From Shinella yambaruensis (GTDB lineage: Bacteria > Pseudomonadota > Alphaproteobacteria > Rhizobiales > Rhizobiaceae), in contig NZ_JALJCK010000016.1 of assembly GCF_022899355.1 (NCBI RefSeq), positions 62,001 to 126,000 on the forward strand: a stretch of DNA of 64,000 nt, read 5' to 3'. Under the pieces are notes generated by a model. That model was not told the origin of the DNA, searched no databases, and worked only from the letters and a program-made list of their open reading frames with translations. The translations under genes and the position numbers were made by a program. The number at the start of each line of letters is the position of its first letter. Position 1 is the first letter of the stretch. Positions 1 through 64,000 of the stretch are shown here, in pieces.

Positions 1-365
1 GCTCGATCTTGGCGGGCGCGCCCTATGCACCACGAACACAGTGCGCGACCGTAGCCATGCCCCTGTGCCGACGGTGCGACGGCCAATGTTCGCAGCCCTG
101 CAACCCCCGAAGGCCAGCCCATTCCCTCATGCGACGCGTCTGCGTAGTAGGTGACCGTTCCGACGAGGCACCCTTGCATCTCGAGCACCGCAATGTCCGC
201 CTGCCCCCACCGGCTCGCGAAATCGCATGAGTCCTTCAAATAGGGATCGAAGATGTGCGCCGGCAAAACTCCCCGATAGTGCGCGAAAGCATCAGCAACA
301 AGAGCAGCCACGGCGTCAAGTTCCCGGCGCCCGGCAAGGCGTATCATACGTTCCGTGTCGATCAT
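1..365 (-). CDS. GNAT family N-acetyltransferase (3' end outside window)
   Basis: Only the N-terminal 121 codons are in the window; the gene runs off the left edge. Translation from the ATG at 365 gives MIDTERMIRLAGRRELDAV and later LRTLAVAPSAQGHGYG. The latter fits motif A of the GNAT fold (a beta strand V-A-P followed by Q-x-x-G-x-G), which binds the pyrophosphate of acetyl-CoA. The family transfers an acetyl group from acetyl-CoA to an amine; nothing here shows the acceptor. The start is supported because the first residues lead directly into the first GNAT strand. The gene lies about 40 bp upstream of the flavin monooxygenase stop on the same strand, so the two could be cotranscribed. Confidence 0.8.
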   Translation of the reverse strand, partial: MIDTERMIRLAGRRELDAVAALVADAFAHYRGVLPAHIFDPYLKDSCDFASRWGQADIAVLEMQGCLVGTVTYYADASHEGMGWPSGVAGLRTLAVAPSAQGHGYGRALCSWCIGRARQDR

Positions 366-406
366 TTCGTGTCCTCGCTTGAGGTGAAGGGAAAGGCTGC
401 TTTCCC

Positions 407-1663
407 TCAAGGCTTACGGCGCTCCGCCTTCCGCGACGTGTTCGGAGCAAAGCCGGCCAGGCTTGCATAACCGCGCACGACCTGCTCGCGTTCCTCGTAG
501 GATGCGACCGCCTCGATATCGTCGAAACCGTCGGGTGCGCGCGCCTCGACGAGATCGATCACGCCTTCCGGCCCACCCCTGCGGTTCGACAGGACGATTT
601 GTGATGTGGGCGGGCGGCGCTCGCTGTCATAGGCGCCGAGCGCGGCCTCGACGGTCCCGTGGGTTCGCAGATGCTCCGCCACGGACCGGGCGTCGAGGAT
701 GGCCTGGCTCGCGCCGTTCGAGCCGACGGGGTACATGGGATGGGCGGCATCTCCCAGCAGGGTGACGCGTCCGAACGACCAGCGCGGCAACGGCTCCCGG
801 TCGCAATTGGAATATTCGTAGAACGCGCCAGTAGCGCGGATGATCCCGGCCGGATCGACGTAATCCAGGCGGAAGCGATCCCGTACGAACGGCAGGACCT
901 GTGCGAGTTTCCCCGGCCGACTCCAGTCCCCGAGGGTGAAGCGCCCGGCCTGCGGCGCACGGCTGCGGGCCATCACGGCCCAGTTGGTGAGGCGCATGGC
1001 CGGATCGTCCGGATCCTTGCCGATCGGATAGAAGACGAATTTGGCATGGTTGCCGCCGGCGACTGCCATGATGCGGCCGTCCCGCCATTTCGGCCAGCGC
1101 GTGGCGCCGCGCCAAAGCATGACACCATTCCAGATGGGCGGACCTTCATCCGGGTAAAGCGTTGCGCGTACAGTCGAATGAATGCCGTCGGCGCCGATCA
1201 GCAGGTCACCGCCCGCCTGCAATGCCCTACCACCTTGCGACAGGTGAACGGTGACGCTCCGCTCGTCTTGCGCAAAGCCGTGCACGCGGCATCCCGTGCG
1301 GATGATCCCCTGCCCCAGCCGTTCGATGACGGCCTTGTGGATAAGGCCCAGCAGCCTGCCGCGATGGATGCTGACCTGCGGCACGGCATGACCGGCCTCG
1401 ACCCCGCGCAACTCCTGCCAGACGACCTGGCCGAACCGATTCGCATAGATCAGCTCGCGCGTGCGGATTCCCGCTGCGTCGAGGTCGTCCATCAGCCCGA
1501 GTTCGGCCAGAAGGCCGACAGCATGCGGCAACATGTTGATGCCGACGCCCAGCTCCCGCACCGCATCCGCACGCTCGAAGATCTCCACCTCGACCCCGGC
1601 CCGGTGCAGGAAGAGGGCGGCCGTCAATCCACCGATACCGGCCCCCGCGATCAACGCCTTCAT
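407..1663 (-). CDS. FAD-dependent aromatic hydroxylase-like monooxygenase
   Basis: A 418-residue single-component flavoprotein monooxygenase of the UbiH/PHBH/salicylate-hydroxylase type. The N-terminus MKALIAGAGIGGLTAALFL holds the GxGxxG dinucleotide fold, GADGIHSTVR is the DG motif and LLGDAAHPMYPVGSNG is the GD motif contacting the FAD ribityl chain. These three motifs in this order, and the length, are typical. The family uses NAD(P)H and O2 to hydroxylate an aromatic or related acid in the cytoplasm. The real substrate cannot be told. It stands alone between the GNAT gene and a 301-bp gap. A bias to GC at third positions gives long empty antisense frames, which I ignored. Confidence 0.85.
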   Translation of the reverse strand: MKALIAGAGIGGLTAALFLHRAGVEVEIFERADAVRELGVGINMLPHAVGLLAELGLMDDLDAAGIRTRELIYANRFGQVVWQELRGVEAGHAVPQVSIHRGRLLGLIHKAVIERLGQGIIRTGCRVHGFAQDERSVTVHLSQGGRALQAGGDLLIGADGIHSTVRATLYPDEGPPIWNGVMLWRGATRWPKWRDGRIMAVAGGNHAKFVFYPIGKDPDDPAMRLTNWAVMARSRAPQAGRFTLGDWSRPGKLAQVLPFVRDRFRLDYVDPAGIIRATGAFYEYSNCDREPLPRWSFGRVTLLGDAAHPMYPVGSNGASQAILDARSVAEHLRTHGTVEAALGAYDSERRPPTSQIVLSNRRGGPEGVIDLVEARAPDGFDDIEAVASYEEREQVVRGYASLAGFAPNTSRKAERRKP

Positions 1664-1964
1664 GGCCCTGCTCCCGGTTCGCGCTGCATGGCGACGGGTT
1701 CGGCAGTACCATGCCCATAGCGAGCTCCGATCCCCCGCAAAGCGCGGAGAAGATGGCGCGTGAACATCCAGCGCTCCGATCCTGCATTGCTACCAGGCTA
1801 TGGGTATCGAACGCGTGCTCTGACGGAAATGACAGAAGTATCGTATTTTCTGCCAAGGCGCCGCCGAAACCCTGGCGGCGGCGATTTCCAGAAGTGTGCG
1901 TCGGCCACATGTCTAGCTGGGGGACATCCGGGCCTTAACGGATGCGTCGGCAACACCTCACCGA
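1664..1964. other. Intergenic gap, about 300 bp
   Basis: Space between the start of the flavin monooxygenase (1663, minus) and the stop of the opine-dehydrogenase-family gene (1965, minus). It presumably holds the promoter of the monooxygenase. I see no convincing protein frame, repeat or terminator in it. Confidence 0.4.
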
Positions 1965-3047
1965 TCAGCCCGGCACGGGCCAGTTCTCGCAGCGCTCGAT
2001 CAGGACCGCGGGTGATATGCCCTCCAGGTCCAGGGCCGGGAGAAGATCGTTGTCGGCAATCAGGTCGCGGTTCATCGAGGATGAGAAGATGTTGATGCCG
2101 GCTTCGTGCAGAATGGCCGGCCGGCCGGCGATGCGGCCGAGCAGGCTGGTGGGCACGAGGCCGAAGGGCACGTCCTCATAGATGTAGCGGCTATCGACGG
2201 TCGCCGGGCCGAAGCCACCGCGCCCTTCCACATGCATCTGCTGGTTCATCTCGGACACGGTGCCCATCGGCACGTGGAAGGACAGGGAGAAGTGTTCCTG
2301 TACCGTGCGAACGGACAGGCCGAAGCTCTCGGCGATCCTCAGCCGTTCGAGGTCGAGCGCCTCGATGAGCCGCCCGACGGCGGGCGTGACGTTTTCACCC
2401 TGGCCCCATTTTTCGCCCTTTTCCATACGGGTCAGGTTGAGAAGCGCGATGCCGAGGTGGTTCTGCGGATTGAGGTTTGAAAGCGCGATGGCGAGGAGGC
2501 CGTCGCGGATGACAAACCGGTCGCCGAAGAGCTCTGTGCAAAGCGCCTTACCCATCTCGGCTTCGGACTTCGGCAATGTCGCCACATCGACCTTCTGGCG
2601 CACGGAATTGACCGCAACGCTGGTGCCGTCCGGCTGCTGGCGGCCGGTCAGGAGCGTCGTGCCCCAGACGACGATGGGCAGGCGCACGCCACGTTCGGCG
2701 AGACGCCCGGCAAGGTACAATGCGCCGAAGGAGCTGTGCGAGCTGATGATGACGGGCTGTCCGGAAACAAGGTGAGGAACGGCGGCGTCGAAGACATGAC
2801 GGTGGCCGTTGGCGGGCAGGGCGACGACCACCGCATCCACGCCCTTGACCGCGTCGGCGCAGTCGCGGGCGACCGCAACCGTTCCGGAGAATTCGACCGC
2901 GCCTGTAGCGGTCAGCGGCGCGCCTTCCGCGAGCTTGCGGGTGCGCTCCCCCGAGGGAGACCACAGGACGGGCTGGTGTCCAGCCCTGGCCAGGAAAGCC
3001 GCCATGCCGAAAGCGATCGCGCCCGCGCCGAGAATTCCAATCCGCAT
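1965..3047 (-). CDS. Octopine/nopaline dehydrogenase family NAD(P)-dependent oxidoreductase
   Basis: A 360-residue protein beginning MRIGILGAGAIAFGMAAFLA, a Rossmann fold with GxGxxxxG, followed by a helical C-terminal half that matches the octopine/nopaline dehydrogenase layout (for example the stretch SFHVPMGTVSEMNQQM and the late RYIYEDVPFGLVPTSLLG). Members of this family join or split an amino acid and a keto acid through an imine, or oxidise related hydroxy acids. It is divergent from a LysR regulator at 3240 with 192 bp between the starts, the usual arrangement for a regulator and its target. A second member of the same family lies at 27182-28270. The substrate is not predictable. Confidence 0.85.
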   Translation of the reverse strand: MRIGILGAGAIAFGMAAFLARAGHQPVLWSPSGERTRKLAEGAPLTATGAVEFSGTVAVARDCADAVKGVDAVVVALPANGHRHVFDAAVPHLVSGQPVIISSHSSFGALYLAGRLAERGVRLPIVVWGTTLLTGRQQPDGTSVAVNSVRQKVDVATLPKSEAEMGKALCTELFGDRFVIRDGLLAIALSNLNPQNHLGIALLNLTRMEKGEKWGQGENVTPAVGRLIEALDLERLRIAESFGLSVRTVQEHFSLSFHVPMGTVSEMNQQMHVEGRGGFGPATVDSRYIYEDVPFGLVPTSLLGRIAGRPAILHEAGINIFSSSMNRDLIADNDLLPALDLEGISPAVLIERCENWPVPG

Positions 3048-3195
3048 CGATTATCTCCCTGTTCGTTTCGAGCGCCGGGCAAGGCTGCCACCGGCACCGT
3101 TTGGCCAAAGGTTTCCCTGCCGATATGGCAGCCGGGGTGTATTTTCTACAAAAACACCAGACAAAAAAATCTTGTGTTTTGTCACTAGCGCACAG

Positions 3196-3240
3196 AATGC
3201 GTTTTATGCACAGTAGAATTGTCATAATGCAAGGAATGCA
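3196..3240. promoter_or_regulatory. Tandem 15-bp repeats in the LysR/ODH divergent promoter
   Basis: Two copies of a similar box, AATGCGTTTTATGCA at 3196-3210 and AATGCAAGGAATGCA at 3226-3240, start 30 bp apart, about three helical turns. Each has an ATGC-N5-ATGCA form. They lie between the divergent genes, and the second touches the LysR start codon. This fits a LysR-type binding region with autoregulation. The binding is inferred, not shown. Confidence 0.45.
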
Positions 3241-4292
3241 TGATACCCATGGAAGTCCGCGACCTCGAGGCATTTCTGGCAGTCATGTCCACCGGCAGCA
3301 TCACCGCTGCCGCCCGGCTGCTCGATCGCTCGCAGTCGCAGGTGACGCGCCTCATCCAGGATCTCGAGACATCGCTGGGCTTTCCGCTGTTCGAGCGCAA
3401 CGGTCCCAAGATCACGCCGACGGACGAAGGGGTCGCCTTTCATGACGATGCCGAGCGCTTCTTCAGCGGCATCGGCCACCTGCGCGACCGGGCCAAGGCG
3501 ATTGCCAGCCGCGAGCCAGAACCGATCGAGATCGCCGCGACGCCGGCCTTCGCAAGCGGCATCATTCCGCTCGCTCTCGCCGAATTGCCCGCGGAGCGGC
3601 TTCCCCGCACCATGCAGCTGCGCAGCATGCCGGCGGAAGCCGCCATCCAGTCGGTGCTCGGCCGCACCGCGGATTTCTGCGTGACGTCACTGCCGGCCGA
3701 CCAGCCGGGCCTGGAAGTGCAGGGTTTCTTCGAGGGGCGCTGCGTCGCTGCCGTCGCCCATCACGATCCGCTGGCGAAAAAGCCCGTCATTTCCATCGCC
3801 GACCTTGCCGATCGTACACTCGTGACGATGGCGAACCCGTTCCGCCTGCGCCACCGGGTCGATCAGGCGCTCAAGGCGGCGAATGTCCGCCCCGCCCGCG
3901 TCATCGCGACCAACGCGACGATGAACGCCGTGCAGATCGCCTCGACCGGGCTCGGCATTGCCGTAATCGAGCCCGCCACGGCCTACGGCCTGCAGTCGGC
4001 GCCCGTTGCGATCCGGCCGCTCGATGTCGATGTCCCGTTCCTCTGGGCGATTTTTTCCGCAACGGCGCGCCCGCTTTCGGCCGGCGCGCGCGCGCTCATC
4101 CGGCAGATCGTGGATGTCGCATCCAGACGTATTCCGGATCTCGTCATCCATGACCCGCGCCAGATGGCGCGCATCGCAGACCGCACGTTTTCCGGCCGCG
4201 CCGGCGACCCCGCTCCGGCCGGCGGCGATGCCCGCGACATGCCCGACGTGAATGAAAATGAGCCCGCAAAGACCAAAACAAGGAGAGAGTGA
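3240..4292 (+). CDS. LysR family transcriptional regulator
   Basis: A 350-residue LysR-type regulator. The N-terminal winged helix-turn-helix is clear in VRDLEAFLAVMSTGSITAAA and SQSQVTRLIQDLETSLG, followed by FERNGPKITPTDEG; the rest is the substrate-binding-protein-like effector domain (about residues 95-300). It is somewhat longer than the usual 300 because of a C-terminal tail rich in Arg, Pro and Ala. It is divergent from the opine-dehydrogenase-family gene and its stop lies 1 bp before the ATG of the downstream binding protein. It may therefore control either or both. An ATG at 3249 is an alternative start; AAGGA at 3231-3235 is closer to 3240. Confidence 0.9.
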   Translation: MIPMEVRDLEAFLAVMSTGSITAAARLLDRSQSQVTRLIQDLETSLGFPLFERNGPKITPTDEGVAFHDDAERFFSGIGHLRDRAKAIASREPEPIEIAATPAFASGIIPLALAELPAERLPRTMQLRSMPAEAAIQSVLGRTADFCVTSLPADQPGLEVQGFFEGRCVAAVAHHDPLAKKPVISIADLADRTLVTMANPFRLRHRVDQALKAANVRPARVIATNATMNAVQIASTGLGIAVIEPATAYGLQSAPVAIRPLDVDVPFLWAIFSATARPLSAGARALIRQIVDVASRRIPDLVIHDPRQMARIADRTFSGRAGDPAPAGGDARDMPDVNENEPAKTKTRRE

Positions 4293-4293
4293 C

Positions 4294-5394
4294 ATGAAGG
4301 ACTTTACCACAACGCGCCGCTCGACGCTGAAGCTGCTTGCCGCCGGCACCGGCATCCTTGCCGCTCCGGCCATTATCCGTCCGGCCTTTGCCCAGAGCAA
4401 GGTCGTCAACATCACGACCTACGACAAGTTCGTGCCCCAATCCTTCATCGACCAGTTCCAGAAGGATACCGGCATCGAAGTGCGCATCCGCCTCACCGAC
4501 GACCAGGGCAAGCAGTACAATCTGCTGACCGCCGAGGGTGCGACGCCTTCCACCGACATCGTCACCGTCACCGGTCACCGCCTGTCGCAGTTCCTGAACT
4601 CGAACCTGCTTTCGGCGCTCGATACCGGCCGCCTGAAGAACTGGGACAAGCTCGCCGCCGCCTACAAGGGCGCGCCGCAGCTCACCATCGACGGCACCAC
4701 CTACGGCCTGCCGCTGCTTGCCGGCTATGAAGGCCTGGCGCGCAACACCGAATATACCAAGGAGACCGATACCTGGGGCCTCATGTTCGAGGACGAGTTC
4801 AAGGGACTTACCTCCTATATCATCACCGACTTCCTCTCGATCGTCATGACCTACCAGGGCAATGACGGCGACTACGTGACCTATGGCGACAAGCCGGATG
4901 TCGCGCAGACCGCCACCAACCAGGCCCGCGACTTCCTGATCCAGCACAAGGACAAGGTGCGCAAGTATTACGACGCCGGCTCCGAGGTGCAGCAGATGTT
5001 CCTCAACGAGGACATCTATCTGGCACAGGTCTGGTCCGGCCCGGCCGCCAAGCTCATCATGGACGGCCACCCGATCGAGATCTCGGTGCCGAAGGAAGGC
5101 ACCTATGGCTTCCTCTACTCGTTCAACGTCGTCAACAACGCGCCGAATGCGGACGCCGCCTATACCTTCCTCGACGCGATCCTTTCCTCTCCGGAAATCG
5201 GTGCGGCGATGACCCGCCAGTCCGGCTTCGCCTCGGCGTTCGCAGGCGTCAACGACGTGCTGGACGATCGTGAGCGTGCAGCCCTTTCGCTGCCCGACGA
5301 GCAGGCCCAGCGCATCCAGTTCTTCAGCTCCGTCAACCGCGACATGAAGAACGAGATGATCGACAAGGCCGCCGCCGAGATCAAGGCGGCCTGA
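4294..5394 (+). CDS. Polyamine-type ABC transporter substrate-binding protein
   Basis: A 366-residue periplasmic binding protein of the PotD/PotF (extracellular solute-binding family 1/8) type. The start at 4294 is preceded by AAGGAGAG and gives a signal with a twin-arginine-like RRSTLKLLAAGTG and a cleavage region ending AFAQS. The mature part begins KVVNITTYDKFVPQSFIDQF, typical of putrescine/spermidine-type binders. The next three genes encode the two permeases and the ATPase of the same importer. The exact ligand (polyamine, opine or other small cation) cannot be told; the neighbouring opine-dehydrogenase-family gene makes an amino-acid derivative possible. Confidence 0.88.
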   Translation: MKDFTTTRRSTLKLLAAGTGILAAPAIIRPAFAQSKVVNITTYDKFVPQSFIDQFQKDTGIEVRIRLTDDQGKQYNLLTAEGATPSTDIVTVTGHRLSQFLNSNLLSALDTGRLKNWDKLAAAYKGAPQLTIDGTTYGLPLLAGYEGLARNTEYTKETDTWGLMFEDEFKGLTSYIITDFLSIVMTYQGNDGDYVTYGDKPDVAQTATNQARDFLIQHKDKVRKYYDAGSEVQQMFLNEDIYLAQVWSGPAAKLIMDGHPIEISVPKEGTYGFLYSFNVVNNAPNADAAYTFLDAILSSPEIGAAMTRQSGFASAFAGVNDVLDDRERAALSLPDEQAQRIQFFSSVNRDMKNEMIDKAAAEIKAA

Positions 5395-5406
5395 TCCTGA
5401 CGACAG

Positions 5407-5434
5407 GCGCGGCCAGGTCTTCGGCCGGCCGCGC
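5407..5434. repeat. Inverted repeat after the binding-protein gene
   Basis: GCGCGGCC at 5407-5414 and GGCCGCGC at 5427-5434 form a perfect 8-bp stem with a 12-nt loop, without a T tract. It lies in the 72-bp space between the binding-protein gene and the first permease. Such hairpins often protect the 3' end of binding-protein messages and raise their level over the permeases; that role is inferred. Confidence 0.5.
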
Positions 5435-5466
5435 ATGGGCATCCTTCGAAGCCGGGAACGACGAGA

Positions 5467-6447
5467 ATGGTGGATACGACGATGCAGCCCCGAACCGTCA
5501 CCTCGACGGCGCCGCCGCGCTACGCCGGATGGATCGGCAGGACGGTCAATTCGGCCCTTTACCGCAATACGATCGGGCTTCTGGCCAGCAACCGCTGGGT
5601 CCGGCTCGCCGTGCTGGCGGGCGTGCCGCTCATTTGGATCGCCGCGTTGCATCTCGGCCCCATTCTGCAGATGGCCAATATCAGCTTCCTCGCCAACTAC
5701 CCGCCCCGGCCGGGCGTGGACAGCGGATACACGCTGGAGAACTACGGCTTCTTCTTCTCCGACCGGCTCTATTTCATGCCGTTCGTGCGCAGCCTCATCT
5801 TCGCGGCCGTCGTGACGGTCTCGACGCTGGTGATCGTCTATCCGGTCGCCTACTACGTCGCAAAAGTGGTGAAGCCGAAGAACCGGATGCGCGCGCTGCT
5901 GCTGCTGCTCATTCCGTTCTGGGCCGGCGAGCTGATCCGGACCTTCTCGGTCATCATGCTGCTTGCAAACCGCGGCGCCGTGAACGTGCTGCTGCGGGAG
6001 CTCGGCTTCATCGACCGGCCGATCCCGATGCTCTACACCTTCTTCTCGCTGAGCTTCGGCGTCGTCTACCTGCTGGCCCTCTACATGCTGCTGCCGCTCT
6101 ATTCGGCGATCGAGAAAATCCCGACGCCGCTCATTCACGCCGCGTCCGACCTCGGCGCCGGGCCGTTCCAGCGCTTCCGCCGGGTCATCCTGCCGCTTTC
6201 CAAGGACGGCATCGTGTCGGGCTGCAGCCTCGTCTACCTCACCACCATCGGCGTCTTCGCGGCGCCCCTGCTGCTTGGCGGACCGAACGCGGTCATCTTC
6301 CCGGAGGTCATCGCCACGCTCTTCCACGGTTCGAACGACAAATGGCCGGAAGGCGCCGCCTTCTCGATGCTGATGCTCGCCGTCTCGCTGACGACGGTCG
6401 GGCTCTTCATGCGGATCGTCGGCGGACGCTCCGTCAGGCTGATGTGA
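5467..6447 (+). CDS. ABC transporter permease, PotB type
   Basis: A 326-residue inner-membrane permease with about six hydrophobic segments, the first at WVRLAVLAGVPLIWIAALHL. The EAA loop that docks on the ATPase is visible as HAASDLGAGPFQRFRRVILP (about residues 220-240). It is the first of two permeases in a spermidine/putrescine-type importer, placed between the binding protein and a second permease. A start at ATG 5467, or at the ATG of residue 5, is possible. The N-terminal 40 residues before the first membrane segment are polar, as in PotB/PotH homologues. Confidence 0.88.
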   Translation: MVDTTMQPRTVTSTAPPRYAGWIGRTVNSALYRNTIGLLASNRWVRLAVLAGVPLIWIAALHLGPILQMANISFLANYPPRPGVDSGYTLENYGFFFSDRLYFMPFVRSLIFAAVVTVSTLVIVYPVAYYVAKVVKPKNRMRALLLLLIPFWAGELIRTFSVIMLLANRGAVNVLLRELGFIDRPIPMLYTFFSLSFGVVYLLALYMLLPLYSAIEKIPTPLIHAASDLGAGPFQRFRRVILPLSKDGIVSGCSLVYLTTIGVFAAPLLLGGPNAVIFPEVIATLFHGSNDKWPEGAAFSMLMLAVSLTTVGLFMRIVGGRSVRLM

Positions 6448-6457
6448 GGAGAGGATG

Positions 6458-7249
6458 ATGAAAACCTACTTCAACGACCTGCCGAAGACGGCGCTCGGCG
6501 CGTCCTACTGGCTCTTCGCGGTCTATCTCGTCCTGCCGCTGTCGCTGATGATGGTGATGAGCCTCAAGGATGCCAATTTCATCGCCTTCCCGATCAACAG
6601 CTGGACGCTCGACTGGTATGCGAAGGTGCTGCAGGACCGGCAGTTCATCAACGCCTCGCTCTATTCCATCGGCATCGCGCTCGCGACCACGGTCTGCGCC
6701 ACCATCATCGGGGTCTGGATCGCGCTCCTGATCTCGGCGGAGAATATCTGGGGCAAGGCGGCGATCTTCGCGCTTGCTTGTCTGCCGGCCGTCGTCCCCG
6801 GTCTCATCAACGCCATTTCCATGCGCATATTCATCCGCGCGCTGGACATTCCGACAGGAACCTTCGCCATCGTGCTCGCGCACACGGTGCACGCGGTTCC
6901 CTTCGTGGTGATCATGGTTCTGACGCGCCTGCGCTCGATGCCGGCGAACCTCGTGGATGCCGCGCGCGATCTGGGGGCCGATCCGTTCATCGCCTTCCTG
7001 CGCGTGACGATCCCCTATCTGATGCCCGCGCTCATCGGCGGCATGATCTTCTGTGTGCTGACCAGCATCGACGACTTCGTGCGCACCTTCTTCCTCGGCG
7101 GATACCAGCCGACCCTGCCCATGCTGATCTTCGCCAAGGTGCAGGGCGGCATGTCGCCGGAAATCAACGCCATGGCGACGATCGTGCTCATCGTCACGAC
7201 CATTGTCGGCCTCTATGCCGAATACTTCACCCGCCGTTCCAGGAGCTGA
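6458..7249 (+). CDS. ABC transporter permease, PotC type
   Basis: A 263-residue second permease. Two ATGs are adjacent (6455 and 6458); GGAG at 6448-6451 is better spaced for 6458. The protein has about six membrane segments and an EAA loop, DAARDLGADPFIAFLRVTIP, near residue 170. It is the partner of the PotB-type permease 10 bp upstream and would form the heterodimeric channel with it. Its stop is directly followed by the ATPase gene, so the four transport genes are one operon. Confidence 0.88.
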   Translation: MKTYFNDLPKTALGASYWLFAVYLVLPLSLMMVMSLKDANFIAFPINSWTLDWYAKVLQDRQFINASLYSIGIALATTVCATIIGVWIALLISAENIWGKAAIFALACLPAVVPGLINAISMRIFIRALDIPTGTFAIVLAHTVHAVPFVVIMVLTRLRSMPANLVDAARDLGADPFIAFLRVTIPYLMPALIGGMIFCVLTSIDDFVRTFFLGGYQPTLPMLIFAKVQGGMSPEINAMATIVLIVTTIVGLYAEYFTRRSRS

Positions 7250-7254
7250 TGCGT

Positions 7255-8325
7255 ATGCAGCCTGTCGTCCAATTCAAGAACGTCAACAAGTTCTACGGAA
7301 CGCAAGCCGCCGTGGAGGATCTGGACCTTGCCATCGATGCGGGCCAGTTCGTCACGCTGCTCGGCCCGTCGGGCTGCGGCAAGTCGACCACGCTGCGCAT
7401 GCTCGGCGGCTTCGAGGACCCGACCTCCGGCGAGATCTATCTCGATGGCAAGCCGATCTCGCACCTGCCGCCGAACCGGCGCAATGTGAACATCGTCTTC
7501 CAGGACTATGCGCTGTTCCCGCATCTCTCCGTCATGCGCAACATCGCCTTCGGGCTGGAGCTGAAGGGCCTGGCGCAGGATGCGATCCATCGCCGCGTCA
7601 CGGAGCTTCTCTCCCTCGTCTCGCTCGCCGATTATGCCGAGCGCATGCCGGCCCAGCTGTCCGGCGGCCAGCGCCAGCGCGTGGCGCTGATGCGCGCGCT
7701 CGCACCGGACCCGAACGTGCTGCTGCTCGACGAGCCGCTCTCGGCGCTCGACGCCAAGCTGAGGCAGCAGATGCAGATCGAGCTGAAATCGATCCAGCAA
7801 AAGACCGGCAAGACCTTCCTCTTCGTCACGCACGACCAGGAAGAGGCGCTTACCATGTCCGACGTCATCGTGGTGATGAACAAGGGGCGGATCGAGCAGA
7901 TGGGCGGGCCGGACGAGCTTTACGCCCGTCCGCGCAGCCGCTTCGTCGCCGACTTCATCGGCCGGAGCAACTTCATCGAGGGCAAGGTGGTCTCCGTCTC
8001 GGGCAATATCGCCAGCCTGGACTGGCAGGGCAACATCATCCACGCGGACGTCAACGGCACGTCGCCTGCGACAGACAAGGTCGTAACGGTCGCGCTGCGC
8101 CCGGAAGCCCTCTACTGTCTGACGGAGAAGCCAGAGGGACGGCTGGCGCTCAAGGGGCGCATCACCGGCCGCGTCTTCAAAGGCGCGCATACCTCGCTCA
8201 CCGTCACGCTCGAAAACGGCACCAGCCTGCTGGTCCAGCTCGACCCCGTGGCGCTGTCGCATATCGATGGGGACGACGTCTGGATCGGCTGGCGCGAACG
8301 CGACGCCGTCCTCCTGGCGGATTGA
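7255..8325 (+). CDS. ABC transporter ATP-binding protein, PotA type
   Basis: A 356-residue importer ATPase. Walker A is GPSGCGKST, the Q-loop is in IVFQDYALFP, the signature is LSGGQRQRVALMRAL, Walker B is VLLLDEPLSALD and the switch histidine is in FVTHDQEEAL. A C-terminal TOBE-type domain (about residues 270-355) is typical of PotA/FbpC/UgpC ATPases. ATG 7255 was chosen because AGGAG at 7241-7245 is 9 nt away. The in-frame ATG at 7249 overlaps the permease stop but is only 3 nt from the same box. It energises the importer encoded upstream. Confidence 0.9.
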   Translation: MQPVVQFKNVNKFYGTQAAVEDLDLAIDAGQFVTLLGPSGCGKSTTLRMLGGFEDPTSGEIYLDGKPISHLPPNRRNVNIVFQDYALFPHLSVMRNIAFGLELKGLAQDAIHRRVTELLSLVSLADYAERMPAQLSGGQRQRVALMRALAPDPNVLLLDEPLSALDAKLRQQMQIELKSIQQKTGKTFLFVTHDQEEALTMSDVIVVMNKGRIEQMGGPDELYARPRSRFVADFIGRSNFIEGKVVSVSGNIASLDWQGNIIHADVNGTSPATDKVVTVALRPEALYCLTEKPEGRLALKGRITGRVFKGAHTSLTVTLENGTSLLVQLDPVALSHIDGDDVWIGWRERDAVLLAD

Positions 8326-8341
8326 AACGGAGAGTGGAACC

Positions 8342-9814
8342 ATGATCGACAGACAGCAGCAGCAAAGCCGGCTCTCCAGCCTCAATGCGCGCGTGAAGCA
8401 GGACCTCGGCTATCTCAACTATCCGCCGGCCAACTGGTCGAAGCCGGTCACGACGGCCGACGGCGGGCCGGTCAGCGACGTCGTCGTCATCGGCGGCGGC
8501 ATGTGCGGCCTCGTCGCCTGGCATGCGCTGACGCGCGCCGGCATCGTCAACCTTCGTATCGTCGACCGCGCGCCGAAGGGGCTCGAGGGCCCCTGGCTCA
8601 CCTATGCCCGGATGGAGACGCTGCGCTCACCGAAGATCCTGCTCGGCCCGGCGCTCGGCGTCGCCTCGCTCAGCTTCCGGGCGTGGTTCACCGCGCTTTA
8701 CGGCGAGGGCGAATGGGAGGAGCTCTACCGCATCCCCCGACCCATGTGGATGGATTACCTGTCCTGGTATCGCGAGGTCATGGACGTCCCGGTCGAGAAC
8801 GACACGCATGTCACCCGCATCCTGCCGCGCGAGGACGGTCTTCTCGAACTCGAGATCGCCGGCGGCGCCCGTCCGTCGATCGTTACCCGCAAGCTGGTGA
8901 TGGCGACCGGCCGCGACGGCCTCGGCGAGCCGACGATCCCGGATTTCGTCAAGGGCATGGAGCGGCACAGGTCCTGGGCACACTCGGCCGACGAGATCGA
9001 TTTCGACCGGCTGAAGGGCAAGCGGGTCGTCGTCATCGGCGTCGGCGCCTCGGCGGTGGACAATGCGGCCGAAGCGCTCGAGCAGGGTGCCGGCGAAGTC
9101 CGCCTTCTCGCCCGCCGCAAGGAGATGCCGACGATCAACAAGCTCATGGGCATCGGCTCCTACGGCGTCATCGCCGGCTTCGCCGAGATCTCGCCGGAAT
9201 GGCGCTGGCGCCTGATGGACTATGCCGCCAAGCAGCAGACGCCGGCGCCGCACAATTCGACCCTGCGCGTCAGCCGTCACCCGAACGCCTATTTCCATTT
9301 CGGCTGCGCCATCGCCTCGATGAAGGAGGAAGACGGCGAGGTCGTAATCACCACCACGAACGGCCGCGTCTTCCGCACCGATTTCGTCATCCTGGGGACC
9401 GGCTTCTCGATCGATCCCATGAGCCGCAGCGAGCTTGCGCCCTACCAGGACAGGATCGCCTGCTGGGAGGACCGCTACGACCCGCCGGCGGGCGAGGAAA
9501 ATCCCGGCCTCGGCCGCTTTCCCTGGCTGAACGGCGATTTCTCCTTCACCGAGAAGGAGCCGGGCACGGCGCCCTGGCTGAAGGACATCCACTGCTTCAA
9601 CTACGGCGCCTCCGTCAGCGTGGGCAAGGTGAGCGGGGACATCCCGGCAATCAGCGAGGGCGCGCTCTGGCTCGCGCGCGGCGTCGCCGCCTCGCTCTTC
9701 ATCCGCGATGTCGATTATCACTGGGAAGCGCTGCTCGCCTACGAGAAGCCGGAACTCGACGGAACCGAGTGGACCGATGCGGACGCGCCGGTGCAGGCAC
9801 AGAAAACCGCGTGA
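8342..9814 (+). CDS. FAD/NAD(P)-binding flavin monooxygenase
   Basis: A 490-residue two-dinucleotide flavoprotein. An FAD fold VVVIGGGMCGLVAWHAL lies near residue 45 and an NADPH fold VVVIGVGASAVDNAAE near residue 225. This is the layout of flavin-containing/Baeyer-Villiger-type monooxygenases and related putative oxidoreductases. The ATG at 8342 follows an AGAG-rich leader 16 bp after the ATPase stop, so it belongs to the transporter operon. The two genes after it encode AhpD/CMD-fold proteins. The set suggests that the imported compound is oxidised and that peroxide or a reactive product is handled; this is inference. Confidence 0.82.
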   Translation: MIDRQQQQSRLSSLNARVKQDLGYLNYPPANWSKPVTTADGGPVSDVVVIGGGMCGLVAWHALTRAGIVNLRIVDRAPKGLEGPWLTYARMETLRSPKILLGPALGVASLSFRAWFTALYGEGEWEELYRIPRPMWMDYLSWYREVMDVPVENDTHVTRILPREDGLLELEIAGGARPSIVTRKLVMATGRDGLGEPTIPDFVKGMERHRSWAHSADEIDFDRLKGKRVVVIGVGASAVDNAAEALEQGAGEVRLLARRKEMPTINKLMGIGSYGVIAGFAEISPEWRWRLMDYAAKQQTPAPHNSTLRVSRHPNAYFHFGCAIASMKEEDGEVVITTTNGRVFRTDFVILGTGFSIDPMSRSELAPYQDRIACWEDRYDPPAGEENPGLGRFPWLNGDFSFTEKEPGTAPWLKDIHCFNYGASVSVGKVSGDIPAISEGALWLARGVAASLFIRDVDYHWEALLAYEKPELDGTEWTDADAPVQAQKTA

Positions 9815-9841
9815 ACGAACGCGCGAGATGAGGACACGCCC

Positions 9842-10342
9842 ATGACCGCCTCCCCCGCCGCCGATGTCATCGACACCATGCTCGGCCTCGACCGCTTCCC
9901 GGACCTGAAGGCGCTGCGCGAGCGACGCGGCAAGCTCAAGCACCTGACCCAGACGAGCTACGAGGCTGCCCTTCGCCCCGCCGAGCCGCGCAACTTCTCC
10001 TACGGCATGAGGGCGGCGCTTGCCGCGCGCATGGCCACGCTCTGGAAATCCGGTGAACTCGTCGCCCATTACCGGGCGCTTCTCGATGGCGAGGATCCGG
10101 CGTTGAGCGCCATCGCCGATCCGGGCACCGGCGCGGCCGATGCGGATGCGCGCCTTTCCGCGATCCTCGCCCATGTCGACCTGGTGACGCTCGCGCCCAA
10201 GGAGGCGACGCGCGCCAATATCGAGAAGCTGGCCGCCGCCGGCCTCGACGACCGCGATATCGTCACGCTCGCCGGCCTTATCGCTTTCGTCAACTACCAG
10301 GTGCTGGTCGTGGCCGGCCTCAAGATGCTGAGGGACAACTGA
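9842..10342 (+). CDS. CMD-domain protein (AhpD-like fold)
   Basis: A 166-residue all-helical protein in the carboxymuconolactone decarboxylase/AhpD superfamily, of the CMD-domain type found beside a second such protein in Agrobacterium and relatives. It lacks the CxxC redox pair seen in its neighbour, so it may act as a partner subunit rather than the catalytic one. It starts 27 bp after the flavin monooxygenase stop and ends 1 bp before the next start, so it is cotranscribed with both. No specific reaction is known to me for this subgroup. Confidence 0.7.
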   Translation: MTASPAADVIDTMLGLDRFPDLKALRERRGKLKHLTQTSYEAALRPAEPRNFSYGMRAALAARMATLWKSGELVAHYRALLDGEDPALSAIADPGTGAADADARLSAILAHVDLVTLAPKEATRANIEKLAAAGLDDRDIVTLAGLIAFVNYQVLVVAGLKMLRDN

Positions 10343-10343
10343 C

Positions 10344-10922
10344 ATGTCGGACGCCGTTCACGAATTCACCGTCGAGGCGCTCGACTGGAAGCCCTATGTC
10401 AGGCCGGTAGACCTGGACACGGCAACGCCCGAACAGCTGGACGCCTTGAAGGTCACGCCGTCCAACAAGAAGGTCTCAGCCTATGTGCTGGTGCTCGCCA
10501 ACGAGGCGGAGACGCTTCGCGAACGCACGCCGCTCTTCAACGACATCATGTACAGCGAGGGCGGGCTTTCGCGCGGCGGCCGCGAGATCGGCGCGCTCGC
10601 CGCCTCCTTCGTCAACCATTGCATCTACTGTGCCGCCGTGCATGCGGCCCGCTACATCCAGCTCGAGAAGCGGCCGGAGGTGGTGGAGGAAATCTACAGG
10701 AACGGTCTTGACGCCGACCTGCCGGAGTTCGAGCAGGCGCTTTTCAACTTCGGCGTGGACCTGACCGCCCATCCCGACAATGTCGGCACCTACCAGTTCT
10801 ACCACCTGCGCGAGACCGGCCTCGACGATCTCGAGATCCTCGACCTCATCCATTCGGTCGCGATCTTCGGCTGGGCGAACCGGTTGATGCACACGCTCGG
10901 CGAACCGCACCGGCAGGAATGA
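10344..10922 (+). CDS. Alkylhydroperoxidase (AhpD)-like protein
   Basis: A 192-residue AhpD/CMD-superfamily protein. The redox centre is visible as NHCIYCAAVHAARY: a CxxC pair followed by a histidine three residues on, as in AhpD and peroxidase-related proteins. Proteins of this type use the cysteine pair to reduce peroxides, or act as proton relays. It follows the CMD-domain protein with 1 bp between stop and start and its stop abuts the GTG start of a MATE exporter. It therefore belongs to the same operon as the importer and flavin monooxygenase. Confidence 0.78.
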   Translation: MSDAVHEFTVEALDWKPYVRPVDLDTATPEQLDALKVTPSNKKVSAYVLVLANEAETLRERTPLFNDIMYSEGGLSRGGREIGALAASFVNHCIYCAAVHAARYIQLEKRPEVVEEIYRNGLDADLPEFEQALFNFGVDLTAHPDNVGTYQFYHLRETGLDDLEILDLIHSVAIFGWANRLMHTLGEPHRQE

Positions 10923-12263
10923 GTGGAACAGCTTTCCCGCACTGACGGGGGCGGCGCCGTCCGCCCCTTCGACATCACCCATCGCGACGTCCTGACGATC
11001 GCGCTCCCGATGATGATCGCCTATCTGTCGAGCCCGCTGGTCGGGCTGGTCGCCACGGGCGTCATCGGGCAGCTCGGCGACGAGGCGCTCATCGGCGGCG
11101 TCGCCCTGTCGGCCGTCATCTTCGACGTCATCTTCGTCACCTTCAATTTCCTGCGCGGCGCCACGACCGGGTTCACGGCACAGGCGCTCGGGGCAGGCGA
11201 CAGGCACGCGGAACAGCGCATGCTGGCGAGCGGCCTGATCATCGCGCTCGTCGGAGGTCTCGCGCTCCTCGTCTTCCACAAGCCGCTTGGCGAACTCGGC
11301 CTTGCCGCGATGGGCGCGAGCGGGGCCGTCGCCGAGGCGGCATCGACCTATTTCGCCTGGCGCATCTGGTCGGCGCCCTTCGTGCTCTTCAATTTCGTCG
11401 TCTTCGGCTGGATCATCGGGCGCGGCGAGGCGCTCTGGGGCATGATCCTGCAGACGCTTCTGAACGGGATCAATGCCGGGCTCAGTATCTACTGGGTGCT
11501 GGGGCTGGACTGGGGCGTCGCGGGTGTCGCCGCCGCCTCGCTCGTTGCGGAAGCGGTGACGGCGCTCGCCGGCCTGTACCTCATCTGGAAGAAGACCGAT
11601 CCCAAGGCCTGGAGCCTGCCGGGTGCTGCGGCTTTCCGCCGGGCCTTCTCGGTCAATGGCGACATGATGATCCGCTCCTTCGCGCTGCTGATCGGCCTGT
11701 CGCTCTTCACCCGGCAGAGCGGCACGCTCGGCATCGAAATCCTCGCAGCCAACACGATCCTGCTGCGCTTTTATTTCTTCGGCGTCGCCTTCCTCGACGG
11801 GGTCGCGACGGCAGCCGAGCAGCTTGCCGGCAAGGCCGTCGGCGCGCGCTACCGCCCGGTCTTCGACCGGACGATCAGCCTGACGACGCTCTGGGGCTTC
11901 GTCTTCGCAGGGCTCGTCTCTCTCGCCTTCCTCGCCGCCGGCGACTGGGTGATCGGCATCACGGCACCGACGGAAGCGGTTTCCACGCTCGCCCATCTTT
12001 ACCTGCCCTATGTGGTGGCGCTGCCGATCTTCGGTATCGTCGCCTTCCAGATGGACGGCGTCTATATCGGCGCGACCTGGTCGAAGCAGATGCGCAACCT
12101 GATGCTGCTCTCGCTCGCGCTCTATCTCGTCGCCTGGAAGGTGCTGCCGGCGCATTTCGGCAATCACGGCCTCTGGATCGCGCTCATCCTGTTCCAGAGC
12201 GTCCGCAGCATTGCCTTCCGCTTCATGCTGCCCGGTCTGGCCGACCGTACCTTTCCCCGCTGA
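10923..12263 (+). CDS. MATE family efflux transporter (DinF-like)
   Basis: A 446-residue membrane protein with about 12 hydrophobic segments in two similar halves, starting at a GTG that directly follows the upstream TGA. The first segment TIALPMMIAYLSSPLVGLVA and the following FNFLRGATTGFTAQALGAGD are characteristic of the DinF branch of MATE exporters, which push cations or drugs outward with Na+ or H+. Being the last gene of an importer/monooxygenase operon, it may remove a toxic intermediate or the unmodified compound. The convergent neighbour begins only 6 bp downstream. Confidence 0.88.
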   Translation: MEQLSRTDGGGAVRPFDITHRDVLTIALPMMIAYLSSPLVGLVATGVIGQLGDEALIGGVALSAVIFDVIFVTFNFLRGATTGFTAQALGAGDRHAEQRMLASGLIIALVGGLALLVFHKPLGELGLAAMGASGAVAEAASTYFAWRIWSAPFVLFNFVVFGWIIGRGEALWGMILQTLLNGINAGLSIYWVLGLDWGVAGVAAASLVAEAVTALAGLYLIWKKTDPKAWSLPGAAAFRRAFSVNGDMMIRSFALLIGLSLFTRQSGTLGIEILAANTILLRFYFFGVAFLDGVATAAEQLAGKAVGARYRPVFDRTISLTTLWGFVFAGLVSLAFLAAGDWVIGITAPTEAVSTLAHLYLPYVVALPIFGIVAFQMDGVYIGATWSKQMRNLMLLSLALYLVAWKVLPAHFGNHGLWIALILFQSVRSIAFRFMLPGLADRTFPR

Positions 12264-12269
12264 CGCCAT

Positions 12270-12672
12270 TTAGCCGACCGGGAGACCCTGGAAAGACTTG
12301 ATCGTTTCGTCAAGACGCACCCATTCGTGTTTCGATTGTTCGAATACCGACATTGTCGGTGCGGCGAAGGCCGGATAGGCAAACGAGCCGACGGCCACAC
12401 CGATCCAGGAGGGCGAGGCATCGGCCTTCCAATAGACCGTCGAACCGCAGCGGGCAAAAATGCATCCGGACATTGCGGCCACTGTCGGCAATGCGGATGA
12501 ACTCCGTGGACGGTCCGGATATCTCGACACAGTCGATCGGGTAGAACGCATTGGCGCTGAACGGCGCGCCGGTTCTTCGCTGGCAAGCGAAGCAGTGACA
12601 CAGGGCGGTCAATTGTGGCGGTTCGCTGAATGTCAGTCTCAGGGTACCACAGGCGCATTGGGCATCGACCAT
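12270..12672 (-). pseudogene. GFA family protein, broken by a frameshift
   Basis: Two overlapping frames together make one glutathione-dependent formaldehyde-activating (GFA)-like protein. The first, from ATG 12672 with GGAGG 7 nt upstream, reads MVDAQCACGTLRLTF and CHCFACQRRTGAPFSANAF, the usual zinc-ligand cysteines, up to RNVRMHFC. The normal continuation, ARCGSTVYWKADASPSW and on to the stop, is in another frame. The shift lies near 12455-12465, close to a TTTTT-GCCC run on the minus strand, and looks like the loss of one base. It could be a true mutation or a sequencing error at the homopolymer. The family binds zinc; true formaldehyde activation is proven for few members. Confidence 0.75.
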
Positions 12673-12947
12673 GGAAATTCCTCCCGCTTGCGTGGTCAAA
12701 TTTTGCTGATTGAGGGCTGAAGTGCAGGTCGGAACCGCAAGTCCTTGCGGTCGACGATGCGAAGGGGCCGAAGCCTGATAGGTTTCAGGCTAGCCAGAAC
12801 AGCAAGATAGAGCGAGGGAATGCCGAGGTCCAGAGGCTTACGGACGTTTCTGCCCGTCTGCCTTTCACGAGACTCATAGGGAGTATAGCGGCCGCACGGT
12901 CGGCGGTTCTGAAGGATATCAGACCGCCGACCGTGTCAAACGGTGAC

Positions 12948-14381
12948 CTAGGCCAGCGCTGGCAGCAACTGATCGATGCTTTTCTTGGCATCGCCATAGA
13001 ACATGCGTGTGTTGTCCTTGAAGAAGAGCGGGTTCTCGATGCCGGAATAGCCGGTGCCCTGGCCGCGCTTGGAGACGAACACCTGCTTTGCCTTCCACAC
13101 TTCCAGCACCGGCATGCCGGCGATCGGCGAGTTCGGGTCCTCCTGCGCCGCCGGATTGACGATGTCGTTCGAGCCGATGACGATGACGACGTCGGTGTTG
13201 GCGAAGTCCTCGTTGATCTCGTCCATTTCCAGCACGATGTCGTAGGGCACCTTGGCTTCGGCCAGCAGCACGTTCATATGCCCCGGCAGACGGCCGGCGA
13301 CGGGGTGGATGGCGAAGCGCACCGTCTTGCCGGCAGCCCGCAGCTTGCGCGTCAGTTCGGAGACCGATTGCTGGGCCTGCGCCACCGCCATGCCGTAGCC
13401 CGGCACGATGACGATGCTGTCGGCTTCGTTGAGCGCGGCGGCGACGCTTTCCGCGTCGATGGCGACCTGCTCGCCCGTGATCTCCATCGCCGGCCCCGTC
13501 GTCGCGCCGAAGCCGCCGAGGATGACCGAGACGAAGGAGCGGTTCATCGCCTTGCACATGATGTAGGAGAGGATCGCACCGGAAGAACCGACCAGCGCGC
13601 CGGTGACGATCAGGAGATCGTTGCCAAGCGTGAAGCCGATGGCCGCGGCCGCCCAGCCGGAATAGCTGTTCAGCATCGAGACCACAACCGGCATGTCGGC
13701 GCCGCCGATGCCCATGATCAGGTGATAGCCGATGAAGAAGGCGGCGAGCGTCATCAGGATGAGCGTCCATGCGCCCGCGCCGTTGACATAGAGGATGAGC
13801 AGGACGAGCGAGAGGATCGCCGCGCCGGCATTGAGGACATGCCCGCCTGGCAGCTTCTTCGCCTTGCCGTCCACCTTGCCGGCCAGCTTGCCGAAGGCGA
13901 CGACCGAGCCGGTGAAGGTGACCGCGCCGATGAACACGCCGAGGAACACCTCGACCTTCAGGATCGTGAGCTCCACCGGCGCCTTGTGGGCGAGGAGCGC
14001 GGCAAAGCCGGTCAGCGCGGCGCGGCCGGCTTCATCGAGGCTTGCGACATGCGCCGCCTCGATATGGGCGTTGAAGCCGATGAAGACGGCGGCAAGGCCG
14101 ACGAAGGAGTGCAGCGCGGCGACGAGCTGCGGCATCTCGGTCATCTGCACGCGCGAGGCGACGAAATAACCGAGCACGGCGCCGCCGGCGATCATCAGCA
14201 CGATGATGAACCAGTTGCCGACATCGGGCCCGAAGACCGTGGCGACGACGGCGAGTGCCATGCCGACGATGCCGTACCAGACAGCGCGCTTGGCGCTTTC
14301 CTGGCCGGAAAGGCCGCCGAGGGAGAGGATGAAGAGAACAGCAGCCGCGATATAGGCGGCCGAAACGATACCGATGGTCAT
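12948..14381 (-). CDS. pntB: NAD(P) transhydrogenase subunit beta
   Basis: A 477-residue PntB. The N-terminal half is a multi-pass membrane domain (proton channel, part of dII) and the C-terminal half is the NADP(H)-binding dIII, seen in the [16 protein letters not shown] loop and in [14 protein letters not shown]. The complex in the inner membrane moves hydride from NADH to NADP+ using the proton gradient. Length and domain order match the two-subunit type. It follows pntA by 16 bp on the same strand and is the last gene of that pair. A transhydrogenase on an accessory replicon would boost NADPH for the monooxygenases and dehydrogenases nearby. Confidence 0.95.
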
Positions 14382-14397
14382 GATGCAAATCCCCCGA

Positions 14398-15981
14398 TCA
14401 CGACTTCTGGAACATGGCGAGCATGCGCCGGGTGACGAGGAAGCCGCCGACGATGTTGATCGTGGCGATCAGCACCGAGAGCGCCGCCAGGATAACCACC
14501 AGCCCATTGCCTGAGCCGACCTGCAGCAGCGCGCCGAGGATGACGATGCCGGAGATGGCATTGGTGACGGCCATCAGCGGCGTGTGCAGCGAATGCGAGA
14601 CGTTCCAGATCACCTGGAAGCCGACGAAGCAGGCGAGCACGAAGACGATGAAGTGGCTCATGAAGGCCGACGGTGCGAAGGCTCCGACGATCAGCATGAG
14701 CGCCGTGCCAACGGCGAGCAGTACAAGCTGGTTCTTCGTCTCGGCCTTGAAGGCGGCAGCTTCCGCCGCACGCTTTTCCTCCGGCGTCGGCTCCTTCACC
14801 TTCTCCTTCGGTTTCTGCGCGGCGATGGCCGCGATCTTCGGCGGCGGTGGAGGCCAGGTGATCGCGCCCTCGAAGGTGACGGTCGCCCCGCGGATGACGT
14901 CGTCCTCCATATTGTGCACGATGACGCCGTCCTTGCCGGGCGTCAGGTCCGTCAACATGTGGCGGATGTTCGTGGCGTAGAGGGCCGAGGACTGCGCGGC
15001 CATGCGGCTCGGGAAGTCCGTATAGCCGATGACGGTGACGCCGTTGTCCGAGACGACCTTCTGGTCGGCGACCGTCAGGTCGCAGTTGCCGCCGCGCTCG
15101 GCGGCAAGGTCGACCACGACGGAGCCCGGCTTCATCGCCGCCACCATGTCGTCCAGCCACAGTTTCGGCGCGTCACGGCCGGGGATGAGCGCCGTGGTGA
15201 TGACGATGTCCATCTGCGGGGCCAGTTCGCGGAACTTGGCGAGCTGCTTCTCGCGGAACTCGGGCGTCGACGGGGCGGCATAGCCGCCGGTCGCCGCGCC
15301 GTCCTGTTGCGCACCACCGTCGAAGTCAAGATAGACGAACTCGGCGCCCATGCTCTCGATCTGCTCGGCCACTTCCGGCCGCACGTCGAAGGCATAGGTC
15401 TGCGCGCCGAGCGAGACGGCGACGCCGATGGCGGCAAGGCCTGCTACGCCAGCGCCGATGACCAGCACCCTGGCCGGCGGCACCTTGCCGGCGGCCGTGA
15501 TCTGGCCGGTGAAGAAGCGGCCGAAATGGTTGCCCGCCTCGATCACCGCGCGGTAGCCGGCGATGTTGGCCATCGAGGACAGTGCGTCCATCTTCTGCGC
15601 CCGCGAGATACGCGGCACCATGTCCATCGCGATGACATTGGCGCCCTTCGAACGGGCCTGTTCCAGCAGCTCGCCGTTCTGGCCGGGATGGAAGAACGAG
15701 ATCAGCGTCTGGCCTGCCGACAGAAGGTCGACTTCCGCCGTCGTCGGCGGGCGGACTTTGACGATGACGTCGGACGCCGCGACCAGCGCAGCCGCATCCG
15801 CGACCACCGTCACCCCGGCCGCGCGATACGCCGCGTCCGAAATGCCGGCGGCCTCGCCTGCGCCCGCCTCGACGAAACACACATATCCAAGCTTTCGAAG
15901 CTGAACCGCACTGTCAGGCGTCAGCGAAACGCGCGACTCTCCAATGGCCAGCTCCCTGAGAGCTCCAACCTTCTGTCCCAT
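14398..15981 (-). CDS. pntA: NAD(P) transhydrogenase subunit alpha
   Basis: A 527-residue PntA of the fused form. The NAD(H)-binding dI comes first ([20 protein letters not shown], nucleotide loop [20 protein letters not shown] near residue 170). A charged, proline-rich linker ([15 protein letters not shown]) and three or four C-terminal membrane segments of dII follow. Some alphaproteobacteria split this subunit into two genes; here it is one chain as in enterobacteria. The start at 15981 is preceded by GGAAGAG. It is the first gene of the pntAB operon. Confidence 0.95.
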
Positions 15982-16162
15982 TTCTCTTCCCGGCAGAGCC
16001 GGCCTCTTGTGTAGGCATGTGTTCCGAAAATCGCCGAGAGGTGATCGCGCAGCGGTGTGCCCCCGGCGATGCTTGCCGGCATCTTTCCAGCGAAACGGCG
16101 ATCACTGGTGATGCGAAGACGCCGAGCGCGTGGTCCCGCAGGCTGTTCCCTAGCGGCCTGCC

Positions 16163-16963
16163 CTAGTGAGCAACCAGAATGCCCTTGGCCTCGAAGATGT
16201 CGCGGATCTTGCGGACATAGCCGTGATAGTCCTTGTTCTCGTGTATCCGGCTCCACTGACGGGGGCGAGGCATGTCGATATTGAGATCAAGGTCGACGCG
16301 GCCCGGGCGGGGCGACATGACCAGCACGCGATCCGCCAGGAACACCGCCTCGTCGATGCCGTGGGTGATGAAAAGCACGGTGTTGCCGAGCCGCATCCAC
16401 ATGGCCTGGAGATCCATGATCATCTGTTCGCGCGTCAGCGCATCAAGTGCGCCGAACGGCTCGTCCATGAGCAGGAGACCGGGCTCCTGGATCAGCGCAC
16501 GGCAGATCGCCACACGCTGGCGCATGCCGCCGGACAGTTCCGAAGGATACTTGTTGCCGAACCCTTCGAGCCCGACCTGGGCCAGCAGTTCCTCCGCGCG
16601 GCTGCGGTATCGCGCCACATCCAGCCTCTTGATCTCGATGGGCAGCAGAATGTTTTCGAGCACGGTGCGCCAATAGAGCAGAAGATCGGACTGGAAGACG
16701 ACGCCGATCTTGGGATGCGGTTTGTTGATGGTCTCCCCATCGATGGCGATCGTGCCGGTCGATGCGCCCGTCAGGCCTGCCAGCAGCGAAAGGAGCGTGC
16801 TCTTGCCGCAGCCGCTCGGGCCGACCACGGCGACAAAGGTGCCGGGCTCGAACTTCAGGTCGATCTTGTCGAGGGCCACGACATCTTCGTCTTCACGCGT
16901 CTTGTAGATCTTCGAGAGCCGGGCGATGTCGACCGCCGCACCCGCCTGGATAATAACATTCAT
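16163..16963 (-). CDS. ABC transporter ATP-binding protein, SsuB/TauB type
   Basis: A 266-residue importer ATPase. Walker A GPSGCGKST, signature LSGGMRQRVAICRAL, Walker B LLLMDEPFGALD and the switch FITHGIDEAV are all present. This short form without a TOBE domain is typical of nitrate/sulfonate/taurine/pyrimidine-precursor importers. It is the third gene of an operon that begins with the binding protein at 18844 and the permease at 17841, and would power that importer. Confidence 0.9.
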   Translation of the reverse strand: MNVIIQAGAAVDIARLSKIYKTREDEDVVALDKIDLKFEPGTFVAVVGPSGCGKSTLLSLLAGLTGASTGTIAIDGETINKPHPKIGVVFQSDLLLYWRTVLENILLPIEIKRLDVARYRSRAEELLAQVGLEGFGNKYPSELSGGMRQRVAICRALIQEPGLLLMDEPFGALDALTREQMIMDLQAMWMRLGNTVLFITHGIDEAVFLADRVLVMSPRPGRVDLDLNIDMPRPRQWSRIHENKDYHGYVRKIRDIFEAKGILVAH

Positions 16964-17013
16964 GGGATTACCTCATTGAATCTTCATTGCTTCGCCAGCC
17001 GCGGGCGGCCTGC

Positions 17014-17841
17014 TTACTTAGTGTCGCGCTTGTAGGTGACGCGGCTCTCGACGAAGTCGATGACGAAATAGAGCATCACACCCAGGCCGGAGATGGCGAC
17101 GACGGTCGCGAAGTTCAGCGTGGTATCGAACAGGGAATTGGCCTGGAGCTGCAGATAGCCGAGGCCGCGTTCGGCGGCGACGTATTCGCCGATGACCGCC
17201 CCGATGACGGCAAGCGACACCGCCACCTTGAAGCCACCGAATATGTTCGGCAGCGCGGCCGGCAGGCGCACCTTGAAGAAGGTCTGCCATTCGCTGGCGC
17301 CCATGGAGCGGACCAAGTTGACGAGGTTCTTGTCCAGCGCCTGGAGGCCGACCACCGTCGAGATGACGATGGGAAAGAACGAGATCAGAAAGGCGAGCGT
17401 GATCTTCGGCGCCCAGCCATAGCCCAGATACAGCACCAGCAGCGGTGCCAGCGCCACCTTCGGCACCGTCTGCAGCGCGACCAGGATCGGATAGATGGCA
17501 CGTTCGAACGCGCGCGAGTAGAAGATCGCGAGCGCCAGGGGAATGCCGACGAGCACGCCCATCGCAAATCCGGAGACGACTTCGAAAAGGGTCACATAGG
17601 CATGGCTGGCGAGCAGAGGAAGCTCGTTGACGATACGCGTCGCGATGGCCACCGGCGTCGGCAGGACGAATTCCGAAAGTCCGGAAAGCGGAACCAGGAC
17701 CTGCCACGCCCCAAGCAACAGGGTTGCGAGAATGATCGCCGAATAGCGTTCGAGCCATGGCCCCCGCGATTTCTTCCTGCGCATGGCCTTATCCTGTTTT
17801 GACTGGGCGCGATCGGCGCCGAATACATTCGTGCTCGCCAC
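17014..17841 (-). CDS. ABC transporter permease, SsuC/TauC type
   Basis: A 275-residue inner-membrane permease with about six hydrophobic segments. The EAA-type loop is visible as LVRSMGASEWQTFFKVRLP (about residues 180-200). The first codon appears to be the GTG at 17841, with GAGG 5 nt upstream; the ATG 19 codons later, just before RRKKSRGPWLE, is an alternative. It sits 7 bp after the stop of the binding protein and 50 bp before the ATPase, so it is the channel of the same importer. A homodimer is expected for this family. Confidence 0.88.
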   Translation of the reverse strand: MASTNVFGADRAQSKQDKAMRRKKSRGPWLERYSAIILATLLLGAWQVLVPLSGLSEFVLPTPVAIATRIVNELPLLASHAYVTLFEVVSGFAMGVLVGIPLALAIFYSRAFERAIYPILVALQTVPKVALAPLLVLYLGYGWAPKITLAFLISFFPIVISTVVGLQALDKNLVNLVRSMGASEWQTFFKVRLPAALPNIFGGFKVAVSLAVIGAVIGEYVAAERGLGYLQLQANSLFDTTLNFATVVAISGLGVMLYFVIDFVESRVTYKRDTK

Positions 17842-17848
17842 CTTAGCC

Positions 17849-18844
17849 TCACTGTGTCAGAAGTTCGTTGGTAAAGAAGGTCGATGCCGGCTTGGGGTCG
17901 CCGATCTCCTCGGCGCTGCTGACGAGTTTCAGCGCATCGACGACCGCCTTCTCTTCGATCCAGCCGAGCGGCGTGCCGCTCGTCGGTGCGTGGATCGATG
18001 CCGACGTCGCCTCGATCTGCTGCTGGATGACCTTGTCAGAGGGACCGGCCTGCCAGACCGCCTTGAGGGCCGCCGTCGCACCCGCCGGATCGGCTTTCGT
18101 CATCTCGATCGCCTTGGCATTGGCGGCAAGGAAGCTCTTCAGGGCAGCGCCCCGCTTGGCAATGCCGCTGTCACTCACGACCACGGCCATGCCGGGGATG
18201 GCAAGGCCGTATTCCACCATGTCGAGCGTCGGGAAGGTCTGGCCGGTCTTGTCTTCAAGCACCGGCAGGTCATTGGTCTTGTAGACGCTGACCACGTCGA
18301 CCTGGCCCTGCAGGAACTGCGGCACCCGCGACTGGGAATCCATCTGGACCTTCGAGACCTTGCCGCAATCGACCTGGTTGATTTCGCAGAAGGCGTCGAG
18401 ATAGGACGTGCCGGTTTCCCCGACGGCATGGGCGATGGTCTTGCCCTCCAGATCCTTCGGCGTCTTGACCGGCTTTTCGGCATGCGAGATCAGGGCGATC
18501 GGCGTTTCCGGCTGGTAGAGCGCGACGATCTTGACCGGCATGCCCTTCTGGATGGCCGAGATGGCGAAGATCCCAGGCAGGATGACCGCGTCTTCCTGGC
18601 CCTGGATGAGCGAACCGAGCGCGGCCTGCGATCCGGCGCCTTCGCCGAGCTTCAGGGTGACGCCGGCATCCTTGTAGACGCCTTTCTGCTCGCCGAGATA
18701 GAAGAAGCCGTATTCGCCCTTCAGTTTCCAGCTGAAGCGGACCTTCACCTCCTCGGCCATTGCACCCTGGCTCGCCACAAGCGTGGCGATGGCGGCTGAC
18801 CCGACGAGTGCGGCTCCGCGAATGACACGTCTGACATGCATCAT
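17849..18844 (-). CDS. ABC substrate-binding protein, NMT1/THI5-like
   Basis: A 331-residue exported binding protein. Starting at ATG 18844, with GGAGG 6 nt upstream, the signal peptide runs to about AMAEE (MMHVRRVIRGAALVGSAAIA is its first part). The mature start VKVRFSWKLKGEYGFFYLGE is typical of the NMT1/THI5/SsuA-like group, which binds pyrimidine precursors, sulfonates or aromatic and heterocyclic compounds. It is the first gene of the importer operon and is led by a GntR-type operator module at 18946-18982. The ligand is probably the primary substrate of the neighbouring catabolic genes. Confidence 0.88.
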   Translation of the reverse strand: MMHVRRVIRGAALVGSAAIATLVASQGAMAEEVKVRFSWKLKGEYGFFYLGEQKGVYKDAGVTLKLGEGAGSQAALGSLIQGQEDAVILPGIFAISAIQKGMPVKIVALYQPETPIALISHAEKPVKTPKDLEGKTIAHAVGETGTSYLDAFCEINQVDCGKVSKVQMDSQSRVPQFLQGQVDVVSVYKTNDLPVLEDKTGQTFPTLDMVEYGLAIPGMAVVVSDSGIAKRGAALKSFLAANAKAIEMTKADPAGATAALKAVWQAGPSDKVIQQQIEATSASIHAPTSGTPLGWIEEKAVVDALKLVSSAEEIGDPKPASTFFTNELLTQ

Positions 18845-19175
18845 TTCACTCCTCCCTAGCGGACGCCCGCTGGCGTCCCGTTGGCTTCCTGCCTCATTCA
18901 TTCCCCAAGGATCGAACCAGGGCCTCCTACCCGTTAGCTCAATTCTTGATCTCATAGTGTGATCACATATTGGGATTGTCAAGTAAAGAATCTGAGAGAG
19001 ATCACATGTTGTTGCCCATGACACACGCGCACGGCCGAAAGCCTCGCACATCATCCAATGTCCGGAAATCGCTTGTAAATTTTATTCGAACGACGCTGTC
19101 ACCACCCTCCGTTGCCGGGGCGTGGTGCATGGTGTCGGCGTCCATCGGCAGGCCCCGACGAGGCCGCTCGTCACG
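18845..19175. other. Intergenic region upstream of the importer operon
   Basis: About 330 bp between the binding-protein start and the CobW-gene stop. It holds the promoter/operator of the importer operon in its first 140 bp. I see no gene in the rest. Confidence 0.5.
18946..18982 (-). promoter_or_regulatory. TTGACA promoter with paired TGATCA operator (copy A)
   Basis: Read on the minus strand: TTGACA at 18982-18977, then, starting 10 nt later, TGTGATCA and a second, imperfect half GAGATCAA (18967-18946). The operator covers the expected -10 region, which suits repression. The same arrangement recurs at 21492, 28401 and 32933. It would control the importer operon. A further half site, AGATCACA, lies near 19000. 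Confidence 0.7.
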
Positions 19176-20174
19176 TTACGGTGTCGAGGCGAAAATGCTC
19201 GGCAACGAGTTTTCTATGGCCGAACGGCTGAGGTCCCTGGCGATGAACACCAGCCATCCGCCCGAGACACCATCCGGCCAGCGCGGCAGGTATTCGGGCG
19301 GGTAGACGACATGCTGAACCCCGTGAATGACCACGGGGCGGGAATCGCCCGCAACGGACAGCAGGCCCTTGACCCGCAGGATGGACTGGCCGCGGCTGGC
19401 GAGCAGCAATTCCAGCCAGTCGACAAAGGCCGGCCAATCCACGGCGGCGGCGACTTCGACGACGAAGGTCTCGACGCCGGCGCTGTGCCGGCCGTAAAGC
19501 GGCCCGTCGGAAGCATCGAGGTAGCGCGGGCGCCGGTCTCCGGTGCTCTCGAAAAGCGCGCCGGCGCCCGGCATCTTCGCCTTGCTGGAGACGAGCTGGC
19601 TGACCGTCGGGTTGATCGCGGCAATGTCATTGCGCAGCGCATCGAGCCGCCAGGGCTCGGCAAGATCGGACTTGGTCACCACCACGCGATCGGCCAGCGC
19701 CACCTGCTGGACGGCTTCGGCGAAGCGGGCGATCGTTCCCGCGCCCCCGACGCCATCGACCGTGGAGACGATCGTGCCGGCGCGGTAGCCGCGCCTCAAC
19801 CGCAGATCGCTCATCACCGCCTGCATGATCGGCGCGGGGTCGGCAAGTCCCGTCGTCTCGACGACGACGCGGCGAAAGGGCTCCACCTCCCCGCGGCGCA
19901 CCATCTCGAACATGTCGGCGAGCGTCGAGACCAGATCGTCCCGTACGGCACAGCACAGGCACCCCGAAGACAAGAGCACGGCGTCTTCGGACACTTCGCG
20001 CACCAGGAGATGATCAAGGCCGACCTCGCCGAACTCGTTGATGACCACAGCCGTGTCGGCGAAGTCCGGTTCGCCGAGCAGATGGCGGAGAAAGGTCGTC
20101 TTGCCGCTGCCGAGGAAGCCCGTCAGGACATGGACGGGAATACGATCATCCAGCGCGGGAGCGGCAGGCTGCAC
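19176..20174 (-). CDS. CobW-family GTP-binding metallochaperone-like protein
   Basis: A 332-residue COG0523/CobW-type G3E GTPase. Walker A is GFLGSGKTTFL, the metal-binding CxCC is in SSGCLCCAVRDDL and a TKSD nucleotide-specificity motif follows (VVTKSDLAEP). The C-terminal CobW domain occupies about residues 220-330. These proteins pass Zn, Co or Fe to target metalloenzymes using GTP. It is the last gene after gntR and ridA on the minus strand (2 bp from ridA). Because the island encodes three metal-dependent amidohydrolases, a role in loading them with metal is a reasonable guess. Confidence 0.88.
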   Translation of the reverse strand: MQPAAPALDDRIPVHVLTGFLGSGKTTFLRHLLGEPDFADTAVVINEFGEVGLDHLLVREVSEDAVLLSSGCLCCAVRDDLVSTLADMFEMVRRGEVEPFRRVVVETTGLADPAPIMQAVMSDLRLRRGYRAGTIVSTVDGVGGAGTIARFAEAVQQVALADRVVVTKSDLAEPWRLDALRNDIAAINPTVSQLVSSKAKMPGAGALFESTGDRRPRYLDASDGPLYGRHSAGVETFVVEVAAAVDWPAFVDWLELLLASRGQSILRVKGLLSVAGDSRPVVIHGVQHVVYPPEYLPRWPDGVSGGWLVFIARDLSRSAIENSLPSIFASTP

Positions 20175-20176
20175 GG

Positions 20177-20644
20177 TCAGGCCACCTCGAAGATCGCGTC
20201 GATCTCCACCGGCACGTTTCGCGGCAGCGAGTAGCAGCCGACCGCCGCGCGGGCATGGCGCCCCGCCTCACCAAAAACCTCGACCATCAGATCGGATGCG
20301 CCATTGATGACCTTCGGATGGTCCTTGAAATCCGGTTCGGCATTGACGAAGCCGCCCAGCCGGATCACGCCGACGACGCGGTCGAGATCACCGCCCAGCG
20401 CCTCCTTGAGCTGGGCGAGGATGTTGACGGCGCAAAGCCGCGCTGCCGCCTGGCCGTCCTCGACCGAAAAGTCGGAACCGAGCTTGCCGGTGAACTTGTC
20501 CCTGCCGCCCTCGGCCGGCACCTGTCCGGAAATATAGACCTGGCTGCCATGGCGGCGCGCCGGCACATAATTGGCCAGCGGCGCCGTCGTCGTCGGCAGC
20601 ACGATGCCCAGGCTCGCCAGTTTGTCGTCGATCTTCCCCACCAC
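20177..20644 (-). CDS. RidA family protein
   Basis: A RidA/YjgF-type protein of about 155 residues (VGKIDDKLASLGIVLP, VYISGQVPAEGG, NILAQLKEALG, VNGASDLMVEVFGEAGRHAR). The conserved arginine that binds the substrate carboxylate is in GRHARAAVGC. The family hydrolyses reactive enamines and imines to keto acids and ammonia in the cytosol, often next to amino-acid or amine-degrading enzymes. The GTG at 20644 was chosen because GGGGAGGAA lies just upstream. An ATG at 20665 immediately after the gntR stop would add seven residues but has no good ribosome site. Confidence 0.88.
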   Translation of the reverse strand: MVGKIDDKLASLGIVLPTTTAPLANYVPARRHGSQVYISGQVPAEGGRDKFTGKLGSDFSVEDGQAAARLCAVNILAQLKEALGGDLDRVVGVIRLGGFVNAEPDFKDHPKVINGASDLMVEVFGEAGRHARAAVGCYSLPRNVPVEIDAIFEVA

Positions 20645-20665
20645 GATGCGTTCCTCCCCGATCAT

Positions 20666-21427
20666 CTAGTAGTCGAATTGCAGCTCCGGCCCGTGCGCGA
20701 AGGGCAGTTCCAGCCCCTGCGGGCCGGCGACGCTGAGCAGGGCCTTGCAGGTGGTGCGGATGTCGTGGACGATGCCCTTCTTGGCCGCCGTGGCGTTCTT
20801 GTCCTTGAGGGCTGCCAGGATGTTCTGGTGGTCCGACGCATTCCAAGGCATCGAGGGGATCAGCAGCGACATATACATGGTCGGGCCGAACTGCAGCCAA
20901 AGCGACTCGATCAGCGGCATCAGGACTTCGCTGTCCGCTGCCTGGTACAGCGTGAAATGGAATTTCTGGTTGGACGACAGGCAGTTCAGGATGTCGCGCT
21001 TTTCGATGGCCACCAGAAGCTGCTTGTTGATCGCCGACAACTCGTCCGCCAGCCCGGACGGATCCTTTTTCACGGCAAGCTCGGTCGCCATGCCCTCCAG
21101 CATCTCCCGGATCGTAAACAGCTCGGTCAGTTTTTCGGGCCGCAGCCTCGGCACGCGGACCGAACCGCCCTTGGTTTCCTCCAGCGCATTGGCAGCAACG
21201 AGGCGGCTGAGCACTTCGCGCACCGGCATCGGACTGGTGCCGAGCCCGACAGCCAGCTTGCGCAGGCTCATCACCTGTCCCGGCAGAAAGGCACCGACCA
21301 TGAGCCCACGGCGCATGTAACGAAGGACATGCTCATGGACATGGCCGCGTGCCGGCTTTTCGGCAGCGTCGCTGTTGACTTCGTTTTCCGGCTTCTTGAT
21401 CGGCATCTTGTCTTCAGACTCCGTCAT
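20666..21427 (-). CDS. GntR family (FCD) transcriptional regulator
   Basis: A 253-residue regulator with an N-terminal GntR winged helix-turn-helix (LRKLAVGLGTSPMPVREVLS, about residues 55-75) and an all-helical FCD effector domain (about 95-230) with the metal-site histidine in NQKFHFTLYQAA. FCD members usually release DNA on binding an organic-acid-like ligand. The gene lies in the middle of the catabolic island and is divergent from an amidohydrolase at 21631. The shared space holds one of four paired TGATCA operators. It is the obvious candidate regulator for all four. Confidence 0.9.
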   Translation of the reverse strand: MTESEDKMPIKKPENEVNSDAAEKPARGHVHEHVLRYMRRGLMVGAFLPGQVMSLRKLAVGLGTSPMPVREVLSRLVAANALEETKGGSVRVPRLRPEKLTELFTIREMLEGMATELAVKKDPSGLADELSAINKQLLVAIEKRDILNCLSSNQKFHFTLYQAADSEVLMPLIESLWLQFGPTMYMSLLIPSMPWNASDHQNILAALKDKNATAAKKGIVHDIRTTCKALLSVAGPQGLELPFAHGPELQFDY

Positions 21428-21491
21428 CTCGTCTTAAATCCGCGATCCGCCAGAAGGCCAATCCCGCCACACCGCCCGTCTGCCCCAGGGG

Positions 21492-21528
21492 TTGACAGGT
21501 CAAAATTTGTGATCTCACATTGTGATCA
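21492..21528 (+). promoter_or_regulatory. TTGACA promoter with paired TGATCA operator (copy D)
   Basis: TTGACA at 21492-21497, then after 10 nt TGTGATCTCACATTGTGATC at 21508-21527, again over the -10 zone. It points toward the amidohydrolase at 21631 and lies about 65 bp from the gntR start on the other strand, so gntR itself may also be controlled. The spacing from TTGACA to the first half site is the same as in copies A, B and C within a base. Confidence 0.7.
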
Positions 21529-21630
21529 ATAAACGACTTTTCTCAAGACGGCAACCTTTAACTGTCCTGCCGCTCCGCAGACGCCAGCCAACGGAAAAGT
21601 CGCCCTGAGACTCCGATGGGAGAATGAGAC

Positions 21631-23004
21631 ATGACTGCGACCGTTTCCGACCAATCCGCCTTGCGTGCCCATATCGACCGCGCCGCCGGTCTCGGCCGCT
21701 ATGTGCTGCGCAACGTGCGCCTTCACACGGCGACCACACGGGCGGACGCTGCCGATGCCGCAGACAGCGCGTTCTTCCTGGCCGATATGAGTGTAGAGAA
21801 GGGCAGAATATTAGCAATAACGCCTGCACGTCCGCGCACCACCACGGCGGACGACCCGAACCTGCCGTTCATCGACGTCGGCGGGCGCGTCGCGCTGCCG
21901 CCCTTCGTCGATTGCCACACGCATCTCGACAAGGGCCACATCCTGCCGCGCACGCCCGCGGCGGACGGGACGTTCGACGGCGCGCTGGCGGCGACGCGCA
22001 GCGACCGCACGGCACGATGGTCAGCCGGCGACCTTGGCAGGCGCATCGATTTCGCCCTTCGCTCGGCCTTTCACTACGGCACATCCGCCATTCGCACGCA
22101 TCTCGATTCGCAGCCGCCGCAGGCCGAAATCTCCTGGCCCCTGTTCACGGAACTCCGCCAGCATTGGCGCGGGCGGATCGCGCTACAGGCTTCCTGCCTG
22201 TTCCCCATCGACATGGCACGGGACGATGCATTCCTGCGCGACATCGCAAAACGCGTCGCCGATGCCGGAGGGATCCTCGGCGCCGTCGCCTATCCGGTGC
22301 CCGATATCGATCATCTGCTCGACCGGATGTTCCGTGCCGCCTCGCATTACGGTCTCGATCTCGACTTTCATGCCGACGAGAGCGCCGACCCGGCCGCCGA
22401 TGTGCTGTGCCGCATCGCCGAAACGGCCTTGCGCTCCTCTTTCGCCGGCAGGATAGTGGTCGGGCACTGCTGCTCCCTGGCGATGCAGGAAACCGCGATT
22501 GTCGATGCGACGCTCGATAAGGTCGCGGCGGCCGGCATCACCGTCGTATCGCTGCCGACCTGCAACCTCTACCTCCAGGATCGCAGGAAGGACGGCACGT
22601 CGCCACGCTGGCGCGGCGTCACCCTGCTGCATGAAATGAAGCGACGCGGAATAGCTGTCGCGCTCGCCTCGGACAACACGCGCGACCCGTTCAATTCCTA
22701 CGGGGACCTGGACATGCTCGATACGTTCCGCCTCGGCACGCGTGCCCTTCATCTCGACCATCCCCACGGCGACTGGATCAAGGCGGTTTCTACGACGCCG
22801 GCCGAGATCATGCGCCTGAACGGCCACGGCGCCATCGCAGCAGGGCAACCGGCCGACCTGATCCTTTTCGAGGGACGCTCCTGGTCGGAGATCCTCTCCC
22901 GGGCGGAGAGCGACCGTATCGTCATCCGAAACGGTTCCCCGAGCTCGGCTCCCCTGCCCGCCTATGCGGAACTGGATTCGCTGGAGGGATTTGCGCTTAC
23001 CTGA
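21631..23004 (+). CDS. Amidohydrolase, cytosine-deaminase (CodA)-like
   Basis: A 457-residue amidohydrolase-superfamily TIM barrel. Metal and catalytic motifs are in order: DCHTHLDKGH (HxH), DFHADE (histidine and glutamate), VGHCCSL (histidine) and ASDNTRDPFN (aspartate). The DN-RDPF form is that of the cytosine/isoguanine/creatinine-deaminase group, which hydrolyses an exocyclic or ring C-N bond of a heterocycle using one metal ion. An N-terminal extension of about 35 residues is longer than in E. coli CodA. It is transcribed alone on the plus strand from operator copy D and converges on the isochorismatase-fusion gene across a terminator. The substrate is not known. Confidence 0.82.
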   Translation: MTATVSDQSALRAHIDRAAGLGRYVLRNVRLHTATTRADAADAADSAFFLADMSVEKGRILAITPARPRTTTADDPNLPFIDVGGRVALPPFVDCHTHLDKGHILPRTPAADGTFDGALAATRSDRTARWSAGDLGRRIDFALRSAFHYGTSAIRTHLDSQPPQAEISWPLFTELRQHWRGRIALQASCLFPIDMARDDAFLRDIAKRVADAGGILGAVAYPVPDIDHLLDRMFRAASHYGLDLDFHADESADPAADVLCRIAETALRSSFAGRIVVGHCCSLAMQETAIVDATLDKVAAAGITVVSLPTCNLYLQDRRKDGTSPRWRGVTLLHEMKRRGIAVALASDNTRDPFNSYGDLDMLDTFRLGTRALHLDHPHGDWIKAVSTTPAEIMRLNGHGAIAAGQPADLILFEGRSWSEILSRAESDRIVIRNGSPSSAPLPAYAELDSLEGFALT

Positions 23005-23026
23005 AGCACCGGCCCCCGCCAAGAAA

Positions 23027-23050
23027 AACCCCGCCTGGTCGGGCGGGGTT
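23027..23050 (-). terminator. Intrinsic terminator of the minus-strand catabolic operon
   Basis: A perfect 9-bp stem AACCCCGCC / GGCGGGGTT with a 6-nt loop. On the minus strand the stem is followed by TTTTTC, a good U tract. It ends the operon that runs from 28270 down to 23081; the opposite amidohydrolase gene also ends here, so it may act in both directions. Confidence 0.85.
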
Positions 23051-23080
23051 CCCCCAACGTTCGGATCAGCTCAAAGCAGA

Positions 23081-24070
23081 TCAGGCCGTCGCGCCGACCT
23101 GGTAGAGCTCGACCTTCGTACCATCCGGGTCGGCGATATAGATCGTCAGACCATAGGGACCGTCGTGAAGGTCGGTATAATAGCGGACGCCGGCTTTCTT
23201 CAGCTTCGCATCCATGGCGCGCACATCGTTGACTTCGAAAGCGATATGGTCGAGCTGACGGTGCTCGCGCGTCTTGCCGTGGATGAGGGCGATCCCCTGA
23301 TGGAAGGCGGTGAACGGACGGCCGTCGGCGAGCGGCTTGGCCGGGCGGATCGTGAAACCCAGCAGGTTGGTGTAGAAATCGACCGACGTGTCGATATCAT
23401 CGACCATGATCAGCTGGTGGCCATAGTTCGTCACGCGCGGCTTGACCTGTTCGCCGATCCAGTCGAGCACTTCGGAAGAGGGAGCGATCTCGCAGAAATA
23501 CTGCTTCCACACCTGCTTGGCCGTCGCCTCCCAATCCGCATTCACCCCCGAGATGCAGTCATCGACGGCAATGACGTCGAGGTCGCGCAGATAAGCTTCG
23601 CGAATGGAGGTCTCCACGCAGGCATTGGTGGTCGCCCCGGTAACGAAGAGATGCTGGGTGCCCAGCATCTTCAGCATCATCTCGAGACGCGTCTCGTAGA
23701 ACGCGCCGAAACGATGCTTGCGGATGACGAAGGCCGGATCGAAATCCGCAAGGTCCTTCAATTCGTCTATGATCTGCTCGTCCCAGGTTCCGGCAAGCGC
23801 GGAAACGCGCTTGCGGCGCGCGGTATGGCCGAGCAGCTTTTTCCTCGCACGGTTGTGGTCGATCGCAAAATGCTCCTGCATCGTCCAGATGACCGGGATG
23901 CCCGTGTCCTGGCAGCGCTCGATGAGCTTGGCCAGGGGCGGCACGATGGAGGAGAGCCGTTTGGTGTCGACGCCGGAAACACCCAGCGTTCCCTCCTCGT
24001 GAATGAACGCATTCTGCAGGTCGATGACCAGAAGCGCCGACTTGCGATAGTCGAGGGTTTCAAGGGCCAT
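23081..24070 (-). CDS. Isochorismatase-like hydrolase fused to a VOC (glyoxalase/extradiol) domain
   Basis: A 329-residue two-domain protein. Residues 1-205 are an isochorismatase-like cysteine hydrolase with the triad D17 (LLVIDLQNAF), K118 (VIRKHRFGAF) and C151 (TGATTNACVETS). Residues about 214-326 are a VOC domain with likely metal ligands H218, H275 (QLDHIAF) and E321 (GTKVELYQ). The first fold splits amides such as maleamate, N-carbamoylsarcosine or nicotinamide; the second includes extradiol dioxygenases and glyoxalases. ATG 24070 shares one base with the upstream TGA and has GGTGGAG 6 nt before it. It is the last gene of the operon before the terminator. The pairing is unusual and suggests consecutive steps. 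Confidence 0.85.
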   Translation of the reverse strand: MALETLDYRKSALLVIDLQNAFIHEEGTLGVSGVDTKRLSSIVPPLAKLIERCQDTGIPVIWTMQEHFAIDHNRARKKLLGHTARRKRVSALAGTWDEQIIDELKDLADFDPAFVIRKHRFGAFYETRLEMMLKMLGTQHLFVTGATTNACVETSIREAYLRDLDVIAVDDCISGVNADWEATAKQVWKQYFCEIAPSSEVLDWIGEQVKPRVTNYGHQLIMVDDIDTSVDFYTNLLGFTIRPAKPLADGRPFTAFHQGIALIHGKTREHRQLDHIAFEVNDVRAMDAKLKKAGVRYYTDLHDGPYGLTIYIADPDGTKVELYQVGATA

Positions 24071-24267
24071 CACTTGTGCTCCACCATGTCGATGCCGAGC
24101 ACGCCGCCGCGACCCCAGCTATCCTTGGGCGTCTCATGGATCACCACGTGCAGGTGATCCGGCTTGCAGGCGGCCTCTTCGACCATGGCCTTGGTGATGG
24201 CTTTCACGAGGTTGCGCTTCTGCTCGACGGTGCGCCCCTCCCACATTTCGACGACGACGAATGGCAT
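24070..24267 (-). CDS. 4-oxalocrotonate tautomerase family enzyme
   Basis: A 65-residue tautomerase. The start at 24267 (AGGAG 7 nt upstream) gives MPFVVVEMWEGRTVEQKR, so that removal of Met exposes the catalytic Pro-1, the hallmark of the family. Arg in GRTVEQKR and the later HVVIHETPKDSWG also fit. The enzymes move double bonds in unsaturated keto acids during ring-cleavage pathways and assemble as hexamers. It lies between the phytanoyl-CoA-dioxygenase-like gene (1 bp away) and the isochorismatase fusion, with which it overlaps by one base. Confidence 0.88.
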   Translation of the reverse strand: MPFVVVEMWEGRTVEQKRNLVKAITKAMVEEAACKPDHLHVVIHETPKDSWGRGGVLGIDMVEHK

Positions 24268-24268
24268 T

Positions 24269-24952
24269 CTATGTCTCCTCTCTTTCAGCGGGCGTGGCGC
24301 CGGAGGCCCAGACGGGCACGGCGGACGCAAAGCCCGAAACCAGGTCATTGTCGGCCCGGTCGGCGCCGGAGAGCAGCCAGAGCGGGCGGTTCGAATAGTT
24401 CACCAGGACCTGCTCTTCCATGCAGGCCCGGTTGGCCGGATGCGCGGGATCGCGCACGAAGCGGCTCGTCGCCGGCATCAGCCGGATCACGTAAAGCGGC
24501 TCCGCATCCTCAAGGCCGCAAAGCGCCTCGGAACCCATCGCCGCCAGCGGGACGGCCCGCGGAACAGGATCTTCTCCGGCGACAGGCACGAGCAAAACGG
24601 CGCCGGCGAGCGGCGCCACCGGCCAGTACCGGCCTTCCCGGCGCGCATCCAGAAACGCGCGGTATCGACCGGCCTCTGTGAACAGTTCACTGTCCCAGAG
24701 GATGATATCGGCCCCGAGCACGTTCCTCGCCGCCTCGACGACGAGGTCGCTCTCGCACAGTTCGAGGAAGGCCCAGGGGTCGGTCAAGGCGATGCCGTGG
24801 CCCCAGGGATTGTGGATCCCCGACAGTCTCTCCTGGCGGATCGCCGCCTTGCGGCCGACGATCCTGGCGACGGCCTCGCGCACCGGCAGTCGCGCCGGTG
24901 TCAGCGGGACCCGGCCGGCCAGATCGAGATGGTCGGGGATCGCCACGGTCAT
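24269..24952 (-). CDS. Uncharacterised protein, possibly a degenerate phytanoyl-CoA-dioxygenase-like fold
   Basis: A 227-residue protein from ATG 24952, which overlaps the upstream stop as ATGA. I do not recognise it firmly. The part ELCESDLVVEAARNVLGADI followed by ILWDSELF resembles the segment before the active site of PhyH-type Fe(II)/2-oxoglutarate dioxygenases, and RYWPVAPLAGAVLLVPV resembles the strand after it. However, the HxD iron motif expected between them is replaced by an Arg-rich stretch, and no distal histidine is clear. If the relation is right it has lost its iron. It has no signal or membrane segment. Its place in the middle of a tightly overlapped operon means it is a real part of the pathway. 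Confidence 0.6.
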   Translation of the reverse strand: MTVAIPDHLDLAGRVPLTPARLPVREAVARIVGRKAAIRQERLSGIHNPWGHGIALTDPWAFLELCESDLVVEAARNVLGADIILWDSELFTEAGRYRAFLDARREGRYWPVAPLAGAVLLVPVAGEDPVPRAVPLAAMGSEALCGLEDAEPLYVIRLMPATSRFVRDPAHPANRACMEEQVLVNYSNRPLWLLSGADRADNDLVSGFASAVPVWASGATPAEREET

Positions 24953-26298
24953 GCCGCCGGCACGGTCACGCAACGGCCGCGGCCGTAATGCCGCTCGTCG
25001 ACCGCGCCGTTTTCATAGACGACCTCGCCGCGTGCGACCGTCATCACCGGCCAGCCCTTCAGGGTCCAGCCCTCGTAGATGCAGGTGCCCTTGCCGGTGT
25101 GCTCGACCGTGCGCTCCTCATCAAGATCGACCAGAACGAGGTCCGCATCGAAGCCGACATCGATATGGCCCTTGCGCGGCCAGAGGCCGAAGCGACGGGC
25201 CGGATTGAACGAGTTGAGCTCGACCAGGCGGCTGAGCGGCAGCCCGCGCTGGTGCACGCCGAAGTGCAGCATCAGCGACAGTTCCCAGGGGAAGCTGACG
25301 ACACCGGGGAACTCCGTCCAGAGATCCTCGAGCTTCTTGGGCAGGAACGGCACATGGTCGGTGCCCAGGCTGTAGACCGAGCCGTTGAGCATGCCGGCCC
25401 ACAGGCCCTCGAGTTCGTTGCGGTCGCGCAGCGGCGGCGAGATCTTGGCGCGCATGTCGAGATCGTCGTCGTAGCAGGTGCGCGTCAGGTAATGCGGGCA
25501 GGTTTCCACCGTGACATGAATGCCGCGGGCCTGCGCTTCGGCAGCGAGGACCGGCCCCATGCCGACCGATGTGTGCACGAGATGCAGGGAGCAACCGGTC
25601 TTCTCGGCCAGGAAGATCATGCGCCGGATCGTTTCGACCTCGCAGAAGGCCGGGCGCGATTCCGTGTAGGCGCCGAGGTCCTGGCGGCCGGTCGCGGCGA
25701 TCTCCTTCTTGATCCACGAGGCGATCTGGGTGTTCTCGCAATGGACGTTGATCACCGCGCCGGGGATCTTCGACAGGATGCGCATGGCGGCGTAGACCCA
25801 GCCATCGGTCGCCGGGACGATGCCGATCGGATTGTCGGGCTCATAACCGAAATAGCATTTGAAGGACTTCACGCCGGTCTTGGCGATGATTTCAGGGATT
25901 TCGGCGATGTGCTCCTCGCGCTGGATGCCGAAGTGGAAGCCGAAATCGATAACCGCATTCTCCTCCCCCAGCGCCTTGCGCTCCTCGTAGAAGGGCAGGT
26001 AGGATTCCTTCAGATTGCGGATGTAGAGCAGCGCCGTCGTTACGCCACCGGAGGCGGCGGCGGCCGTCTCGGTCCGCATGTCCTCCGGGAACGGGAACTT
26101 CACACCGAGATGGCAATGCGGGTCGATCAGGCCCGGCATCAGGACCCGGCCCCCGGCATCGATGGTGCGGGTGGCGTCCGGCAGGACCTCGTCCGCCCCG
26201 GTCAGCACGATCTTGCCGTCCTTGACGGCGACCCCGCCGAAATATTCGCCGTCGTGGCGAACCACGCGGGCGTTCTTGATGACGAGATCCGCCTTCAT
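24949..26298 (-). CDS. Cyclic amidohydrolase, dihydroorotase/hydantoinase-like
   Basis: A 449-residue amidohydrolase-superfamily enzyme. DPHCHLGVKFP carries HxH, SFKCYFGYE contains a lysine in the position that is carbamylated in hydantoinases, NVHCEN and LVHTSVG give the next metal histidines and GTDHVPF the catalytic aspartate. All residues of a two-metal dihydroorotase/dihydropyrimidinase site appear present. Such enzymes open or close cyclic amides and imides. ATG 26298 overlaps the upstream stop (ATGA), and its own stop overlaps the next start the same way. Substrate unknown; it is not the housekeeping pyrC, judging by context. Confidence 0.85.
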   Translation of the reverse strand: MKADLVIKNARVVRHDGEYFGGVAVKDGKIVLTGADEVLPDATRTIDAGGRVLMPGLIDPHCHLGVKFPFPEDMRTETAAAASGGVTTALLYIRNLKESYLPFYEERKALGEENAVIDFGFHFGIQREEHIAEIPEIIAKTGVKSFKCYFGYEPDNPIGIVPATDGWVYAAMRILSKIPGAVINVHCENTQIASWIKKEIAATGRQDLGAYTESRPAFCEVETIRRMIFLAEKTGCSLHLVHTSVGMGPVLAAEAQARGIHVTVETCPHYLTRTCYDDDLDMRAKISPPLRDRNELEGLWAGMLNGSVYSLGTDHVPFLPKKLEDLWTEFPGVVSFPWELSLMLHFGVHQRGLPLSRLVELNSFNPARRFGLWPRKGHIDVGFDADLVLVDLDEERTVEHTGKGTCIYEGWTLKGWPVMTVARGEVVYENGAVDERHYGRGRCVTVPAA

Positions 26299-27185
26299 TG
26301 CTTTTGCTCCAATATGCCTTCGATACGCCGGCTGATGCCGGCCCACTGGCTGCGCCCGACGGTGATCGGCGCGCGCGCGCCCATGCCCCGGGCCCAGACC
26401 GCCTTCAGCCCGAGTTCACCGGCCGCCTCGCGGTCGATCGTGCCGGGCGGGGCCGCCACATCCACCAGAAGCGCGTGCTTGGACAGCAGTTCGAGCTGCG
26501 CACGCTCCATCAGGCGCTTCGGAACGCTGCCGATGACGACATCCATCCGGGGCAGGTAGTCAGGCAGCTCCTCCAATGTCAGCGACTGCGCGCCGGCGGC
26601 ATAGGCCGCGGCCCGCTGCACCGGGTTTCGCGCCGCGACATGGACATGGGCACCGAGCGCCACCAGCGTGTTGGTCAGCAACGAGCCGATGGTGCCCTGC
26701 CCGACGAGCATGACGTTCGACTTGTGGATGGTGATCTGCGTGTTCTCGATGATCACCTTGAGCACGCCCTCGACGATGGCGGGGCCGCGCAGCAGCATCA
26801 GATCGACATCCCACTCATATTCGTGCAGCGTGATGCCGAGCACCTCGCAATGGCCCTTCAGATTGGCGTCGGCCCAGCCGAGGATGATGTGGCCCGGCTT
26901 GTTCATGCCCGCGAGCATGTCGCGCGTCGGGATGATCTTCTCGGGGCACTTCGGCGCGAACAGCGCGCCCTCCGCCGTGATGCCGGGGATCGGGAAGAGG
27001 GCGATGTCGGCCCCCTTCAGCGCGTCGGCCGCATCCCTCGCGTGGTAGACGCCCTCGATGCCCTCGTCCGGCCAGGGGAAACCATAGGCACGAACGGTCG
27101 CGCCGGCCCGCAGGGCACAGCGGGCGATCTCCTGCTCGCGGGCATCCCCGGCGACGACCGCGATGACGGTGTTCTTCCAGCTCAT
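26295..27185 (-). CDS. Dipicolinate synthase subunit A-like NAD(P)-binding protein
   Basis: A 296-residue protein with the two-part structure of DpaA (SpoVFA): an N-terminal domain beginning KNTVIAVVAGDAREQEIARC and a central Rossmann fold, VMLVGQGTIGSLLTNTLVAL (about residues 158-177), then VVIGSVPKRLMERAQLELL. Length equals Bacillus DpaA (about 297). In sporeformers DpaA with the flavoprotein DpaB oxidises dihydrodipicolinate. No DpaB partner is encoded here and the host does not sporulate, so another dehydrogenation of a cyclic imine or related acid is more likely. It overlaps both neighbours by 4 bp. Confidence 0.75.
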   Translation of the reverse strand: MSWKNTVIAVVAGDAREQEIARCALRAGATVRAYGFPWPDEGIEGVYHARDAADALKGADIALFPIPGITAEGALFAPKCPEKIIPTRDMLAGMNKPGHIILGWADANLKGHCEVLGITLHEYEWDVDLMLLRGPAIVEGVLKVIIENTQITIHKSNVMLVGQGTIGSLLTNTLVALGAHVHVAARNPVQRAAAYAAGAQSLTLEELPDYLPRMDVVIGSVPKRLMERAQLELLSKHALLVDVAAPPGTIDREAAGELGLKAVWARGMGARAPITVGRSQWAGISRRIEGILEQKQ

Positions 27186-28270
27186 TTCGCCCTCACCTTC
27201 TCGATCACCTGCTCCTTGCTCATCCCTGCTATGCCCATCGCCTCGGCGGTACGGCCGCCCTCGCGATAGTTGGCGCCGACCGCGATCTGCGCCAGGCTGT
27301 AGAGGGAATGGGCCACCGGCGTCTCGACGCCGGCGATCCGCGCAAATTCAAGGAACGGCAGCAGGCCGTGACCGAAATCCTCCTTGTAGTAGCGGTATTC
27401 CAGGGAGTCGGGTCCCTTGATGCGCTTGTTGGCTTCGCCGCCGGCAATTGCCGCCCGGTAGTCGCCGGTGTCGACCACATCCGCCTCCACCGTGCCGAGA
27501 AGCTTCATCTCCTCGATCAGGTTCGGCAGGTCGTGCCCGAAAGCCCTGGCGACCGCCAGCCGTTCCTCGTCGAGCTGCTTCATGACGCGGGCAACGCCGG
27601 GGGTCATGGCATCGACATAGAAGGTGAAGTTGCCACTCGTCGCCTCCACCCATGCGGCCGCCAGCACCGCGCCCGGCGGATGCAGGACCATGTTAACGTT
27701 GGAAAGGTCCGAGGCGATGACATCGGCAACGGGATCAAGGCCCGGAAAGAGCTTGCCGGCGATCTCCAGAACCTCCGCCCCACCCTTCAGGGCGGCCGCC
27801 TTGAGCCGCTTCGCCCGGCCGGAAACCGTCACGCCGTCCGGGCGATACTTGCGCGCCACATAGGTCAGCGTCGAGAACTCGACCACGGCCGGCGCCGCAC
27901 GCCCGCTGCGCGCGAAGGTTTGCGCAAACTCCAGGGCGCCACCGGTATGGCCCGGATTGAGGATGACGGGGCTGGACGAGGGCCAGCCTGCGGCCGCGAG
28001 CGCCGCGGCAATCGGCGAATGCGAAAAGGTCGGCAGTGCCACCACCGCGACATCGACCCCCGCGATCGCCGCCTTGAGGTCGGTGGTGATCAGCGCCGGC
28101 CTGGCGACACCCTCGCCGAGCTTGCCTTCATGGGCAACCCCGCCGAGTTTGATATGCGGCTCCAGCGTTTCGGCCGATCTCGCCCAGAAATGCACGTCGT
28201 GCCCGGCCTGGACCAGCTCCGCAACCGAAGCCGCCCCACCGGCGCCTGCACCTAGTACTGCTACCTTCAT
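27182..28270 (-). CDS. Octopine/nopaline dehydrogenase family protein
   Basis: A 362-residue Rossmann-fold dehydrogenase starting MKVAVLGAGAGGAASVAELV, with the C-terminal helical domain seen in IASDLSNVNMVLHPPGAVL and YYKEDFGHGLLPFLEFAR. The asparagine/histidine pair in NVNMVLHPPG is the conserved substrate region of opine dehydrogenases. The ATG at 28270 follows GGAGGAGAG. It is the first gene of a six-gene operon under operator copy B and overlaps the DpaA-like gene by 4 bp. It could oxidise an opine-like N-carboxyalkyl amino acid or reduce an imine. It is only distantly similar to the family member at 1965-3047. Confidence 0.85.
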   Translation of the reverse strand: MKVAVLGAGAGGAASVAELVQAGHDVHFWARSAETLEPHIKLGGVAHEGKLGEGVARPALITTDLKAAIAGVDVAVVALPTFSHSPIAAALAAAGWPSSSPVILNPGHTGGALEFAQTFARSGRAAPAVVEFSTLTYVARKYRPDGVTVSGRAKRLKAAALKGGAEVLEIAGKLFPGLDPVADVIASDLSNVNMVLHPPGAVLAAAWVEATSGNFTFYVDAMTPGVARVMKQLDEERLAVARAFGHDLPNLIEEMKLLGTVEADVVDTGDYRAAIAGGEANKRIKGPDSLEYRYYKEDFGHGLLPFLEFARIAGVETPVAHSLYSLAQIAVGANYREGGRTAEAMGIAGMSKEQVIEKVRAK

Positions 28271-28365
28271 TCTCTCCTCCCGGGGGAAAGCGTGGGCAAG
28301 ACCACCTGTCCCCATTCCCGGAGCGGGCTTAAGGTCCCGGCTCCACTGGTTGCTCCTCAACAACT

Positions 28366-28401
28366 TTGATCACACTTTATGATCACAGATAGAATTGTCA
28401 A
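28366..28401 (-). promoter_or_regulatory. TTGACA promoter with paired TGATCA operator (copy B)
   Basis: On the minus strand: TTGACA at 28401-28396, 8 nt, then TGTGATCA-TAAAG-TGTGATCAA at 28387-28366. Two identical TGTGATCA halves stand 13 bp apart over the -10 region; TAAAGT is a possible -10 at 16 nt spacing. It leads the six-gene operon that starts at 28270. This is the cleanest copy of the four. Confidence 0.75.
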
Positions 28402-28917
28402 GCAGAAGAATATGCTTTCGCATGCTCAATTCGCCCGATCGGTGAAGGCTGCTTGCCGCGACGGGCGAGAACCATGCGCCGGTCAAATCCGGACGGATGC
28501 TCGCCGGCGCCCACACCGGGATTCGCACTGAATCCATCGCGGATGAACAGATTTCCCGACCCCCGCACACGGAGTGATCCGCTTCACCGACTTTCTTCCG
28601 GAATATTGTTTCTACCGTATCATCCAGCGGCACGCCCTTTCGGCGCGATCCGCGATGCAGGGGGCCGAGAGGTCCAACACCACCATCATGAACGGCAGCT
28701 TTATGGTATCCTCCTGCAGCACACGGTGCCCGGAACGAGAAGCACCCGTCGGACAGCAGCGCACCATTGCTGCGCGGCCACCCTTCAGCCAGGCCGATAG
28801 GCCGAGCTTCGACATGCCGCCCCAAAGCGCCCGCTTCCGACAAGGCAGACTTCAGGGCAGCCTCTCGGCCGCAGCTTGCCCCGGCCGGCGCCGAACGCCG
28901 GCCAGACAGGCCTCAGC
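28402..28917. other. Gap without a clear gene
   Basis: About 515 bp between operator copy B and the stop of the minus-strand amidohydrolase. Several short frames exist but none shows a family motif or a good ribosome site, and codon usage looks unlike the flanking genes. A perfect GGCCGGCG / CGCCGGCC hairpin (28883-28903) lies just after the amidohydrolase stop but has no T tract; it may stabilise or end that message. The rest may be decayed coding sequence. Confidence 0.35.
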
Positions 28918-30357
28918 TCAGTTTCCTTCGTCGTAGAGCGTCGTGGTCGTCTCGACATTCCCGTGGTGGAGACCGGCCCGCACCACCGCGGCGGCGGCCA
29001 GTTCGCGGGCCTTGGCGCGGATCGCCGCCTCGTCGACGCCCTGCACCTTGCCGTCGGCATAAAGTGCCTTGCCGTCCACCCAGGTCTGCGTGATCGACGC
29101 GGTGGATGCGGAGAAGACCAGCGCTTGCAACGGATCGTAGAACGGCGTCCACTCGATATGGTCGAGGTCGAAGAGAATGAAATCCGCCTTCTTGCCCACT
29201 TCGAGCGAGCCGATTTCATCGTCCCACATCAGGGCCCGCGCCCCTTCGATGGTGGCGGCGCGCAGCGCCTCGCGCGCGGTGAAGACGTCGGGCTTCAACC
29301 GCGCATCCTTGAACATCCCGGCCACGACCAGCATCTGCCGCATGAGGTTCATGTTGCCCGCCGCCGACACGCCATCGGTCCCGAGCCCGACCTTGACGCC
29401 GGCCTTGACCATTTCGGGATATTTGCCGATGGACGTCGCGCCCTTGCCGAGCTTGAAGGACGAGCACGGGCAGAAGGCGACGCTCGCGCCCCGCTCCGCC
29501 AGCAGCCTGACCTCCTCGTCCGATACCGCCGCACCATGGGCGATGACGAGATTCTTGCGGATGCCGCCGGCCTGGTCGACCCGGGTGATCGGCCAGCAGC
29601 CATATTTGCTCTCGCAGACCTTGGCCTCCTCGATCGAGGTCGCCAGATGGTAGGTCGTGCCGACACCCAGCTTCTCGGCCAGCGCGACGGCGCCGACATG
29701 CAGTTCGAGGCTGCACGGCTCCTTGCCCTCGATGTTCACCCAGCAGCGGGCGCGGCCCTCGAGCGTATTGTTATAGCGTGTAACGCATTCCTCCAGCACT
29801 TTCAGCGCCGTCTGCGCGTCCGGGAAGAAATGATGCTCGGCCATTTCCTCGGTCCAGCCACGCGGCAGCTCGGCCGGCCGGTTGTCCGCGGCATGGCGGC
29901 CGGTGATGCCGCGCATGCCGGTCTTTTCCATCGCCCGGATGACGATCCCGGGATCGTATTGCGAGCCCATGTCGAGGAAGCAGGTCGTGCCGCATCGGAG
30001 CATCTCCGTGATGCCGAGCAGTGCGCCCCAATATTCGTCCTCTTCCGTGATGAAGGCGTAGAAGGGCTTGGCCCAGTGGAAGACCCAGGCCCGCGTGTTG
30101 AGATTGTCGGGGAAGACCGCGCGCGAAAGCGTTTCCGACAGATGGACGTGGCTGTCGACGAAGCCCGGGCACATGCCCAGCATCCTGCCGTCGATCACCT
30201 TGTCGAAAACCCCGCCCTGGTGGCGCGTCTTGATCTCATCCGCCGCTCCGATGTCTGCGATGCGGTCGTTCTCGATCACCACGCTGGCATTGCGCAGCAC
30301 CGTGTCGTCCTTGTCGACCGTGAAAGCGAAGTTCAGATTTTCAATCAGCGTACGCAT
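28918..30357 (-). CDS. Amidohydrolase, AtzB/TrzA/guanine-deaminase-like
   Basis: A 479-residue amidohydrolase-superfamily enzyme of the TrzA/AtzB/MtaD branch. DSHVHLSE gives the HxH, TYHLATS the third metal histidine, IAHGAAVS the catalytic histidine and GLGTDGVSAAGN the aspartate. In the deaminases and chlorohydrolases of this branch the third histidine is normally followed three residues later by a catalytic glutamate (HxxE); here it is threonine (H-L-A-T). Either another residue does the job or the reaction differs. It is the last gene after the M24 and enolase genes, 112 bp from the M24 gene. Confidence 0.85.
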   Translation of the reverse strand: MRTLIENLNFAFTVDKDDTVLRNASVVIENDRIADIGAADEIKTRHQGGVFDKVIDGRMLGMCPGFVDSHVHLSETLSRAVFPDNLNTRAWVFHWAKPFYAFITEEDEYWGALLGITEMLRCGTTCFLDMGSQYDPGIVIRAMEKTGMRGITGRHAADNRPAELPRGWTEEMAEHHFFPDAQTALKVLEECVTRYNNTLEGRARCWVNIEGKEPCSLELHVGAVALAEKLGVGTTYHLATSIEEAKVCESKYGCWPITRVDQAGGIRKNLVIAHGAAVSDEEVRLLAERGASVAFCPCSSFKLGKGATSIGKYPEMVKAGVKVGLGTDGVSAAGNMNLMRQMLVVAGMFKDARLKPDVFTAREALRAATIEGARALMWDDEIGSLEVGKKADFILFDLDHIEWTPFYDPLQALVFSASTASITQTWVDGKALYADGKVQGVDEAAIRAKARELAAAAVVRAGLHHGNVETTTTLYDEGN

Positions 30358-30469
30358 GCGGCTCCACCCAATGCTTCAACACGTTTCCCTCCCGATCGCC
30401 CGCCGCGCGAGATGGCGGGCGACATTCATGGCGGCCGGGCAGGACACCGGCCCGGCCGCCGTAGCGCCC

Positions 30470-31642
30470 TCAGGCGACGGCCTGTGCCTTCACGCCCTGC
30501 CTGGCGGTGCCGCAGACGATAAGCTTGTCCGTGTTCGTGTAGTCGGACAGGAGTTCCGATCCGTTCGACGTCACAAGCAGCATGTCCTTGTTCTGCATGC
30601 CAAAGCCATAGCCGGTGTTGTAGCAGAGCGGTTCGAAACCGAGGACCATGTTTTCCTCCAGCGGCGCGTCGCTGCCCGGCTTGCCGAGCACCGGCGTGAG
30701 GCCGAGATAGGGATCCTCATGGAGATGAAGGCCGATGCCGTGGCCGACGAAGGAGATCGGCGGCAGGTCGAGCTTGGCGAGCTTGGCGATGAACGCGTCG
30801 TAGATCGCGCGGCAGCTGGCGCCCGGCTTCACCTTCTCCATGATCTCGTACTTGCATTCCACCAGATGGGCCCAGATCTTGTCGGCCATGGGCGGCGCTT
30901 CGCCGACGATGGCCGTCCGGCAGACACCGGCCTGGTAGCCGTCGATGACGGAGAAGATTTCCACGCGGCAGACATCCCCGCGCTTGAGGATGCGGTCGGA
31001 CGGGCCGACATTCGGCAGCACGCTGCGCTCGCCGGTGGCGACGATGAGGAGCTTGAAATGCTCCGCGCCAAGCGAATAGACGTTGCGCGTCAGGTGCCCG
31101 GCAATATCCATTTCACTGTTGCCCGCATCCACCTCCGCCAGTGCGTCGGCAATGGCTTGGTCGGCGATGCGCGACAGTCTGCTGAGCAGCGCGATCTCTT
31201 CTGCCGTCTTGATCTGGCGCAGCCGCGCGAGGATCGGCTCGGCGTGCTCGAACCGCGCGCCGGGCATCGCCGCGATCAGGCGGGCGAAATCGCCGGCAGG
31301 CAGATAGTCCATCTCGAGGCCGATGCGCGCCTTCGCAAGGCCAAGACCGGAGAGCTGGTCGGCAAGGACCAGCATCGGGTCATCGGAAAACTCCGCCCAG
31401 ATGCGTGACGGTACGTCGGGCAGGCGCCGCTTGATCGTCGACGCTTCCATATCGACACCGAAAATGGCGCTGCGCCCGTCGGCGGTGACGATCGTCATCG
31501 CGTGGCGATGGCGGATCAGCGGTTGCGACGGAACGACGAAGCCTGCCGTATAGGCAAAGTTCTCAGGCGAGGAGCAAATGATGGCATCGAGCCCATGCTC
31601 CGCCATAGCCCTGACCTGTTTTGCAACGATTTCTGCCCGCAT
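30470..31642 (-). CDS. M24 family protein, creatinase/aminopeptidase-P-like
   Basis: A 390-residue protein with an N-terminal creatinase-like domain (about 1-140) and a pita-bread M24 domain (about 150-390). VGHGIGLHLHEDP carries the conserved histidine and NMVLGFEPL a glutamate. The dinuclear-metal aspartates are not kept: the usual D...D pair is VEIFSVIDGYQAGVC, with Glu and Gly at those places, and the last Glu is Asp (MQNKDMLLV). This pattern is that of non-metal creatinase-like hydrolases rather than peptidases. Such proteins hydrolyse C-N bonds of creatine or ectoine. GAGAGAGGAAAG precedes the ATG at 31642. It is the middle gene of the enolase-M24-amidohydrolase operon. Confidence 0.83.
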   Translation of the reverse strand: MRAEIVAKQVRAMAEHGLDAIICSSPENFAYTAGFVVPSQPLIRHRHAMTIVTADGRSAIFGVDMEASTIKRRLPDVPSRIWAEFSDDPMLVLADQLSGLGLAKARIGLEMDYLPAGDFARLIAAMPGARFEHAEPILARLRQIKTAEEIALLSRLSRIADQAIADALAEVDAGNSEMDIAGHLTRNVYSLGAEHFKLLIVATGERSVLPNVGPSDRILKRGDVCRVEIFSVIDGYQAGVCRTAIVGEAPPMADKIWAHLVECKYEIMEKVKPGASCRAIYDAFIAKLAKLDLPPISFVGHGIGLHLHEDPYLGLTPVLGKPGSDAPLEENMVLGFEPLCYNTGYGFGMQNKDMLLVTSNGSELLSDYTNTDKLIVCGTARQGVKAQAVA

Positions 31643-31678
31643 ATTCTTTCCTCTCTCCTTGCGTTTGCTGGCGGACGC

Positions 31679-32839
31679 TCAGTCGCGAACGCGATATTTC
31701 TCGACCTTGGCAAGATCGACATCGATGCCCATGCCAGGCCCCGTCGGCACGACGATTGCGCCGTCGACGAACTGCATCGGCTCGACCAGAAGGTCGTCCT
31801 TGTAGTAGATGCCGCCGACCTGGCCATGCTGCGCCTCGGCCGGCGTCGATACGGGAATGACGCAGGACAAGGTCACCGCCGGTGACGCGGCGGCGAGCTG
31901 GACATTGGCGAGGTTGCCGATGCCGGTCTCGATCGATCCGTTAACGTTGCAGAGGATGCCGGCGGCGCGGCAGACCGCGCCCACCTCCATCGCCTTGTAG
32001 AGGCCGCCCGCCTTTGTCGTGTAGATCGAGACGATCTGGATACCGCCATTCTGGACGATCTGGATGGAATCATGGGCATTCCAGGCCGATTCGTCGGCCA
32101 TGACGGGCGCATCGATCCGGCGGCCGACCTCGGCGATCCGCTCGATGCCCATCACCGGCTGCTCGACATATTTGAGCCCGTTCTTCTCCATCTTGCGCAC
32201 GGTCTGCACGGCCTCGCCCGGCGTCTTGTAGCCCTCGTTGGCATCGACGCAGATCTCGACCGCATCGCCGGCGACCTCCCGCACGGCATCGACCATGGCA
32301 ACGTCCCGCGCCGGATCGACGCCGATCTTCACCTTGATCGTCCTGACGCCTTCCGCGACCAGCTTGGCGACCTCGGACCGCGCCTCTTCGATGGAGATCA
32401 GGCCGATGGAATGGGTGACCGGCACCCGTTCGCGCGCCTTGCCGCCGAGCAGGGTGTGCACGGGAACGTTCAGCCAGCGGCCGGCAAGATCATAGGCCGC
32501 AAACTCGACCGCAGCCTTCGAATAGGGATAACCACGGATGATCGCATCCATCCGGGCATGCAGTTCCGCGAAATTGCCGAGTTCCAGCCCGATGACCGCG
32601 GGCGCGAGATAGGTGTCGATGACCGCGCGGGTGATCATGGCGGATTCGCCGAAATAGCGGCCGAATTCCCCACCCCAGTCCTTGAGCGCCGGCGCCTCGC
32701 CCCATCCGACCCGGCCGTCGCTATCGGTCATCCTGACCATGACGTAGCGGCCAATGACCTCGGTGAGGCCCGCCCACTTGTGCTCGCGCCGCGTGGGCAA
32801 TTGGACAATCAATGTTTCGATGGACTTGATCGTTGGCAC
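31679..32839 (-). CDS. Enolase superfamily enzyme, muconate cycloisomerase (MLE) subgroup
   Basis: A protein of about 386 residues with an N-terminal capping domain and a TIM barrel. TIKVKIG is the KxK acid/base motif, ICVDANEGY, KYVEQPV and VMADES give the Asp-Glu-Asp magnesium ligands and YTTKAGG the opposite lysine, so the active site is complete. MLE-group enzymes abstract a proton next to a carboxylate, giving lactonisation, epimerisation or racemisation. The start is uncertain: GTG at 32839 or GTG at 32848 both lie near AAGGAGAAGGTGGAG, while an upstream GTG falls inside the operator. It is the first gene under operator copy C. Confidence 0.85.
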   Translation of the reverse strand: MPTIKSIETLIVQLPTRREHKWAGLTEVIGRYVMVRMTDSDGRVGWGEAPALKDWGGEFGRYFGESAMITRAVIDTYLAPAVIGLELGNFAELHARMDAIIRGYPYSKAAVEFAAYDLAGRWLNVPVHTLLGGKARERVPVTHSIGLISIEEARSEVAKLVAEGVRTIKVKIGVDPARDVAMVDAVREVAGDAVEICVDANEGYKTPGEAVQTVRKMEKNGLKYVEQPVMGIERIAEVGRRIDAPVMADESAWNAHDSIQIVQNGGIQIVSIYTTKAGGLYKAMEVGAVCRAAGILCNVNGSIETGIGNLANVQLAAASPAVTLSCVIPVSTPAEAQHGQVGGIYYKDDLLVEPMQFVDGAIVVPTGPGMGIDVDLAKVEKYRVRD

Positions 32840-32896
32840 TGGCTCCACCTTCTCCTTGTCGTCGCAGACATCTCGTTGTAGAATGCGATCATCTAT

Positions 32897-32933
32897 TGTG
32901 ATCACACTTTATGATCATGATTTGGAATGTCAA
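32897..32933 (-). promoter_or_regulatory. TTGACA promoter with paired TGATCA operator (copy C)
   Basis: On the minus strand: TTGACA at 32933-32928, 9 nt, then ATGATCA-TAAAG-TGTGATCACA at 32918-32897. The 16-nt spacing to TAAAGT repeats that of copy B, and the central TAAAG is identical. It serves the enolase-M24-amidohydrolase operon and, being between divergent genes, perhaps also the small gene at 32979. A further GATCAT half site lies at about 32887-32892. Confidence 0.75.
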
Positions 32934-32978
32934 GGATGGCCGGATCGATTTTTTGTACCGGCAGGCAGGAGGGAAAAC

Positions 32979-33290
32979 ATGATCGTCGAAGCGACCAACT
33001 ACTTCGCCAGGGAGGGCCTGGCCGACGCGGTGCTCGAGCAGCGCCGCAAGGCAAGCGAGATCAGGCGCGGGCTCGGGCTCGAGCCAGGGCTGATCCTCGT
33101 CAAGCTGGAAGGAGACGGTCCGGATGTCCGCTGGGAGTGCAGGTTCGCGTCCAGAGCAGCATATGAAGCCGACCGGGCAGCCAGGGCCGCGTCCCCGAAC
33201 TTCGAGGAAGCACGCAGGGCCATGCATCGCCTGCTGGCAAAGTTCGAACGGCACGTCAGCCAGGAAGCCGACGCGGTGCAGAACCGCTGA
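32979..33290 (+). CDS. Small hypothetical protein
   Basis: A 103-residue protein from ATG 32979 with AGGAGGG close upstream. It begins MIVEATNYFAREGLADAVLE and reads like a small alpha/beta protein with the pattern of a ferredoxin-like or dimeric alpha-beta-barrel fold, rich in Arg and Glu. I do not recognise the family. It has no signal peptide or membrane segment. It is divergent from the enolase gene and its start is only about 46 bp from operator copy C, so it is probably part of the same regulon. Confidence 0.65.
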   Translation: MIVEATNYFAREGLADAVLEQRRKASEIRRGLGLEPGLILVKLEGDGPDVRWECRFASRAAYEADRAARAASPNFEEARRAMHRLLAKFERHVSQEADAVQNR

Positions 33291-33914
33291 AATCCTCGCC
33301 TCTGCACCGGAGAGCGCCATTTTGGGTGACGGCGTGTAAACCCGCAAAGACGGGTGCAGATATCGCCGCCCATTGCTTTTGTCCGTCCACCCTGAAGGAC
33401 ACGCCGCATCGTCCAGCGCCGAATGCACGCCTTCAAAGAGCTGCCCACGACAAAATTATCGCTCCCTCATCTGTCACGACAGGCAGGCATGCTTCGGCGA
33501 TTCTGACCAGCTCAGCTATGGCCTGCGAGGAGAGGGCGGGCCTTCGCACGGAAACCCTTTCGAAGGCCAAAAGACCCATCCGTACGGCGCGAGTGAGCAG
33601 CATCGCTTTGTCCTCACCGCAGCCGGTCAGCCGTTCGGCGACAGAGCCGTATTTCTGGGTTTCGCGAGATTGCCGGCATCCGGTCCAGACAAGCCCTAAG
33701 CGCATACAATATTTCAGCTTTTTTAACACCCAGCCGGGTAATCTGCGGCAGTCTCACAGGAGACGCTGAGAGCGCATGCAGACTAGTCCATGGCAAACAA
33801 GCTAGAGTGTGCGAGCGGTTTGACCGGTTTTTCCCGTAAAAACAACACCGCTCGCAAAATCTTCACAATGCCGGATAAGCTTGCCTTATCGCTCGTTGTG
33901 TTCATTATGAAGAA
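33291..33914. other. Gap between the catabolic island and the recombinase gene
   Basis: About 620 bp. A minus-strand frame of 98 codons (33433-33729) with a GTG start exists but has no recognisable motif or ribosome site, so I do not call it. Close to the recombinase start lies GATAAG-CTTGC-CTTATC (33876-33892), a 6-bp inverted repeat that could be a recombination core site; the evidence is weak. The sequence here is less GC-rich than its surroundings. Confidence 0.35.
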
Positions 33915-35027
33915 ATGAGCCGAATCGACGACCGCAATAGCGAACTTCATCCTTCGCAGGCCTCTGCACCGCCGCACAGCGCGCCGGCCGTCGACGGCAT
34001 GGCCACCGCCGTTGCCGCGCCGTCCGCCTCCCCTGCCCTGCCGGCCCACCTGCAGGACCTCACCGAACGTGCCCGATCCTATGTCGAGGCCGCCAGCGCC
34101 GCCAATACGCGAAAGGCCTACGCCTCCGACTGGAAGCACTTTTCCGCCTGGTGCCGCCGGCAGAACGTTTCCTCCTTCCCTGCGGCCCCGCAGGTCGTCG
34201 GCCTCTACATCACCGCCTGCGCCTCCGGCACGGCAGAGCGCGGCGGCAAGCCGAACACCGTCTCCACCATCGAGCGGCGCCTCGCCGCGATCGGCTGGAA
34301 CTGCGCGCAGCGCGGCCAGCCCCTCGACCGCAAGGACCGCGCCATCGCCACGGTCATGGCCGGCATCCGCAACCGCCATGCCGCCCCGCCGCGCCAGAAG
34401 GAGGCCCTGCTTCCCGAGGACCTCATCGCCATGCTGGAGACGCTCGACCGCGGCACGCTGCGGGGCCTGCGTGACCGGGCCATGCTGCTCGTCGGCTTTG
34501 CCGGCGGCCTGCGCCGTTCGGAGATCGTCGGCCTCGACCTTGGCCGCGACCAGAGCGAGGACGGACGCGGCTGGATCGAGATCTTCGACAAGGGCGCGCT
34601 GGTGACGCTGCGCGGCAAGACGGGCTGGCGCGAGGTCGAGATCGGCCGCGGTTCCTCCGATGCCACCTGCCCCGTCGCGGCCCTGGAGACGTGGATCCGC
34701 TTTGCCAAGATCGCCCGCGGCCCCCTCTTCCGCCGCGTGACGGGCCGGGGCAAGTCCGTCGGTCCGGACCGGCTCAACGACCAGGAGGTGGCGCGCCTCG
34801 TCAAGAAGGCGGCGCTTTGCGCCGGGGTGCGCGGCGACCTGCCGGAGGCCGAGCGGATGCAGGCCTTCGCCGGCCACTCGCTGCGCGCCGGGCTCGCCTC
34901 CTCGGCCGAGGTCGACGAGCGCCATGTCCAGAAGCATCTCGGCCACGCCTCGGCCGAGATGACCCGCCGCTACCAGCGCCGCCGAGACCGCTTCCGCGTC
35001 AACCTCACAAAGGCCGCCGGGCTTTAG
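33915..35027 (+). CDS. Tyrosine recombinase (phage integrase family)
   Basis: A 370-residue site-specific recombinase. An N-terminal SAM-like core-binding domain (about 45-150, AANTRKAYASDWKHFSAWCR) is followed by the catalytic domain with the full set: Arg in FAGGLRRSEIVG, Lys in LRGKTGWREV, HxxR in GHSLRAG, His in HLGHAS and the nucleophile Tyr in MTRRYQRRRD. It is beside the repABC genes, on the opposite strand. In rhizobial plasmids such a protein may resolve multimers or be left from an integration event. No phage genes are near, and no att site could be fixed. Confidence 0.9.
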   Translation: MSRIDDRNSELHPSQASAPPHSAPAVDGMATAVAAPSASPALPAHLQDLTERARSYVEAASAANTRKAYASDWKHFSAWCRRQNVSSFPAAPQVVGLYITACASGTAERGGKPNTVSTIERRLAAIGWNCAQRGQPLDRKDRAIATVMAGIRNRHAAPPRQKEALLPEDLIAMLETLDRGTLRGLRDRAMLLVGFAGGLRRSEIVGLDLGRDQSEDGRGWIEIFDKGALVTLRGKTGWREVEIGRGSSDATCPVAALETWIRFAKIARGPLFRRVTGRGKSVGPDRLNDQEVARLVKKAALCAGVRGDLPEAERMQAFAGHSLRAGLASSAEVDERHVQKHLGHASAEMTRRYQRRRDRFRVNLTKAAGL

Positions 35028-35241
35028 CCGAGGGCTGGCCCGGTTCGAAGTTTTATGAGCCTCCTATCGCCGGCATTAGGGCGTCGGCTCGAACCACCCA
35101 GGAAAGCCCCCTGCCCTCTCGGGGAGACGGGCAACGTCACTGCACCACATCGGTTGACGGATGGGCCGCCCGACAAGAGAAGGGCTTGCGCGCGTCGCGG
35201 GGACGGGGCCAGTATCGTCCGGGCCGGCTGGGGAGGGGTCC

Positions 35242-35706
35242 ATGGTACGACGGTTCACTGCAGCGATCTTGTCCCTTATCCTCGCCATGGCCATTCCAGC
35301 CCAATCGAGCGTACCAAAAGGCTGGTTTCTGCATGAAGACCAGGCGCCGACGCTGACCCTAGCCTATTATGACCCCTCCTCCGGCGACGTGATGTTCGCC
35401 GTGACCTGCACGCAAGGCTACACCGATGCCGTCATCGCCTTTTATCCCGAAACCGCTTCTCCCGGGAAGAAGGCCGTGCGCCTCACGCTTTCAAGCGGCG
35501 ACAGCGTGCTTGTGATCGATGGAACCGCTCAGATACACAATGGCCGCTACGCGATCGATGGTCAAACGTCGATAGAGCAACACCTTGTCGATCTGTTGCA
35601 CGGTGGTTTCACGCTGGCCTCGGACGGACAAGAGATGCGGACATTCTCGACGACCGAGCAGGATGCCGTGCATGTCCGCAACCTCACCAAGGCATGCCGA
35701 GGCTAG
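35242..35706 (+). CDS. Small exported hypothetical protein
   Basis: A 154-residue protein beginning MVRRFTAAILSLILAMAIPA, a clear Sec signal peptide (positive n-region, hydrophobic core, likely cut near AQS). The ATG at 35242 follows GGGGAGGGG. The mature part alternates short hydrophobic strands and has a single Cys in VTCTQGY and one near the C-terminus (TKACRG), which could form a disulfide. I do not recognise the family. It lies between the recombinase and repC and converges on repC, whose stop is 23 bp away. Confidence 0.65.
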   Translation: MVRRFTAAILSLILAMAIPAQSSVPKGWFLHEDQAPTLTLAYYDPSSGDVMFAVTCTQGYTDAVIAFYPETASPGKKAVRLTLSSGDSVLVIDGTAQIHNGRYAIDGQTSIEQHLVDLLHGGFTLASDGQEMRTFSTTEQDAVHVRNLTKACRG

Positions 35707-35729
35707 CACAATTTTAGCAAACGTACGGC

Positions 35730-36959
35730 CTAACCGGCATTCCCGACTGGCACCGCCTTGCCATTCGCGCGCAGCAGCGCCATGAGCATGGGGCCGAGCG
35801 AGAACTCGCCGCGCGCCGCTTTCCGTGTCAGGTCACGCAGATAGCCGCCGGGCGAACTGATATGCCCCGCCCTTTCGAGAATGCAGGCGATCGCGACGGC
35901 CGCGTTTTCGGGTCCCATGGTTTCGCAAGCCTCCTGATAGGCTGATGGGCTGACCCCGAGCATCGAGCGGACGACCACGGCGGCCGCCATCAGGTCCCGC
36001 CAGCGGGAAATTGTCCCGTCCGGTCCGTACATCCCGATTTCCGGGCACGCCCGCAGCACCATGCCCAACGGGAATGCCCTGCCCGGTTCGGCTGGACGCT
36101 CCCGGTTGGAAACCGACGGCTCGCCCTGCTCTTTTTCAGAGCTAGGTTCAAGTTCATGGATGGAGTCGGATTTTGAATTCTGTATATGCTGACGGCATTC
36201 GACATCATTGGTGTCGGATTTTTTCGAAATAAACTGATCTTCCAGCATGTTGACGATCTCATCGCGCAACAGGGCCAATTCGTCGAGGCATCCTTCCAGC
36301 TCGGTTGCCTGTTTTGCAAAACGCAGCCGGGCGACAGCCGCTACATAGTGATCCTCGATGAGGCTCCAGTCGCCGGCAGCCCCCTCCTCCATCGCCGCGG
36401 AGATCAGCTTGCGGATATCCCGACGCGTGATGGAGATGCGTTCCCGGACGATCTTCTGGTGCCGGCGTTCCTCAGCCACCTGCTGGGCCATCCGTGCAAG
36501 CTCTTCCGAGCGCGCGAGCAAGGGCGCCAGGCTGAAGCCATAGGCGGTCTCGATCACGCCATCCCTGCCCTTTCGCGCGTAGCGCTTGCCATTGGGGCTG
36601 TCCTGGCGGTTGATGAGGCCCGCCTGAACGAGGAGCGACAGGTTCTCGCGAAGGGTCGTGCCGGCAATGCCGTTTGCCCGTGCCGAGAGCTGCGCGTTGG
36701 AAGGAAAGACGATCAGATTGGCGTCTTCCTTCAATTCCACCTCGGGATGGAACGATAAAAGCGCGCTGAGAACCGCTAGCGCCCGGTCACGCAGGCCCAT
36801 CAGGGAACGCGCATCGCAGGCGTCACGATAGATCTTCCACTTGTCGGCGGACTTCCCGCGTTTGATATTGGCCGCCTCGAACTGGTTTTTCACCAGCGCA
36901 AGCGTCATCGGCCGCCGCCCGAAGGGCGTCGTCACATATCCACTCTGCATTTCCTTCAC
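35730..36959 (-). CDS. repC: Replication initiator RepC of a repABC replicon
   Basis: A 409-residue RepC. The N-terminus, VTTPFGRRPMTLALVKNQF, and the following winged-helix region (FPSNAQLSARANGIAGTTLR) match the family, as does the C-terminal GGYLRDLTRKAARGEFSLGP. RepC is the essential initiator; the origin lies within its own coding sequence, usually in an AT-rich middle part. Such a part is visible at about 36120-36260 and contains a direct repeat GTCGGATTTT at 36165 and 36213. It is the last gene of repABC, separated from repB by 146 bp that encode the counter-transcribed RNA. Confidence 0.95.
   Translation of the reverse strand: MKEMQSGYVTTPFGRRPMTLALVKNQFEAANIKRGKSADKWKIYRDACDARSLMGLRDRALAVLSALLSFHPEVELKEDANLIVFPSNAQLSARANGIAGTTLRENLSLLVQAGLINRQDSPNGKRYARKGRDGVIETAYGFSLAPLLARSEELARMAQQVAEERRHQKIVRERISITRRDIRKLISAAMEEGAAGDWSLIEDHYVAAVARLRFAKQATELEGCLDELALLRDEIVNMLEDQFISKKSDTNDVECRQHIQNSKSDSIHELEPSSEKEQGEPSVSNRERPAEPGRAFPLGMVLRACPEIGMYGPDGTISRWRDLMAAAVVVRSMLGVSPSAYQEACETMGPENAAVAIACILERAGHISSPGGYLRDLTRKAARGEFSLGPMLMALLRANGKAVPVGNAG
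36120..36260. other. oriV: Candidate origin of replication inside repC
   Basis: A stretch clearly richer in A and T than the rest of repC, with two GTCGGATTTT copies 48 bp apart and TATATG nearby. In studied repABC plasmids the origin is inside repC, in its AT-rich centre. The exact limits are inferred. Confidence 0.45.
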
Positions 36960-37009
36960 CTTCCAAAAGGCAAAAGAAATCCGCTCACCAAAAAGGGTGC
37001 CAAAGACTC

Positions 37010-37038
37010 TTGACTGTGATTCGTGGAAATGCGATTCT
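37010..37038 (+). promoter_or_regulatory. Promoter of the counter-transcribed RNA
   Basis: TTGACT at 37010-37015 and GATTCT at 37033-37038, with 17-nt spacing, point opposite to repABC. The start would be near 37045. Confidence 0.6.
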
Positions 37039-37044
37039 CGGAGT

Positions 37045-37097
37045 GCTTAGTTCTGAGAGAGGCTTCCACGTGGGCAACCGCTTGGGGGCCTTTTTCT
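37045..37097 (+). ncRNA. incA: Counter-transcribed antisense RNA (incA/ctRNA) of repABC
   Basis: Short RNA between repB and repC, on the strand opposite to the rep genes. It starts after the promoter at 37010-37038 and ends at a hairpin (GGCTTCCACG at 37061-37070 pairing with GCTTGGGGGCC up to 37090) followed by TTTTTCTTTT. Length of about 50 nt, position and orientation are as in known repABC ctRNAs, which bind the repC leader and reduce RepC translation, setting copy number and incompatibility. Confidence 0.8.
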
Positions 37098-37105
37098 TTT
37101 GCTGT

Positions 37106-38080
37106 TCAGTCTCCCTTGTTTTCCTCGTCCAGGAACTGCGCATAGAGCGCGTCCAGATTGCGCGAAAGAAAGTCACCGAAACGGGCGGCATTCTTCGCCT
37201 TCATCGACAGCGAAAAGACCTTGCCGCTGTTCTTGATCTCCGCCAGCACAGCCTTGTCCTGCGGCTCCCACTTGGCCTTGGCCGGAGCGGGCTCGGCCTT
37301 CCGGACCGGGCGTGTGCTCTTGTTCAGCGCGGCATAGAGCGCCAGGAAGCGCTCGTCCGGCGCCAGCGCCTGAAAGTCGGCGTCACGGACAATGCCGCGC
37401 ACCTTGTCATTGTTGGATGCCTTGCCGGCGAGGAGCGAAAGCTCGACCCAGCGTTCCCGCCCGATGCCCGGCGCCGCACCGATCGCGCGGATGACGTCGG
37501 CCGGGATGCGCTCCGTGACGGACATCATCTTGGAGATCGCCGCCGCATTGGCGGCCAGCGCCGAGGCAATGACCTCCCGGTCATACCCCAGATCCTCCAG
37601 GCGCCGCGCGAAGAGCGCCCGCTCGATGAAGGTCAGGTTGGCGCGCGCGGAGTTTTCCTGGCCCTGCGCGATGACGTGGGTGCGGTCGTCGATCGACTTG
37701 ACGACCGCCTTGACCTTGCGGCCGAGCTCCCGGGCCGCCCGCAACCGCCGGTGACCGAAGACGACCTGGTAGCGCCCGGCCGCCGTCGCATGGGGCCGCA
37801 CGAGGATCGGCGTGTCCTGGCCCCGTTCGCGGATTGCCTCGACGAGCTCTCGGAAATCGTCATTCTCCTGCGCCAGGCGATCCTGCACGAAGGAATCGTC
37901 GATCAGGTCCGGATCGAACTCGACGACCGCCTCCCCTTCGAGAAAGCGGTCCGCCTGCTTGGCAAGCTCGTCGAGCGAGCGGACAAGCGACTTGCCGGCG
38001 CCCCGCATGGGATAGGAAGCGGTGACGGTGCTGTCGTCGGTCAGGGCCGCCAGGCCTTCGAGGAGATTCTTTCTTGCCAT
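37106..38080 (-). CDS. repB: Plasmid partition protein RepB (ParB family)
   Basis: A 324-residue ParB-type protein. The N-terminal ParB/sulfiredoxin-like domain has the typical VVFGHRRLRAARELGRKVKA stretch (CTPase/arginine patch), followed by a helix-turn-helix region (about 160-200, YDREVIASALAANAAAISKM) and a C-terminal dimer domain. RepB binds parS-like sites and works with RepA in segregation. It follows repA by 70 bp that contain a palindrome of the parS type, and precedes the ctRNA region and repC. Confidence 0.95.
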   Translation of the reverse strand: MARKNLLEGLAALTDDSTVTASYPMRGAGKSLVRSLDELAKQADRFLEGEAVVEFDPDLIDDSFVQDRLAQENDDFRELVEAIRERGQDTPILVRPHATAAGRYQVVFGHRRLRAARELGRKVKAVVKSIDDRTHVIAQGQENSARANLTFIERALFARRLEDLGYDREVIASALAANAAAISKMMSVTERIPADVIRAIGAAPGIGRERWVELSLLAGKASNNDKVRGIVRDADFQALAPDERFLALYAALNKSTRPVRKAEPAPAKAKWEPQDKAVLAEIKNSGKVFSLSMKAKNAARFGDFLSRNLDALYAQFLDEENKGD

Positions 38081-38134
38081 CTTGTCACTTCCGGTAGGCC
38101 TCAGCCTATTGTTTTTCCTTCAATAAATACCGAT

Positions 38135-38150
38135 TTTGTCAGCCGACAAA
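38135..38150. promoter_or_regulatory. parS: parS-like palindrome between repA and repB
   Basis: TTTGTCAGCCGACAAA is a near-perfect 16-bp palindrome directly after the repA stop. It fits the inner part of the repABC parS consensus (TT-N4-GC-N4-AA) but has T and A where G and C are usual at the ends. Position agrees with known sites in the repA-repB space. Binding by RepB is inferred. Confidence 0.55.
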
Positions 38151-39359
38151 TCAGCGCCCCCACGAACGGTGGATAAGATCTGTGATTTCCTCATTGACGG
38201 CGTCGAGCGATTCCAGCGCGCGGTCATAGGTTGCGCGGTTCATGGCGGCGCGCTCGACCTCGTAGAGCGTCTGCTTGGTGATGCCGGCATCGGAGACGGC
38301 CGTGGACTTCACCATCTGGTTCTTCAGCATGAACTCGTGGAACATGGTCGACATGAAGCCGACCATCTGCGCCTGCGGCACATCCATCGGCTCGTAGCGG
38401 GTGATGAGGTAGCGGTACCAGGAAAGATTGACCTCGGCCCCGGCCGCGCGGATCGGCTTCAGAATGCCGCCCAGCATCAGCAGGAACTGGCCCATCGACA
38501 TGACGTCCAGCATCTGCGGATGGATGGTGATGAGCACGCTGGTCGCGGCCGTCAGGGCGGTCAGCGTCAGGTAGCCGAGCTGCGGCGGGCAGTCGATCAC
38601 CACGACATCGTACTTGCCGTCCACCTCGGCCAGCGCCCGCGAGATGCGGGTGAAGAAGGTCTTGCCCTCGTTCGACGATTTGTCCGCCATGGCAAGCGGC
38701 GTGTCGTATTCGTATTCCTGCAGGTCGAGATTGGCCGGAACGATATCGAGCCCGGGGAAATTGGTCGGCCGGATGATATCGGCAAGAGCCTTCTTCTCCC
38801 CATCATAGCGGATGGCATCGTAGATCGACGCCACCTGGTCGAGCTCCGGCTGAAAGCCGTGCAGGGAGGAGAGCGAGGCCTGCGGGTCGAGATCGACCGC
38901 CAGCACCCGATGTCCGGTCAGGGCGAGATATTGCGCCAGATGCGCCGCGGTCGTCGTCTTGCCGGAACCGCCCTTGAAGTTGACGACGGCAACCACCTGC
39001 AGCTTCTCGCCATTGCGGCGATGCGGCACATACATGCGGCTTTCCGAACGGCCGTGCTGGTCGAGATACTGGCGCAGCTCCAGCATCTGCCCGGCCGTAT
39101 AGGAGCGGCGGCCGGAAGGCGAGGTCTGCGGGGAGGGGCCTTTGCCGTCGAGATGCAGTTTCTTCAAGGTGCTCTGCGAAACACCGACATAGTTCGCAAC
39201 CTCGGCCAGCGAAAACGGCCGCAAGGTCTTCCTTGCATTCGGCGGGAATCGTTGCACGCTGAGCAAATGCAGCTTCTTCGAGATCAGATCGCCCTGTTCG
39301 AGGATCTGGTCCTCGAAATTCACGGGGTTGTGCACCGAAGCGCTGGGATTAGCGTTCAT
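38151..39359 (-). CDS. repA: Plasmid partition protein RepA (ParA family ATPase)
   Basis: A 402-residue ParA-type ATPase with the deviant Walker A KGGSGKTTTAAHLAQYL near residue 130 and the Walker B-type VVVIDCPPQLGY. The N-terminal 120 residues contain a MerR-like helix-turn-helix (VANYVGVSQSTLKKLHLDGK), as expected of RepA proteins that repress their own operon. It segregates the plasmid with RepB. First gene of repABC; start ATG 39359. Confidence 0.95.
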   Translation of the reverse strand: MNANPSASVHNPVNFEDQILEQGDLISKKLHLLSVQRFPPNARKTLRPFSLAEVANYVGVSQSTLKKLHLDGKGPSPQTSPSGRRSYTAGQMLELRQYLDQHGRSESRMYVPHRRNGEKLQVVAVVNFKGGSGKTTTAAHLAQYLALTGHRVLAVDLDPQASLSSLHGFQPELDQVASIYDAIRYDGEKKALADIIRPTNFPGLDIVPANLDLQEYEYDTPLAMADKSSNEGKTFFTRISRALAEVDGKYDVVVIDCPPQLGYLTLTALTAATSVLITIHPQMLDVMSMGQFLLMLGGILKPIRAAGAEVNLSWYRYLITRYEPMDVPQAQMVGFMSTMFHEFMLKNQMVKSTAVSDAGITKQTLYEVERAAMNRATYDRALESLDAVNEEITDLIHRSWGR

Positions 39360-39404
39360 GAACGGTCATTCTCTCAGATAACGATTTTCAGCCGTAAAAG
39401 GCTA

Positions 39405-39442
39405 CATAAGCGTGATTATGTGCGATTCTCTAGGGGGGGCAA
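39405..39442 (-). promoter_or_regulatory. repABC promoter with inverted-repeat operator
   Basis: On the minus strand: TTGCCC (39442-39437), 16 nt, CATAAT (39420-39415). CATAA-N6-TTATG at 39405-39420 covers the -10, a likely site for RepA autorepression. A second palindrome, CAGCCGGCTG (39466-39475), and GGTTAACAACC (39452-39462) lie upstream. Confidence 0.6.
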
Positions 39443-39807
39443 GGTTTTTAAGGTTAACAACCTGCCAGCCGGCTGCCATGAAACGGCAGCGAGAATCTAA
39501 CACCTTGCCGCAGCTTTGCTTTTTCACCCAGCCGCAGGCGACCGCCGCGCGCCTTCCGATGCTTCGCGGCGCCCTTGCGTCATGGTCGCGCCGGCGGCCG
39601 ACGATCCGGGCGGCCGAATCGCGCTTCATCCTGCCATCCGCGTCGCATTCCGCCCATGCCTTGCGACAATGGAAGGCCCATCGACAGATTTGTCGGGATC
39701 AGGCCTTGTTGGAGACGGGGATTCGATGATGCATTCATGCGAAAACCCGCGGCGGGCGCGAGGCCTGCCGGGCGAAGCACGGACCGGTTCGAGGAGCCCG
39801 CGATACA
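39443..39807. other. Intergenic region between repABC and the LacI gene
   Basis: About 365 bp between the repA promoter and the LacI-type regulator start. It holds the small palindromes mentioned at the repA promoter and the leader of the regulator gene. I see no gene. Confidence 0.4.
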
Positions 39808-40809
39808 ATGAGCAAGTCCAACTACAAGGACATTGCCCGCCTTGCCGGGGTCGGCACCGCGACGGTGGAGCGGGTATTGAACGGGCGCGGCGGCGTGCGC
39901 CCCGAACTGGCCGAGAAGGTGGTGATCGCCGCCCGCAGCCTCAACTATCCCCGCACGCTGCCCGATGCGCATCGCGGCTTGCTGCGCATCGAAGTCCTGA
40001 TGGTCCGTCCCGAGACGACGTTCTACCGGCGCCTGTCCAAAGCGTTCGAGCGCATCGCCGCGACACTGGATCCCTTGGTCGTGGTGCATCGCAGCTTTAC
40101 CGAGGAGATGAACCCGGAGCAGATCGCGCGCCATATCCGCTCGACCGACCTGCCGCGGGCGGGCCTCATCCTCGCCGTGCCCAACAGCCCGCTCATCAAG
40201 GCGGCGGTGGAGGCGGTGGCGGCCCAGGGCGTGCCCGTCGTACATGTCGTCACCCGCGCCTCGGAAAAGACCGGCGCCTTCGTCGGCATCGACAACCAGG
40301 CCGCCGGGCGGACGGCCGCCTGGTTCATCGGCCGCATGGCCCGGGCAGAAGGCCCCGTCGTCGCCCTCTGCCATCCGATCTACCAGGTGCACCGCGACCG
40401 CATCCGCGGCTTTTCCGATTATTTCGCCGCCCATCCCGGCCCGATCGCCTTCGAATGGCTCGGCTTCACCCGGGACGAGGAGCATTTCAGCGCGGAGACC
40501 CTTGCCATCGCGCTGGAGAAATATCCCGGTCTCGTCGGCCTCTACAATGCCGGAGGGGCCAATTCCGCGCTGATCAGCGTGCTGCGTCGCCATCCACGGG
40601 GCAGGGACATCCTGTTCGTCGGGCACGAGCTGACCGATTATACCCGCGCGGCGCTCAGCGAGGGCATCATGGATGTCGTTCTCGACCAGGCGCCGGAAGC
40701 ACAGGCCCAGCGCGCGCTCGATCTCATCCTGCGCCGCATCGGCCTGACGGATGTCGAACCAGATCCAAGCCCGATCCGCTTCATCACCATCACCGCCGAA
40801 GGCCTCTGA
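39808..40809 (+). CDS. LacI family transcriptional regulator
   Basis: A 333-residue LacI-type repressor: N-terminal helix-turn-helix YKDIARLAGVGTATVERVLN (about residues 6-26) and a periplasmic-binding-protein-like sensor domain (about 65-330). The recognition helix reads TVERVLN rather than the common TVSRVLN, so its operator may be unusual. It precedes, in the same direction, the moc-like genes, which begin 174 bp downstream. The sensor resembles that of sugar/inositol-responsive members, which suits control of a rhizopine-like pathway; that link is inference. Confidence 0.9.
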   Translation: MSKSNYKDIARLAGVGTATVERVLNGRGGVRPELAEKVVIAARSLNYPRTLPDAHRGLLRIEVLMVRPETTFYRRLSKAFERIAATLDPLVVVHRSFTEEMNPEQIARHIRSTDLPRAGLILAVPNSPLIKAAVEAVAAQGVPVVHVVTRASEKTGAFVGIDNQAAGRTAAWFIGRMARAEGPVVALCHPIYQVHRDRIRGFSDYFAAHPGPIAFEWLGFTRDEEHFSAETLAIALEKYPGLVGLYNAGGANSALISVLRRHPRGRDILFVGHELTDYTRAALSEGIMDVVLDQAPEAQAQRALDLILRRIGLTDVEPDPSPIRFITITAEGL

Positions 40810-40982
40810 TCTGATTTGATCAAGGAACCCTTCGGCATTCCGGCGAGCTCTTGATAATTTCCAAGTCGGGAGGAAAGCCGGCATTGCGCAAGGCGCAACG
40901 CGGCGAGCGGCGCGGCATGCGCTCCTTCCAACAGGGAAATTCCGCGGGTGCCGATGCACCTGCACGTCCGAGGGAGAGCGCA

Positions 40983-42017
40983 ATGGACGATCTGCAATAC
41001 GGAACGCGCAACAAGCGCGGGGACTGGGCGCCGAACCAGCCGGTGGAAACCGCGCCGCTGTTTACACTTCCGCCCCGCTTCCTGGCGATCCTCAAGTGGT
41101 TGCCGCACTATTTCTTTCCGTGGAACGCCATCTTCGCAGCCTCTACCGTCGCCTACTGGGCCTGGGTGATCCCGCCGGTCGAGACGATGCAGACCCTCGG
41201 CATCGGCTGGGCCGCCTGGCTCTATGCGATGAATGCGGTTTGCGTTCTTCTCTTCTACGGCGCCTTCGAACTGCATCTCTATGTGCTGAAGCGGCAGGAA
41301 AACCGCTTCAAGTACAACGGAAAATTCCCCGCCGACCAGAAGAACAAGGCCTTCTGGTTCGAGAGCCAGAACCTCGACAACATCCTGCGCACGTTCCTTT
41401 CGGGCGTCACCATCTGGACGGCGATCGAGGTCGCCATGCTCTGGGCCTATGCCAATGGCTATGCGCCCTGGCTGAGCTTTGCCGAAAATCCGTGGACGCT
41501 GGCACTCGTCGCCCTCGTGGTGCCGATCATCCACGAGTTCCACTTCTTCTGCATCCACCGGCTCATCCACACGCCGTTCCTCTACAAGTGGGTGCATTCG
41601 GTCCACCACAATTCGGTGAACCCGTCGCCCTGGTCGTCGCTGTCGATGCATCCGGTCGAGCACCTGCTCTATCTCGGCACCGCCTTCTACCACCTGATCC
41701 TGCCGTCGAACCCCGTCCTGATGCTCTACCAGCTCCACTATGCCGGCTTCGGCGCCATCCCCGGCCATGTCGGCTTCGACAAGGTGGAGGTCGGCGAGGA
41801 GACGCTGGTCGACAGCCACGCCTATGCGCACTACCTGCACCACAAATATTTCGAGGTGAACTACGGCGACGCCCTGATCCCGCTCGATAAATGGTTCGGC
41901 ACCTGGCACGACGGCTCGGCGGAAGGCGAGGCCCGCATGCAGGCGCGCTACCGCAGGCGCAAGGAAAAGCTCGCCGCCCGCAAGGCCCGCGCTGAAGTCC
42001 AGGGAGCCGCCGAATGA
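40983..42017 (+). CDS. Sterol desaturase/fatty acid hydroxylase family membrane oxygenase, MocD-like
   Basis: A 344-residue membrane di-iron oxygenase. Histidine boxes are seen in IHEFHFFCIHRLIH, VHSVHHNS and HAYAHYLHHKYFE, between about four membrane segments (the first near AIFAASTVAYWAWVI). ATG 40983 follows GGGAGAG. It is followed, with ATGA overlap, by a Rieske ferredoxin, and later by a ferredoxin reductase: the same three components as rhizobial MocD, MocE and MocF, which together remove the O-methyl group from the rhizopine 3-O-methyl-scyllo-inosamine. That function is inferred from gene content. Confidence 0.85.
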   Translation: MDDLQYGTRNKRGDWAPNQPVETAPLFTLPPRFLAILKWLPHYFFPWNAIFAASTVAYWAWVIPPVETMQTLGIGWAAWLYAMNAVCVLLFYGAFELHLYVLKRQENRFKYNGKFPADQKNKAFWFESQNLDNILRTFLSGVTIWTAIEVAMLWAYANGYAPWLSFAENPWTLALVALVVPIIHEFHFFCIHRLIHTPFLYKWVHSVHHNSVNPSPWSSLSMHPVEHLLYLGTAFYHLILPSNPVLMLYQLHYAGFGAIPGHVGFDKVEVGEETLVDSHAYAHYLHHKYFEVNYGDALIPLDKWFGTWHDGSAEGEARMQARYRRRKEKLAARKARAEVQGAAE

Positions 42018-42325
42018 CCTGGGTTCAAGCCTGCAAGCTCACCGATATCGAACAGGAAGGCGCCATCCGCTTCGATCATGGCGGCCGCACCTACGCGATC
42101 TACCGCGCGCCGGACGACAGCGTCTATTGCACCGCTGGCCTGTGCACCCACGAGGCGATCCATCTTGCCGAAGGGCTGGTCATGGATTTCGAGGTGGAAT
42201 GTCCCAAGCATTCCGGCGCCTTCGACTATCGCACCGGCGAGGCCTTGCGCCTGCCGGCCTGCGAGAACCTGAAAACCTATCCCGCCGAGGTGATCGACGG
42301 AGAGGTTCGCGTCGCCCTCGGCTAG
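42014..42325 (+). CDS. Rieske-type [2Fe-2S] ferredoxin, MocE-like
   Basis: A 103-residue ferredoxin of the Rieske type. The cluster ligands are C44 and H46 (GLCTHEAIH) and C63 and H66 (VECPKHSGAF), with 16 residues between the two pairs, the normal spacing. It passes electrons from a flavoprotein reductase to an oxygenase. The start overlaps the oxygenase stop by 4 bp (ATGA), so translation is coupled. The reductase is encoded two genes downstream. This arrangement mirrors mocE between mocD and mocF. Confidence 0.9.
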   Translation: MTWVQACKLTDIEQEGAIRFDHGGRTYAIYRAPDDSVYCTAGLCTHEAIHLAEGLVMDFEVECPKHSGAFDYRTGEALRLPACENLKTYPAEVIDGEVRVALG

Positions 42326-42403
42326 GGCGGCGTGCCGACAAGCGGGCCCGTCGGGCCTCCGGAGTGCGAGCGGGTGGACCGGCACCCACATTGGGAGGAT
42401 ACC

Positions 42404-43348
42404 ATGAAATCCATGTGCCTGGCGGCCGCTCTGGCCGCCTTGATGGGAAGTGCTGCCGCAGCCGAGACGATCGGCGTCTCGATGCAGAGTTTCGACAACA
42501 ACTTCCAGACCCTCTTGCGCGAGGGGATCGGCGCGCGGGCCGCCGAGGTCAACGGCGTCAATGTCCAGATCGAGGACGCCCAGACCGACATTTCCAAGCA
42601 GCTCAACCAGGTGAAAAACTTCATCGCCGCAGGGGTGGACGCGATCATCATGACACTGACGGACACCTCCGCCGCCCCCGGCATCAGCGAGGCCGCCGAA
42701 AAAGCCGGCATCCCGCTCGTCTATCTCAATCTCGAGCCCGACAATGTCGGCGCGCTGCCGCAAAAGCAGGCCTATGTCGGATCCAAGGAGACCGATTCCG
42801 GCGAACTTGGCGCGGAGGCCGCCTGTTCCCTGCTGAAGGAAAAGGGCAAGGCGAGCGATGCGCAGGTCTACATCCTGATGGGCGACCTTGCCCACCAGGC
42901 CTCGCGCGACCGTACCTCCTCGTTCAAGGACGCGCTGGCCGCCAGCGACTGCAAGGGCGTCACAATAGCCGACGAACAGTCCGGCGCCTGGACGCGCACC
43001 AATGCCATGGACCTGACGACCAACTGGATCACCGCCGGTCGGCCCATCGATGTGGTTTTCGCCAACAATGACGAAATGGCGATCGGCGCGATCCAGGCCC
43101 TCAAGGCGGCGGGCGTCTCCATGGACGACGTGATCGTCATCGGCATCGACGCGACGCAGGACGGTCTTGCCGCCATGGCGGCGGGCGACCTCGACGCGAC
43201 CGTGTTCCAGAACGCCAAGGGCCAGTCGGCAAGCGCGGTGGATACCGCGGTGGCGCTGGTGCGCGGCGAGGCGATCGAAAAGCAGGTCTGGGTGCCCTTC
43301 GAGCTCGTCACGCCGAAGAACATGGCCGACTACGCCAGCCGGAACTGA
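42404..43348 (+). CDS. Sugar/rhizopine-type periplasmic binding protein, MocB-like
   Basis: A 314-residue periplasmic binding protein of the ribose/inositol type (PBP1 fold). The signal MKSMCLAAALAALMGSAAAA is followed by ETIGVSMQSFDNNFQTLLRE, and DNEM-type ligand residues occur in VVFANNDEMAIGAI and VIGIDATQDGL. The ATG at 42404 has GGGAGGA upstream. In Sinorhizobium and Shinella, MocB of this fold binds rhizopine. No ATPase or permease is nearby, so it must share the membrane part of another inositol/ribose importer. A strong hairpin follows its stop. Confidence 0.82.
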   Translation: MKSMCLAAALAALMGSAAAAETIGVSMQSFDNNFQTLLREGIGARAAEVNGVNVQIEDAQTDISKQLNQVKNFIAAGVDAIIMTLTDTSAAPGISEAAEKAGIPLVYLNLEPDNVGALPQKQAYVGSKETDSGELGAEAACSLLKEKGKASDAQVYILMGDLAHQASRDRTSSFKDALAASDCKGVTIADEQSGAWTRTNAMDLTTNWITAGRPIDVVFANNDEMAIGAIQALKAAGVSMDDVIVIGIDATQDGLAAMAAGDLDATVFQNAKGQSASAVDTAVALVRGEAIEKQVWVPFELVTPKNMADYASRN

Positions 43349-43356
43349 TCCTCCCC

Positions 43357-43377
43357 GACCGGCGCCCCGCGCCGGTC
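43357..43377. repeat. Hairpin after the MocB-like gene
   Basis: GACCGGCGC-CCC-GCGCCGGTC: a perfect 9-bp stem with a 3-nt loop, 8 bp after the stop, followed by CCTTTCC. It may partly end transcription or protect the binding-protein message, as in other ABC operons; the next gene starts 19 bp later. Confidence 0.6.
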
Positions 43378-43396
43378 CCTTTCCACGGAGACCAGC

Positions 43397-44602
43397 ATGG
43401 ACGATATCGTCATCATCGGGGCGGGCGAGGCCGGCGCCCGCGCAGCCTTTGCCACCCGCAAAGCCGGCTTTTCCGGCGCCGTCACGCTGATCGGCACGGA
43501 GCCGCACCTGCCCTATGAGCGTCCGCCGCTCTCCAAGCCACTGGACGGAGCCGTGCAGATGAAGGCGATCTGCACGGCCGGGGCGCTGGAAGCCGCCGGC
43601 ATTGTCTATCACCAGGGCCTCGCCGCCATCCGCATCGACGCAGCCCGCCGCAGCATAGCCCTCAGCGACGGCCGGATATTGTCCTATGGCAAACTCCTGC
43701 TTGCCACCGGCGCCCAGCCCCGCCGGCTGGCATGCCCCGGCGCCGAGCGCGCGCTCGACTTCCGCACCTATCGCGATGCCGAGACCCTCTTTTCCCGCGC
43801 CGAAACCGGCGGGCCTGTCGCCATCATCGGCGGCGGGCTGATCGGCATGGAGCTTGCCGCGGTACTGCGAGACAAGGGCATCGCCGTCAGCATCATCGAG
43901 GCAGCATCCAGGCCGCTCGGACGGGCGGTTCCGCCACGCTTTGCCGAAAGGCTGCATGCCCGGCACCGGGAGGAGGGCGTGCATTTTCATCTCGGTCTCG
44001 GCATTGCCGAAATCACCCCCGATGCCATCATGCTTGCCGATGGCAGCCGCGTTCCCGCCGGCACCGTCATCTCGGCCATCGGCGTTCTGCCCGACATCTC
44101 GCTTGCCGGGAGGGCAGGGCTCGCAACGGCGACCGGCATCCTCACCGACAGCTTCCTGCGCACGAGCGACCCGCATATCTACGCCGCCGGCGACTGTGCC
44201 GCCGTCTCCCAGCCGGGCGGCGGCGCCATGCGGTTCGAGAGCTGGCGCAATGCGCGCAGCCAGGCCGAGACGGCCGCGCGGAACATGACCGGCGCCCACG
44301 AGGCCTTTGCCGCCACGCCCTGGTTCTGGTCCGATCAATACGATCTCGGCCTGCAGGTGGCAGGCCTGCCCCAACCGGGGCACCAGAGCATCCTGCGACC
44401 GGTCGCCGGGGGCGAACTGGAATTCTACCTTGCGGACGGTCGCCTCGTGGCGGCGGCCGGCCTTGGCGCCGGCAACGCGGTGGCGAGGGACATCAAGCTG
44501 GCCGAGATGCTGATTGCCGCCGGCATCCGTCCCGATCTCCCGGCGCTTGCCGATCCGGCCGTCAACCTCAAGGCGCTTCTCAAGAGCGCCCGGGCCGCCT
44601 GA
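43397..44602 (+). CDS. FAD-dependent ferredoxin reductase, MocF-like
   Basis: A 401-residue flavoprotein of the ferredoxin-NAD(P)+ reductase/rubredoxin-reductase type that serves oxygenases. The FAD fold IVIIGAGEAGARAAFATRK is at the N-terminus, the NAD(H) fold VAIIGGGLIGMELAAVLRDK near residue 140 and the second FAD motif YAAGDCAAV near residue 265; PYERPPLSKP is also characteristic of the group. It would reduce the Rieske ferredoxin encoded at 42014. Stop and next start overlap (TGATG). Confidence 0.88.
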   Translation: MDDIVIIGAGEAGARAAFATRKAGFSGAVTLIGTEPHLPYERPPLSKPLDGAVQMKAICTAGALEAAGIVYHQGLAAIRIDAARRSIALSDGRILSYGKLLLATGAQPRRLACPGAERALDFRTYRDAETLFSRAETGGPVAIIGGGLIGMELAAVLRDKGIAVSIIEAASRPLGRAVPPRFAERLHARHREEGVHFHLGLGIAEITPDAIMLADGSRVPAGTVISAIGVLPDISLAGRAGLATATGILTDSFLRTSDPHIYAAGDCAAVSQPGGGAMRFESWRNARSQAETAARNMTGAHEAFAATPWFWSDQYDLGLQVAGLPQPGHQSILRPVAGGELEFYLADGRLVAAAGLGAGNAVARDIKLAEMLIAAGIRPDLPALADPAVNLKALLKSARAA

Positions 44603-45450
44603 TGCAGACGCTGCTCGTCTTCCAGTCGCTCTGGGCCATGGAGCGCCGCCATACGGATGGCCATGAGCGCAGCCTTGCGGAAAACATCGCGATGATCGCA
44701 AGGGCAGGGTTCGACGGTGTCAGCGCGCACTATACCAACCGCGCCGATGTCACCCGCCTTGACGAGACACTAAGCGGCACCGACCTGAAGATCGAAGGCG
44801 TCTGCTTCCCGCGCAGCATAGACGACCTGCGCCTGCCGCTGGAGCTGGCCGCCGAATTCCCGGTCAGCCATATCAACCTGCAACCCGATGTCCGCCCGCG
44901 CCGGATCGAGGATTGCCTGCCGCTTCTCGACGGATGGATGGAGCTTGCCGAAAAGGCAGGCGTTCCCGTCTATATCGAGACGCATCGCGACCGGATGACC
45001 ACGGACCTCTACTTTACGCTCGATCTCCTCGACCGGCGGCCCGACCTGCCGCTTCTCGCCGACCTCTCGCATTTCCTGGTCGGCCGGGAGTTCGCCTTTC
45101 CGGTCTCGCAGGAGAACCATGCGCTGATCCGGCGCATCCTCAACAATGCCCAGGCCTTCCACGGCCGTGTCGCCTCGCGCGAGCAGGTGCAGATCGAAAT
45201 TTCCTTCCCGCATCACCGCCCCTGGGTCGATCTCTTCCGCGCGTGGTGGGACTACGGCTTCCGCGACTGGCGCTCCCGCGCAGCCGAGAACGCCACGCTG
45301 GTCTTCACCTGCGAGCTGGGGCCGAAACCCTATGCGATCACCGGTCGGAGCGGCAACGACACGACGGACCGGTGGGAGGAGGCGCTTCAGCTCCGCCGGA
45401 TGGCGCTCGATCTCTGGGCTACCAGCGCCGTGCCCGCTCGGGATAGTTAG
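44602..45450 (+). CDS. Sugar phosphate isomerase/epimerase-like TIM-barrel protein
   Basis: A 282-residue AP-endonuclease-2/xylose-isomerase-like barrel. Metal-site residues are seen in YIETHRDRM, LADLSHFLVG and the late FTCELGPKPYAI (glutamate). Such proteins isomerise sugars or inososes (IolE, IolI, MocC). It overlaps the reductase gene and ends the moc-like operon. A role on the inosose-like product after demethylation is plausible but not shown. It converges on treY, 11 bp away. Confidence 0.78.
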   Translation: MQTLLVFQSLWAMERRHTDGHERSLAENIAMIARAGFDGVSAHYTNRADVTRLDETLSGTDLKIEGVCFPRSIDDLRLPLELAAEFPVSHINLQPDVRPRRIEDCLPLLDGWMELAEKAGVPVYIETHRDRMTTDLYFTLDLLDRRPDLPLLADLSHFLVGREFAFPVSQENHALIRRILNNAQAFHGRVASREQVQIEISFPHHRPWVDLFRAWWDYGFRDWRSRAAENATLVFTCELGPKPYAITGRSGNDTTDRWEEALQLRRMALDLWATSAVPARDS

Positions 45451-45461
45451 CGAACGCTTAC

Positions 45462-48113
45462 CTACTGGTCCACCGAAAGGAGCAGTGCCGCAGGGGACTT
45501 GGCGAAGAGGAGGGAAAGCGGGAGATCCTGGCCGAGCGTGAAAGTATCTCCATCGAGAACGGAGCGCACGACGCGGCCAACCAGGCGAGAGGGGAGGGCA
45601 GCAGCCATCTCGCGCAGGGCTGTATCCTGCAACAGCAGAGTGCCGGGCATCACCTTTCCAAAGGTGAGCCGGGGAACGGCGACGATCGCGAAGGCCTGCT
45701 GCGTGCCGCGCAGGAAGGCAAGCGCGCCACCGTCACCGCCGGAAACGGCGAGGGGCTGGTAGGGACCCGAGAAGGGGAGGGGGCTCTTCCGTCTTGCCGC
45801 CAGCACGGTTGCCGTGAGCCATTGCTTGTAGAGGGGAAAGGCCGTATCGGCGGGTTCGGGCCTTTCGGGGATCGCCACTCCGTTGGCATCCAGCATCACC
45901 CGGTTGTCGGGATCGACGAGGGAGAAATCGCAGCGCTCGCTGCCCTGGTAGAGATCGGGAATCCCCGGCGCCGTCAGCTTGATCATCGCCTGGCTGAGGG
46001 CATTCACCCGGCCGGCATCGATGAAGGGAGCAAGTGTCGCGTCGAAATCCCGCAGGAAGGCATCGTGCTGCATCAGACCATCGACGAAATCACCGACCAT
46101 CCGTTCGTATTCGGCATCGGGTTCTGTCCAGCTCGTGGCGCGTTTCGCCTCGCGCAGGGCCTTGGTGGCGTAGAGCCTCATCCGCTCCCCCAGCATCCGC
46201 AGTACGGCGGGGTCGTCAGGAGTACCGGACGGCCAGATGCCGGCGAGCGACTGGTAGATGAGCCACTCCACCTCCGGTTCCGGCACGCTTCGCCCACCGG
46301 ACGCATGGCGCAGGGATGCATTGAGCCCGCTCCACCGCCGTGTCGCGGCAATCCAGGCATCCGGCGCCTCGGTCAGCGTGTAGAGCCGGGCACGGGCGTC
46401 CTCGCCCCGTTTCGTATCATGGGTCGAGCTTGCCGACAGGCCGTTCGGCATGGTCTCCGCCCGGTTCGCCATGAAGGCATCGAATGCCGGCACGCCGCCG
46501 GCTGCGGTGCCGGGGTCGCCGCCGACCTCGTTGAGGGCGATAACGGCATTTTCCCGGTAGAACAGGGTGTCCTCCACCGCCTTTGCCATGATCGGGCCGC
46601 TGAGCTGCTGGAAACGCCGCCGGAATTCGGCGCGGGGTCCTGCTTCTGCGGGAACCGGATCGTCGATCAGAAGCGCGGCCACGAAATCGACCGCAGGACG
46701 AAGCGCGGCCTTCTGCGCGGCTTCGATCGCATTCTTGCGCACCGCATGCACCAAGGCGCGGTCGCCTTCAGGCACGACGGTCTCCGTCGTATAGGTGCGG
46801 TAGACGGGGAGCGCGATGATGAAGACACGGATCGCCTCGGCCAGGATCGCGTGGTCTAATCCCAGCCCGCCCGCATCGGCGATCATCTTCGCAAGCCTTG
46901 CGACGCTCGCCACTTCGCCCGCGAAATTCTCCGTCAGCATCTGCCGTTTGGCGCTCCGCCTCTCCTCGGAATAGGCGTGCTGCCGGTCCGGCGGTTTCAA
47001 CGCGGCGAAAGCCTGTTGCAAGCGCTTCTGCCCCCGTTCGTCGACAAGGACATCCGCCAGCGCCCCGATGAATTCGTAGCCGGTCGTGCCTTGGACGGGC
47101 CAATCCGCCGGGAAGGGCTCGTTCCTCTCAAGAATCTTTTCGGTGACGATATAGGGGGCGGAGCCGACGGCGGCCCGCAGAAGCCCGAGATAGCCGAGAG
47201 GATCGGCAAGCCCGTCGATATGGTCGATCCTGAGCCCGTCCACGATCCCCTCGCGCACGAGGTCGATGATCAGGCGGTGGCTGTCTTCGAAAACGCGGGC
47301 ATCCTCCACGCGCAGGCCCACCAGGCCGGCGATCTCGAAGAATCGGCGATAGGTCAGGTGCCGGCCGGCGGTCTTCCAGTTGGTCAGCTGCCAGGGCTGG
47401 GCATCGTGGATTGTACGAAGCCGGGCGGGCTGCCGCGATATCGCCTCCAATCCTTCGGTTATCGCCTCCCGATTGCCCGGGACAGCAAGCACGCCGGACA
47501 GACGGTGCAGGTTTTCCGTCTCATCTCCGGGATGGAGGACGGCACCGGCCGCACGCAGATCCGCAAGGGCCGGCGGCCCCGCATCGGCCAGGACCAGCGG
47601 ATAGCTGCGCGGATGAAGTGGATAGAAGGTCTCGTGATAGCGAAGCGCCAGCAACCCGTCGCGCGGGTCGAGCGCGAGGCTCATCGCCCCGCTTGCCAGC
47701 TCCGCGTCAAAACCATCGCCGAGGAAGGGAAGCGTCAGGCGCTCGGACCAGTCGATATCGAAGTACCGGGCGAAGGGGCTTTCCGCGCCCCATGTCACGA
47801 CATTCCGCCACCAGGGATTTTCCAGATGGGCGGCCATGTGGTTGGGCACGATGTCGAGGATGAGCCCCATGCCGCGGGCACGGAGATCGACAGACAGGCG
47901 CCGCAAGCCATCGAGCCCGCCAAGGCCGGGGTCGATTTCGTTTGCATCGGTGATGTCGTAGCCGTGGGTCGATCCACCGACCGCGGTCATGACGGGAGAG
48001 GCATAGAGATGGCTTATGCCGAGCGCCTCGAGATAGGGCACAAGCTTGCACGCCTGGGCAAAATCCATGCCGTTGCGGAACTGGAGGCGATAGGTCGAGC
48101 GGATCGGGATCAA
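45462..48113 (-). CDS. treY: Malto-oligosyltrehalose synthase
   Basis: An 883-residue GH13 enzyme. PIRSTYRLQFRNGMDFAQAC at the N-terminus, LDIVPNHMAAHLENPWW (catalytic region I), GLRIDHIDGLADP (nucleophile Asp), YIVTEKILERNEPF (acid Glu) and STHDTKRGEDARAR (region IV) are the canonical TreY blocks. It turns the reducing end of a maltodextrin into a trehalosyl unit in the cytoplasm; TreZ then frees trehalose. Full family length. It is the third gene after treZ and a CBS-domain gene on the minus strand. Confidence 0.95.
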   Translation of the reverse strand: MIPIRSTYRLQFRNGMDFAQACKLVPYLEALGISHLYASPVMTAVGGSTHGYDITDANEIDPGLGGLDGLRRLSVDLRARGMGLILDIVPNHMAAHLENPWWRNVVTWGAESPFARYFDIDWSERLTLPFLGDGFDAELASGAMSLALDPRDGLLALRYHETFYPLHPRSYPLVLADAGPPALADLRAAGAVLHPGDETENLHRLSGVLAVPGNREAITEGLEAISRQPARLRTIHDAQPWQLTNWKTAGRHLTYRRFFEIAGLVGLRVEDARVFEDSHRLIIDLVREGIVDGLRIDHIDGLADPLGYLGLLRAAVGSAPYIVTEKILERNEPFPADWPVQGTTGYEFIGALADVLVDERGQKRLQQAFAALKPPDRQHAYSEERRSAKRQMLTENFAGEVASVARLAKMIADAGGLGLDHAILAEAIRVFIIALPVYRTYTTETVVPEGDRALVHAVRKNAIEAAQKAALRPAVDFVAALLIDDPVPAEAGPRAEFRRRFQQLSGPIMAKAVEDTLFYRENAVIALNEVGGDPGTAAGGVPAFDAFMANRAETMPNGLSASSTHDTKRGEDARARLYTLTEAPDAWIAATRRWSGLNASLRHASGGRSVPEPEVEWLIYQSLAGIWPSGTPDDPAVLRMLGERMRLYATKALREAKRATSWTEPDAEYERMVGDFVDGLMQHDAFLRDFDATLAPFIDAGRVNALSQAMIKLTAPGIPDLYQGSERCDFSLVDPDNRVMLDANGVAIPERPEPADTAFPLYKQWLTATVLAARRKSPLPFSGPYQPLAVSGGDGGALAFLRGTQQAFAIVAVPRLTFGKVMPGTLLLQDTALREMAAALPSRLVGRVVRSVLDGDTFTLGQDLPLSLLFAKSPAALLLSVDQ

Positions 48114-48146
48114 GGCACTGCCTCGCTGGCCGGCGGCACGAAGAGG

Positions 48147-48518
48147 TCAAGTCCGGCGGCGCTTGAAATCCGATTGTGAAACTACCCCGGCCAGCCGGTT
48201 CTGCCGGTCGAGCACGGCGAGGCGGCGCAGATGCAGCGACTGCATGTTGGCCAGCACGCCCTCCGGCTCCTCATCCTCGAAACAATAGGTGATGTTGGTC
48301 GTCATGACGTCGCCGACCTTCGTCGTTTCCGCATTGAGCCCCGGCGCGACGGCCCGCAGGATGATGTCGCGATCGGTGAGGGTGCCGACGAGGCCGCTTG
48401 CGTCGGCCACGGGCAGGAAGGCTATATCCCATTCCGCCATCAGGCTTGCGGCGTATTGAAGGGTCTCTTCGGGCCGGACGAGATGGACATTGCGGGTCAT
48501 GATGTCGCCGATGGGCAT
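48147..48518 (-). CDS. CBS-domain pair protein between treZ and treY
   Basis: A 123-residue protein made only of two CBS motifs: MPIGDIMTRNVHLVRPEETL with VGTLTDRDIILRAV, and KVGDVMTTNITYCFEDEEPE with LAGVVSQSDF. Such pairs bind AMP, ATP, NAD or similar ligands as homodimers. The start at 48518 follows AAGAGGT. It is 25 bp from treZ and 33 bp from treY, so it is made with the trehalose enzymes. It could sense energy state to tune them; this is not known for the pathway as far as I can tell. Confidence 0.85.
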   Translation of the reverse strand: MPIGDIMTRNVHLVRPEETLQYAASLMAEWDIAFLPVADASGLVGTLTDRDIILRAVAPGLNAETTKVGDVMTTNITYCFEDEEPEGVLANMQSLHLRRLAVLDRQNRLAGVVSQSDFKRRRT

Positions 48519-48543
48519 GGGGACCTCTTGCTGAGCGCTTTCG

Positions 48544-50355
48544 CTAGGAACCGGCGAGCGCGACTTTGGTTCCAATGGGCGCGCTCGCGGCGTGATCGAC
48601 GGTGACGACAATCGCCGGGCCGGCCGCGGTTTCCGCCGCAAGTTCGAAGATCGCATCTCCCCCGGCCGCCGGCCAGGCCTTGCGTTCCCCGGTCAGGTTT
48701 GCCCGCAGGCAAAGCGTGGCGGCAGGAAAACGCCAGTCGATGGCAAGAACGCCGTCCTCGGCGGGCAGGATATGCGGGGCGGCCTCTGCCGAGAGCAGCG
48801 GCGCGACATGCGTCTGCCGAAGCCGGATCAGCGCGCGCACGAAGTCGATGCGCCGCCGGCCGCCGGGCGAGGTCGCGCGGGACCAGTCGAGCTTCGAGCG
48901 CTGCAGGGTCTCCTCGGCATTCGGATCGGGAAGGTCTTCCACGGTCTGGCCCGCCTCCAGCCCACCGAACTTCTCCGCCTCCTTCTTGCGCCCCTGCCGC
49001 ACGGCCCGCGCCAGGTCGCCGGTAAAATTGGCGAAGAAGAGGAAGGGCCGATCCTCGCCATACTCCTCTCCCATGAAGAGCAGGGGCACCGGCGGAGCGA
49101 GCAGCAGCAACACCGTCATGACGTCGAGCAGCGCCGGATCGGCAAGCCGCGCGAGCCGGTCGCCGAAGGCCCGGTTGCCGACCTGGTCATGGTTCTGCAG
49201 GAAGTTGACATTGACCTGCGGCGGCAGGCGATCCTGCGGCGCCGGCCCCACCCGGTCCCGGCTGCGATCCGCATGCACGAACCCCTTGGCCGCCGCCTCG
49301 CGCAGGAGCGCATAGGTGTCCTGCGCAAAGGGCGCGTAGTGTCCCTGCCGCTCCCCGGTCGCGACGACATGCAGGGCATGGTGGAACTCGTCGTTCCAGC
49401 CGGCCGTGTAGTGGCGCACCACGCCATCGTCGCGGTTCAGAAGGCTCTTGCGGCTCAACTGGTCCTCGACGACGAGGTGGACCTGCCGATCCGGGACGGC
49501 CTGCCGGATCGTTTCCGCCATTTCGATGAGGACGTGCCGCTCGCTTTCGTCATGGATCTCCTCGGTCGCATCGAGGCGCAGGCCATCGAACCGGTAGCCG
49601 ACGATCCAGTGCAACGCGTTGTCGATGAAATAGCGACGCACCACCTCGCGCTCGAAGGCGAGCGCCGCGCCCCAGGGCGTATGGCGTTCGGGATGGAAGA
49701 AGGGCGGGGCGATCCGCGGCAGGACGTTCCCGACCGGACCGAAATGATTGTAGACGACATCGAGCAGGACCATGATCCCATGGCCATGCGCGGCATCGAT
49801 TAGCGCCTTCAGGTCGTCGGGCGTGCCATAGGCATTGTGCGGCGCATAGTGCAGCACACCGTCATAACCCCAGCCGCGCTGCCCGGCGAAATGCGCGACG
49901 GGCATGATCTCGATGGCGGTTATGCCGACATCGCGCAGGTGCGGAAGCCGCTCGATGGCGGCACGGAAGGTGCCCTCCGGCGTGAAGGCGCCGACATGCA
50001 ATTCGTAGAGAACCGCCTCCTCCCATGGGCGCCCCTTCCAGCCGGGATGCTGCCAGGCATAGCCGGCATGGTCGATAAGGACGGAGGGGCCTTCGACATC
50101 CTTCTCCTGCGCATGCGCGGCGGGATCGGGGATCACGAGGCCATCGGAAAGCCGGAAGGAATAGCTGTCGCCCGGACGCGCAAGGTCCGTCTCGACCGCG
50201 TACCAGCCGTCGCCGGCCGGGCGCATGGCGATCTCGTTGCGTCCGACAAGCAGCGTGACCCAGTCTTCGGCGGGTGCCCAGAGGCGGAATTGCACCCGCC
50301 CGTCCTCAAGGAGGGCCGGCCCCCAGCATCTCGGCGTCAACGATGCCTGCGTCAT
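48544..50355 (-). CDS. treZ: Malto-oligosyltrehalose trehalohydrolase
   Basis: A 603-residue GH13 enzyme with an N-terminal CBM48-like domain (FRLWAPAEDWVTLLVG) and a catalytic barrel: VLLDVVYNHFGPVGN (region I), YRFDGLRLDATEEIHDES (region II, nucleophile), HLVVEDQ (Glu) and VNFLQNHDQVGNRAFGDRL (region IV). It releases trehalose from the TreY product. The ATG at 50355 has AAGAGGA upstream. A promoter of the EcfG type, GGAAC-N16-GGTT, lies 30-55 bp before it. First gene of treZ-CBS-treY. Confidence 0.95.
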   Translation of the reverse strand: MTQASLTPRCWGPALLEDGRVQFRLWAPAEDWVTLLVGRNEIAMRPAGDGWYAVETDLARPGDSYSFRLSDGLVIPDPAAHAQEKDVEGPSVLIDHAGYAWQHPGWKGRPWEEAVLYELHVGAFTPEGTFRAAIERLPHLRDVGITAIEIMPVAHFAGQRGWGYDGVLHYAPHNAYGTPDDLKALIDAAHGHGIMVLLDVVYNHFGPVGNVLPRIAPPFFHPERHTPWGAALAFEREVVRRYFIDNALHWIVGYRFDGLRLDATEEIHDESERHVLIEMAETIRQAVPDRQVHLVVEDQLSRKSLLNRDDGVVRHYTAGWNDEFHHALHVVATGERQGHYAPFAQDTYALLREAAAKGFVHADRSRDRVGPAPQDRLPPQVNVNFLQNHDQVGNRAFGDRLARLADPALLDVMTVLLLLAPPVPLLFMGEEYGEDRPFLFFANFTGDLARAVRQGRKKEAEKFGGLEAGQTVEDLPDPNAEETLQRSKLDWSRATSPGGRRRIDFVRALIRLRQTHVAPLLSAEAAPHILPAEDGVLAIDWRFPAATLCLRANLTGERKAWPAAGGDAIFELAAETAAGPAIVVTVDHAASAPIGTKVALAGS

Positions 50356-50385
50356 GCGGATCCTCTTGCTGAATACGGGGAAGGG

Positions 50386-50410
50386 AACCGGGCAGCGGTG
50401 AAAATGTTCC
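50386..50410 (-). promoter_or_regulatory. EcfG-like stress promoter of treZ
   Basis: On the minus strand GGAAC (50410-50406), N16, GGTT (50389-50386). The consensus for the alphaproteobacterial general-stress sigma factor EcfG is GGAAC-N16/17-cGTT. The start would be about 20 bp before the treZ ATG. Confidence 0.6.
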
Positions 50411-50435
50411 GGAACAAATCCCATCTTTTCGCGTT
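50411..50435 (+). promoter_or_regulatory. EcfG-type stress promoter of glgX
   Basis: GGAAC (50411-50415), N16, CGTT (50432-50435): a full match to the EcfG consensus. Its -35 box abuts that of the treZ promoter, making the palindrome GTTCCGGAAC. It faces glgX at 50594. Confidence 0.7.
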
Positions 50436-50593
50436 GCACCATCGCTCTCCTCGCACCGGACCGGCGCTCTCTGTTCCTCCCGGCGAAACCCGTCGCGGGC
50501 CACGATGAGCACTTGCGGCGGCGGCACGGGATTTTCGGTCCGTCTGCCTGTTGCTTCAGGGGAGCACCTGGTCGACCGAAGGGGACGCATCGC

Positions 50594-52678
50594 ATGAGCT
50601 ATTCATTTTCCGAACTCGACTTCATGAAGCCGGAGCTCGGCGCCGAATTCACCGGCGAGGGCACGCATTTCGCCGTCTTTTCCGCCCATGCCGAGCAGAT
50701 GGAACTCTGCCTGTTCTCCGACGACGGCAAGGAGGAGACCGACCGGCTGCCGCTGCCCAAGCGCGAGGGCGACATCTGGTCCGGCTATATCGCCGGCCTG
50801 AAGCCCGGCACCGTCTACGGCTACCGGGCGCAAGGCCCCTACGACCCGAAGAACGGCCACCGCTTCAATCCCAACAAGCTGCTCCTCGATCCCTATGCCA
50901 AGGAAATCGTCGGCGAGATCGCCTGGGACGACGCCCTCTACGGCTACAGCATCGGCGATCCGGCCGGCGACCTCTCCTTCGACGAGCGGGACAGCGCACC
51001 CTTCATGGTCAAGGGCGTGGTGCAGGATCCGGACTTCGACTGGGCGGGCGATGCCGCCATCCGCCGGCCATGGACCGAGACGATCATCTACGAGGCGCAT
51101 GTGCGCGGCATGACGATGAACCATCCCGGCGTACCGGAAGAGCTGCGCGGCACCTTCATGGGCATGGCGAGCGATCCGATCATCGAGCATCTCGTCGATC
51201 TCGGCATTTCCGCCATAGAACTCCTGCCGATCCAGTATTTTCCCGACGACCGCTATCTCGTGGAAAAGGGGCTGCGCAACTATTGGGGCTACCAGACGCT
51301 CGGTTTCTTCGCGCCGCAGCCGCGCTTCCTCTCCGGCCGTGCCATCACCGAGTTCAAGACCATGGTCAAACGCTTCCATGCCGCCGGCATCGAGGTGATC
51401 ATGGACGTCGTCTACAACCATACGGCCGAAGGCTCCGAACGTGGTCCGACCCTGAGCTTCCGCGGGCTCGACAATCTCAGCTACTACCGGCTATCGCCGG
51501 GCGACCTGCGCCATACCTATGATACGACCGGCACCGGTAACACACTCAACATCGCCCATCCCATGGTGCTGCGCATGGTGCTCGACAGCCTGCGCTACTG
51601 GGTCGGCGTCATGCATGTCGACGGCTTCCGCTTCGACCTTGCCAGCACCCTCGGGCGCACGCGGCACATCGAGTTCGACCGCGAAGGCACGTTCTTCGAT
51701 GCGATCCGGCAGGACCCGATCCTTTCCGGCGTGAAGCTGATCGCCGAGCCTTGGGACGTCGGCGACGGCGGCTACCAGGTCGGCGGCTTCCCGCACCCCT
51801 TCCGCGAATGGAACGACAAGTACCGCGACGACGTGCGCCGCTTCTGGAAGGGCGATGGCGGCCTCGTTTCGGGGCTTGCGACACGGCTCACCGGCTCGGC
51901 CCCGCAGTTCAACCATTCCGATCGCGGCGCCACCTCGTCGGTCAACCTGATCAGCGCCCATGACGGCTTCACGCTCATGGACACCGTCTCCTATGACGGC
52001 AAGCACAACGAGGCGAACGGCGAGGACAACCGCGACGGCCATTCCGACAACCATTCGCACAATATGGGTGTCGAAGGCCCGGCGGAGGACCCGGCCATCC
52101 GCTCGGCACGCGATCGCCGCCGGCGCAACATGATCGCGACCCTGCTGCTCAGCCAGGGCGTGCCGATGCTGCTCGGCGGCGACGAACTCGGCAACAGCCA
52201 GAACGGCAACAACAATGCCTATTGCCAGGACAACGAGACGGGCTGGACCGGCTGGGACGGCCTCGATGATCCGTTCCTCAACTTCTGCAAGGGCGCCATC
52301 GCCTTCCGCAAGCGCCATCCGGCGCTCCGGCAGGAACGGTTCCTGACGGGCGAGGCAGGCGAGGACGGCACCGTCGAGATCGCCTGGTACGGACCCGACG
52401 GCGCTCTCATGACCGACGCCGCCTGGAAGGACGGAAATCTGCGCACCCTCGGCCTCTTTCTCGCAAAGCCGGCGAACGGGGAAGGGGCGGACCAGCTCTT
52501 CATGGTCTTCAACGCGGGCGGGGACTGCACGGTGGCGCTGCCCGAAGCGAACGGCATCACGGCATGGAAACGGGTGCTCGACACGGGATCTGACGACAAT
52601 GCCTTTGCCGAACATCCCGCCGAAGGCTCCGTCATGGTCTCCGGCGCAAGCATTGCCGCCTTCGAACCGGCAGGCTGA
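50594..52678 (+). CDS. glgX: Glycogen debranching enzyme
   Basis: A 694-residue GH13 isoamylase-type enzyme (GlgX/TreX). A CBM48 domain (FAVFSAHAEQMELCLF) is followed by the catalytic barrel with VIMDVVYNHTAEGSE, HVDGFRFDLAS (nucleophile Asp), LIAEPWDVG (acid Glu) and NLISAHDGFTLMD. It cuts alpha-1,6 branches of glycogen to give linear maltodextrins, the substrate of TreY/TreZ. ATG 50594 gives the usual family N-terminus. It is divergent from treZ, sharing a 238-bp control region with back-to-back EcfG-like promoters. Confidence 0.95.
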   Translation: MSYSFSELDFMKPELGAEFTGEGTHFAVFSAHAEQMELCLFSDDGKEETDRLPLPKREGDIWSGYIAGLKPGTVYGYRAQGPYDPKNGHRFNPNKLLLDPYAKEIVGEIAWDDALYGYSIGDPAGDLSFDERDSAPFMVKGVVQDPDFDWAGDAAIRRPWTETIIYEAHVRGMTMNHPGVPEELRGTFMGMASDPIIEHLVDLGISAIELLPIQYFPDDRYLVEKGLRNYWGYQTLGFFAPQPRFLSGRAITEFKTMVKRFHAAGIEVIMDVVYNHTAEGSERGPTLSFRGLDNLSYYRLSPGDLRHTYDTTGTGNTLNIAHPMVLRMVLDSLRYWVGVMHVDGFRFDLASTLGRTRHIEFDREGTFFDAIRQDPILSGVKLIAEPWDVGDGGYQVGGFPHPFREWNDKYRDDVRRFWKGDGGLVSGLATRLTGSAPQFNHSDRGATSSVNLISAHDGFTLMDTVSYDGKHNEANGEDNRDGHSDNHSHNMGVEGPAEDPAIRSARDRRRRNMIATLLLSQGVPMLLGGDELGNSQNGNNNAYCQDNETGWTGWDGLDDPFLNFCKGAIAFRKRHPALRQERFLTGEAGEDGTVEIAWYGPDGALMTDAAWKDGNLRTLGLFLAKPANGEGADQLFMVFNAGGDCTVALPEANGITAWKRVLDTGSDDNAFAEHPAEGSVMVSGASIAAFEPAG

Positions 52679-52687
52679 CGATCGACC

Positions 52688-53713
52688 ATGGCACCGGAAA
52701 ACCTCAAGGAAACCGGCCTCGTCTATGTCAGCGACAGCGAGCCCGGCATCCGGCGCCAGCGGTCCGGCCGCGGTTTCTGCTATCGCCTGCCCGACGGGGC
52801 GCTGCTGCGCGATGCGGATATGAAGGCGCGCATTGCCGCGCTCGGTCTGCCGCCGGCCTATGAGAATGTCTGGATCTGCATGGAGGCCAACGGCCATCTG
52901 CAGGCCACCGGCTATGACGCGCGCGGGCGCAAGCAGTATCGCTACCATCCCGACTGGCAGGCACTGAAGAGCGGCGACAAGTTCGACCAGCTCATCGCCT
53001 TCGGCCGCGCGCTACCGAAACTGCGCCGCGCGGTCCGGCGCGACCTTGAAGGCGCGCCCGGCGCGGTCGATACGATGCTGGCCGCAATCACGGTCCTGCT
53101 CGACGAAGCGCAGCTTCGTGTCGGCAACCGGGCCTATGCGGTGGAGAACAAGACCTATGGCGCGACGACGCTCCTGAAACGTCATGTCTCGCTTGCGGAG
53201 GGACGCATCGCGCTGCGGTTCACCGCCAAGGGCGGCAAGCGCGTGCGCCGGACGCTGAAACATCCCCGCCTCCAGCGCCTGCTCGAGGACTGTGCCGACC
53301 TGCCGGGCCGCCAGCTCTTCGTCTGGAAGGACGAGGGCGATCTGGTGCGGCCGATCGATTCCGGGCGGCTCAACACCTATCTTGCCGAGATTTCCGGCAT
53401 CGCCATTTCGGCGAAGACCTTTCGCACCTGGGCGGGCAGCCTCACCGCCTTCACCCATGCCCGCCACGCGATCGAGGAGGGCGGCCGCCCGACGATCAAG
53501 GGCATGGCCGAGGCGACGGCCGAAGCCCTGCACAATACGCCGGCCATCGCCCGGTCGAGCTACATCCACCCGGATATCATCGCACTCGCCGAAACACCGG
53601 AGGCCCTCGGCCTTGCCATGCGGTGCCCCGTGCTCGACATTTCAGGATTGCGAGTGGAGGAGGAACGCCTGCTGCGCTTTCTCGAAAACCGGAAAAGGGC
53701 GCAGCAGGGTTAG
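52688..53713 (+). CDS. DNA topoisomerase IB
   Basis: A 341-residue poxvirus-like bacterial topoisomerase I. The catalytic residues are in order: Arg in QLRVGNRAYAVENKTYGATT, Lys in FTAKGGKRVRR, Arg/His in the TFRTWAGSLTAF block and the Tyr nucleophile in ARSSYIHPDII. It relaxes supercoils by nicking one strand. Length and N-terminal DGALLRDADMKARIAALG stretch match family members in rhizobia. It starts 9 bp after glgX and is probably transcribed from the same stress promoter; an analogous link between topo IB and stress genes would fit desiccation or osmotic conditions. Confidence 0.9.
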   Translation: MAPENLKETGLVYVSDSEPGIRRQRSGRGFCYRLPDGALLRDADMKARIAALGLPPAYENVWICMEANGHLQATGYDARGRKQYRYHPDWQALKSGDKFDQLIAFGRALPKLRRAVRRDLEGAPGAVDTMLAAITVLLDEAQLRVGNRAYAVENKTYGATTLLKRHVSLAEGRIALRFTAKGGKRVRRTLKHPRLQRLLEDCADLPGRQLFVWKDEGDLVRPIDSGRLNTYLAEISGIAISAKTFRTWAGSLTAFTHARHAIEEGGRPTIKGMAEATAEALHNTPAIARSSYIHPDIIALAETPEALGLAMRCPVLDISGLRVEEERLLRFLENRKRAQQG

Positions 53714-53723
53714 GGTCGCCGCA

Positions 53724-53981
53724 TCAATGGCTAAGGGCAAGCGCCTTGTCGTCTTTCCGCGGCGGGCGGCGGATCGCGTCGACGGCCCGGCGGGTGGCGT
53801 CGTCGACATCGTTGGAATTGCGTTTCGTCTTCAGATGCTCGGGCAGGGCGACCCGCTCCAGTTCGGCGCGCTCGCGTGCCGCCTGTTCCCAATGCTCGCG
53901 ATCCTTGCCGTGCGGGCGGCCTTCCGCCTCCCATAGGCCATAGGCACGCTTGCTGATCCATTCCTGGCGTTCGTCGTTCAC
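53724..53981 (-). CDS. DUF2934 family protein
   Basis: An 85-residue protein from GTG 53981 (AAGGGA 7 nt upstream). The N-terminus VNDERQEWISKRAYGLWEAE followed by GRPHGKDREHW is the short motif that defines DUF2934, common in rhizobia. The rest is charged and low in hydrophobic residues. No biochemical role is known. It is the last gene of the four-gene operon headed at 54886, 29 bp after the DUF982 gene. Confidence 0.82.
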   Translation of the reverse strand: MNDERQEWISKRAYGLWEAEGRPHGKDREHWEQAARERAELERVALPEHLKTKRNSNDVDDATRRAVDAIRRPPRKDDKALALSH

Positions 53982-54010
53982 GATGATGTCCCTTCGGTAG
54001 TGGCAGCGGT

Positions 54011-54277
54011 CTATGCCGCCGTCCATGAATTCACGCGGAAACCGGCTTCCTTCGCCGCTTCGATGAAGGCGCGGCGCGCGAAGGCCGGGTCGTCGTCGCT
54101 TGTCAGCCCCTGCTCGCAGACGCTTCTGGCTATCAGCGCTGCAGGTCCGTCTTCGATCGGCCAATGGTTCTTCAGGCACAGCAGGGCGTCCCGCGTGCTC
54201 TGCACGCGAAGAACCTGCTTGTCGCCCTCCAGCACGACCGCTTCGTCCCATAGCCGGTCGGTTGCAAAGATGGTCAT
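54011..54277 (-). CDS. DUF982 family protein
   Basis: An 88-residue protein with the features of DUF982, a family almost restricted to Rhizobiales: an N-terminal strand pair (DEAVVLEGDKQVLRVQSTRD), then ALLCLKNHWP and a C-terminal helix ARRAFIEAAKEAGFRV. Function unknown. The start ATG overlaps the stop of the CBS gene (ATGA), so the two are translationally coupled. Confidence 0.82.
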   Translation of the reverse strand: MTIFATDRLWDEAVVLEGDKQVLRVQSTRDALLCLKNHWPIEDGPAALIARSVCEQGLTSDDDPAFARRAFIEAAKEAGFRVNSWTAA

Positions 54278-54666
54278 TGCGACCCCTCCATTGCGGGTCT
54301 TTCGGCGGGAATATCGACAAGGCTGACGATGCCGACGACCCGCCGGTCGTCATTCACCACCACGAGGCGCCGCACGCCGAGTTCGCGCATGCGGGCTGCC
54401 ACCGCGGCCGTGTCGTCGCTCTCGTTACACACTTCAGGCGACACGGTCATGAATTCGGCAATTGCCATGGAAGTGGAATGCCCCCGGCCGAGGACCGACA
54501 CGACAATATCGCGATCCGTGATGATGCCAACGATGGCGCCGACGCCCGGCACCTCGACCGGAAGGGCGCCGACCTCGGTTTCCAGCATCAGCCGTGCGGC
54601 CGATTGTGCGGTGTCATTGGGAGAGACGGTCACGATCTGGGCGGACATCACGTCCTTCACACGCAT
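54274..54666 (-). CDS. CBS-domain pair protein
   Basis: A 130-residue protein of two CBS motifs: MRVKDVMSAQIVTVSPNDTA with IVGIITDRDIVV, and TVSPEVCNESDDTAAVAARM with VVGIVSLVDI. It would bind an adenosine nucleotide as a dimer. ATG 54666 has GAAGGGG 8 nt upstream; an ATG at 54693 is possible. It is the second CBS-pair protein in this part of the window and resembles the one beside treZ only in architecture. It lies 13 bp after the 68-residue protein gene. Confidence 0.85.
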   Translation of the reverse strand: MRVKDVMSAQIVTVSPNDTAQSAARLMLETEVGALPVEVPGVGAIVGIITDRDIVVSVLGRGHSTSMAIAEFMTVSPEVCNESDDTAAVAARMRELGVRRLVVVNDDRRVVGIVSLVDIPAERPAMEGSQ

Positions 54667-54679
54667 CTTCGTCGCCCCT

Positions 54680-54886
54680 TCATAACCGCCCATTGATGAG
54701 GCTGCGGCCGTTCGGCGCGGCGGGGACGACCACCTCGTCGTGGTCCGGTCGGTTGAGCGGCAAATCGACCTGCTGCGGCACGATCACCTGCGGCTCCCAG
54801 GAATTGCGGCGTTTGCGGGTGTTCCGGAGGTCCGCATCGGGGGTAACGGCGGGTTTGCGGGCTAGCGGCTTCTTCTTCTGGCGCAC
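54680..54886 (-). CDS. Small basic hypothetical protein
   Basis: A 68-residue protein from GTG 54886, with GGAG 6 nt upstream. It begins VRQKKKPLARKPAVTPDADL and is rich in Arg, Lys and Pro in its first half, then acidic; probably unstructured. I do not recognise a family. It heads the operon with CBS, DUF982 and DUF2934 genes and has an EcfG-type promoter 36-60 bp before its start, which is good support that it is a real gene. Confidence 0.65.
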   Translation of the reverse strand: MRQKKKPLARKPAVTPDADLRNTRKRRNSWEPQVIVPQQVDLPLNRPDHDEVVVPAAPNGRSLINGRL

Positions 54887-54921
54887 GTTGGACTCCTGCG
54901 AACGGTTTTGTCTTTTCAACA

Positions 54922-54946
54922 AACGCAAGCGCCCGCGCTTGGTTCC
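54922..54946 (-). promoter_or_regulatory. EcfG-type stress promoter of the CBS/DUF982/DUF2934 operon
   Basis: On the minus strand GGAAC (54946-54942), N16, CGTT (54925-54922), an exact match to the EcfG consensus. The transcript would begin about 28-30 bp before the GTG at 54886. Confidence 0.7.
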
Positions 54947-55022
54947 CGAAAAACCCCGGAACCGACGTGCCTTCCGAGCATTATTGCCGAGCCGGATCGG
55001 TATCACGCGGAGAAAGTTGCCC

Positions 55023-55805
55023 ATGCTGTTTGCAGGAAAGATCGCCCTCGTCACCGGCGCTGGGTCCGGGATCGGCAAGGCGACGGCCCTGGCATTCGCG
55101 CGCCATGGCGCCAGTGTCGGTGTCTTGAGCCGCAACCCGGACGAGGTGGAAGCGGTCGCCACCGAGATCCGCCGGCAGGGCGGCGAGGCCCTGGCGCTCC
55201 CGGCGGATGTGGCGGACGAGGCGTCGATGCGCGCTGCCGTGGAGCAGCTCTCCACGGCGTTCGGCGGCCTGCACATCGTCGTCGCCAATGCGGGCATCAA
55301 CGGCGTCTGGGCGCCGATCGACGACCTGACGCCTGCCGAATGGGACGAGACGATCGCCACCAACCTGCGCGGTACCTATCTCACGCTGCATCTCACCGTC
55401 CCCCTGCTCAAGCGGGCAGGGGAGGGCGCGATCGTCGTCGTCTCCTCGATCAACGGCACGCGCACCTTCTCGACGGCGGGCGCGACCGCCTATGCGGCCA
55501 CCAAGGCAGCGCAGGTCGCCATGGTACAGCAATTGGCACTGGAGCTCGGCAAGGTGCGCATCCGCATCAACGCCGTCTGCCCCGGCGCCATCGAGACGCG
55601 CATCGACGACAACACCGAGCGGCGCGGGGCGGGCGAGGCCGGCATCCCCGTCATCTGGCCGCAGGGCGATATACCGGTCTCGCAGGGCAAGCCCGGGACC
55701 GCCGACGAGGTTGCCGACGCGATCCTCTTCCTCGCCTCCTCCAAGGCGCGGCACATCACGGGTATCCCGCTGTGGATCGACGGCGGACAGGGTCTGTTGC
55801 GCTAG
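55023..55805 (+). CDS. Short-chain dehydrogenase/reductase (SDR)
   Basis: A 260-residue classical SDR. The cofactor loop is TGAGSGIGKATALA, NAG is in VVANAGINGVW, the catalytic Ser in VVVSSINGTR, and Tyr and Lys in AYAATKAAQVAMVQ. C-terminal FLASSKARHITGIPLWIDGG is also canonical. It oxidises or reduces a hydroxyl/keto group with NAD(P)(H). ATG 55023 begins MLFAGKIALVTGAGSG. It is divergent from the small-protein operon and stands alone; the substrate is unknown. Confidence 0.9.
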   Translation: MLFAGKIALVTGAGSGIGKATALAFARHGASVGVLSRNPDEVEAVATEIRRQGGEALALPADVADEASMRAAVEQLSTAFGGLHIVVANAGINGVWAPIDDLTPAEWDETIATNLRGTYLTLHLTVPLLKRAGEGAIVVVSSINGTRTFSTAGATAYAATKAAQVAMVQQLALELGKVRIRINAVCPGAIETRIDDNTERRGAGEAGIPVIWPQGDIPVSQGKPGTADEVADAILFLASSKARHITGIPLWIDGGQGLLR

Positions 55806-55989
55806 GGTGCGGGTGCCGGGATATGGCGCCTGCCCGTCGTTTGACGCGGCGGGGCCGCGCCCTATCTCCTCTCGCGGTTCCGCCGTCGTGAGAGGTGCGG
55901 ATCGAGACGGGCGGCATGGGCAGCGGCTTTTCCCGGTGACGCCAGATAAGGCGCGTAGCCGACCGCGGGGCATTTGAAAGAGGCAGTGA

Positions 55990-58900
55990 ATGGGGCTGGG
56001 TGAGGGTCTGAACGACGCGGTGGACAACCGCTATCCATTTCTGAGCGGTGGCGGCGATGCCGCCCTGTTGATTGGTGCTTTCGATTGGTCCCGAACACCG
56101 GTCGGCCCCTTGGACGGATGGCCGCAGAGCCTCAAGACGACGGTAGGCTTCCTGTTGCGCTCGCCGGTGCCGATCGTCCTGCTCTGGGGGGAAGACGGCA
56201 TCATGATCTACAACGATGCCTATTCCGTCTTTGCCGGCGAGCGGCATCCGGCCCTGTTCGGCAGCAAGGTCCGCGAGGGATGGCCGGAGGTCGCCGATTT
56301 CAACGACAATGTCATGAAGGTCGGTCTAGCCGGCGGAACGCTCGCCTACAAGGACCAGGAACTGACGCTCTACCGGCGCCGGGGCGAGCCGGAACAGGTC
56401 TGGATGAACCTCGACTACTCGCCGGTGCTCGGCGAGGATGGCCACCCGGCCGGGGTCATCGCCATCGTGGTCGAGACCACCGCCAAGGTGAAGGCCGAGG
56501 AGCGGCTGAAGACGGAGCGCGAGCGGCTTCGCCTGATGTTCGAGCAGGCACCCGGCTTCGTGGCGACGCTTTCCGGCCCGGACCATGTCTTCGAGATCGC
56601 CAACAATGCCTATCTCCAGCTCGTCGACCGCCGGGACATCCTGGGCAAGCCGATCCGGGAGGCGCTGCCCGAGGTCGTCGAGCAGGGCTTCGTCGATCTG
56701 CTCGATCGTGTCCTTTCGACCCGACGCCCCTATTTCGGCAGGGGCGCGCGCGTCCTCCTGCGGCGCGGGCATGACGAGGCGCCGGTGGAGCGCTACCTCG
56801 ATTTCATCTACCAGCCGGTTTTCGACGACAGCGGCATGGCGACCGGCGTGCTCGTCCAGGGCCACGACGTCACCGAACAGCGGGCGGCCGAGGAGGCGCT
56901 GCGGGAAAGCGAAGCCCGCTTCCGGCTCGCCGCGGACAATGCACCCGTCATGCTCTGGATGGGCGACCAGAACGGCAGGTGTCTCTACCTGAACGCAGCG
57001 AAACGCGCCTTCTGGGGCGTGGCGCCGGAGGACGTCGCCAGCTTCGACTGGAACGACACGGTGCATCCCGACGACCGGCAGGCACTGGCCGCCACCGTCG
57101 GCGAGGCCATGCGCCGGCAGGTGCCGTTCACCGCCGAGGCGCGCTATCGCCGCAAGCTCGGGTGCTACCGGCTGCTGCGCACGCAGGCGCAGCCGCGCTT
57201 CGGCGCGGGCGGCGAGTTCCTCGGTATGATCGGGGTCAATGTCGACGTCACGGAGGAGCGGGCGGAGGAGATTCGGCGCAACGCTCTGATCGAACTCACC
57301 GACCGTTTCAGCCAGCTCACCGACCCGGCCGACATCGCCTTCGCCGCGGCCGAGACGCTGGCGAAGGCGCACAATGTCAGCCGCGCAGGATATGGCACCA
57401 TCGACCTCGTTGCCGAGACGATCACCATCGAGCGCGACTGGAACGCCCCCGGCGTCAAGACGATCGCCGGCGTGCTCAATTTCCGCGAATACGGCACCTA
57501 TATCGACGACCTGAAGCGCGGCGAGACCGTCGTGGTGGCGGATGCCGAACAGGACCCCCGGACGAAGGCGACCGCCGAGGCGCTGAAGGCGATCAAGGCG
57601 CGGGCGTTCATCAACATGCCGGTGACGGAGGCTTCGGGCCTCGTCGCACTGCTCTACCTCAACCATGCCGAGGTGCGCGAATGGTCGGAAAGCGAGCTCG
57701 ACTTCGTGCGCGACGTCGCGGCCCGCACCCGCATCGCCGTGGAGCGGCGGCGTGTCGAGCAGAAGCTGGAGCAGCTCGCCAACTCGCTTGAACGTCAGGT
57801 CAGCGAGCGCACGGCGGAGGTCAACCGTCTCTGGCGCAATGCCCGCGACCTGCTGGTGGTGACCGGCGAGGACGGCACGATCCGCTCGGTCAACCCGGCC
57901 TGGACTGCGGTGCTGGGCTTTCCGGCGCGCGAGAGCATCGGCCGGCGCCTCGGCTCCTTCGTCTGGCAGGAGGATGCGGCCACCTTCCTTGCTGCAAGCC
58001 GGCGCGCCGGCGCCCCGGACCTCGACGTGCGCTTGCGCCATCTCGACGGCTCGGTGCGCTGGATCTCCTGGCGCATCTTCGCCGAGGCGGGCCTGACCTT
58101 CGCCTACGGCCGGGACGTCACCGCCGAACGGGAACAGGCCCGCGCGCTCGCGGAGGCAGAGGACCAGCTTCGCCAGGCCCAGAAGATGGAATCGATCGGC
58201 CAGCTGACGGGCGGCGTCGCCCACGACTTCAACAATCTCCTGCAGGTCATCTCGGGCAATCTCCAGCTGCTCGGCAAGGACGTGGCCGGCAACGCCCGCG
58301 CGGAGCAGCGCGTCGCCAATGCCATTGCCGGCGTCAGCCGCGGCTCCAAGCTCGCCAACCAGCTTCTCGCCTTCGGTCGCCGCCAGGCGCTGGAACCGAA
58401 GGTCATCAACATCGGCCGCTTCGTCATGGCGCTGGAAGACCTGTTGCATCGCACGATCGGCGAGGCGATCGAGATCGAGACCATCCGCTCCGGCGGCCTG
58501 TGGAACACCTTCGTCGACCCCTCGCAGATCGAGAACGCCATCCTCAACCTCGCGATCAATGCCCGTGACGCCATGAACGGCATCGGCAAGCTGACGATCG
58601 AGGTGGGCAACGCGCATATCGACGACGCCTATGTCCGCCATCATCCGGATATCAAGACCGGCCAATATGTCGTCATCGCCGTCACCGATACCGGCGAGGG
58701 CATGTCGGCGGACGTGCTGGGGCGCGCCTTCGAGCCCTTCTTCTCCACCAAGCCCGCCGGCAGGGGCAGCGGCCTCGGCCTTTCCATGGTCTATGGGTTC
58801 GTCAAGCAGTCGGGCGGGCATGTGAAGATCTACAGCGAACCGGGGGAGGGCACGACGGTGCGCATCTATCTTCCCCGCTCGCTGGAAGAGGAGGACCGTC

Positions 58901-59715
58901 TCGCCGAGGTCGATTTCGGTCCGGTCACCGGCGGCACGGAGACGATCCTGGTGGCCGAGGACGACGACGAGGTGCGTGCAACGGTCGTCGAGATGCTGGG
59001 CGACCTCGGTTATTCGGTGCTGAAGGCGCGCGACGCGGCAAGCGCGCTGTCGGTCATCGAAAGCGGCGTGCCCATCGACCTGCTCTTCACCGATGTCGTC
59101 ATGCCCGGCCCGCTGCGCAGCCCCGACCTTGCCCGCAAGGCCCGCGAGCGCCTGCCGAACCTCGCGGTGCTCTTCACGTCCGGCTATACCGAAAATTCCA
59201 TCGTGCACGAGGGCCGGCTCGACGCCGGCGTCGATCTCCTCTCCAAGCCGTACAGCCGGGAGGCGCTGGCCCGGAAAATCCGCGCCAGCCTCAGCGGCCG
59301 CCGACCGCCTTCATCGCAGGCCGACGCGCCCGCGAACGGCGGGATGGTCGCGACGCCGGAAGCAAAGCGGCTGGCGATCCTGCTGGTCGAGGACGATTTC
59401 CTGATCCGGCTCAATGCGGTCGATCTCGTGCAGGAACTCGGCCATGAGGTTGTGGAGGCGGCGACGGCGGAACAGGCATTGCCCCTGCTGAAGGAACGGC
59501 GCTTCGACGTCCTCCTGACGGATATCGGCCTGCCCGCCATGTCGGGGGCGGACCTTGCCATCCATGCCCGCGCGGAAGACGCGGAGATCGGCGTCGTCTT
59601 CGCCACCGGCCATGACCGCCTGCCAGCCATTCCCGGCGAACGGGCGGCCGTGCTGCTGCTGAAGCCCTATGACAGCCGCGAGATCGCCGCGGCGCTGGCG
59701 GCGGCGACCGCCTGA
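55990..59715 (+). CDS. Hybrid sensor histidine kinase with PAS, GAF and two receiver domains
   Basis: A 1241-residue cytoplasmic sensor with no membrane segment. In order: a divergent PAS (about 20-170), two PAS domains (about 175-430), a GAF domain (about 435-600), another PAS (about 615-715), a coiled stretch, HisKA with the phospho-His near 743 (GGVAHDFNNLLQ), HATPase (NAILNLAINARDAM, DTGEGM, GRGSGLGLSM), receiver 1 (ILVAEDDDEV, Asp in LLFTDVVMPG, near 1033) and receiver 2 (ILLVEDDFLI, Asp in VLLTDIGLPAMSG, Lys in LLLKPY). It must sense several inner signals such as redox or light, and pass phosphate within itself or to the receiver at 60017. Confidence 0.92.
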   Translation: MGLGEGLNDAVDNRYPFLSGGGDAALLIGAFDWSRTPVGPLDGWPQSLKTTVGFLLRSPVPIVLLWGEDGIMIYNDAYSVFAGERHPALFGSKVREGWPEVADFNDNVMKVGLAGGTLAYKDQELTLYRRRGEPEQVWMNLDYSPVLGEDGHPAGVIAIVVETTAKVKAEERLKTERERLRLMFEQAPGFVATLSGPDHVFEIANNAYLQLVDRRDILGKPIREALPEVVEQGFVDLLDRVLSTRRPYFGRGARVLLRRGHDEAPVERYLDFIYQPVFDDSGMATGVLVQGHDVTEQRAAEEALRESEARFRLAADNAPVMLWMGDQNGRCLYLNAAKRAFWGVAPEDVASFDWNDTVHPDDRQALAATVGEAMRRQVPFTAEARYRRKLGCYRLLRTQAQPRFGAGGEFLGMIGVNVDVTEERAEEIRRNALIELTDRFSQLTDPADIAFAAAETLAKAHNVSRAGYGTIDLVAETITIERDWNAPGVKTIAGVLNFREYGTYIDDLKRGETVVVADAEQDPRTKATAEALKAIKARAFINMPVTEASGLVALLYLNHAEVREWSESELDFVRDVAARTRIAVERRRVEQKLEQLANSLERQVSERTAEVNRLWRNARDLLVVTGEDGTIRSVNPAWTAVLGFPARESIGRRLGSFVWQEDAATFLAASRRAGAPDLDVRLRHLDGSVRWISWRIFAEAGLTFAYGRDVTAEREQARALAEAEDQLRQAQKMESIGQLTGGVAHDFNNLLQVISGNLQLLGKDVAGNARAEQRVANAIAGVSRGSKLANQLLAFGRRQALEPKVINIGRFVMALEDLLHRTIGEAIEIETIRSGGLWNTFVDPSQIENAILNLAINARDAMNGIGKLTIEVGNAHIDDAYVRHHPDIKTGQYVVIAVTDTGEGMSADVLGRAFEPFFSTKPAGRGSGLGLSMVYGFVKQSGGHVKIYSEPGEGTTVRIYLPRSLEEEDRLAEVDFGPVTGGTETILVAEDDDEVRATVVEMLGDLGYSVLKARDAASALSVIESGVPIDLLFTDVVMPGPLRSPDLARKARERLPNLAVLFTSGYTENSIVHEGRLDAGVDLLSKPYSREALARKIRASLSGRRPPSSQADAPANGGMVATPEAKRLAILLVEDDFLIRLNAVDLVQELGHEVVEAATAEQALPLLKERRFDVLLTDIGLPAMSGADLAIHARAEDAEIGVVFATGHDRLPAIPGERAAVLLLKPYDSREIAAALAAATA

Positions 59716-59744
59716 GACGTTTTCCTCGATGCGCATGCGTCGAG

Positions 59745-59769
59745 GGAACATTGCATGGCCTTGCGGGTT
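59745..59769 (+). promoter_or_regulatory. EcfG-like promoter of the DUF3008 gene
   Basis: GGAAC (59745-59749), N16, GGTT (59766-59769); same form as the treZ promoter. The start would be about 25 bp before the ATG at 59803. Confidence 0.55.
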
Positions 59770-59802
59770 TGGCGGAGACATCCCCAACGAGGAGGCCATT
59801 CC

Positions 59803-59994
59803 ATGCCTGCAAAATCGAAAGCACAGCAGAAAGCTGCCGGGGCCGCGCTCGCAGCCAAGCGCGGCGACATCAAGAAGAACGAACTGAAGGGCGCCTCGCG
59901 CAGCATGGAGAAATCCATGTCCGAAAGCGAGTTGAAGGAGCTGGCATCGACGAAGCGCAAGGGCAAGCCCGAGCACGCTTCGAAATCCGCCTGA
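59803..59994 (+). CDS. DUF3008 family small protein
   Basis: A 63-residue, lysine-rich protein, MPAKSKAQQKAAGAALAAKR at the start, with ELKGASRSMEKSMSESELKE later. This is the DUF3008 pattern, common in alphaproteobacteria and induced under stress in some. Likely disordered or a short helix pair. GAGGAGG stands before the ATG at 59803. It lies between the hybrid kinase and the receiver gene and has its own EcfG-like promoter. Confidence 0.82.
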   Translation: MPAKSKAQQKAAGAALAAKRGDIKKNELKGASRSMEKSMSESELKELASTKRKGKPEHASKSA

Positions 59995-60016
59995 CGCTTT
60001 GAACCGGGAGGAGCCG

Positions 60017-60394
60017 ATGCGTGTTCTGATCGTCGAGGATGAATTCCTGATCGCCAAACTTCTGGAAAATGTGGTGGAGGACGATGGCTACGAGGCCATC
60101 GGCCCGGTTTCGACCGTCGAGCAGGCCCTTGCCTATGCTCCGCGCGCCGACATCGCGCTGGTGGACCTCAGCCTTTCCGACGGAAACAGCGGCCAGCTTC
60201 TGGCGCGCCGGCTGATCGACCGCTTCGGTATCGACGTGATTTTCGTGACGGGTGATCCGGGCTCGGTGCAACAGGGGTTCGACGGCGCGCTTGCGGTGGT
60301 CAACAAACCGTTCCGCGACGAGGAGATCACCGGCGCGCTGGCCATGGCGCTGGACAAGCGCAGCCGGTCGATCGCCCGCCGCGCAGCCCCCTGA
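60017..60394 (+). CDS. Stand-alone response regulator receiver
   Basis: A 125-residue CheY-like protein without an output domain. Acidic pocket in LIVEDEFLIA, phospho-Asp in IALVDLSLSDGNSG, Thr in IFVTGDPG and Lys in VVNKPFRDEE. The ATG at 60017 follows GGGAGGAG. It is next to the hybrid kinase and could receive its phosphate or compete for it. A strong hairpin follows. Confidence 0.9.
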   Translation: MRVLIVEDEFLIAKLLENVVEDDGYEAIGPVSTVEQALAYAPRADIALVDLSLSDGNSGQLLARRLIDRFGIDVIFVTGDPGSVQQGFDGALAVVNKPFRDEEITGALAMALDKRSRSIARRAAP

Positions 60395-60407
60395 CGGCGG
60401 CGGCCAG

Positions 60408-60443
60408 CCAGAGCAACTCCGGAGAAACCCGGGATTGCTCTGG
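60408..60443. repeat. Long inverted repeat after the receiver gene
   Basis: CCAGAGCAA at 60408-60416 and TTGCTCTGG at 60435-60443 form a perfect 9-bp stem that can extend through CTCCGG/CCGGGA. There is no T tract. It separates the receiver gene (plus) from the RTX gene (minus) and may block both transcripts. Confidence 0.5.
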
Positions 60444-60481
60444 AAACCAGTTTCTGCCGCATTGTCCCGGCTGGGAATGCC

Positions 60482-62236
<1,755 letters not shown>

Positions 62237-62262
62237 TCAGGGTTTTGGGATACTGCTGCCCG

Positions 62263-63200
62263 TCAATTCGAGAGGAAATGCTGGCGGATATCGGACGGCG
62301 TCGCCTGGAAGCGGCGGCGGAAGAGCTGGTTGAACCAGGAGATGTCACCGAAGCCGGCCATCAGGGCGATGGCGGCGATCGTATGGTGTTTCAGGCCGGG
62401 ATCGCGCAGCAGCCCGTGCACATGATCGAGCCGCTCGGCGGTCACATGGTCTGTGAAGCTGGTGCCTTCCTCGTAGAACAGCGCGCGCACGTAAGGCACG
62501 CTGATGCCGTGGCGCTTTGCGAGCCATTCGAGGGAGAGACGCGGATCGCTAAGATGCGTGGCGATATCGGCCTTGAGCGCCTGCCGCCGCGCCGCGCGCG
62601 CGCCGTTCCCGCGCGCCTGGTGGGCGGCGTCGCGCTTTGCGCCCAGCATCAGCACGGCAAGGTCGACGAGATGGGCGGCAAAGACCGTCTGGTCCTCCTC
62701 GGTGATATCGGTATCGCTGTCGAGCAGCGAGGCGGCATAGCTGTTCAAGAGATGGGCCGCCGGGTCGCGCAGCGACCGCGTCTTCAGCAGACTGTCTGAA
62801 GACGCGATGCGATCGATGACCAGGGCGCGCGGAATGGCGATGCTAGGCATGAGCTCTTCTCGGCGACCATGGTCACCGTCTTGCGGTCGCGCCGCATCAC
62901 GTTTACGTCGCCCGGCCGGATGAAGAGGTCCTCGCCGCGGGCATCGTGCACGCCGTTGCCGCCGGCAATGCTGAGATAGAGCAGGTCGTCTTCGTCGGAC
63001 GGTGTGAGCAGCGTGACGGGCGTCGTGTTGGCGGCCGCGATATGCACGCCGCCGACCCCGCGCAGCCGCATGTCGATATCGACCGGCATCTCACCGAGAA
63101 AATCGATCGTGGTGCGGACGTGGCCATTGTAGACCGCCTCGACCAACTCCTTGCGCAGGCATTCGGCAGTCTCTCGCGTGGAAAACTGGACGACGGTCAT
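62263..63200 (-). pseudogene. AraC family regulator, split by a frameshift
   Basis: Two frames together give one AraC-type regulator of about 310 residues. The first, from ATG 63200, encodes the AraC-binding-like N-terminal domain (MPVDIDMRLRGVGGVHIAAA, FIRPGDVNVMRRDRKTVTMV). Near 62850 the frame should change to MPSIAIPRALVIDRIASSDS and on to the C-terminal double helix-turn-helix (LSLEWLAKRHGISVPYVRAL, IAAIALMAGFGDISWFNQLF). A one-base shift around 62845-62860 breaks it. The second half has its own ATG but a lone HTH half with no sensor would be unusual. It could be a real mutation or a read error. Confidence 0.75.
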
Positions 63201-63315
63201 CAGGCCCCCGGCAATCGTTGATCGTTCGCCCCGAAGCGCAGACTATGTCGCTGGAGGCCACAGGATCAAGACGTGCGGATGCACGCGCCTATTCGCGCGG
63301 CAGTAGAACGGCAAA

Positions 63316-64000
63316 CTAGTAATCGACCAGCCGCATCTCCGCCTCCGGCGTGCCGAAGCGCGGCTGGACGCCGAGAAGGGGCGCGACGCGCTGGATGATC
63401 GCCTTGATCATCGGCGCCGCGGTGGATGCCGCGGTTCGCCCGCCATTCTCACCCGTCCGGGGTGCATCGATGATGGAAAGGACGATGTATCGCGGCTTGT
63501 CCATCGGAAACGCGGCGACGAAGGCGTTGAAATTGATATCCTTGGCGTAGCGCCCGTTGATGACCTTGTCGGCCGTCCCGGTCTTTCCGCCGACATGGAA
63601 GCCATCGACCTGCGCGTTGCGGCCCGATCCTCTCTGTCCGTTCCAGTCATAGAGGAAGCGCATGTCCGCGCTCGTCGTTTCCTTGAGGACGCGGGTCGCG
63701 AGCGCCTGCGCCTCGTCCTTGGTGCGCGGAAGGAAGGTCGGCGGGATGAGGTAGCCGCCGTTCACCAGCGCGGCGGCCGCGACGGCGGTCTGCAGCGGCG
63801 TGGTGGCGACCCCGTGGCCGAAGGAGATCGTGACGGAATTGATCTTCTTCCATGTCCGCGGCTGGGTGGGCGTTGCGACGCCCGGCATTTCCGTCGCCAG
63901 TTTCGACAACAGGCCGAGCCGGGTGAGGAACTGCTGGTGGCCGTCGATGCCGACCATGTCGGCCACCGCGGCGGTGCCGATATTGGAGGAATACTGGAAC
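63316..64000 (-). CDS. Penicillin-binding protein/FtsI-type transpeptidase (5' end outside window)
   Basis: The last 228 codons of a class B penicillin-binding protein; the N-terminal part is beyond the right edge. The SxN motif is seen in FQYSSNIGTAAVADMVG at the very edge and the KTGT motif in FHVGGKTGTADKV. The spacing between them and the tail PMIKAIIQRVAPLLGVQPRF fit FtsI/Pbp3, which cross-links septal peptidoglycan in the periplasm. The S-x-x-K motif must lie outside. The cell-division ftsI is normally chromosomal in the dcw cluster, so this is probably a second copy. Confidence 0.88.
   Translation of the reverse strand, partial: FQYSSNIGTAAVADMVGIDGHQQFLTRLGLLSKLATEMPGVATPTQPRTWKKINSVTISFGHGVATTPLQTAVAAAALVNGGYLIPPTFLPRTKDEAQALATRVLKETTSADMRFLYDWNGQRGSGRNAQVDGFHVGGKTGTADKVINGRYAKDINFNAFVAAFPMDKPRYIVLSIIDAPRTGENGGRTAASTAAPMIKAIIQRVAPLLGVQPRFGTPEAEMRLVDY

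Follow-up and report, generated by a model that had tools for sequence, protein, structure and literature searches.

The window (the whole 64,000-nucleotide stretch of DNA analysed) carries, at positions 16163-32839, a unit composed of MLE-M24-AtzB, ODH-DpaA-HYD-ORPH-TAUT-ISO/VOC, GntR-RidA-CobW, CodA and an ABC importer. A transhydrogenase gene pair is probably a further member. The genes and predicted operators, with the basis for each assignment, are as follows.

12948..14381, minus strand: NAD(P) transhydrogenase beta, probable member (position in relatives as for alpha)
14398..15981, minus strand: NAD(P) transhydrogenase alpha, probable member (adjoins ABC_ATP in Shinella and Phyllobacterium)
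16163..16963, minus strand: ABC importer ATP-binding protein, ABC_ATP (PF00005; same position in relatives)
17014..17784, minus strand: ABC importer permease (PF00528)
17849..18844, minus strand: SBP, NMT1/THI5-type substrate-binding protein of the ABC importer (PF09084, 2.1e-31)
18947..18965, unstranded: predicted operator upstream of SBP (palindrome match)
19176..20174, minus strand: CobW/COG0523 GTPase (PF02492)
20177..20644, minus strand: RidA-family protein (relatives' annotation and alignment)
20666..21406, minus strand: GntR/FCD regulator (PF00392 and PF07729)
21510..21528, unstranded: predicted operator between gntR and codA (palindrome match)
21631..23004, plus strand: CodA, cytosine-deaminase-like amidohydrolase, optional member (PRK07583)
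23081..24070, minus strand: ISO_VOC, isochorismatase-VOC fusion (PF00857, 3e-36; PF00903, 1.7e-15)
24070..24267, minus strand: TAUT, 4-oxalocrotonate tautomerase family (PF01361, 1.3e-17)
24269..24952, minus strand: ORPH, probably a PhyH-fold protein (Foldseek matches)
24949..26298, minus strand: HYD, hydantoinase/dihydropyrimidinase-like amidohydrolase (PF01979, 1.8e-19)
26295..27185, minus strand: DpaA-like NAD(P) dehydrogenase (PF16924, 5.4e-20, 72 bits)
27182..28270, minus strand: ODH, opine-dehydrogenase (octopine-dehydrogenase) family (PF02317, 4.5e-36)
28367..28385, unstranded: predicted operator upstream of ODH (palindrome match)
28918..30357, minus strand: AtzB-like amidohydrolase (PF01979, 6.8e-55)
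30470..31642, minus strand: M24, creatinase/prolidase fold (PF00557, 2.3e-35)
31679..32839, minus strand: MLE-subgroup enolase (PF13378, 1e-47)
32886..32904, unstranded: predicted operator 2 upstream of MLE, CGATC variant (palindrome match)
32899..32917, unstranded: predicted operator 1 upstream of MLE (palindrome match)

Every enzyme family named in a preliminary description of this DNA was recovered at these coordinates by Pfam and NCBIfam profile scans, far above chance; four of the scanned genes and ORPH run as slightly longer frames, with ends at 24073, 24348, 26346, 28363 and 24973, respectively. The tight gene overlaps reported there are also evident from the coordinates, with 4 bp shared at ODH/DpaA, DpaA/HYD and HYD/ORPH and 1 nt at TAUT/ISO-VOC, while ORPH and TAUT are separated by a 1-nt gap. 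Positions 14000-33500 are 97.5% identical to the Shinella plasmid NZ_OZ000532. Genes for repC and repB are also found nearby, and therefore the window is taken to be part of a repABC plasmid carried by a Shinella-like bacterium. Elsewhere, the host genome encodes three more HYD-like proteins (29-44%) and three more AtzB-like proteins (27-33%), and thus the hydrolases alone are not distinctive.

A 19-bp palindrome, TGATCnnAnnnTnTGATCA, is present at all four promoter regions of the cluster. The window contains seven strand matches (five sites) versus 0.17 expected, and none of 100 shuffled sequences reached seven. When the strict palindrome was sought throughout the 6.87-Mb genome, only four sites were found, every one of them in the cluster, and the reversed control yielded none. 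Among relatives (28 rows representing 27 loci, one of which is split in two), the palindrome precedes gntR in 24 of 25 loci, ODH in 22 of 27 rows, MLE in 12 of 14 rows and the SBP gene in 19 of the 23 loci examined; 88 of the 93 sites in these relatives lie no more than 300 bp upstream of MLE, ODH, GntR, SBP or the permease. In this survey, full sites were missing ahead of ODH in L015, L022, L033, L034 and L036 and ahead of MLE in L033 and L036, with none at all in L034. Half-sites are present in L022, L033, L034 and L036, and the Betaproteobacterial MAG L022 has a full site plus a half-site ahead of MLE on another contig of its genome (L086). In several other genomes, a looser form of the pattern also matches sequence that does not belong to the cluster.

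Given that the palindrome recurs at all units and is rare elsewhere, the cluster is best described as one predicted regulon, and the same sequence signal establishes it in several Hyphomicrobiales and in the Betaproteobacterial MAG. The preliminary description had argued from gene overlaps for a single functional unit; the shared operator bears this out on separate grounds and enlarges the unit to 16163-32839, the portion at 16163-21406 being included because operator sites occur there. The GntR protein is presumably the regulator that acts at the predicted operators, a link drawn solely from its position. Transhydrogenase alpha has no operator of its own. In Aminobacter and Mesorhizobium, a different transhydrogenase (37-55% identical pieces) occupies the equivalent place beside ABC_ATP.

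A search for the same gene set in other genomes, as the preliminary description had proposed, recovered it in 14 Hyphomicrobiales plasmid records (with DpaA as marker; gene tables were examined for four of these) and at 19 genome loci. Pairwise identities of DpaA, AtzB and M24 correlate, with r of 0.92-0.99 for 55 pairs from 11 chosen loci, calculated without a housekeeping control. Across the 23 related loci L002-L024, CodA is present in 15 and absent from eight, whereas GlcB (malate synthase G) was matched in 12 and DadA in 13, counts that include L003, where both are in pieces, and several loci that stop inside the region. DadA-GlcB-GlcG was located in the Aminobacter cluster. Importer genes are found next to ODH in L022 and L034, and in G835/L037 the CobW protein carries a fused ORPH-like domain.

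Three closely related Burkholderiales genomes retain only DpaA, TAUT, a stand-alone VOC, MLE, M24 and GntR; their clusters lack HYD, ISO, ODH, ORPH, AtzB and CodA. In all three, a half-site, TGTGATCA, is located between a benzoate/anthranilate-dioxygenase-like ring-hydroxylating dioxygenase and a TctC gene, and a CMD protein is encoded nearby. A molybdenum hydroxylase is near the cluster in two of the three and in L022, and in G1195 an FAA-hydrolase gene is next to VOC. By sequence comparison, DpaA, TAUT, VOC, MLE and M24 form a core common to Hyphomicrobiales and Burkholderiales, with CodA, DadA, GlcB, GlcG and an amidase classed as optional members. ODH, HYD, ORPH, ISO and AtzB, which RidA and CobW usually accompany, appear to be a module for nitrogen that was added to this core.

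The half-operator beside the ring-hydroxylating dioxygenase ties the core to ring catabolism. As these Burkholderiales clusters lack C-N hydrolases, not every version removes nitrogen, and the ring on which the core acts may be carbocyclic. Of the cyclic nitrogen compound suggested in the preliminary description, the ring is thus plausible, while the nitrogen heterocycle is inferred. The substrate might instead be a carbocyclic aromatic acid with a nitrogen substituent (ureido, amide or guanidine), whereby the core would handle the aromatic part and the extra module the side chain. This would account for a core that has no C-N hydrolases and lies beside an enzyme resembling benzoate/anthranilate dioxygenase, but HYD is of the cyclic-amidase type and no side-chain-cleaving oxygenase was recognised in the window's cluster, and we therefore judge this explanation very unlikely.

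HYD has a full metal site (HxH, a carboxylatable Lys, two further His and Asp) in all 27 rows, and ISO keeps its D-K-C triad in 28 of 28. Among the 25 of 64 NCBIfam matches listed for HYD, no model reaches its curated cut-off (D-hydantoinase, 267.8 versus 393; allantoinase PRK06189, 288 versus 631). The top models for ISO, RutB (TIGR03614; 78 versus 378) and biuret hydrolase (BiuH; 73 versus 370), are likewise both missed, and this domain matches the N-carbamoylsarcosine-amidase-related structure 3eef. CodA scores 580 bits, above the PRK07583 cut-off of 403. In the AtzB-like protein, Thr240 replaces, in 18 of 18 rows, the Glu following the metal His, which we take to be catalytic in enzymes of the AtzB/SAH-deaminase type and which is present in the comparison structures 4f0r and 3hpa. 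M24 carries E, G, H, E and K at the five positions (D, D, H, E, E) presumed to be the prolidase metal ligands in 16 of 17 rows, the other row being a separate L036 paralogue, and thus the site is lost; the protein matches creatinase 1chm (E 3e-16) and scores 82.8 versus 613 bits with the ectoine hydrolase model. Since M24 and AtzB have lost family residues, the hydrolyses proposed for them below are guesses.

These folds would suit a creatinine- or hydantoin-like cyclic ureide route, wherein CodA or AtzB removes the amino group of a cyclic guanidine, HYD opens a hydantoin, ISO serves as N-carbamoylsarcosine hydrolase and M24 as creatinase, DadA converts sarcosine or glycine to glyoxylate, and GlcB forms malate. 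The ISO scores, the 3eef match and the DadA-GlcB-GlcG genes of Aminobacter agree with such a route. However, CodA is missing from eight of 23 loci, M24 and AtzB lack the expected residues, the core occurs with a ring-hydroxylating dioxygenase in Burkholderiales, and ODH, DpaA, TAUT, MLE and VOC have no role. The argument of the preliminary description that the gene set goes beyond creatinine breakdown is supported. We consider this route unlikely.

HYD, ISO, VOC and MLE have intact active sites in all rows aligned. MLE keeps K-x-K, D, E, D and K in 14 of 14 rows (presumably three acidic metal ligands plus K-x-K and a second Lys) and misses the muconate cycloisomerase cut-off (TIGR02534, 245 versus 335), and the N-terminal Pro of TAUT is kept in 11 of 11. 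RidA has, in an alignment of eight rows, the Arg and Glu that we take to mark the active RidA type. The DpaA-like protein scores 173 versus 320 bits with TIGR02853 and matches PDB 2rir and 3d4o; no DpaB-like gene was recognised among the cluster proteins scanned. ODH matches PDB 1bg6 with 175.6 bits. Sequence matches of SBP are weak, namely 3qsl (E 6.5e-5; a putative exported protein) and 3ix1 (E 4.5e-4; a pyrimidine-binding protein).

The VOC domain had been proposed to cut the ring. Its H-H-E metal triad is kept in all 28 ISO_VOC rows and in a second alignment of 12 VOC sequences, six of which are stand-alone. Conceivably, DpaA makes a dihydroxylated (hetero)aromatic ring, VOC cleaves it with oxygen as a small extradiol dioxygenase, and the product then passes to TAUT and ISO; the triad, the hydroxylases near the Burkholderiales clusters and the FAA-hydrolase gene in G1195 would fit. 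By fold and profile, however, VOC is nearest to FosA and glyoxalase I. The best 50 of 979 structural matches are led by FosA-type, glyoxalase-I and antibiotic-binding VOC proteins and include no extradiol dioxygenase, and the domain scores 42 bits with glyoxalase I and 24.6 versus 320 with catechol 2,3-dioxygenase. VOC cleavage is not supported because of this resemblance. As the scans of the window's cluster revealed no obvious oxygenase or ring hydroxylase, an oxygen-dependent cut is distinctly unlikely, and hydrolytic opening by HYD fits the window's version better. ORPH has no Pfam or NCBIfam match. Foldseek searches with its predicted model (pLDDT 71.7) place CytC3, PhyH and ThoJ at the top (E about 0.02-0.04, probability about 0.9; best E 0.022, probability 0.93; TM 0.3-0.4; none below 0.001). 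The HxD...H motif forms the iron triad of Fe/2-oxoglutarate PhyH oxygenases, and no conserved HxD appears in an alignment of 19 ORPH sequences. The protein probably has a PhyH fold without the iron motif.

On balance, we lean towards a horizontally mobile catabolic regulon, presumably controlled by GntR, through which a ring compound would be imported by the NMT1-type ABC transporter and taken to central metabolism. The substrate may be a cyclic nitrogen-containing acid, such as an N-heteroaromatic carboxylate or a cyclic ureide. A substituent on the ring could be hydrolysed by AtzB and, in loci that have it, by CodA. DpaA and ODH, whose families act on nitrogen flanked by carboxylated carbons, would oxidise the compound with NAD(P)+, which would explain the nearby transhydrogenase. 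HYD may then open the ring by hydrolysis, and ISO, for which RutB and biuret hydrolase give the highest NCBIfam scores, could remove a carbamoyl or amide nitrogen. RidA would hydrolyse the resulting imine or enamine, TAUT, VOC and MLE might isomerise the open acid, and M24 could make a metal-free hydrolytic cut; where present, DadA-GlcB-GlcG would convert a glycine-like fragment via glyoxylate to malate. The order of these steps is a proposal. A bolder version, which we regard as rather improbable, is a new and complete pathway that degrades an N-heteroaromatic acid common in nature and has its core in both Hyphomicrobiales and Burkholderiales, wherein the dipicolinate synthase relative is catabolic (e.g. 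on a pyridine-dicarboxylate-like ring) and the metal-free M24 and Glu-less AtzB perform reactions new to their families.

In soil bacteria, about a dozen shared and co-regulated genes look like an undescribed pathway for the uptake and breakdown of a ring-shaped, probably nitrogen-containing compound. With its recognisable operator, single dedicated transporter and approximately ten conserved enzymes, the regulon offers a convenient starting point for the discovery of a new catabolic pathway. Two of the enzymes, together with a probable pseudo-oxygenase, have been kept although textbook catalytic residues are lost, which suggests unrecognised reactions. The cluster resides on plasmids of Shinella and Aminobacter, including the pollutant degrader Aminobacter sp. 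MSH1, and therefore the compound degraded may be a nitrogen heterocycle of environmental relevance.

Consistent with the preliminary description, narrow searches of open-access full text found no described pathway that matches. The hydantoin (hyu) and reductive pyrimidine clusters of Aminobacter DSM24754 and DSM24755 similarly include a hydantoinase-type amidohydrolase, in one strain adjoining ABC transporter genes; the portions of that report available to us describe ordinary dihydropyrimidinases with D-carbamoylase or ABC genes, and no DpaA, ODH or ISO_VOC (PMC3546935). The DpaA of spore formers shares the DpaA_N and NAD-binding domains with the cluster protein (27-31% identical), but the latter falls under the TIGR02853 cut-off and belongs to a catabolic regulon of Proteobacteria. 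Creatinine and creatine degradation employs creatinine deaminase, N-methylhydantoinase, N-carbamoylsarcosine hydrolase and creatinase, four folds in common with the cluster. However, no creatininase was recognised among the cluster proteins scanned, the M24 site is unlike that of prolidase (the residue comparison being with prolidase rather than creatinase), and ODH, DpaA, MLE, TAUT and VOC have no place in that route. The core adjoins a benzoate/anthranilate-type dioxygenase and a CMD protein in the three Burkholderiales genomes, whereas the cluster in the window lacks a dioxygenase of this kind, and to our knowledge DpaA and M24 are not part of the usual pathways of this type. The Rut uracil pathway, which includes RutB and RutC, resembles the cluster in placing a RutB-like isochorismatase fold and a RidA-family protein within one regulon. 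ISO lies below the TIGR03614 cut-off (78 versus 378 bits), and no RutA-type monooxygenase was recognised among the cluster proteins scanned; to the elements it shares with Rut, the cluster adds dehydrogenases, an enolase, a tautomerase and M24.

The genes at 16163-32839 of the window constitute one regulon, marked by a 19-bp palindrome at the promoter regions of its four units, and we rate this regulon as catabolic. All of the enzyme families named by the preliminary description were recovered by profile searches in the places it had assigned to them. The palindrome, hereafter called the operator, was found as a common element when the DNA of the gap preceding the ODH gene was compared with that of an Aminobacter plasmid.

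Enzyme genes of the cluster and positions of operator sites
32839-31679, minus strand: MLE enolase, first in transcription order
31642-30470, minus strand: M24 protein (creatinase/prolidase fold), second, after MLE
30357-28918, minus strand: AtzB-like amidohydrolase, after M24, then a 650-bp gap
28270-27182, minus strand: ODH (opine-dehydrogenase family), after the gap
27185-26295, minus strand: DpaA-like dehydrogenase, after ODH
26298-24949, minus strand: HYD (hydantoinase-like), after the DpaA-like gene
24952-24269, minus strand: orphan gene ORPH, after HYD
24267-24070, minus strand: tautomerase (TAUT), after ORPH
24070-23081, minus strand: isochorismatase-VOC fusion (ISO_VOC), after the tautomerase, last of the row
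21631-23004, plus strand: CodA
18947: operator upstream of the gene for the importer's substrate-binding protein (SBP)
21510: operator between gntR and codA
28367: operator upstream of ODH
32886 and 32899: two operators upstream of MLE

Beyond CodA, the minus strand carries genes for GntR (the presumed regulator), RidA, CobW and an NMT1-type ABC importer, followed by a transhydrogenase; a tyrosine recombinase and repC/repB occupy the opposite flank. Over 14000-33500, the window is 97.5% identical to the Shinella plasmids NZ_OZ000532 and NZ_OZ012598. Beyond repABC, the same plasmid bears genes like those for rhizopine catabolism (moc), at about 39800-44600 of the window as judged by synteny with the related locus L005. 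Three HYD-like and three AtzB-like genes are present elsewhere in the genome.

The pattern YGATCN8TGATCA gives seven strand matches (five sites) in the window against 0.17 expected, and none of 100 shuffles reached seven. A strict pattern is confined to the cluster, with four sites there and none in the rest of the 6.87-Mb genome; its reversed control has no site. We then counted sites in 28 rows that represent 27 loci, of which one is split in two, leaving out L042 of genome G854, which is very probably the same as L010, and scoring a site as upstream if it lay within 300 bp of a gene. By this census, the operator precedes gntR in 24 of 25 cases, ODH in 22 of 27, MLE in 12 of 14, SBP in 19 of 23 and the permease gene in 2 of 24. 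Five of the 93 sites lie elsewhere: two precede the other member of an SBP gene pair (L002, L009), one is in L004 where an SBP gene is expected but absent, and two are at a greater distance upstream of the permease gene (L016, L021). The census found no full site upstream of ODH in L015, L022, L033, L034 and L036 or upstream of MLE in L033 and L036, and none anywhere in L034. With a looser pattern, 13 of 14 further genomes showed matches in the cluster, several of them also at other places. The position of the sites suggests that they are bound by the GntR protein. Chance clustering of unrelated genes is ruled out by the operator together with the conserved gene set.

Some relatives carry additional genes. 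An amidase and a second SBP gene, with their own operator copy, are inserted beside the fusion gene in L002 (15040-17323) and L009 (6378-8660). In genome G1013, an operator site separates an SBP-like gene from a divergent gene for a thiamine-diphosphate enzyme (PRK08327; L083, 9506-11230), which may also belong to the regulon. In a Beijerinckiaceae metagenome-assembled genome (MAG), a Rieske VanA-type oxygenase and its reductase adjoin the importer (L085, 3412-5439). The place beside the importer is taken, depending on the genus, by one or the other of two clearly distinct NAD(P) transhydrogenases, of which one has a 527-aa PntA and the other is split (12948-15981 in the window; 4721-7843 in L002).

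The DpaA-like protein matched 18 plasmid records, 14 of them at no less than 90% (Aminobacter 10, Shinella 3, Phyllobacterium 1); the remaining four hold genes annotated as DpaA/DpsA from Bacillus, Cytobacillus, Monoglobus and Pusillibacter that are 27-31% identical. A query with ISO_VOC returned 19 genome loci from Shinella, Aminobacter, Mesorhizobium, Bradyrhizobium and Nitratireductor, extending to a Betaproteobacterial MAG (L022). Throughout the 23 loci formed by these 19 and four of the 14 plasmid records (L002-L024), the order ODH-DpaA-HYD-ORPH-TAUT-ISO_VOC is kept, and CodA is present in 15. Genes for DadA, malate synthase G (GlcB) and GlcG lie between AtzB and ODH in the Aminobacter loci and some others; DadA was matched in 13 and GlcB in 12 of the 23, several of which end inside this region. 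Neither DadA nor GlcB is found in the cluster of the window or of the Shinella loci L005, L006 and L023, and among the matches listed in a check of the gap at 28271-28917 for relics of the three genes there are only ones to GlcG, with E-values of at least 0.22. Phyllobacterium zundukense (L003, 20576-23829) has GlcG, malate synthase G and DadA in pieces. On the Aminobacter plasmid pAA03 (L004), where AtzB is truncated, two 100% identical 3356-bp cassettes encoding a Mu-type transposase, TniB and TniQ (6247-9602 and 24554-27909) flank the cluster, which looks as if it had been moved as a composite element.

As a marker, the DpaA-like gene was found in one of 289 genomes sampled from the class and one of 398 from the phylum, in both cases the window's own, and in nine of 397 from the order. 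Five of these nine, again including the window's own, show at least 48% identity, and one of the five (G854) very probably duplicates L010. In the most distant, G835, HYD is not followed by an ORPH gene; in this genome a CobW/COG0523 GTPase carries a fused domain that shares about 30% identity with ORPH (L037, 2365-4032). The distant DpaA-like genes of G680, G717, G777 and G822 (31-33%; L038-L041) were set aside as another conserved locus type; the one scanned, L038, neighbours TP_methylase, a B12-binding radical SAM protein, a Ro60/TROVE-vWA protein and an FecCD-type ABC importer.

The gene set divides into a core (DpaA, TAUT, VOC, MLE, M24) and a nitrogen module (ODH, HYD, ORPH, ISO, AtzB). 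A DpaA orthologue is present in eight of 250 genomes sampled from Burkholderiales, the order of L022, and its surroundings were read for six. Three closely related genomes (G1119, G1027, G1257), which are not independent of one another, keep DpaA, TAUT, a stand-alone VOC, MLE, M24 and GntR, and the stretches read contain no HYD, ODH, ORPH, ISO, AtzB or CodA. Beside MLE they carry TctC-type binding proteins, a CMD protein and the alpha/beta pair of a ring-hydroxylating dioxygenase of the benzoate/anthranilate type; two also have a molybdenum-hydroxylase large subunit. Half-sites TGTGATCA occur in all three between the dioxygenase and TctC genes and upstream of MLE, and in two between GntR and DpaA. 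The other genomes, G1195, G1227 and G1159, show only DpaA, TAUT and VOC on shorter or different surroundings; G1195 has five half-sites, four of them inside genes, and the short stretches of G1227 and G1159 have none. In L022, the nitrogen-module operon lies on one contig, divergent across an operator from the gene for a molybdenum hydroxylase that shares 62% identity with its G1257 counterpart, and MLE-M24-AtzB lie on a separate contig (L086), where a half-site precedes MLE.

Alignments show the state of the active sites in HYD, ISO, VOC, MLE, M24 and AtzB. The whole hydantoinase metal site of HYD (27/27 rows), the D-K-C of ISO and H-H-E of VOC (28/28) and the catalytic set of MLE (14/14) are kept. 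Three metal positions are gone from M24 in 16 of 17 rows, the seventeenth being a separate paralogue, and the deaminase Glu of AtzB is replaced by Thr in all 18. In RidA, the Arg and Glu typical of active family members are kept in 8/8 rows. Relatives' annotation of ORPH as 'Resolvase' is not supported, as the protein has no Pfam or NCBIfam match and no PDB sequence match, and probably has a PhyH-like fold instead. Its model (pLDDT 71.7) best matches the PhyH-type structures CytC3, human PhyH and ThoJ at E-values near 0.02, with none below 0.001 in the structure search, and its alignment lacks HxD, the iron motif of PhyH-type oxygenases. Among the matches listed for the VOC model (pLDDT 80.5), the best are FosA-type, glyoxalase-I and antibiotic-binding VOC proteins.

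We infer the substrate class, the order of steps and each reaction; the gene content of relatives suggests that the pathway may have a glyoxylate end via DadA and GlcB. Among the minus-strand enzymes of the cluster, the tautomerase alone reaches a curated cut-off of the NCBIfam models listed, that of 2-hydroxymuconate tautomerase PRK02220 (60.7 against 55); CodA exceeds its own NCBIfam cut-off. Searches of the open-access literature, mostly with narrow word combinations, found no account of this gene set. Aminobacter sp. MSH1 carries the cluster on plasmid pUSP1. The passages of PMC3546935 and PMC8460812 consulted contain no description of it, and the terms hydantoin, amidohydrolase, malate synthase and allantoin do not occur in the main text of the MSH1 genome paper (PMC8460812). 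There, one MSH1 colony is reported to have lost pUSP1, and a homogentisate pathway, among others, is assigned to this plasmid by RAST (PMC8460812).
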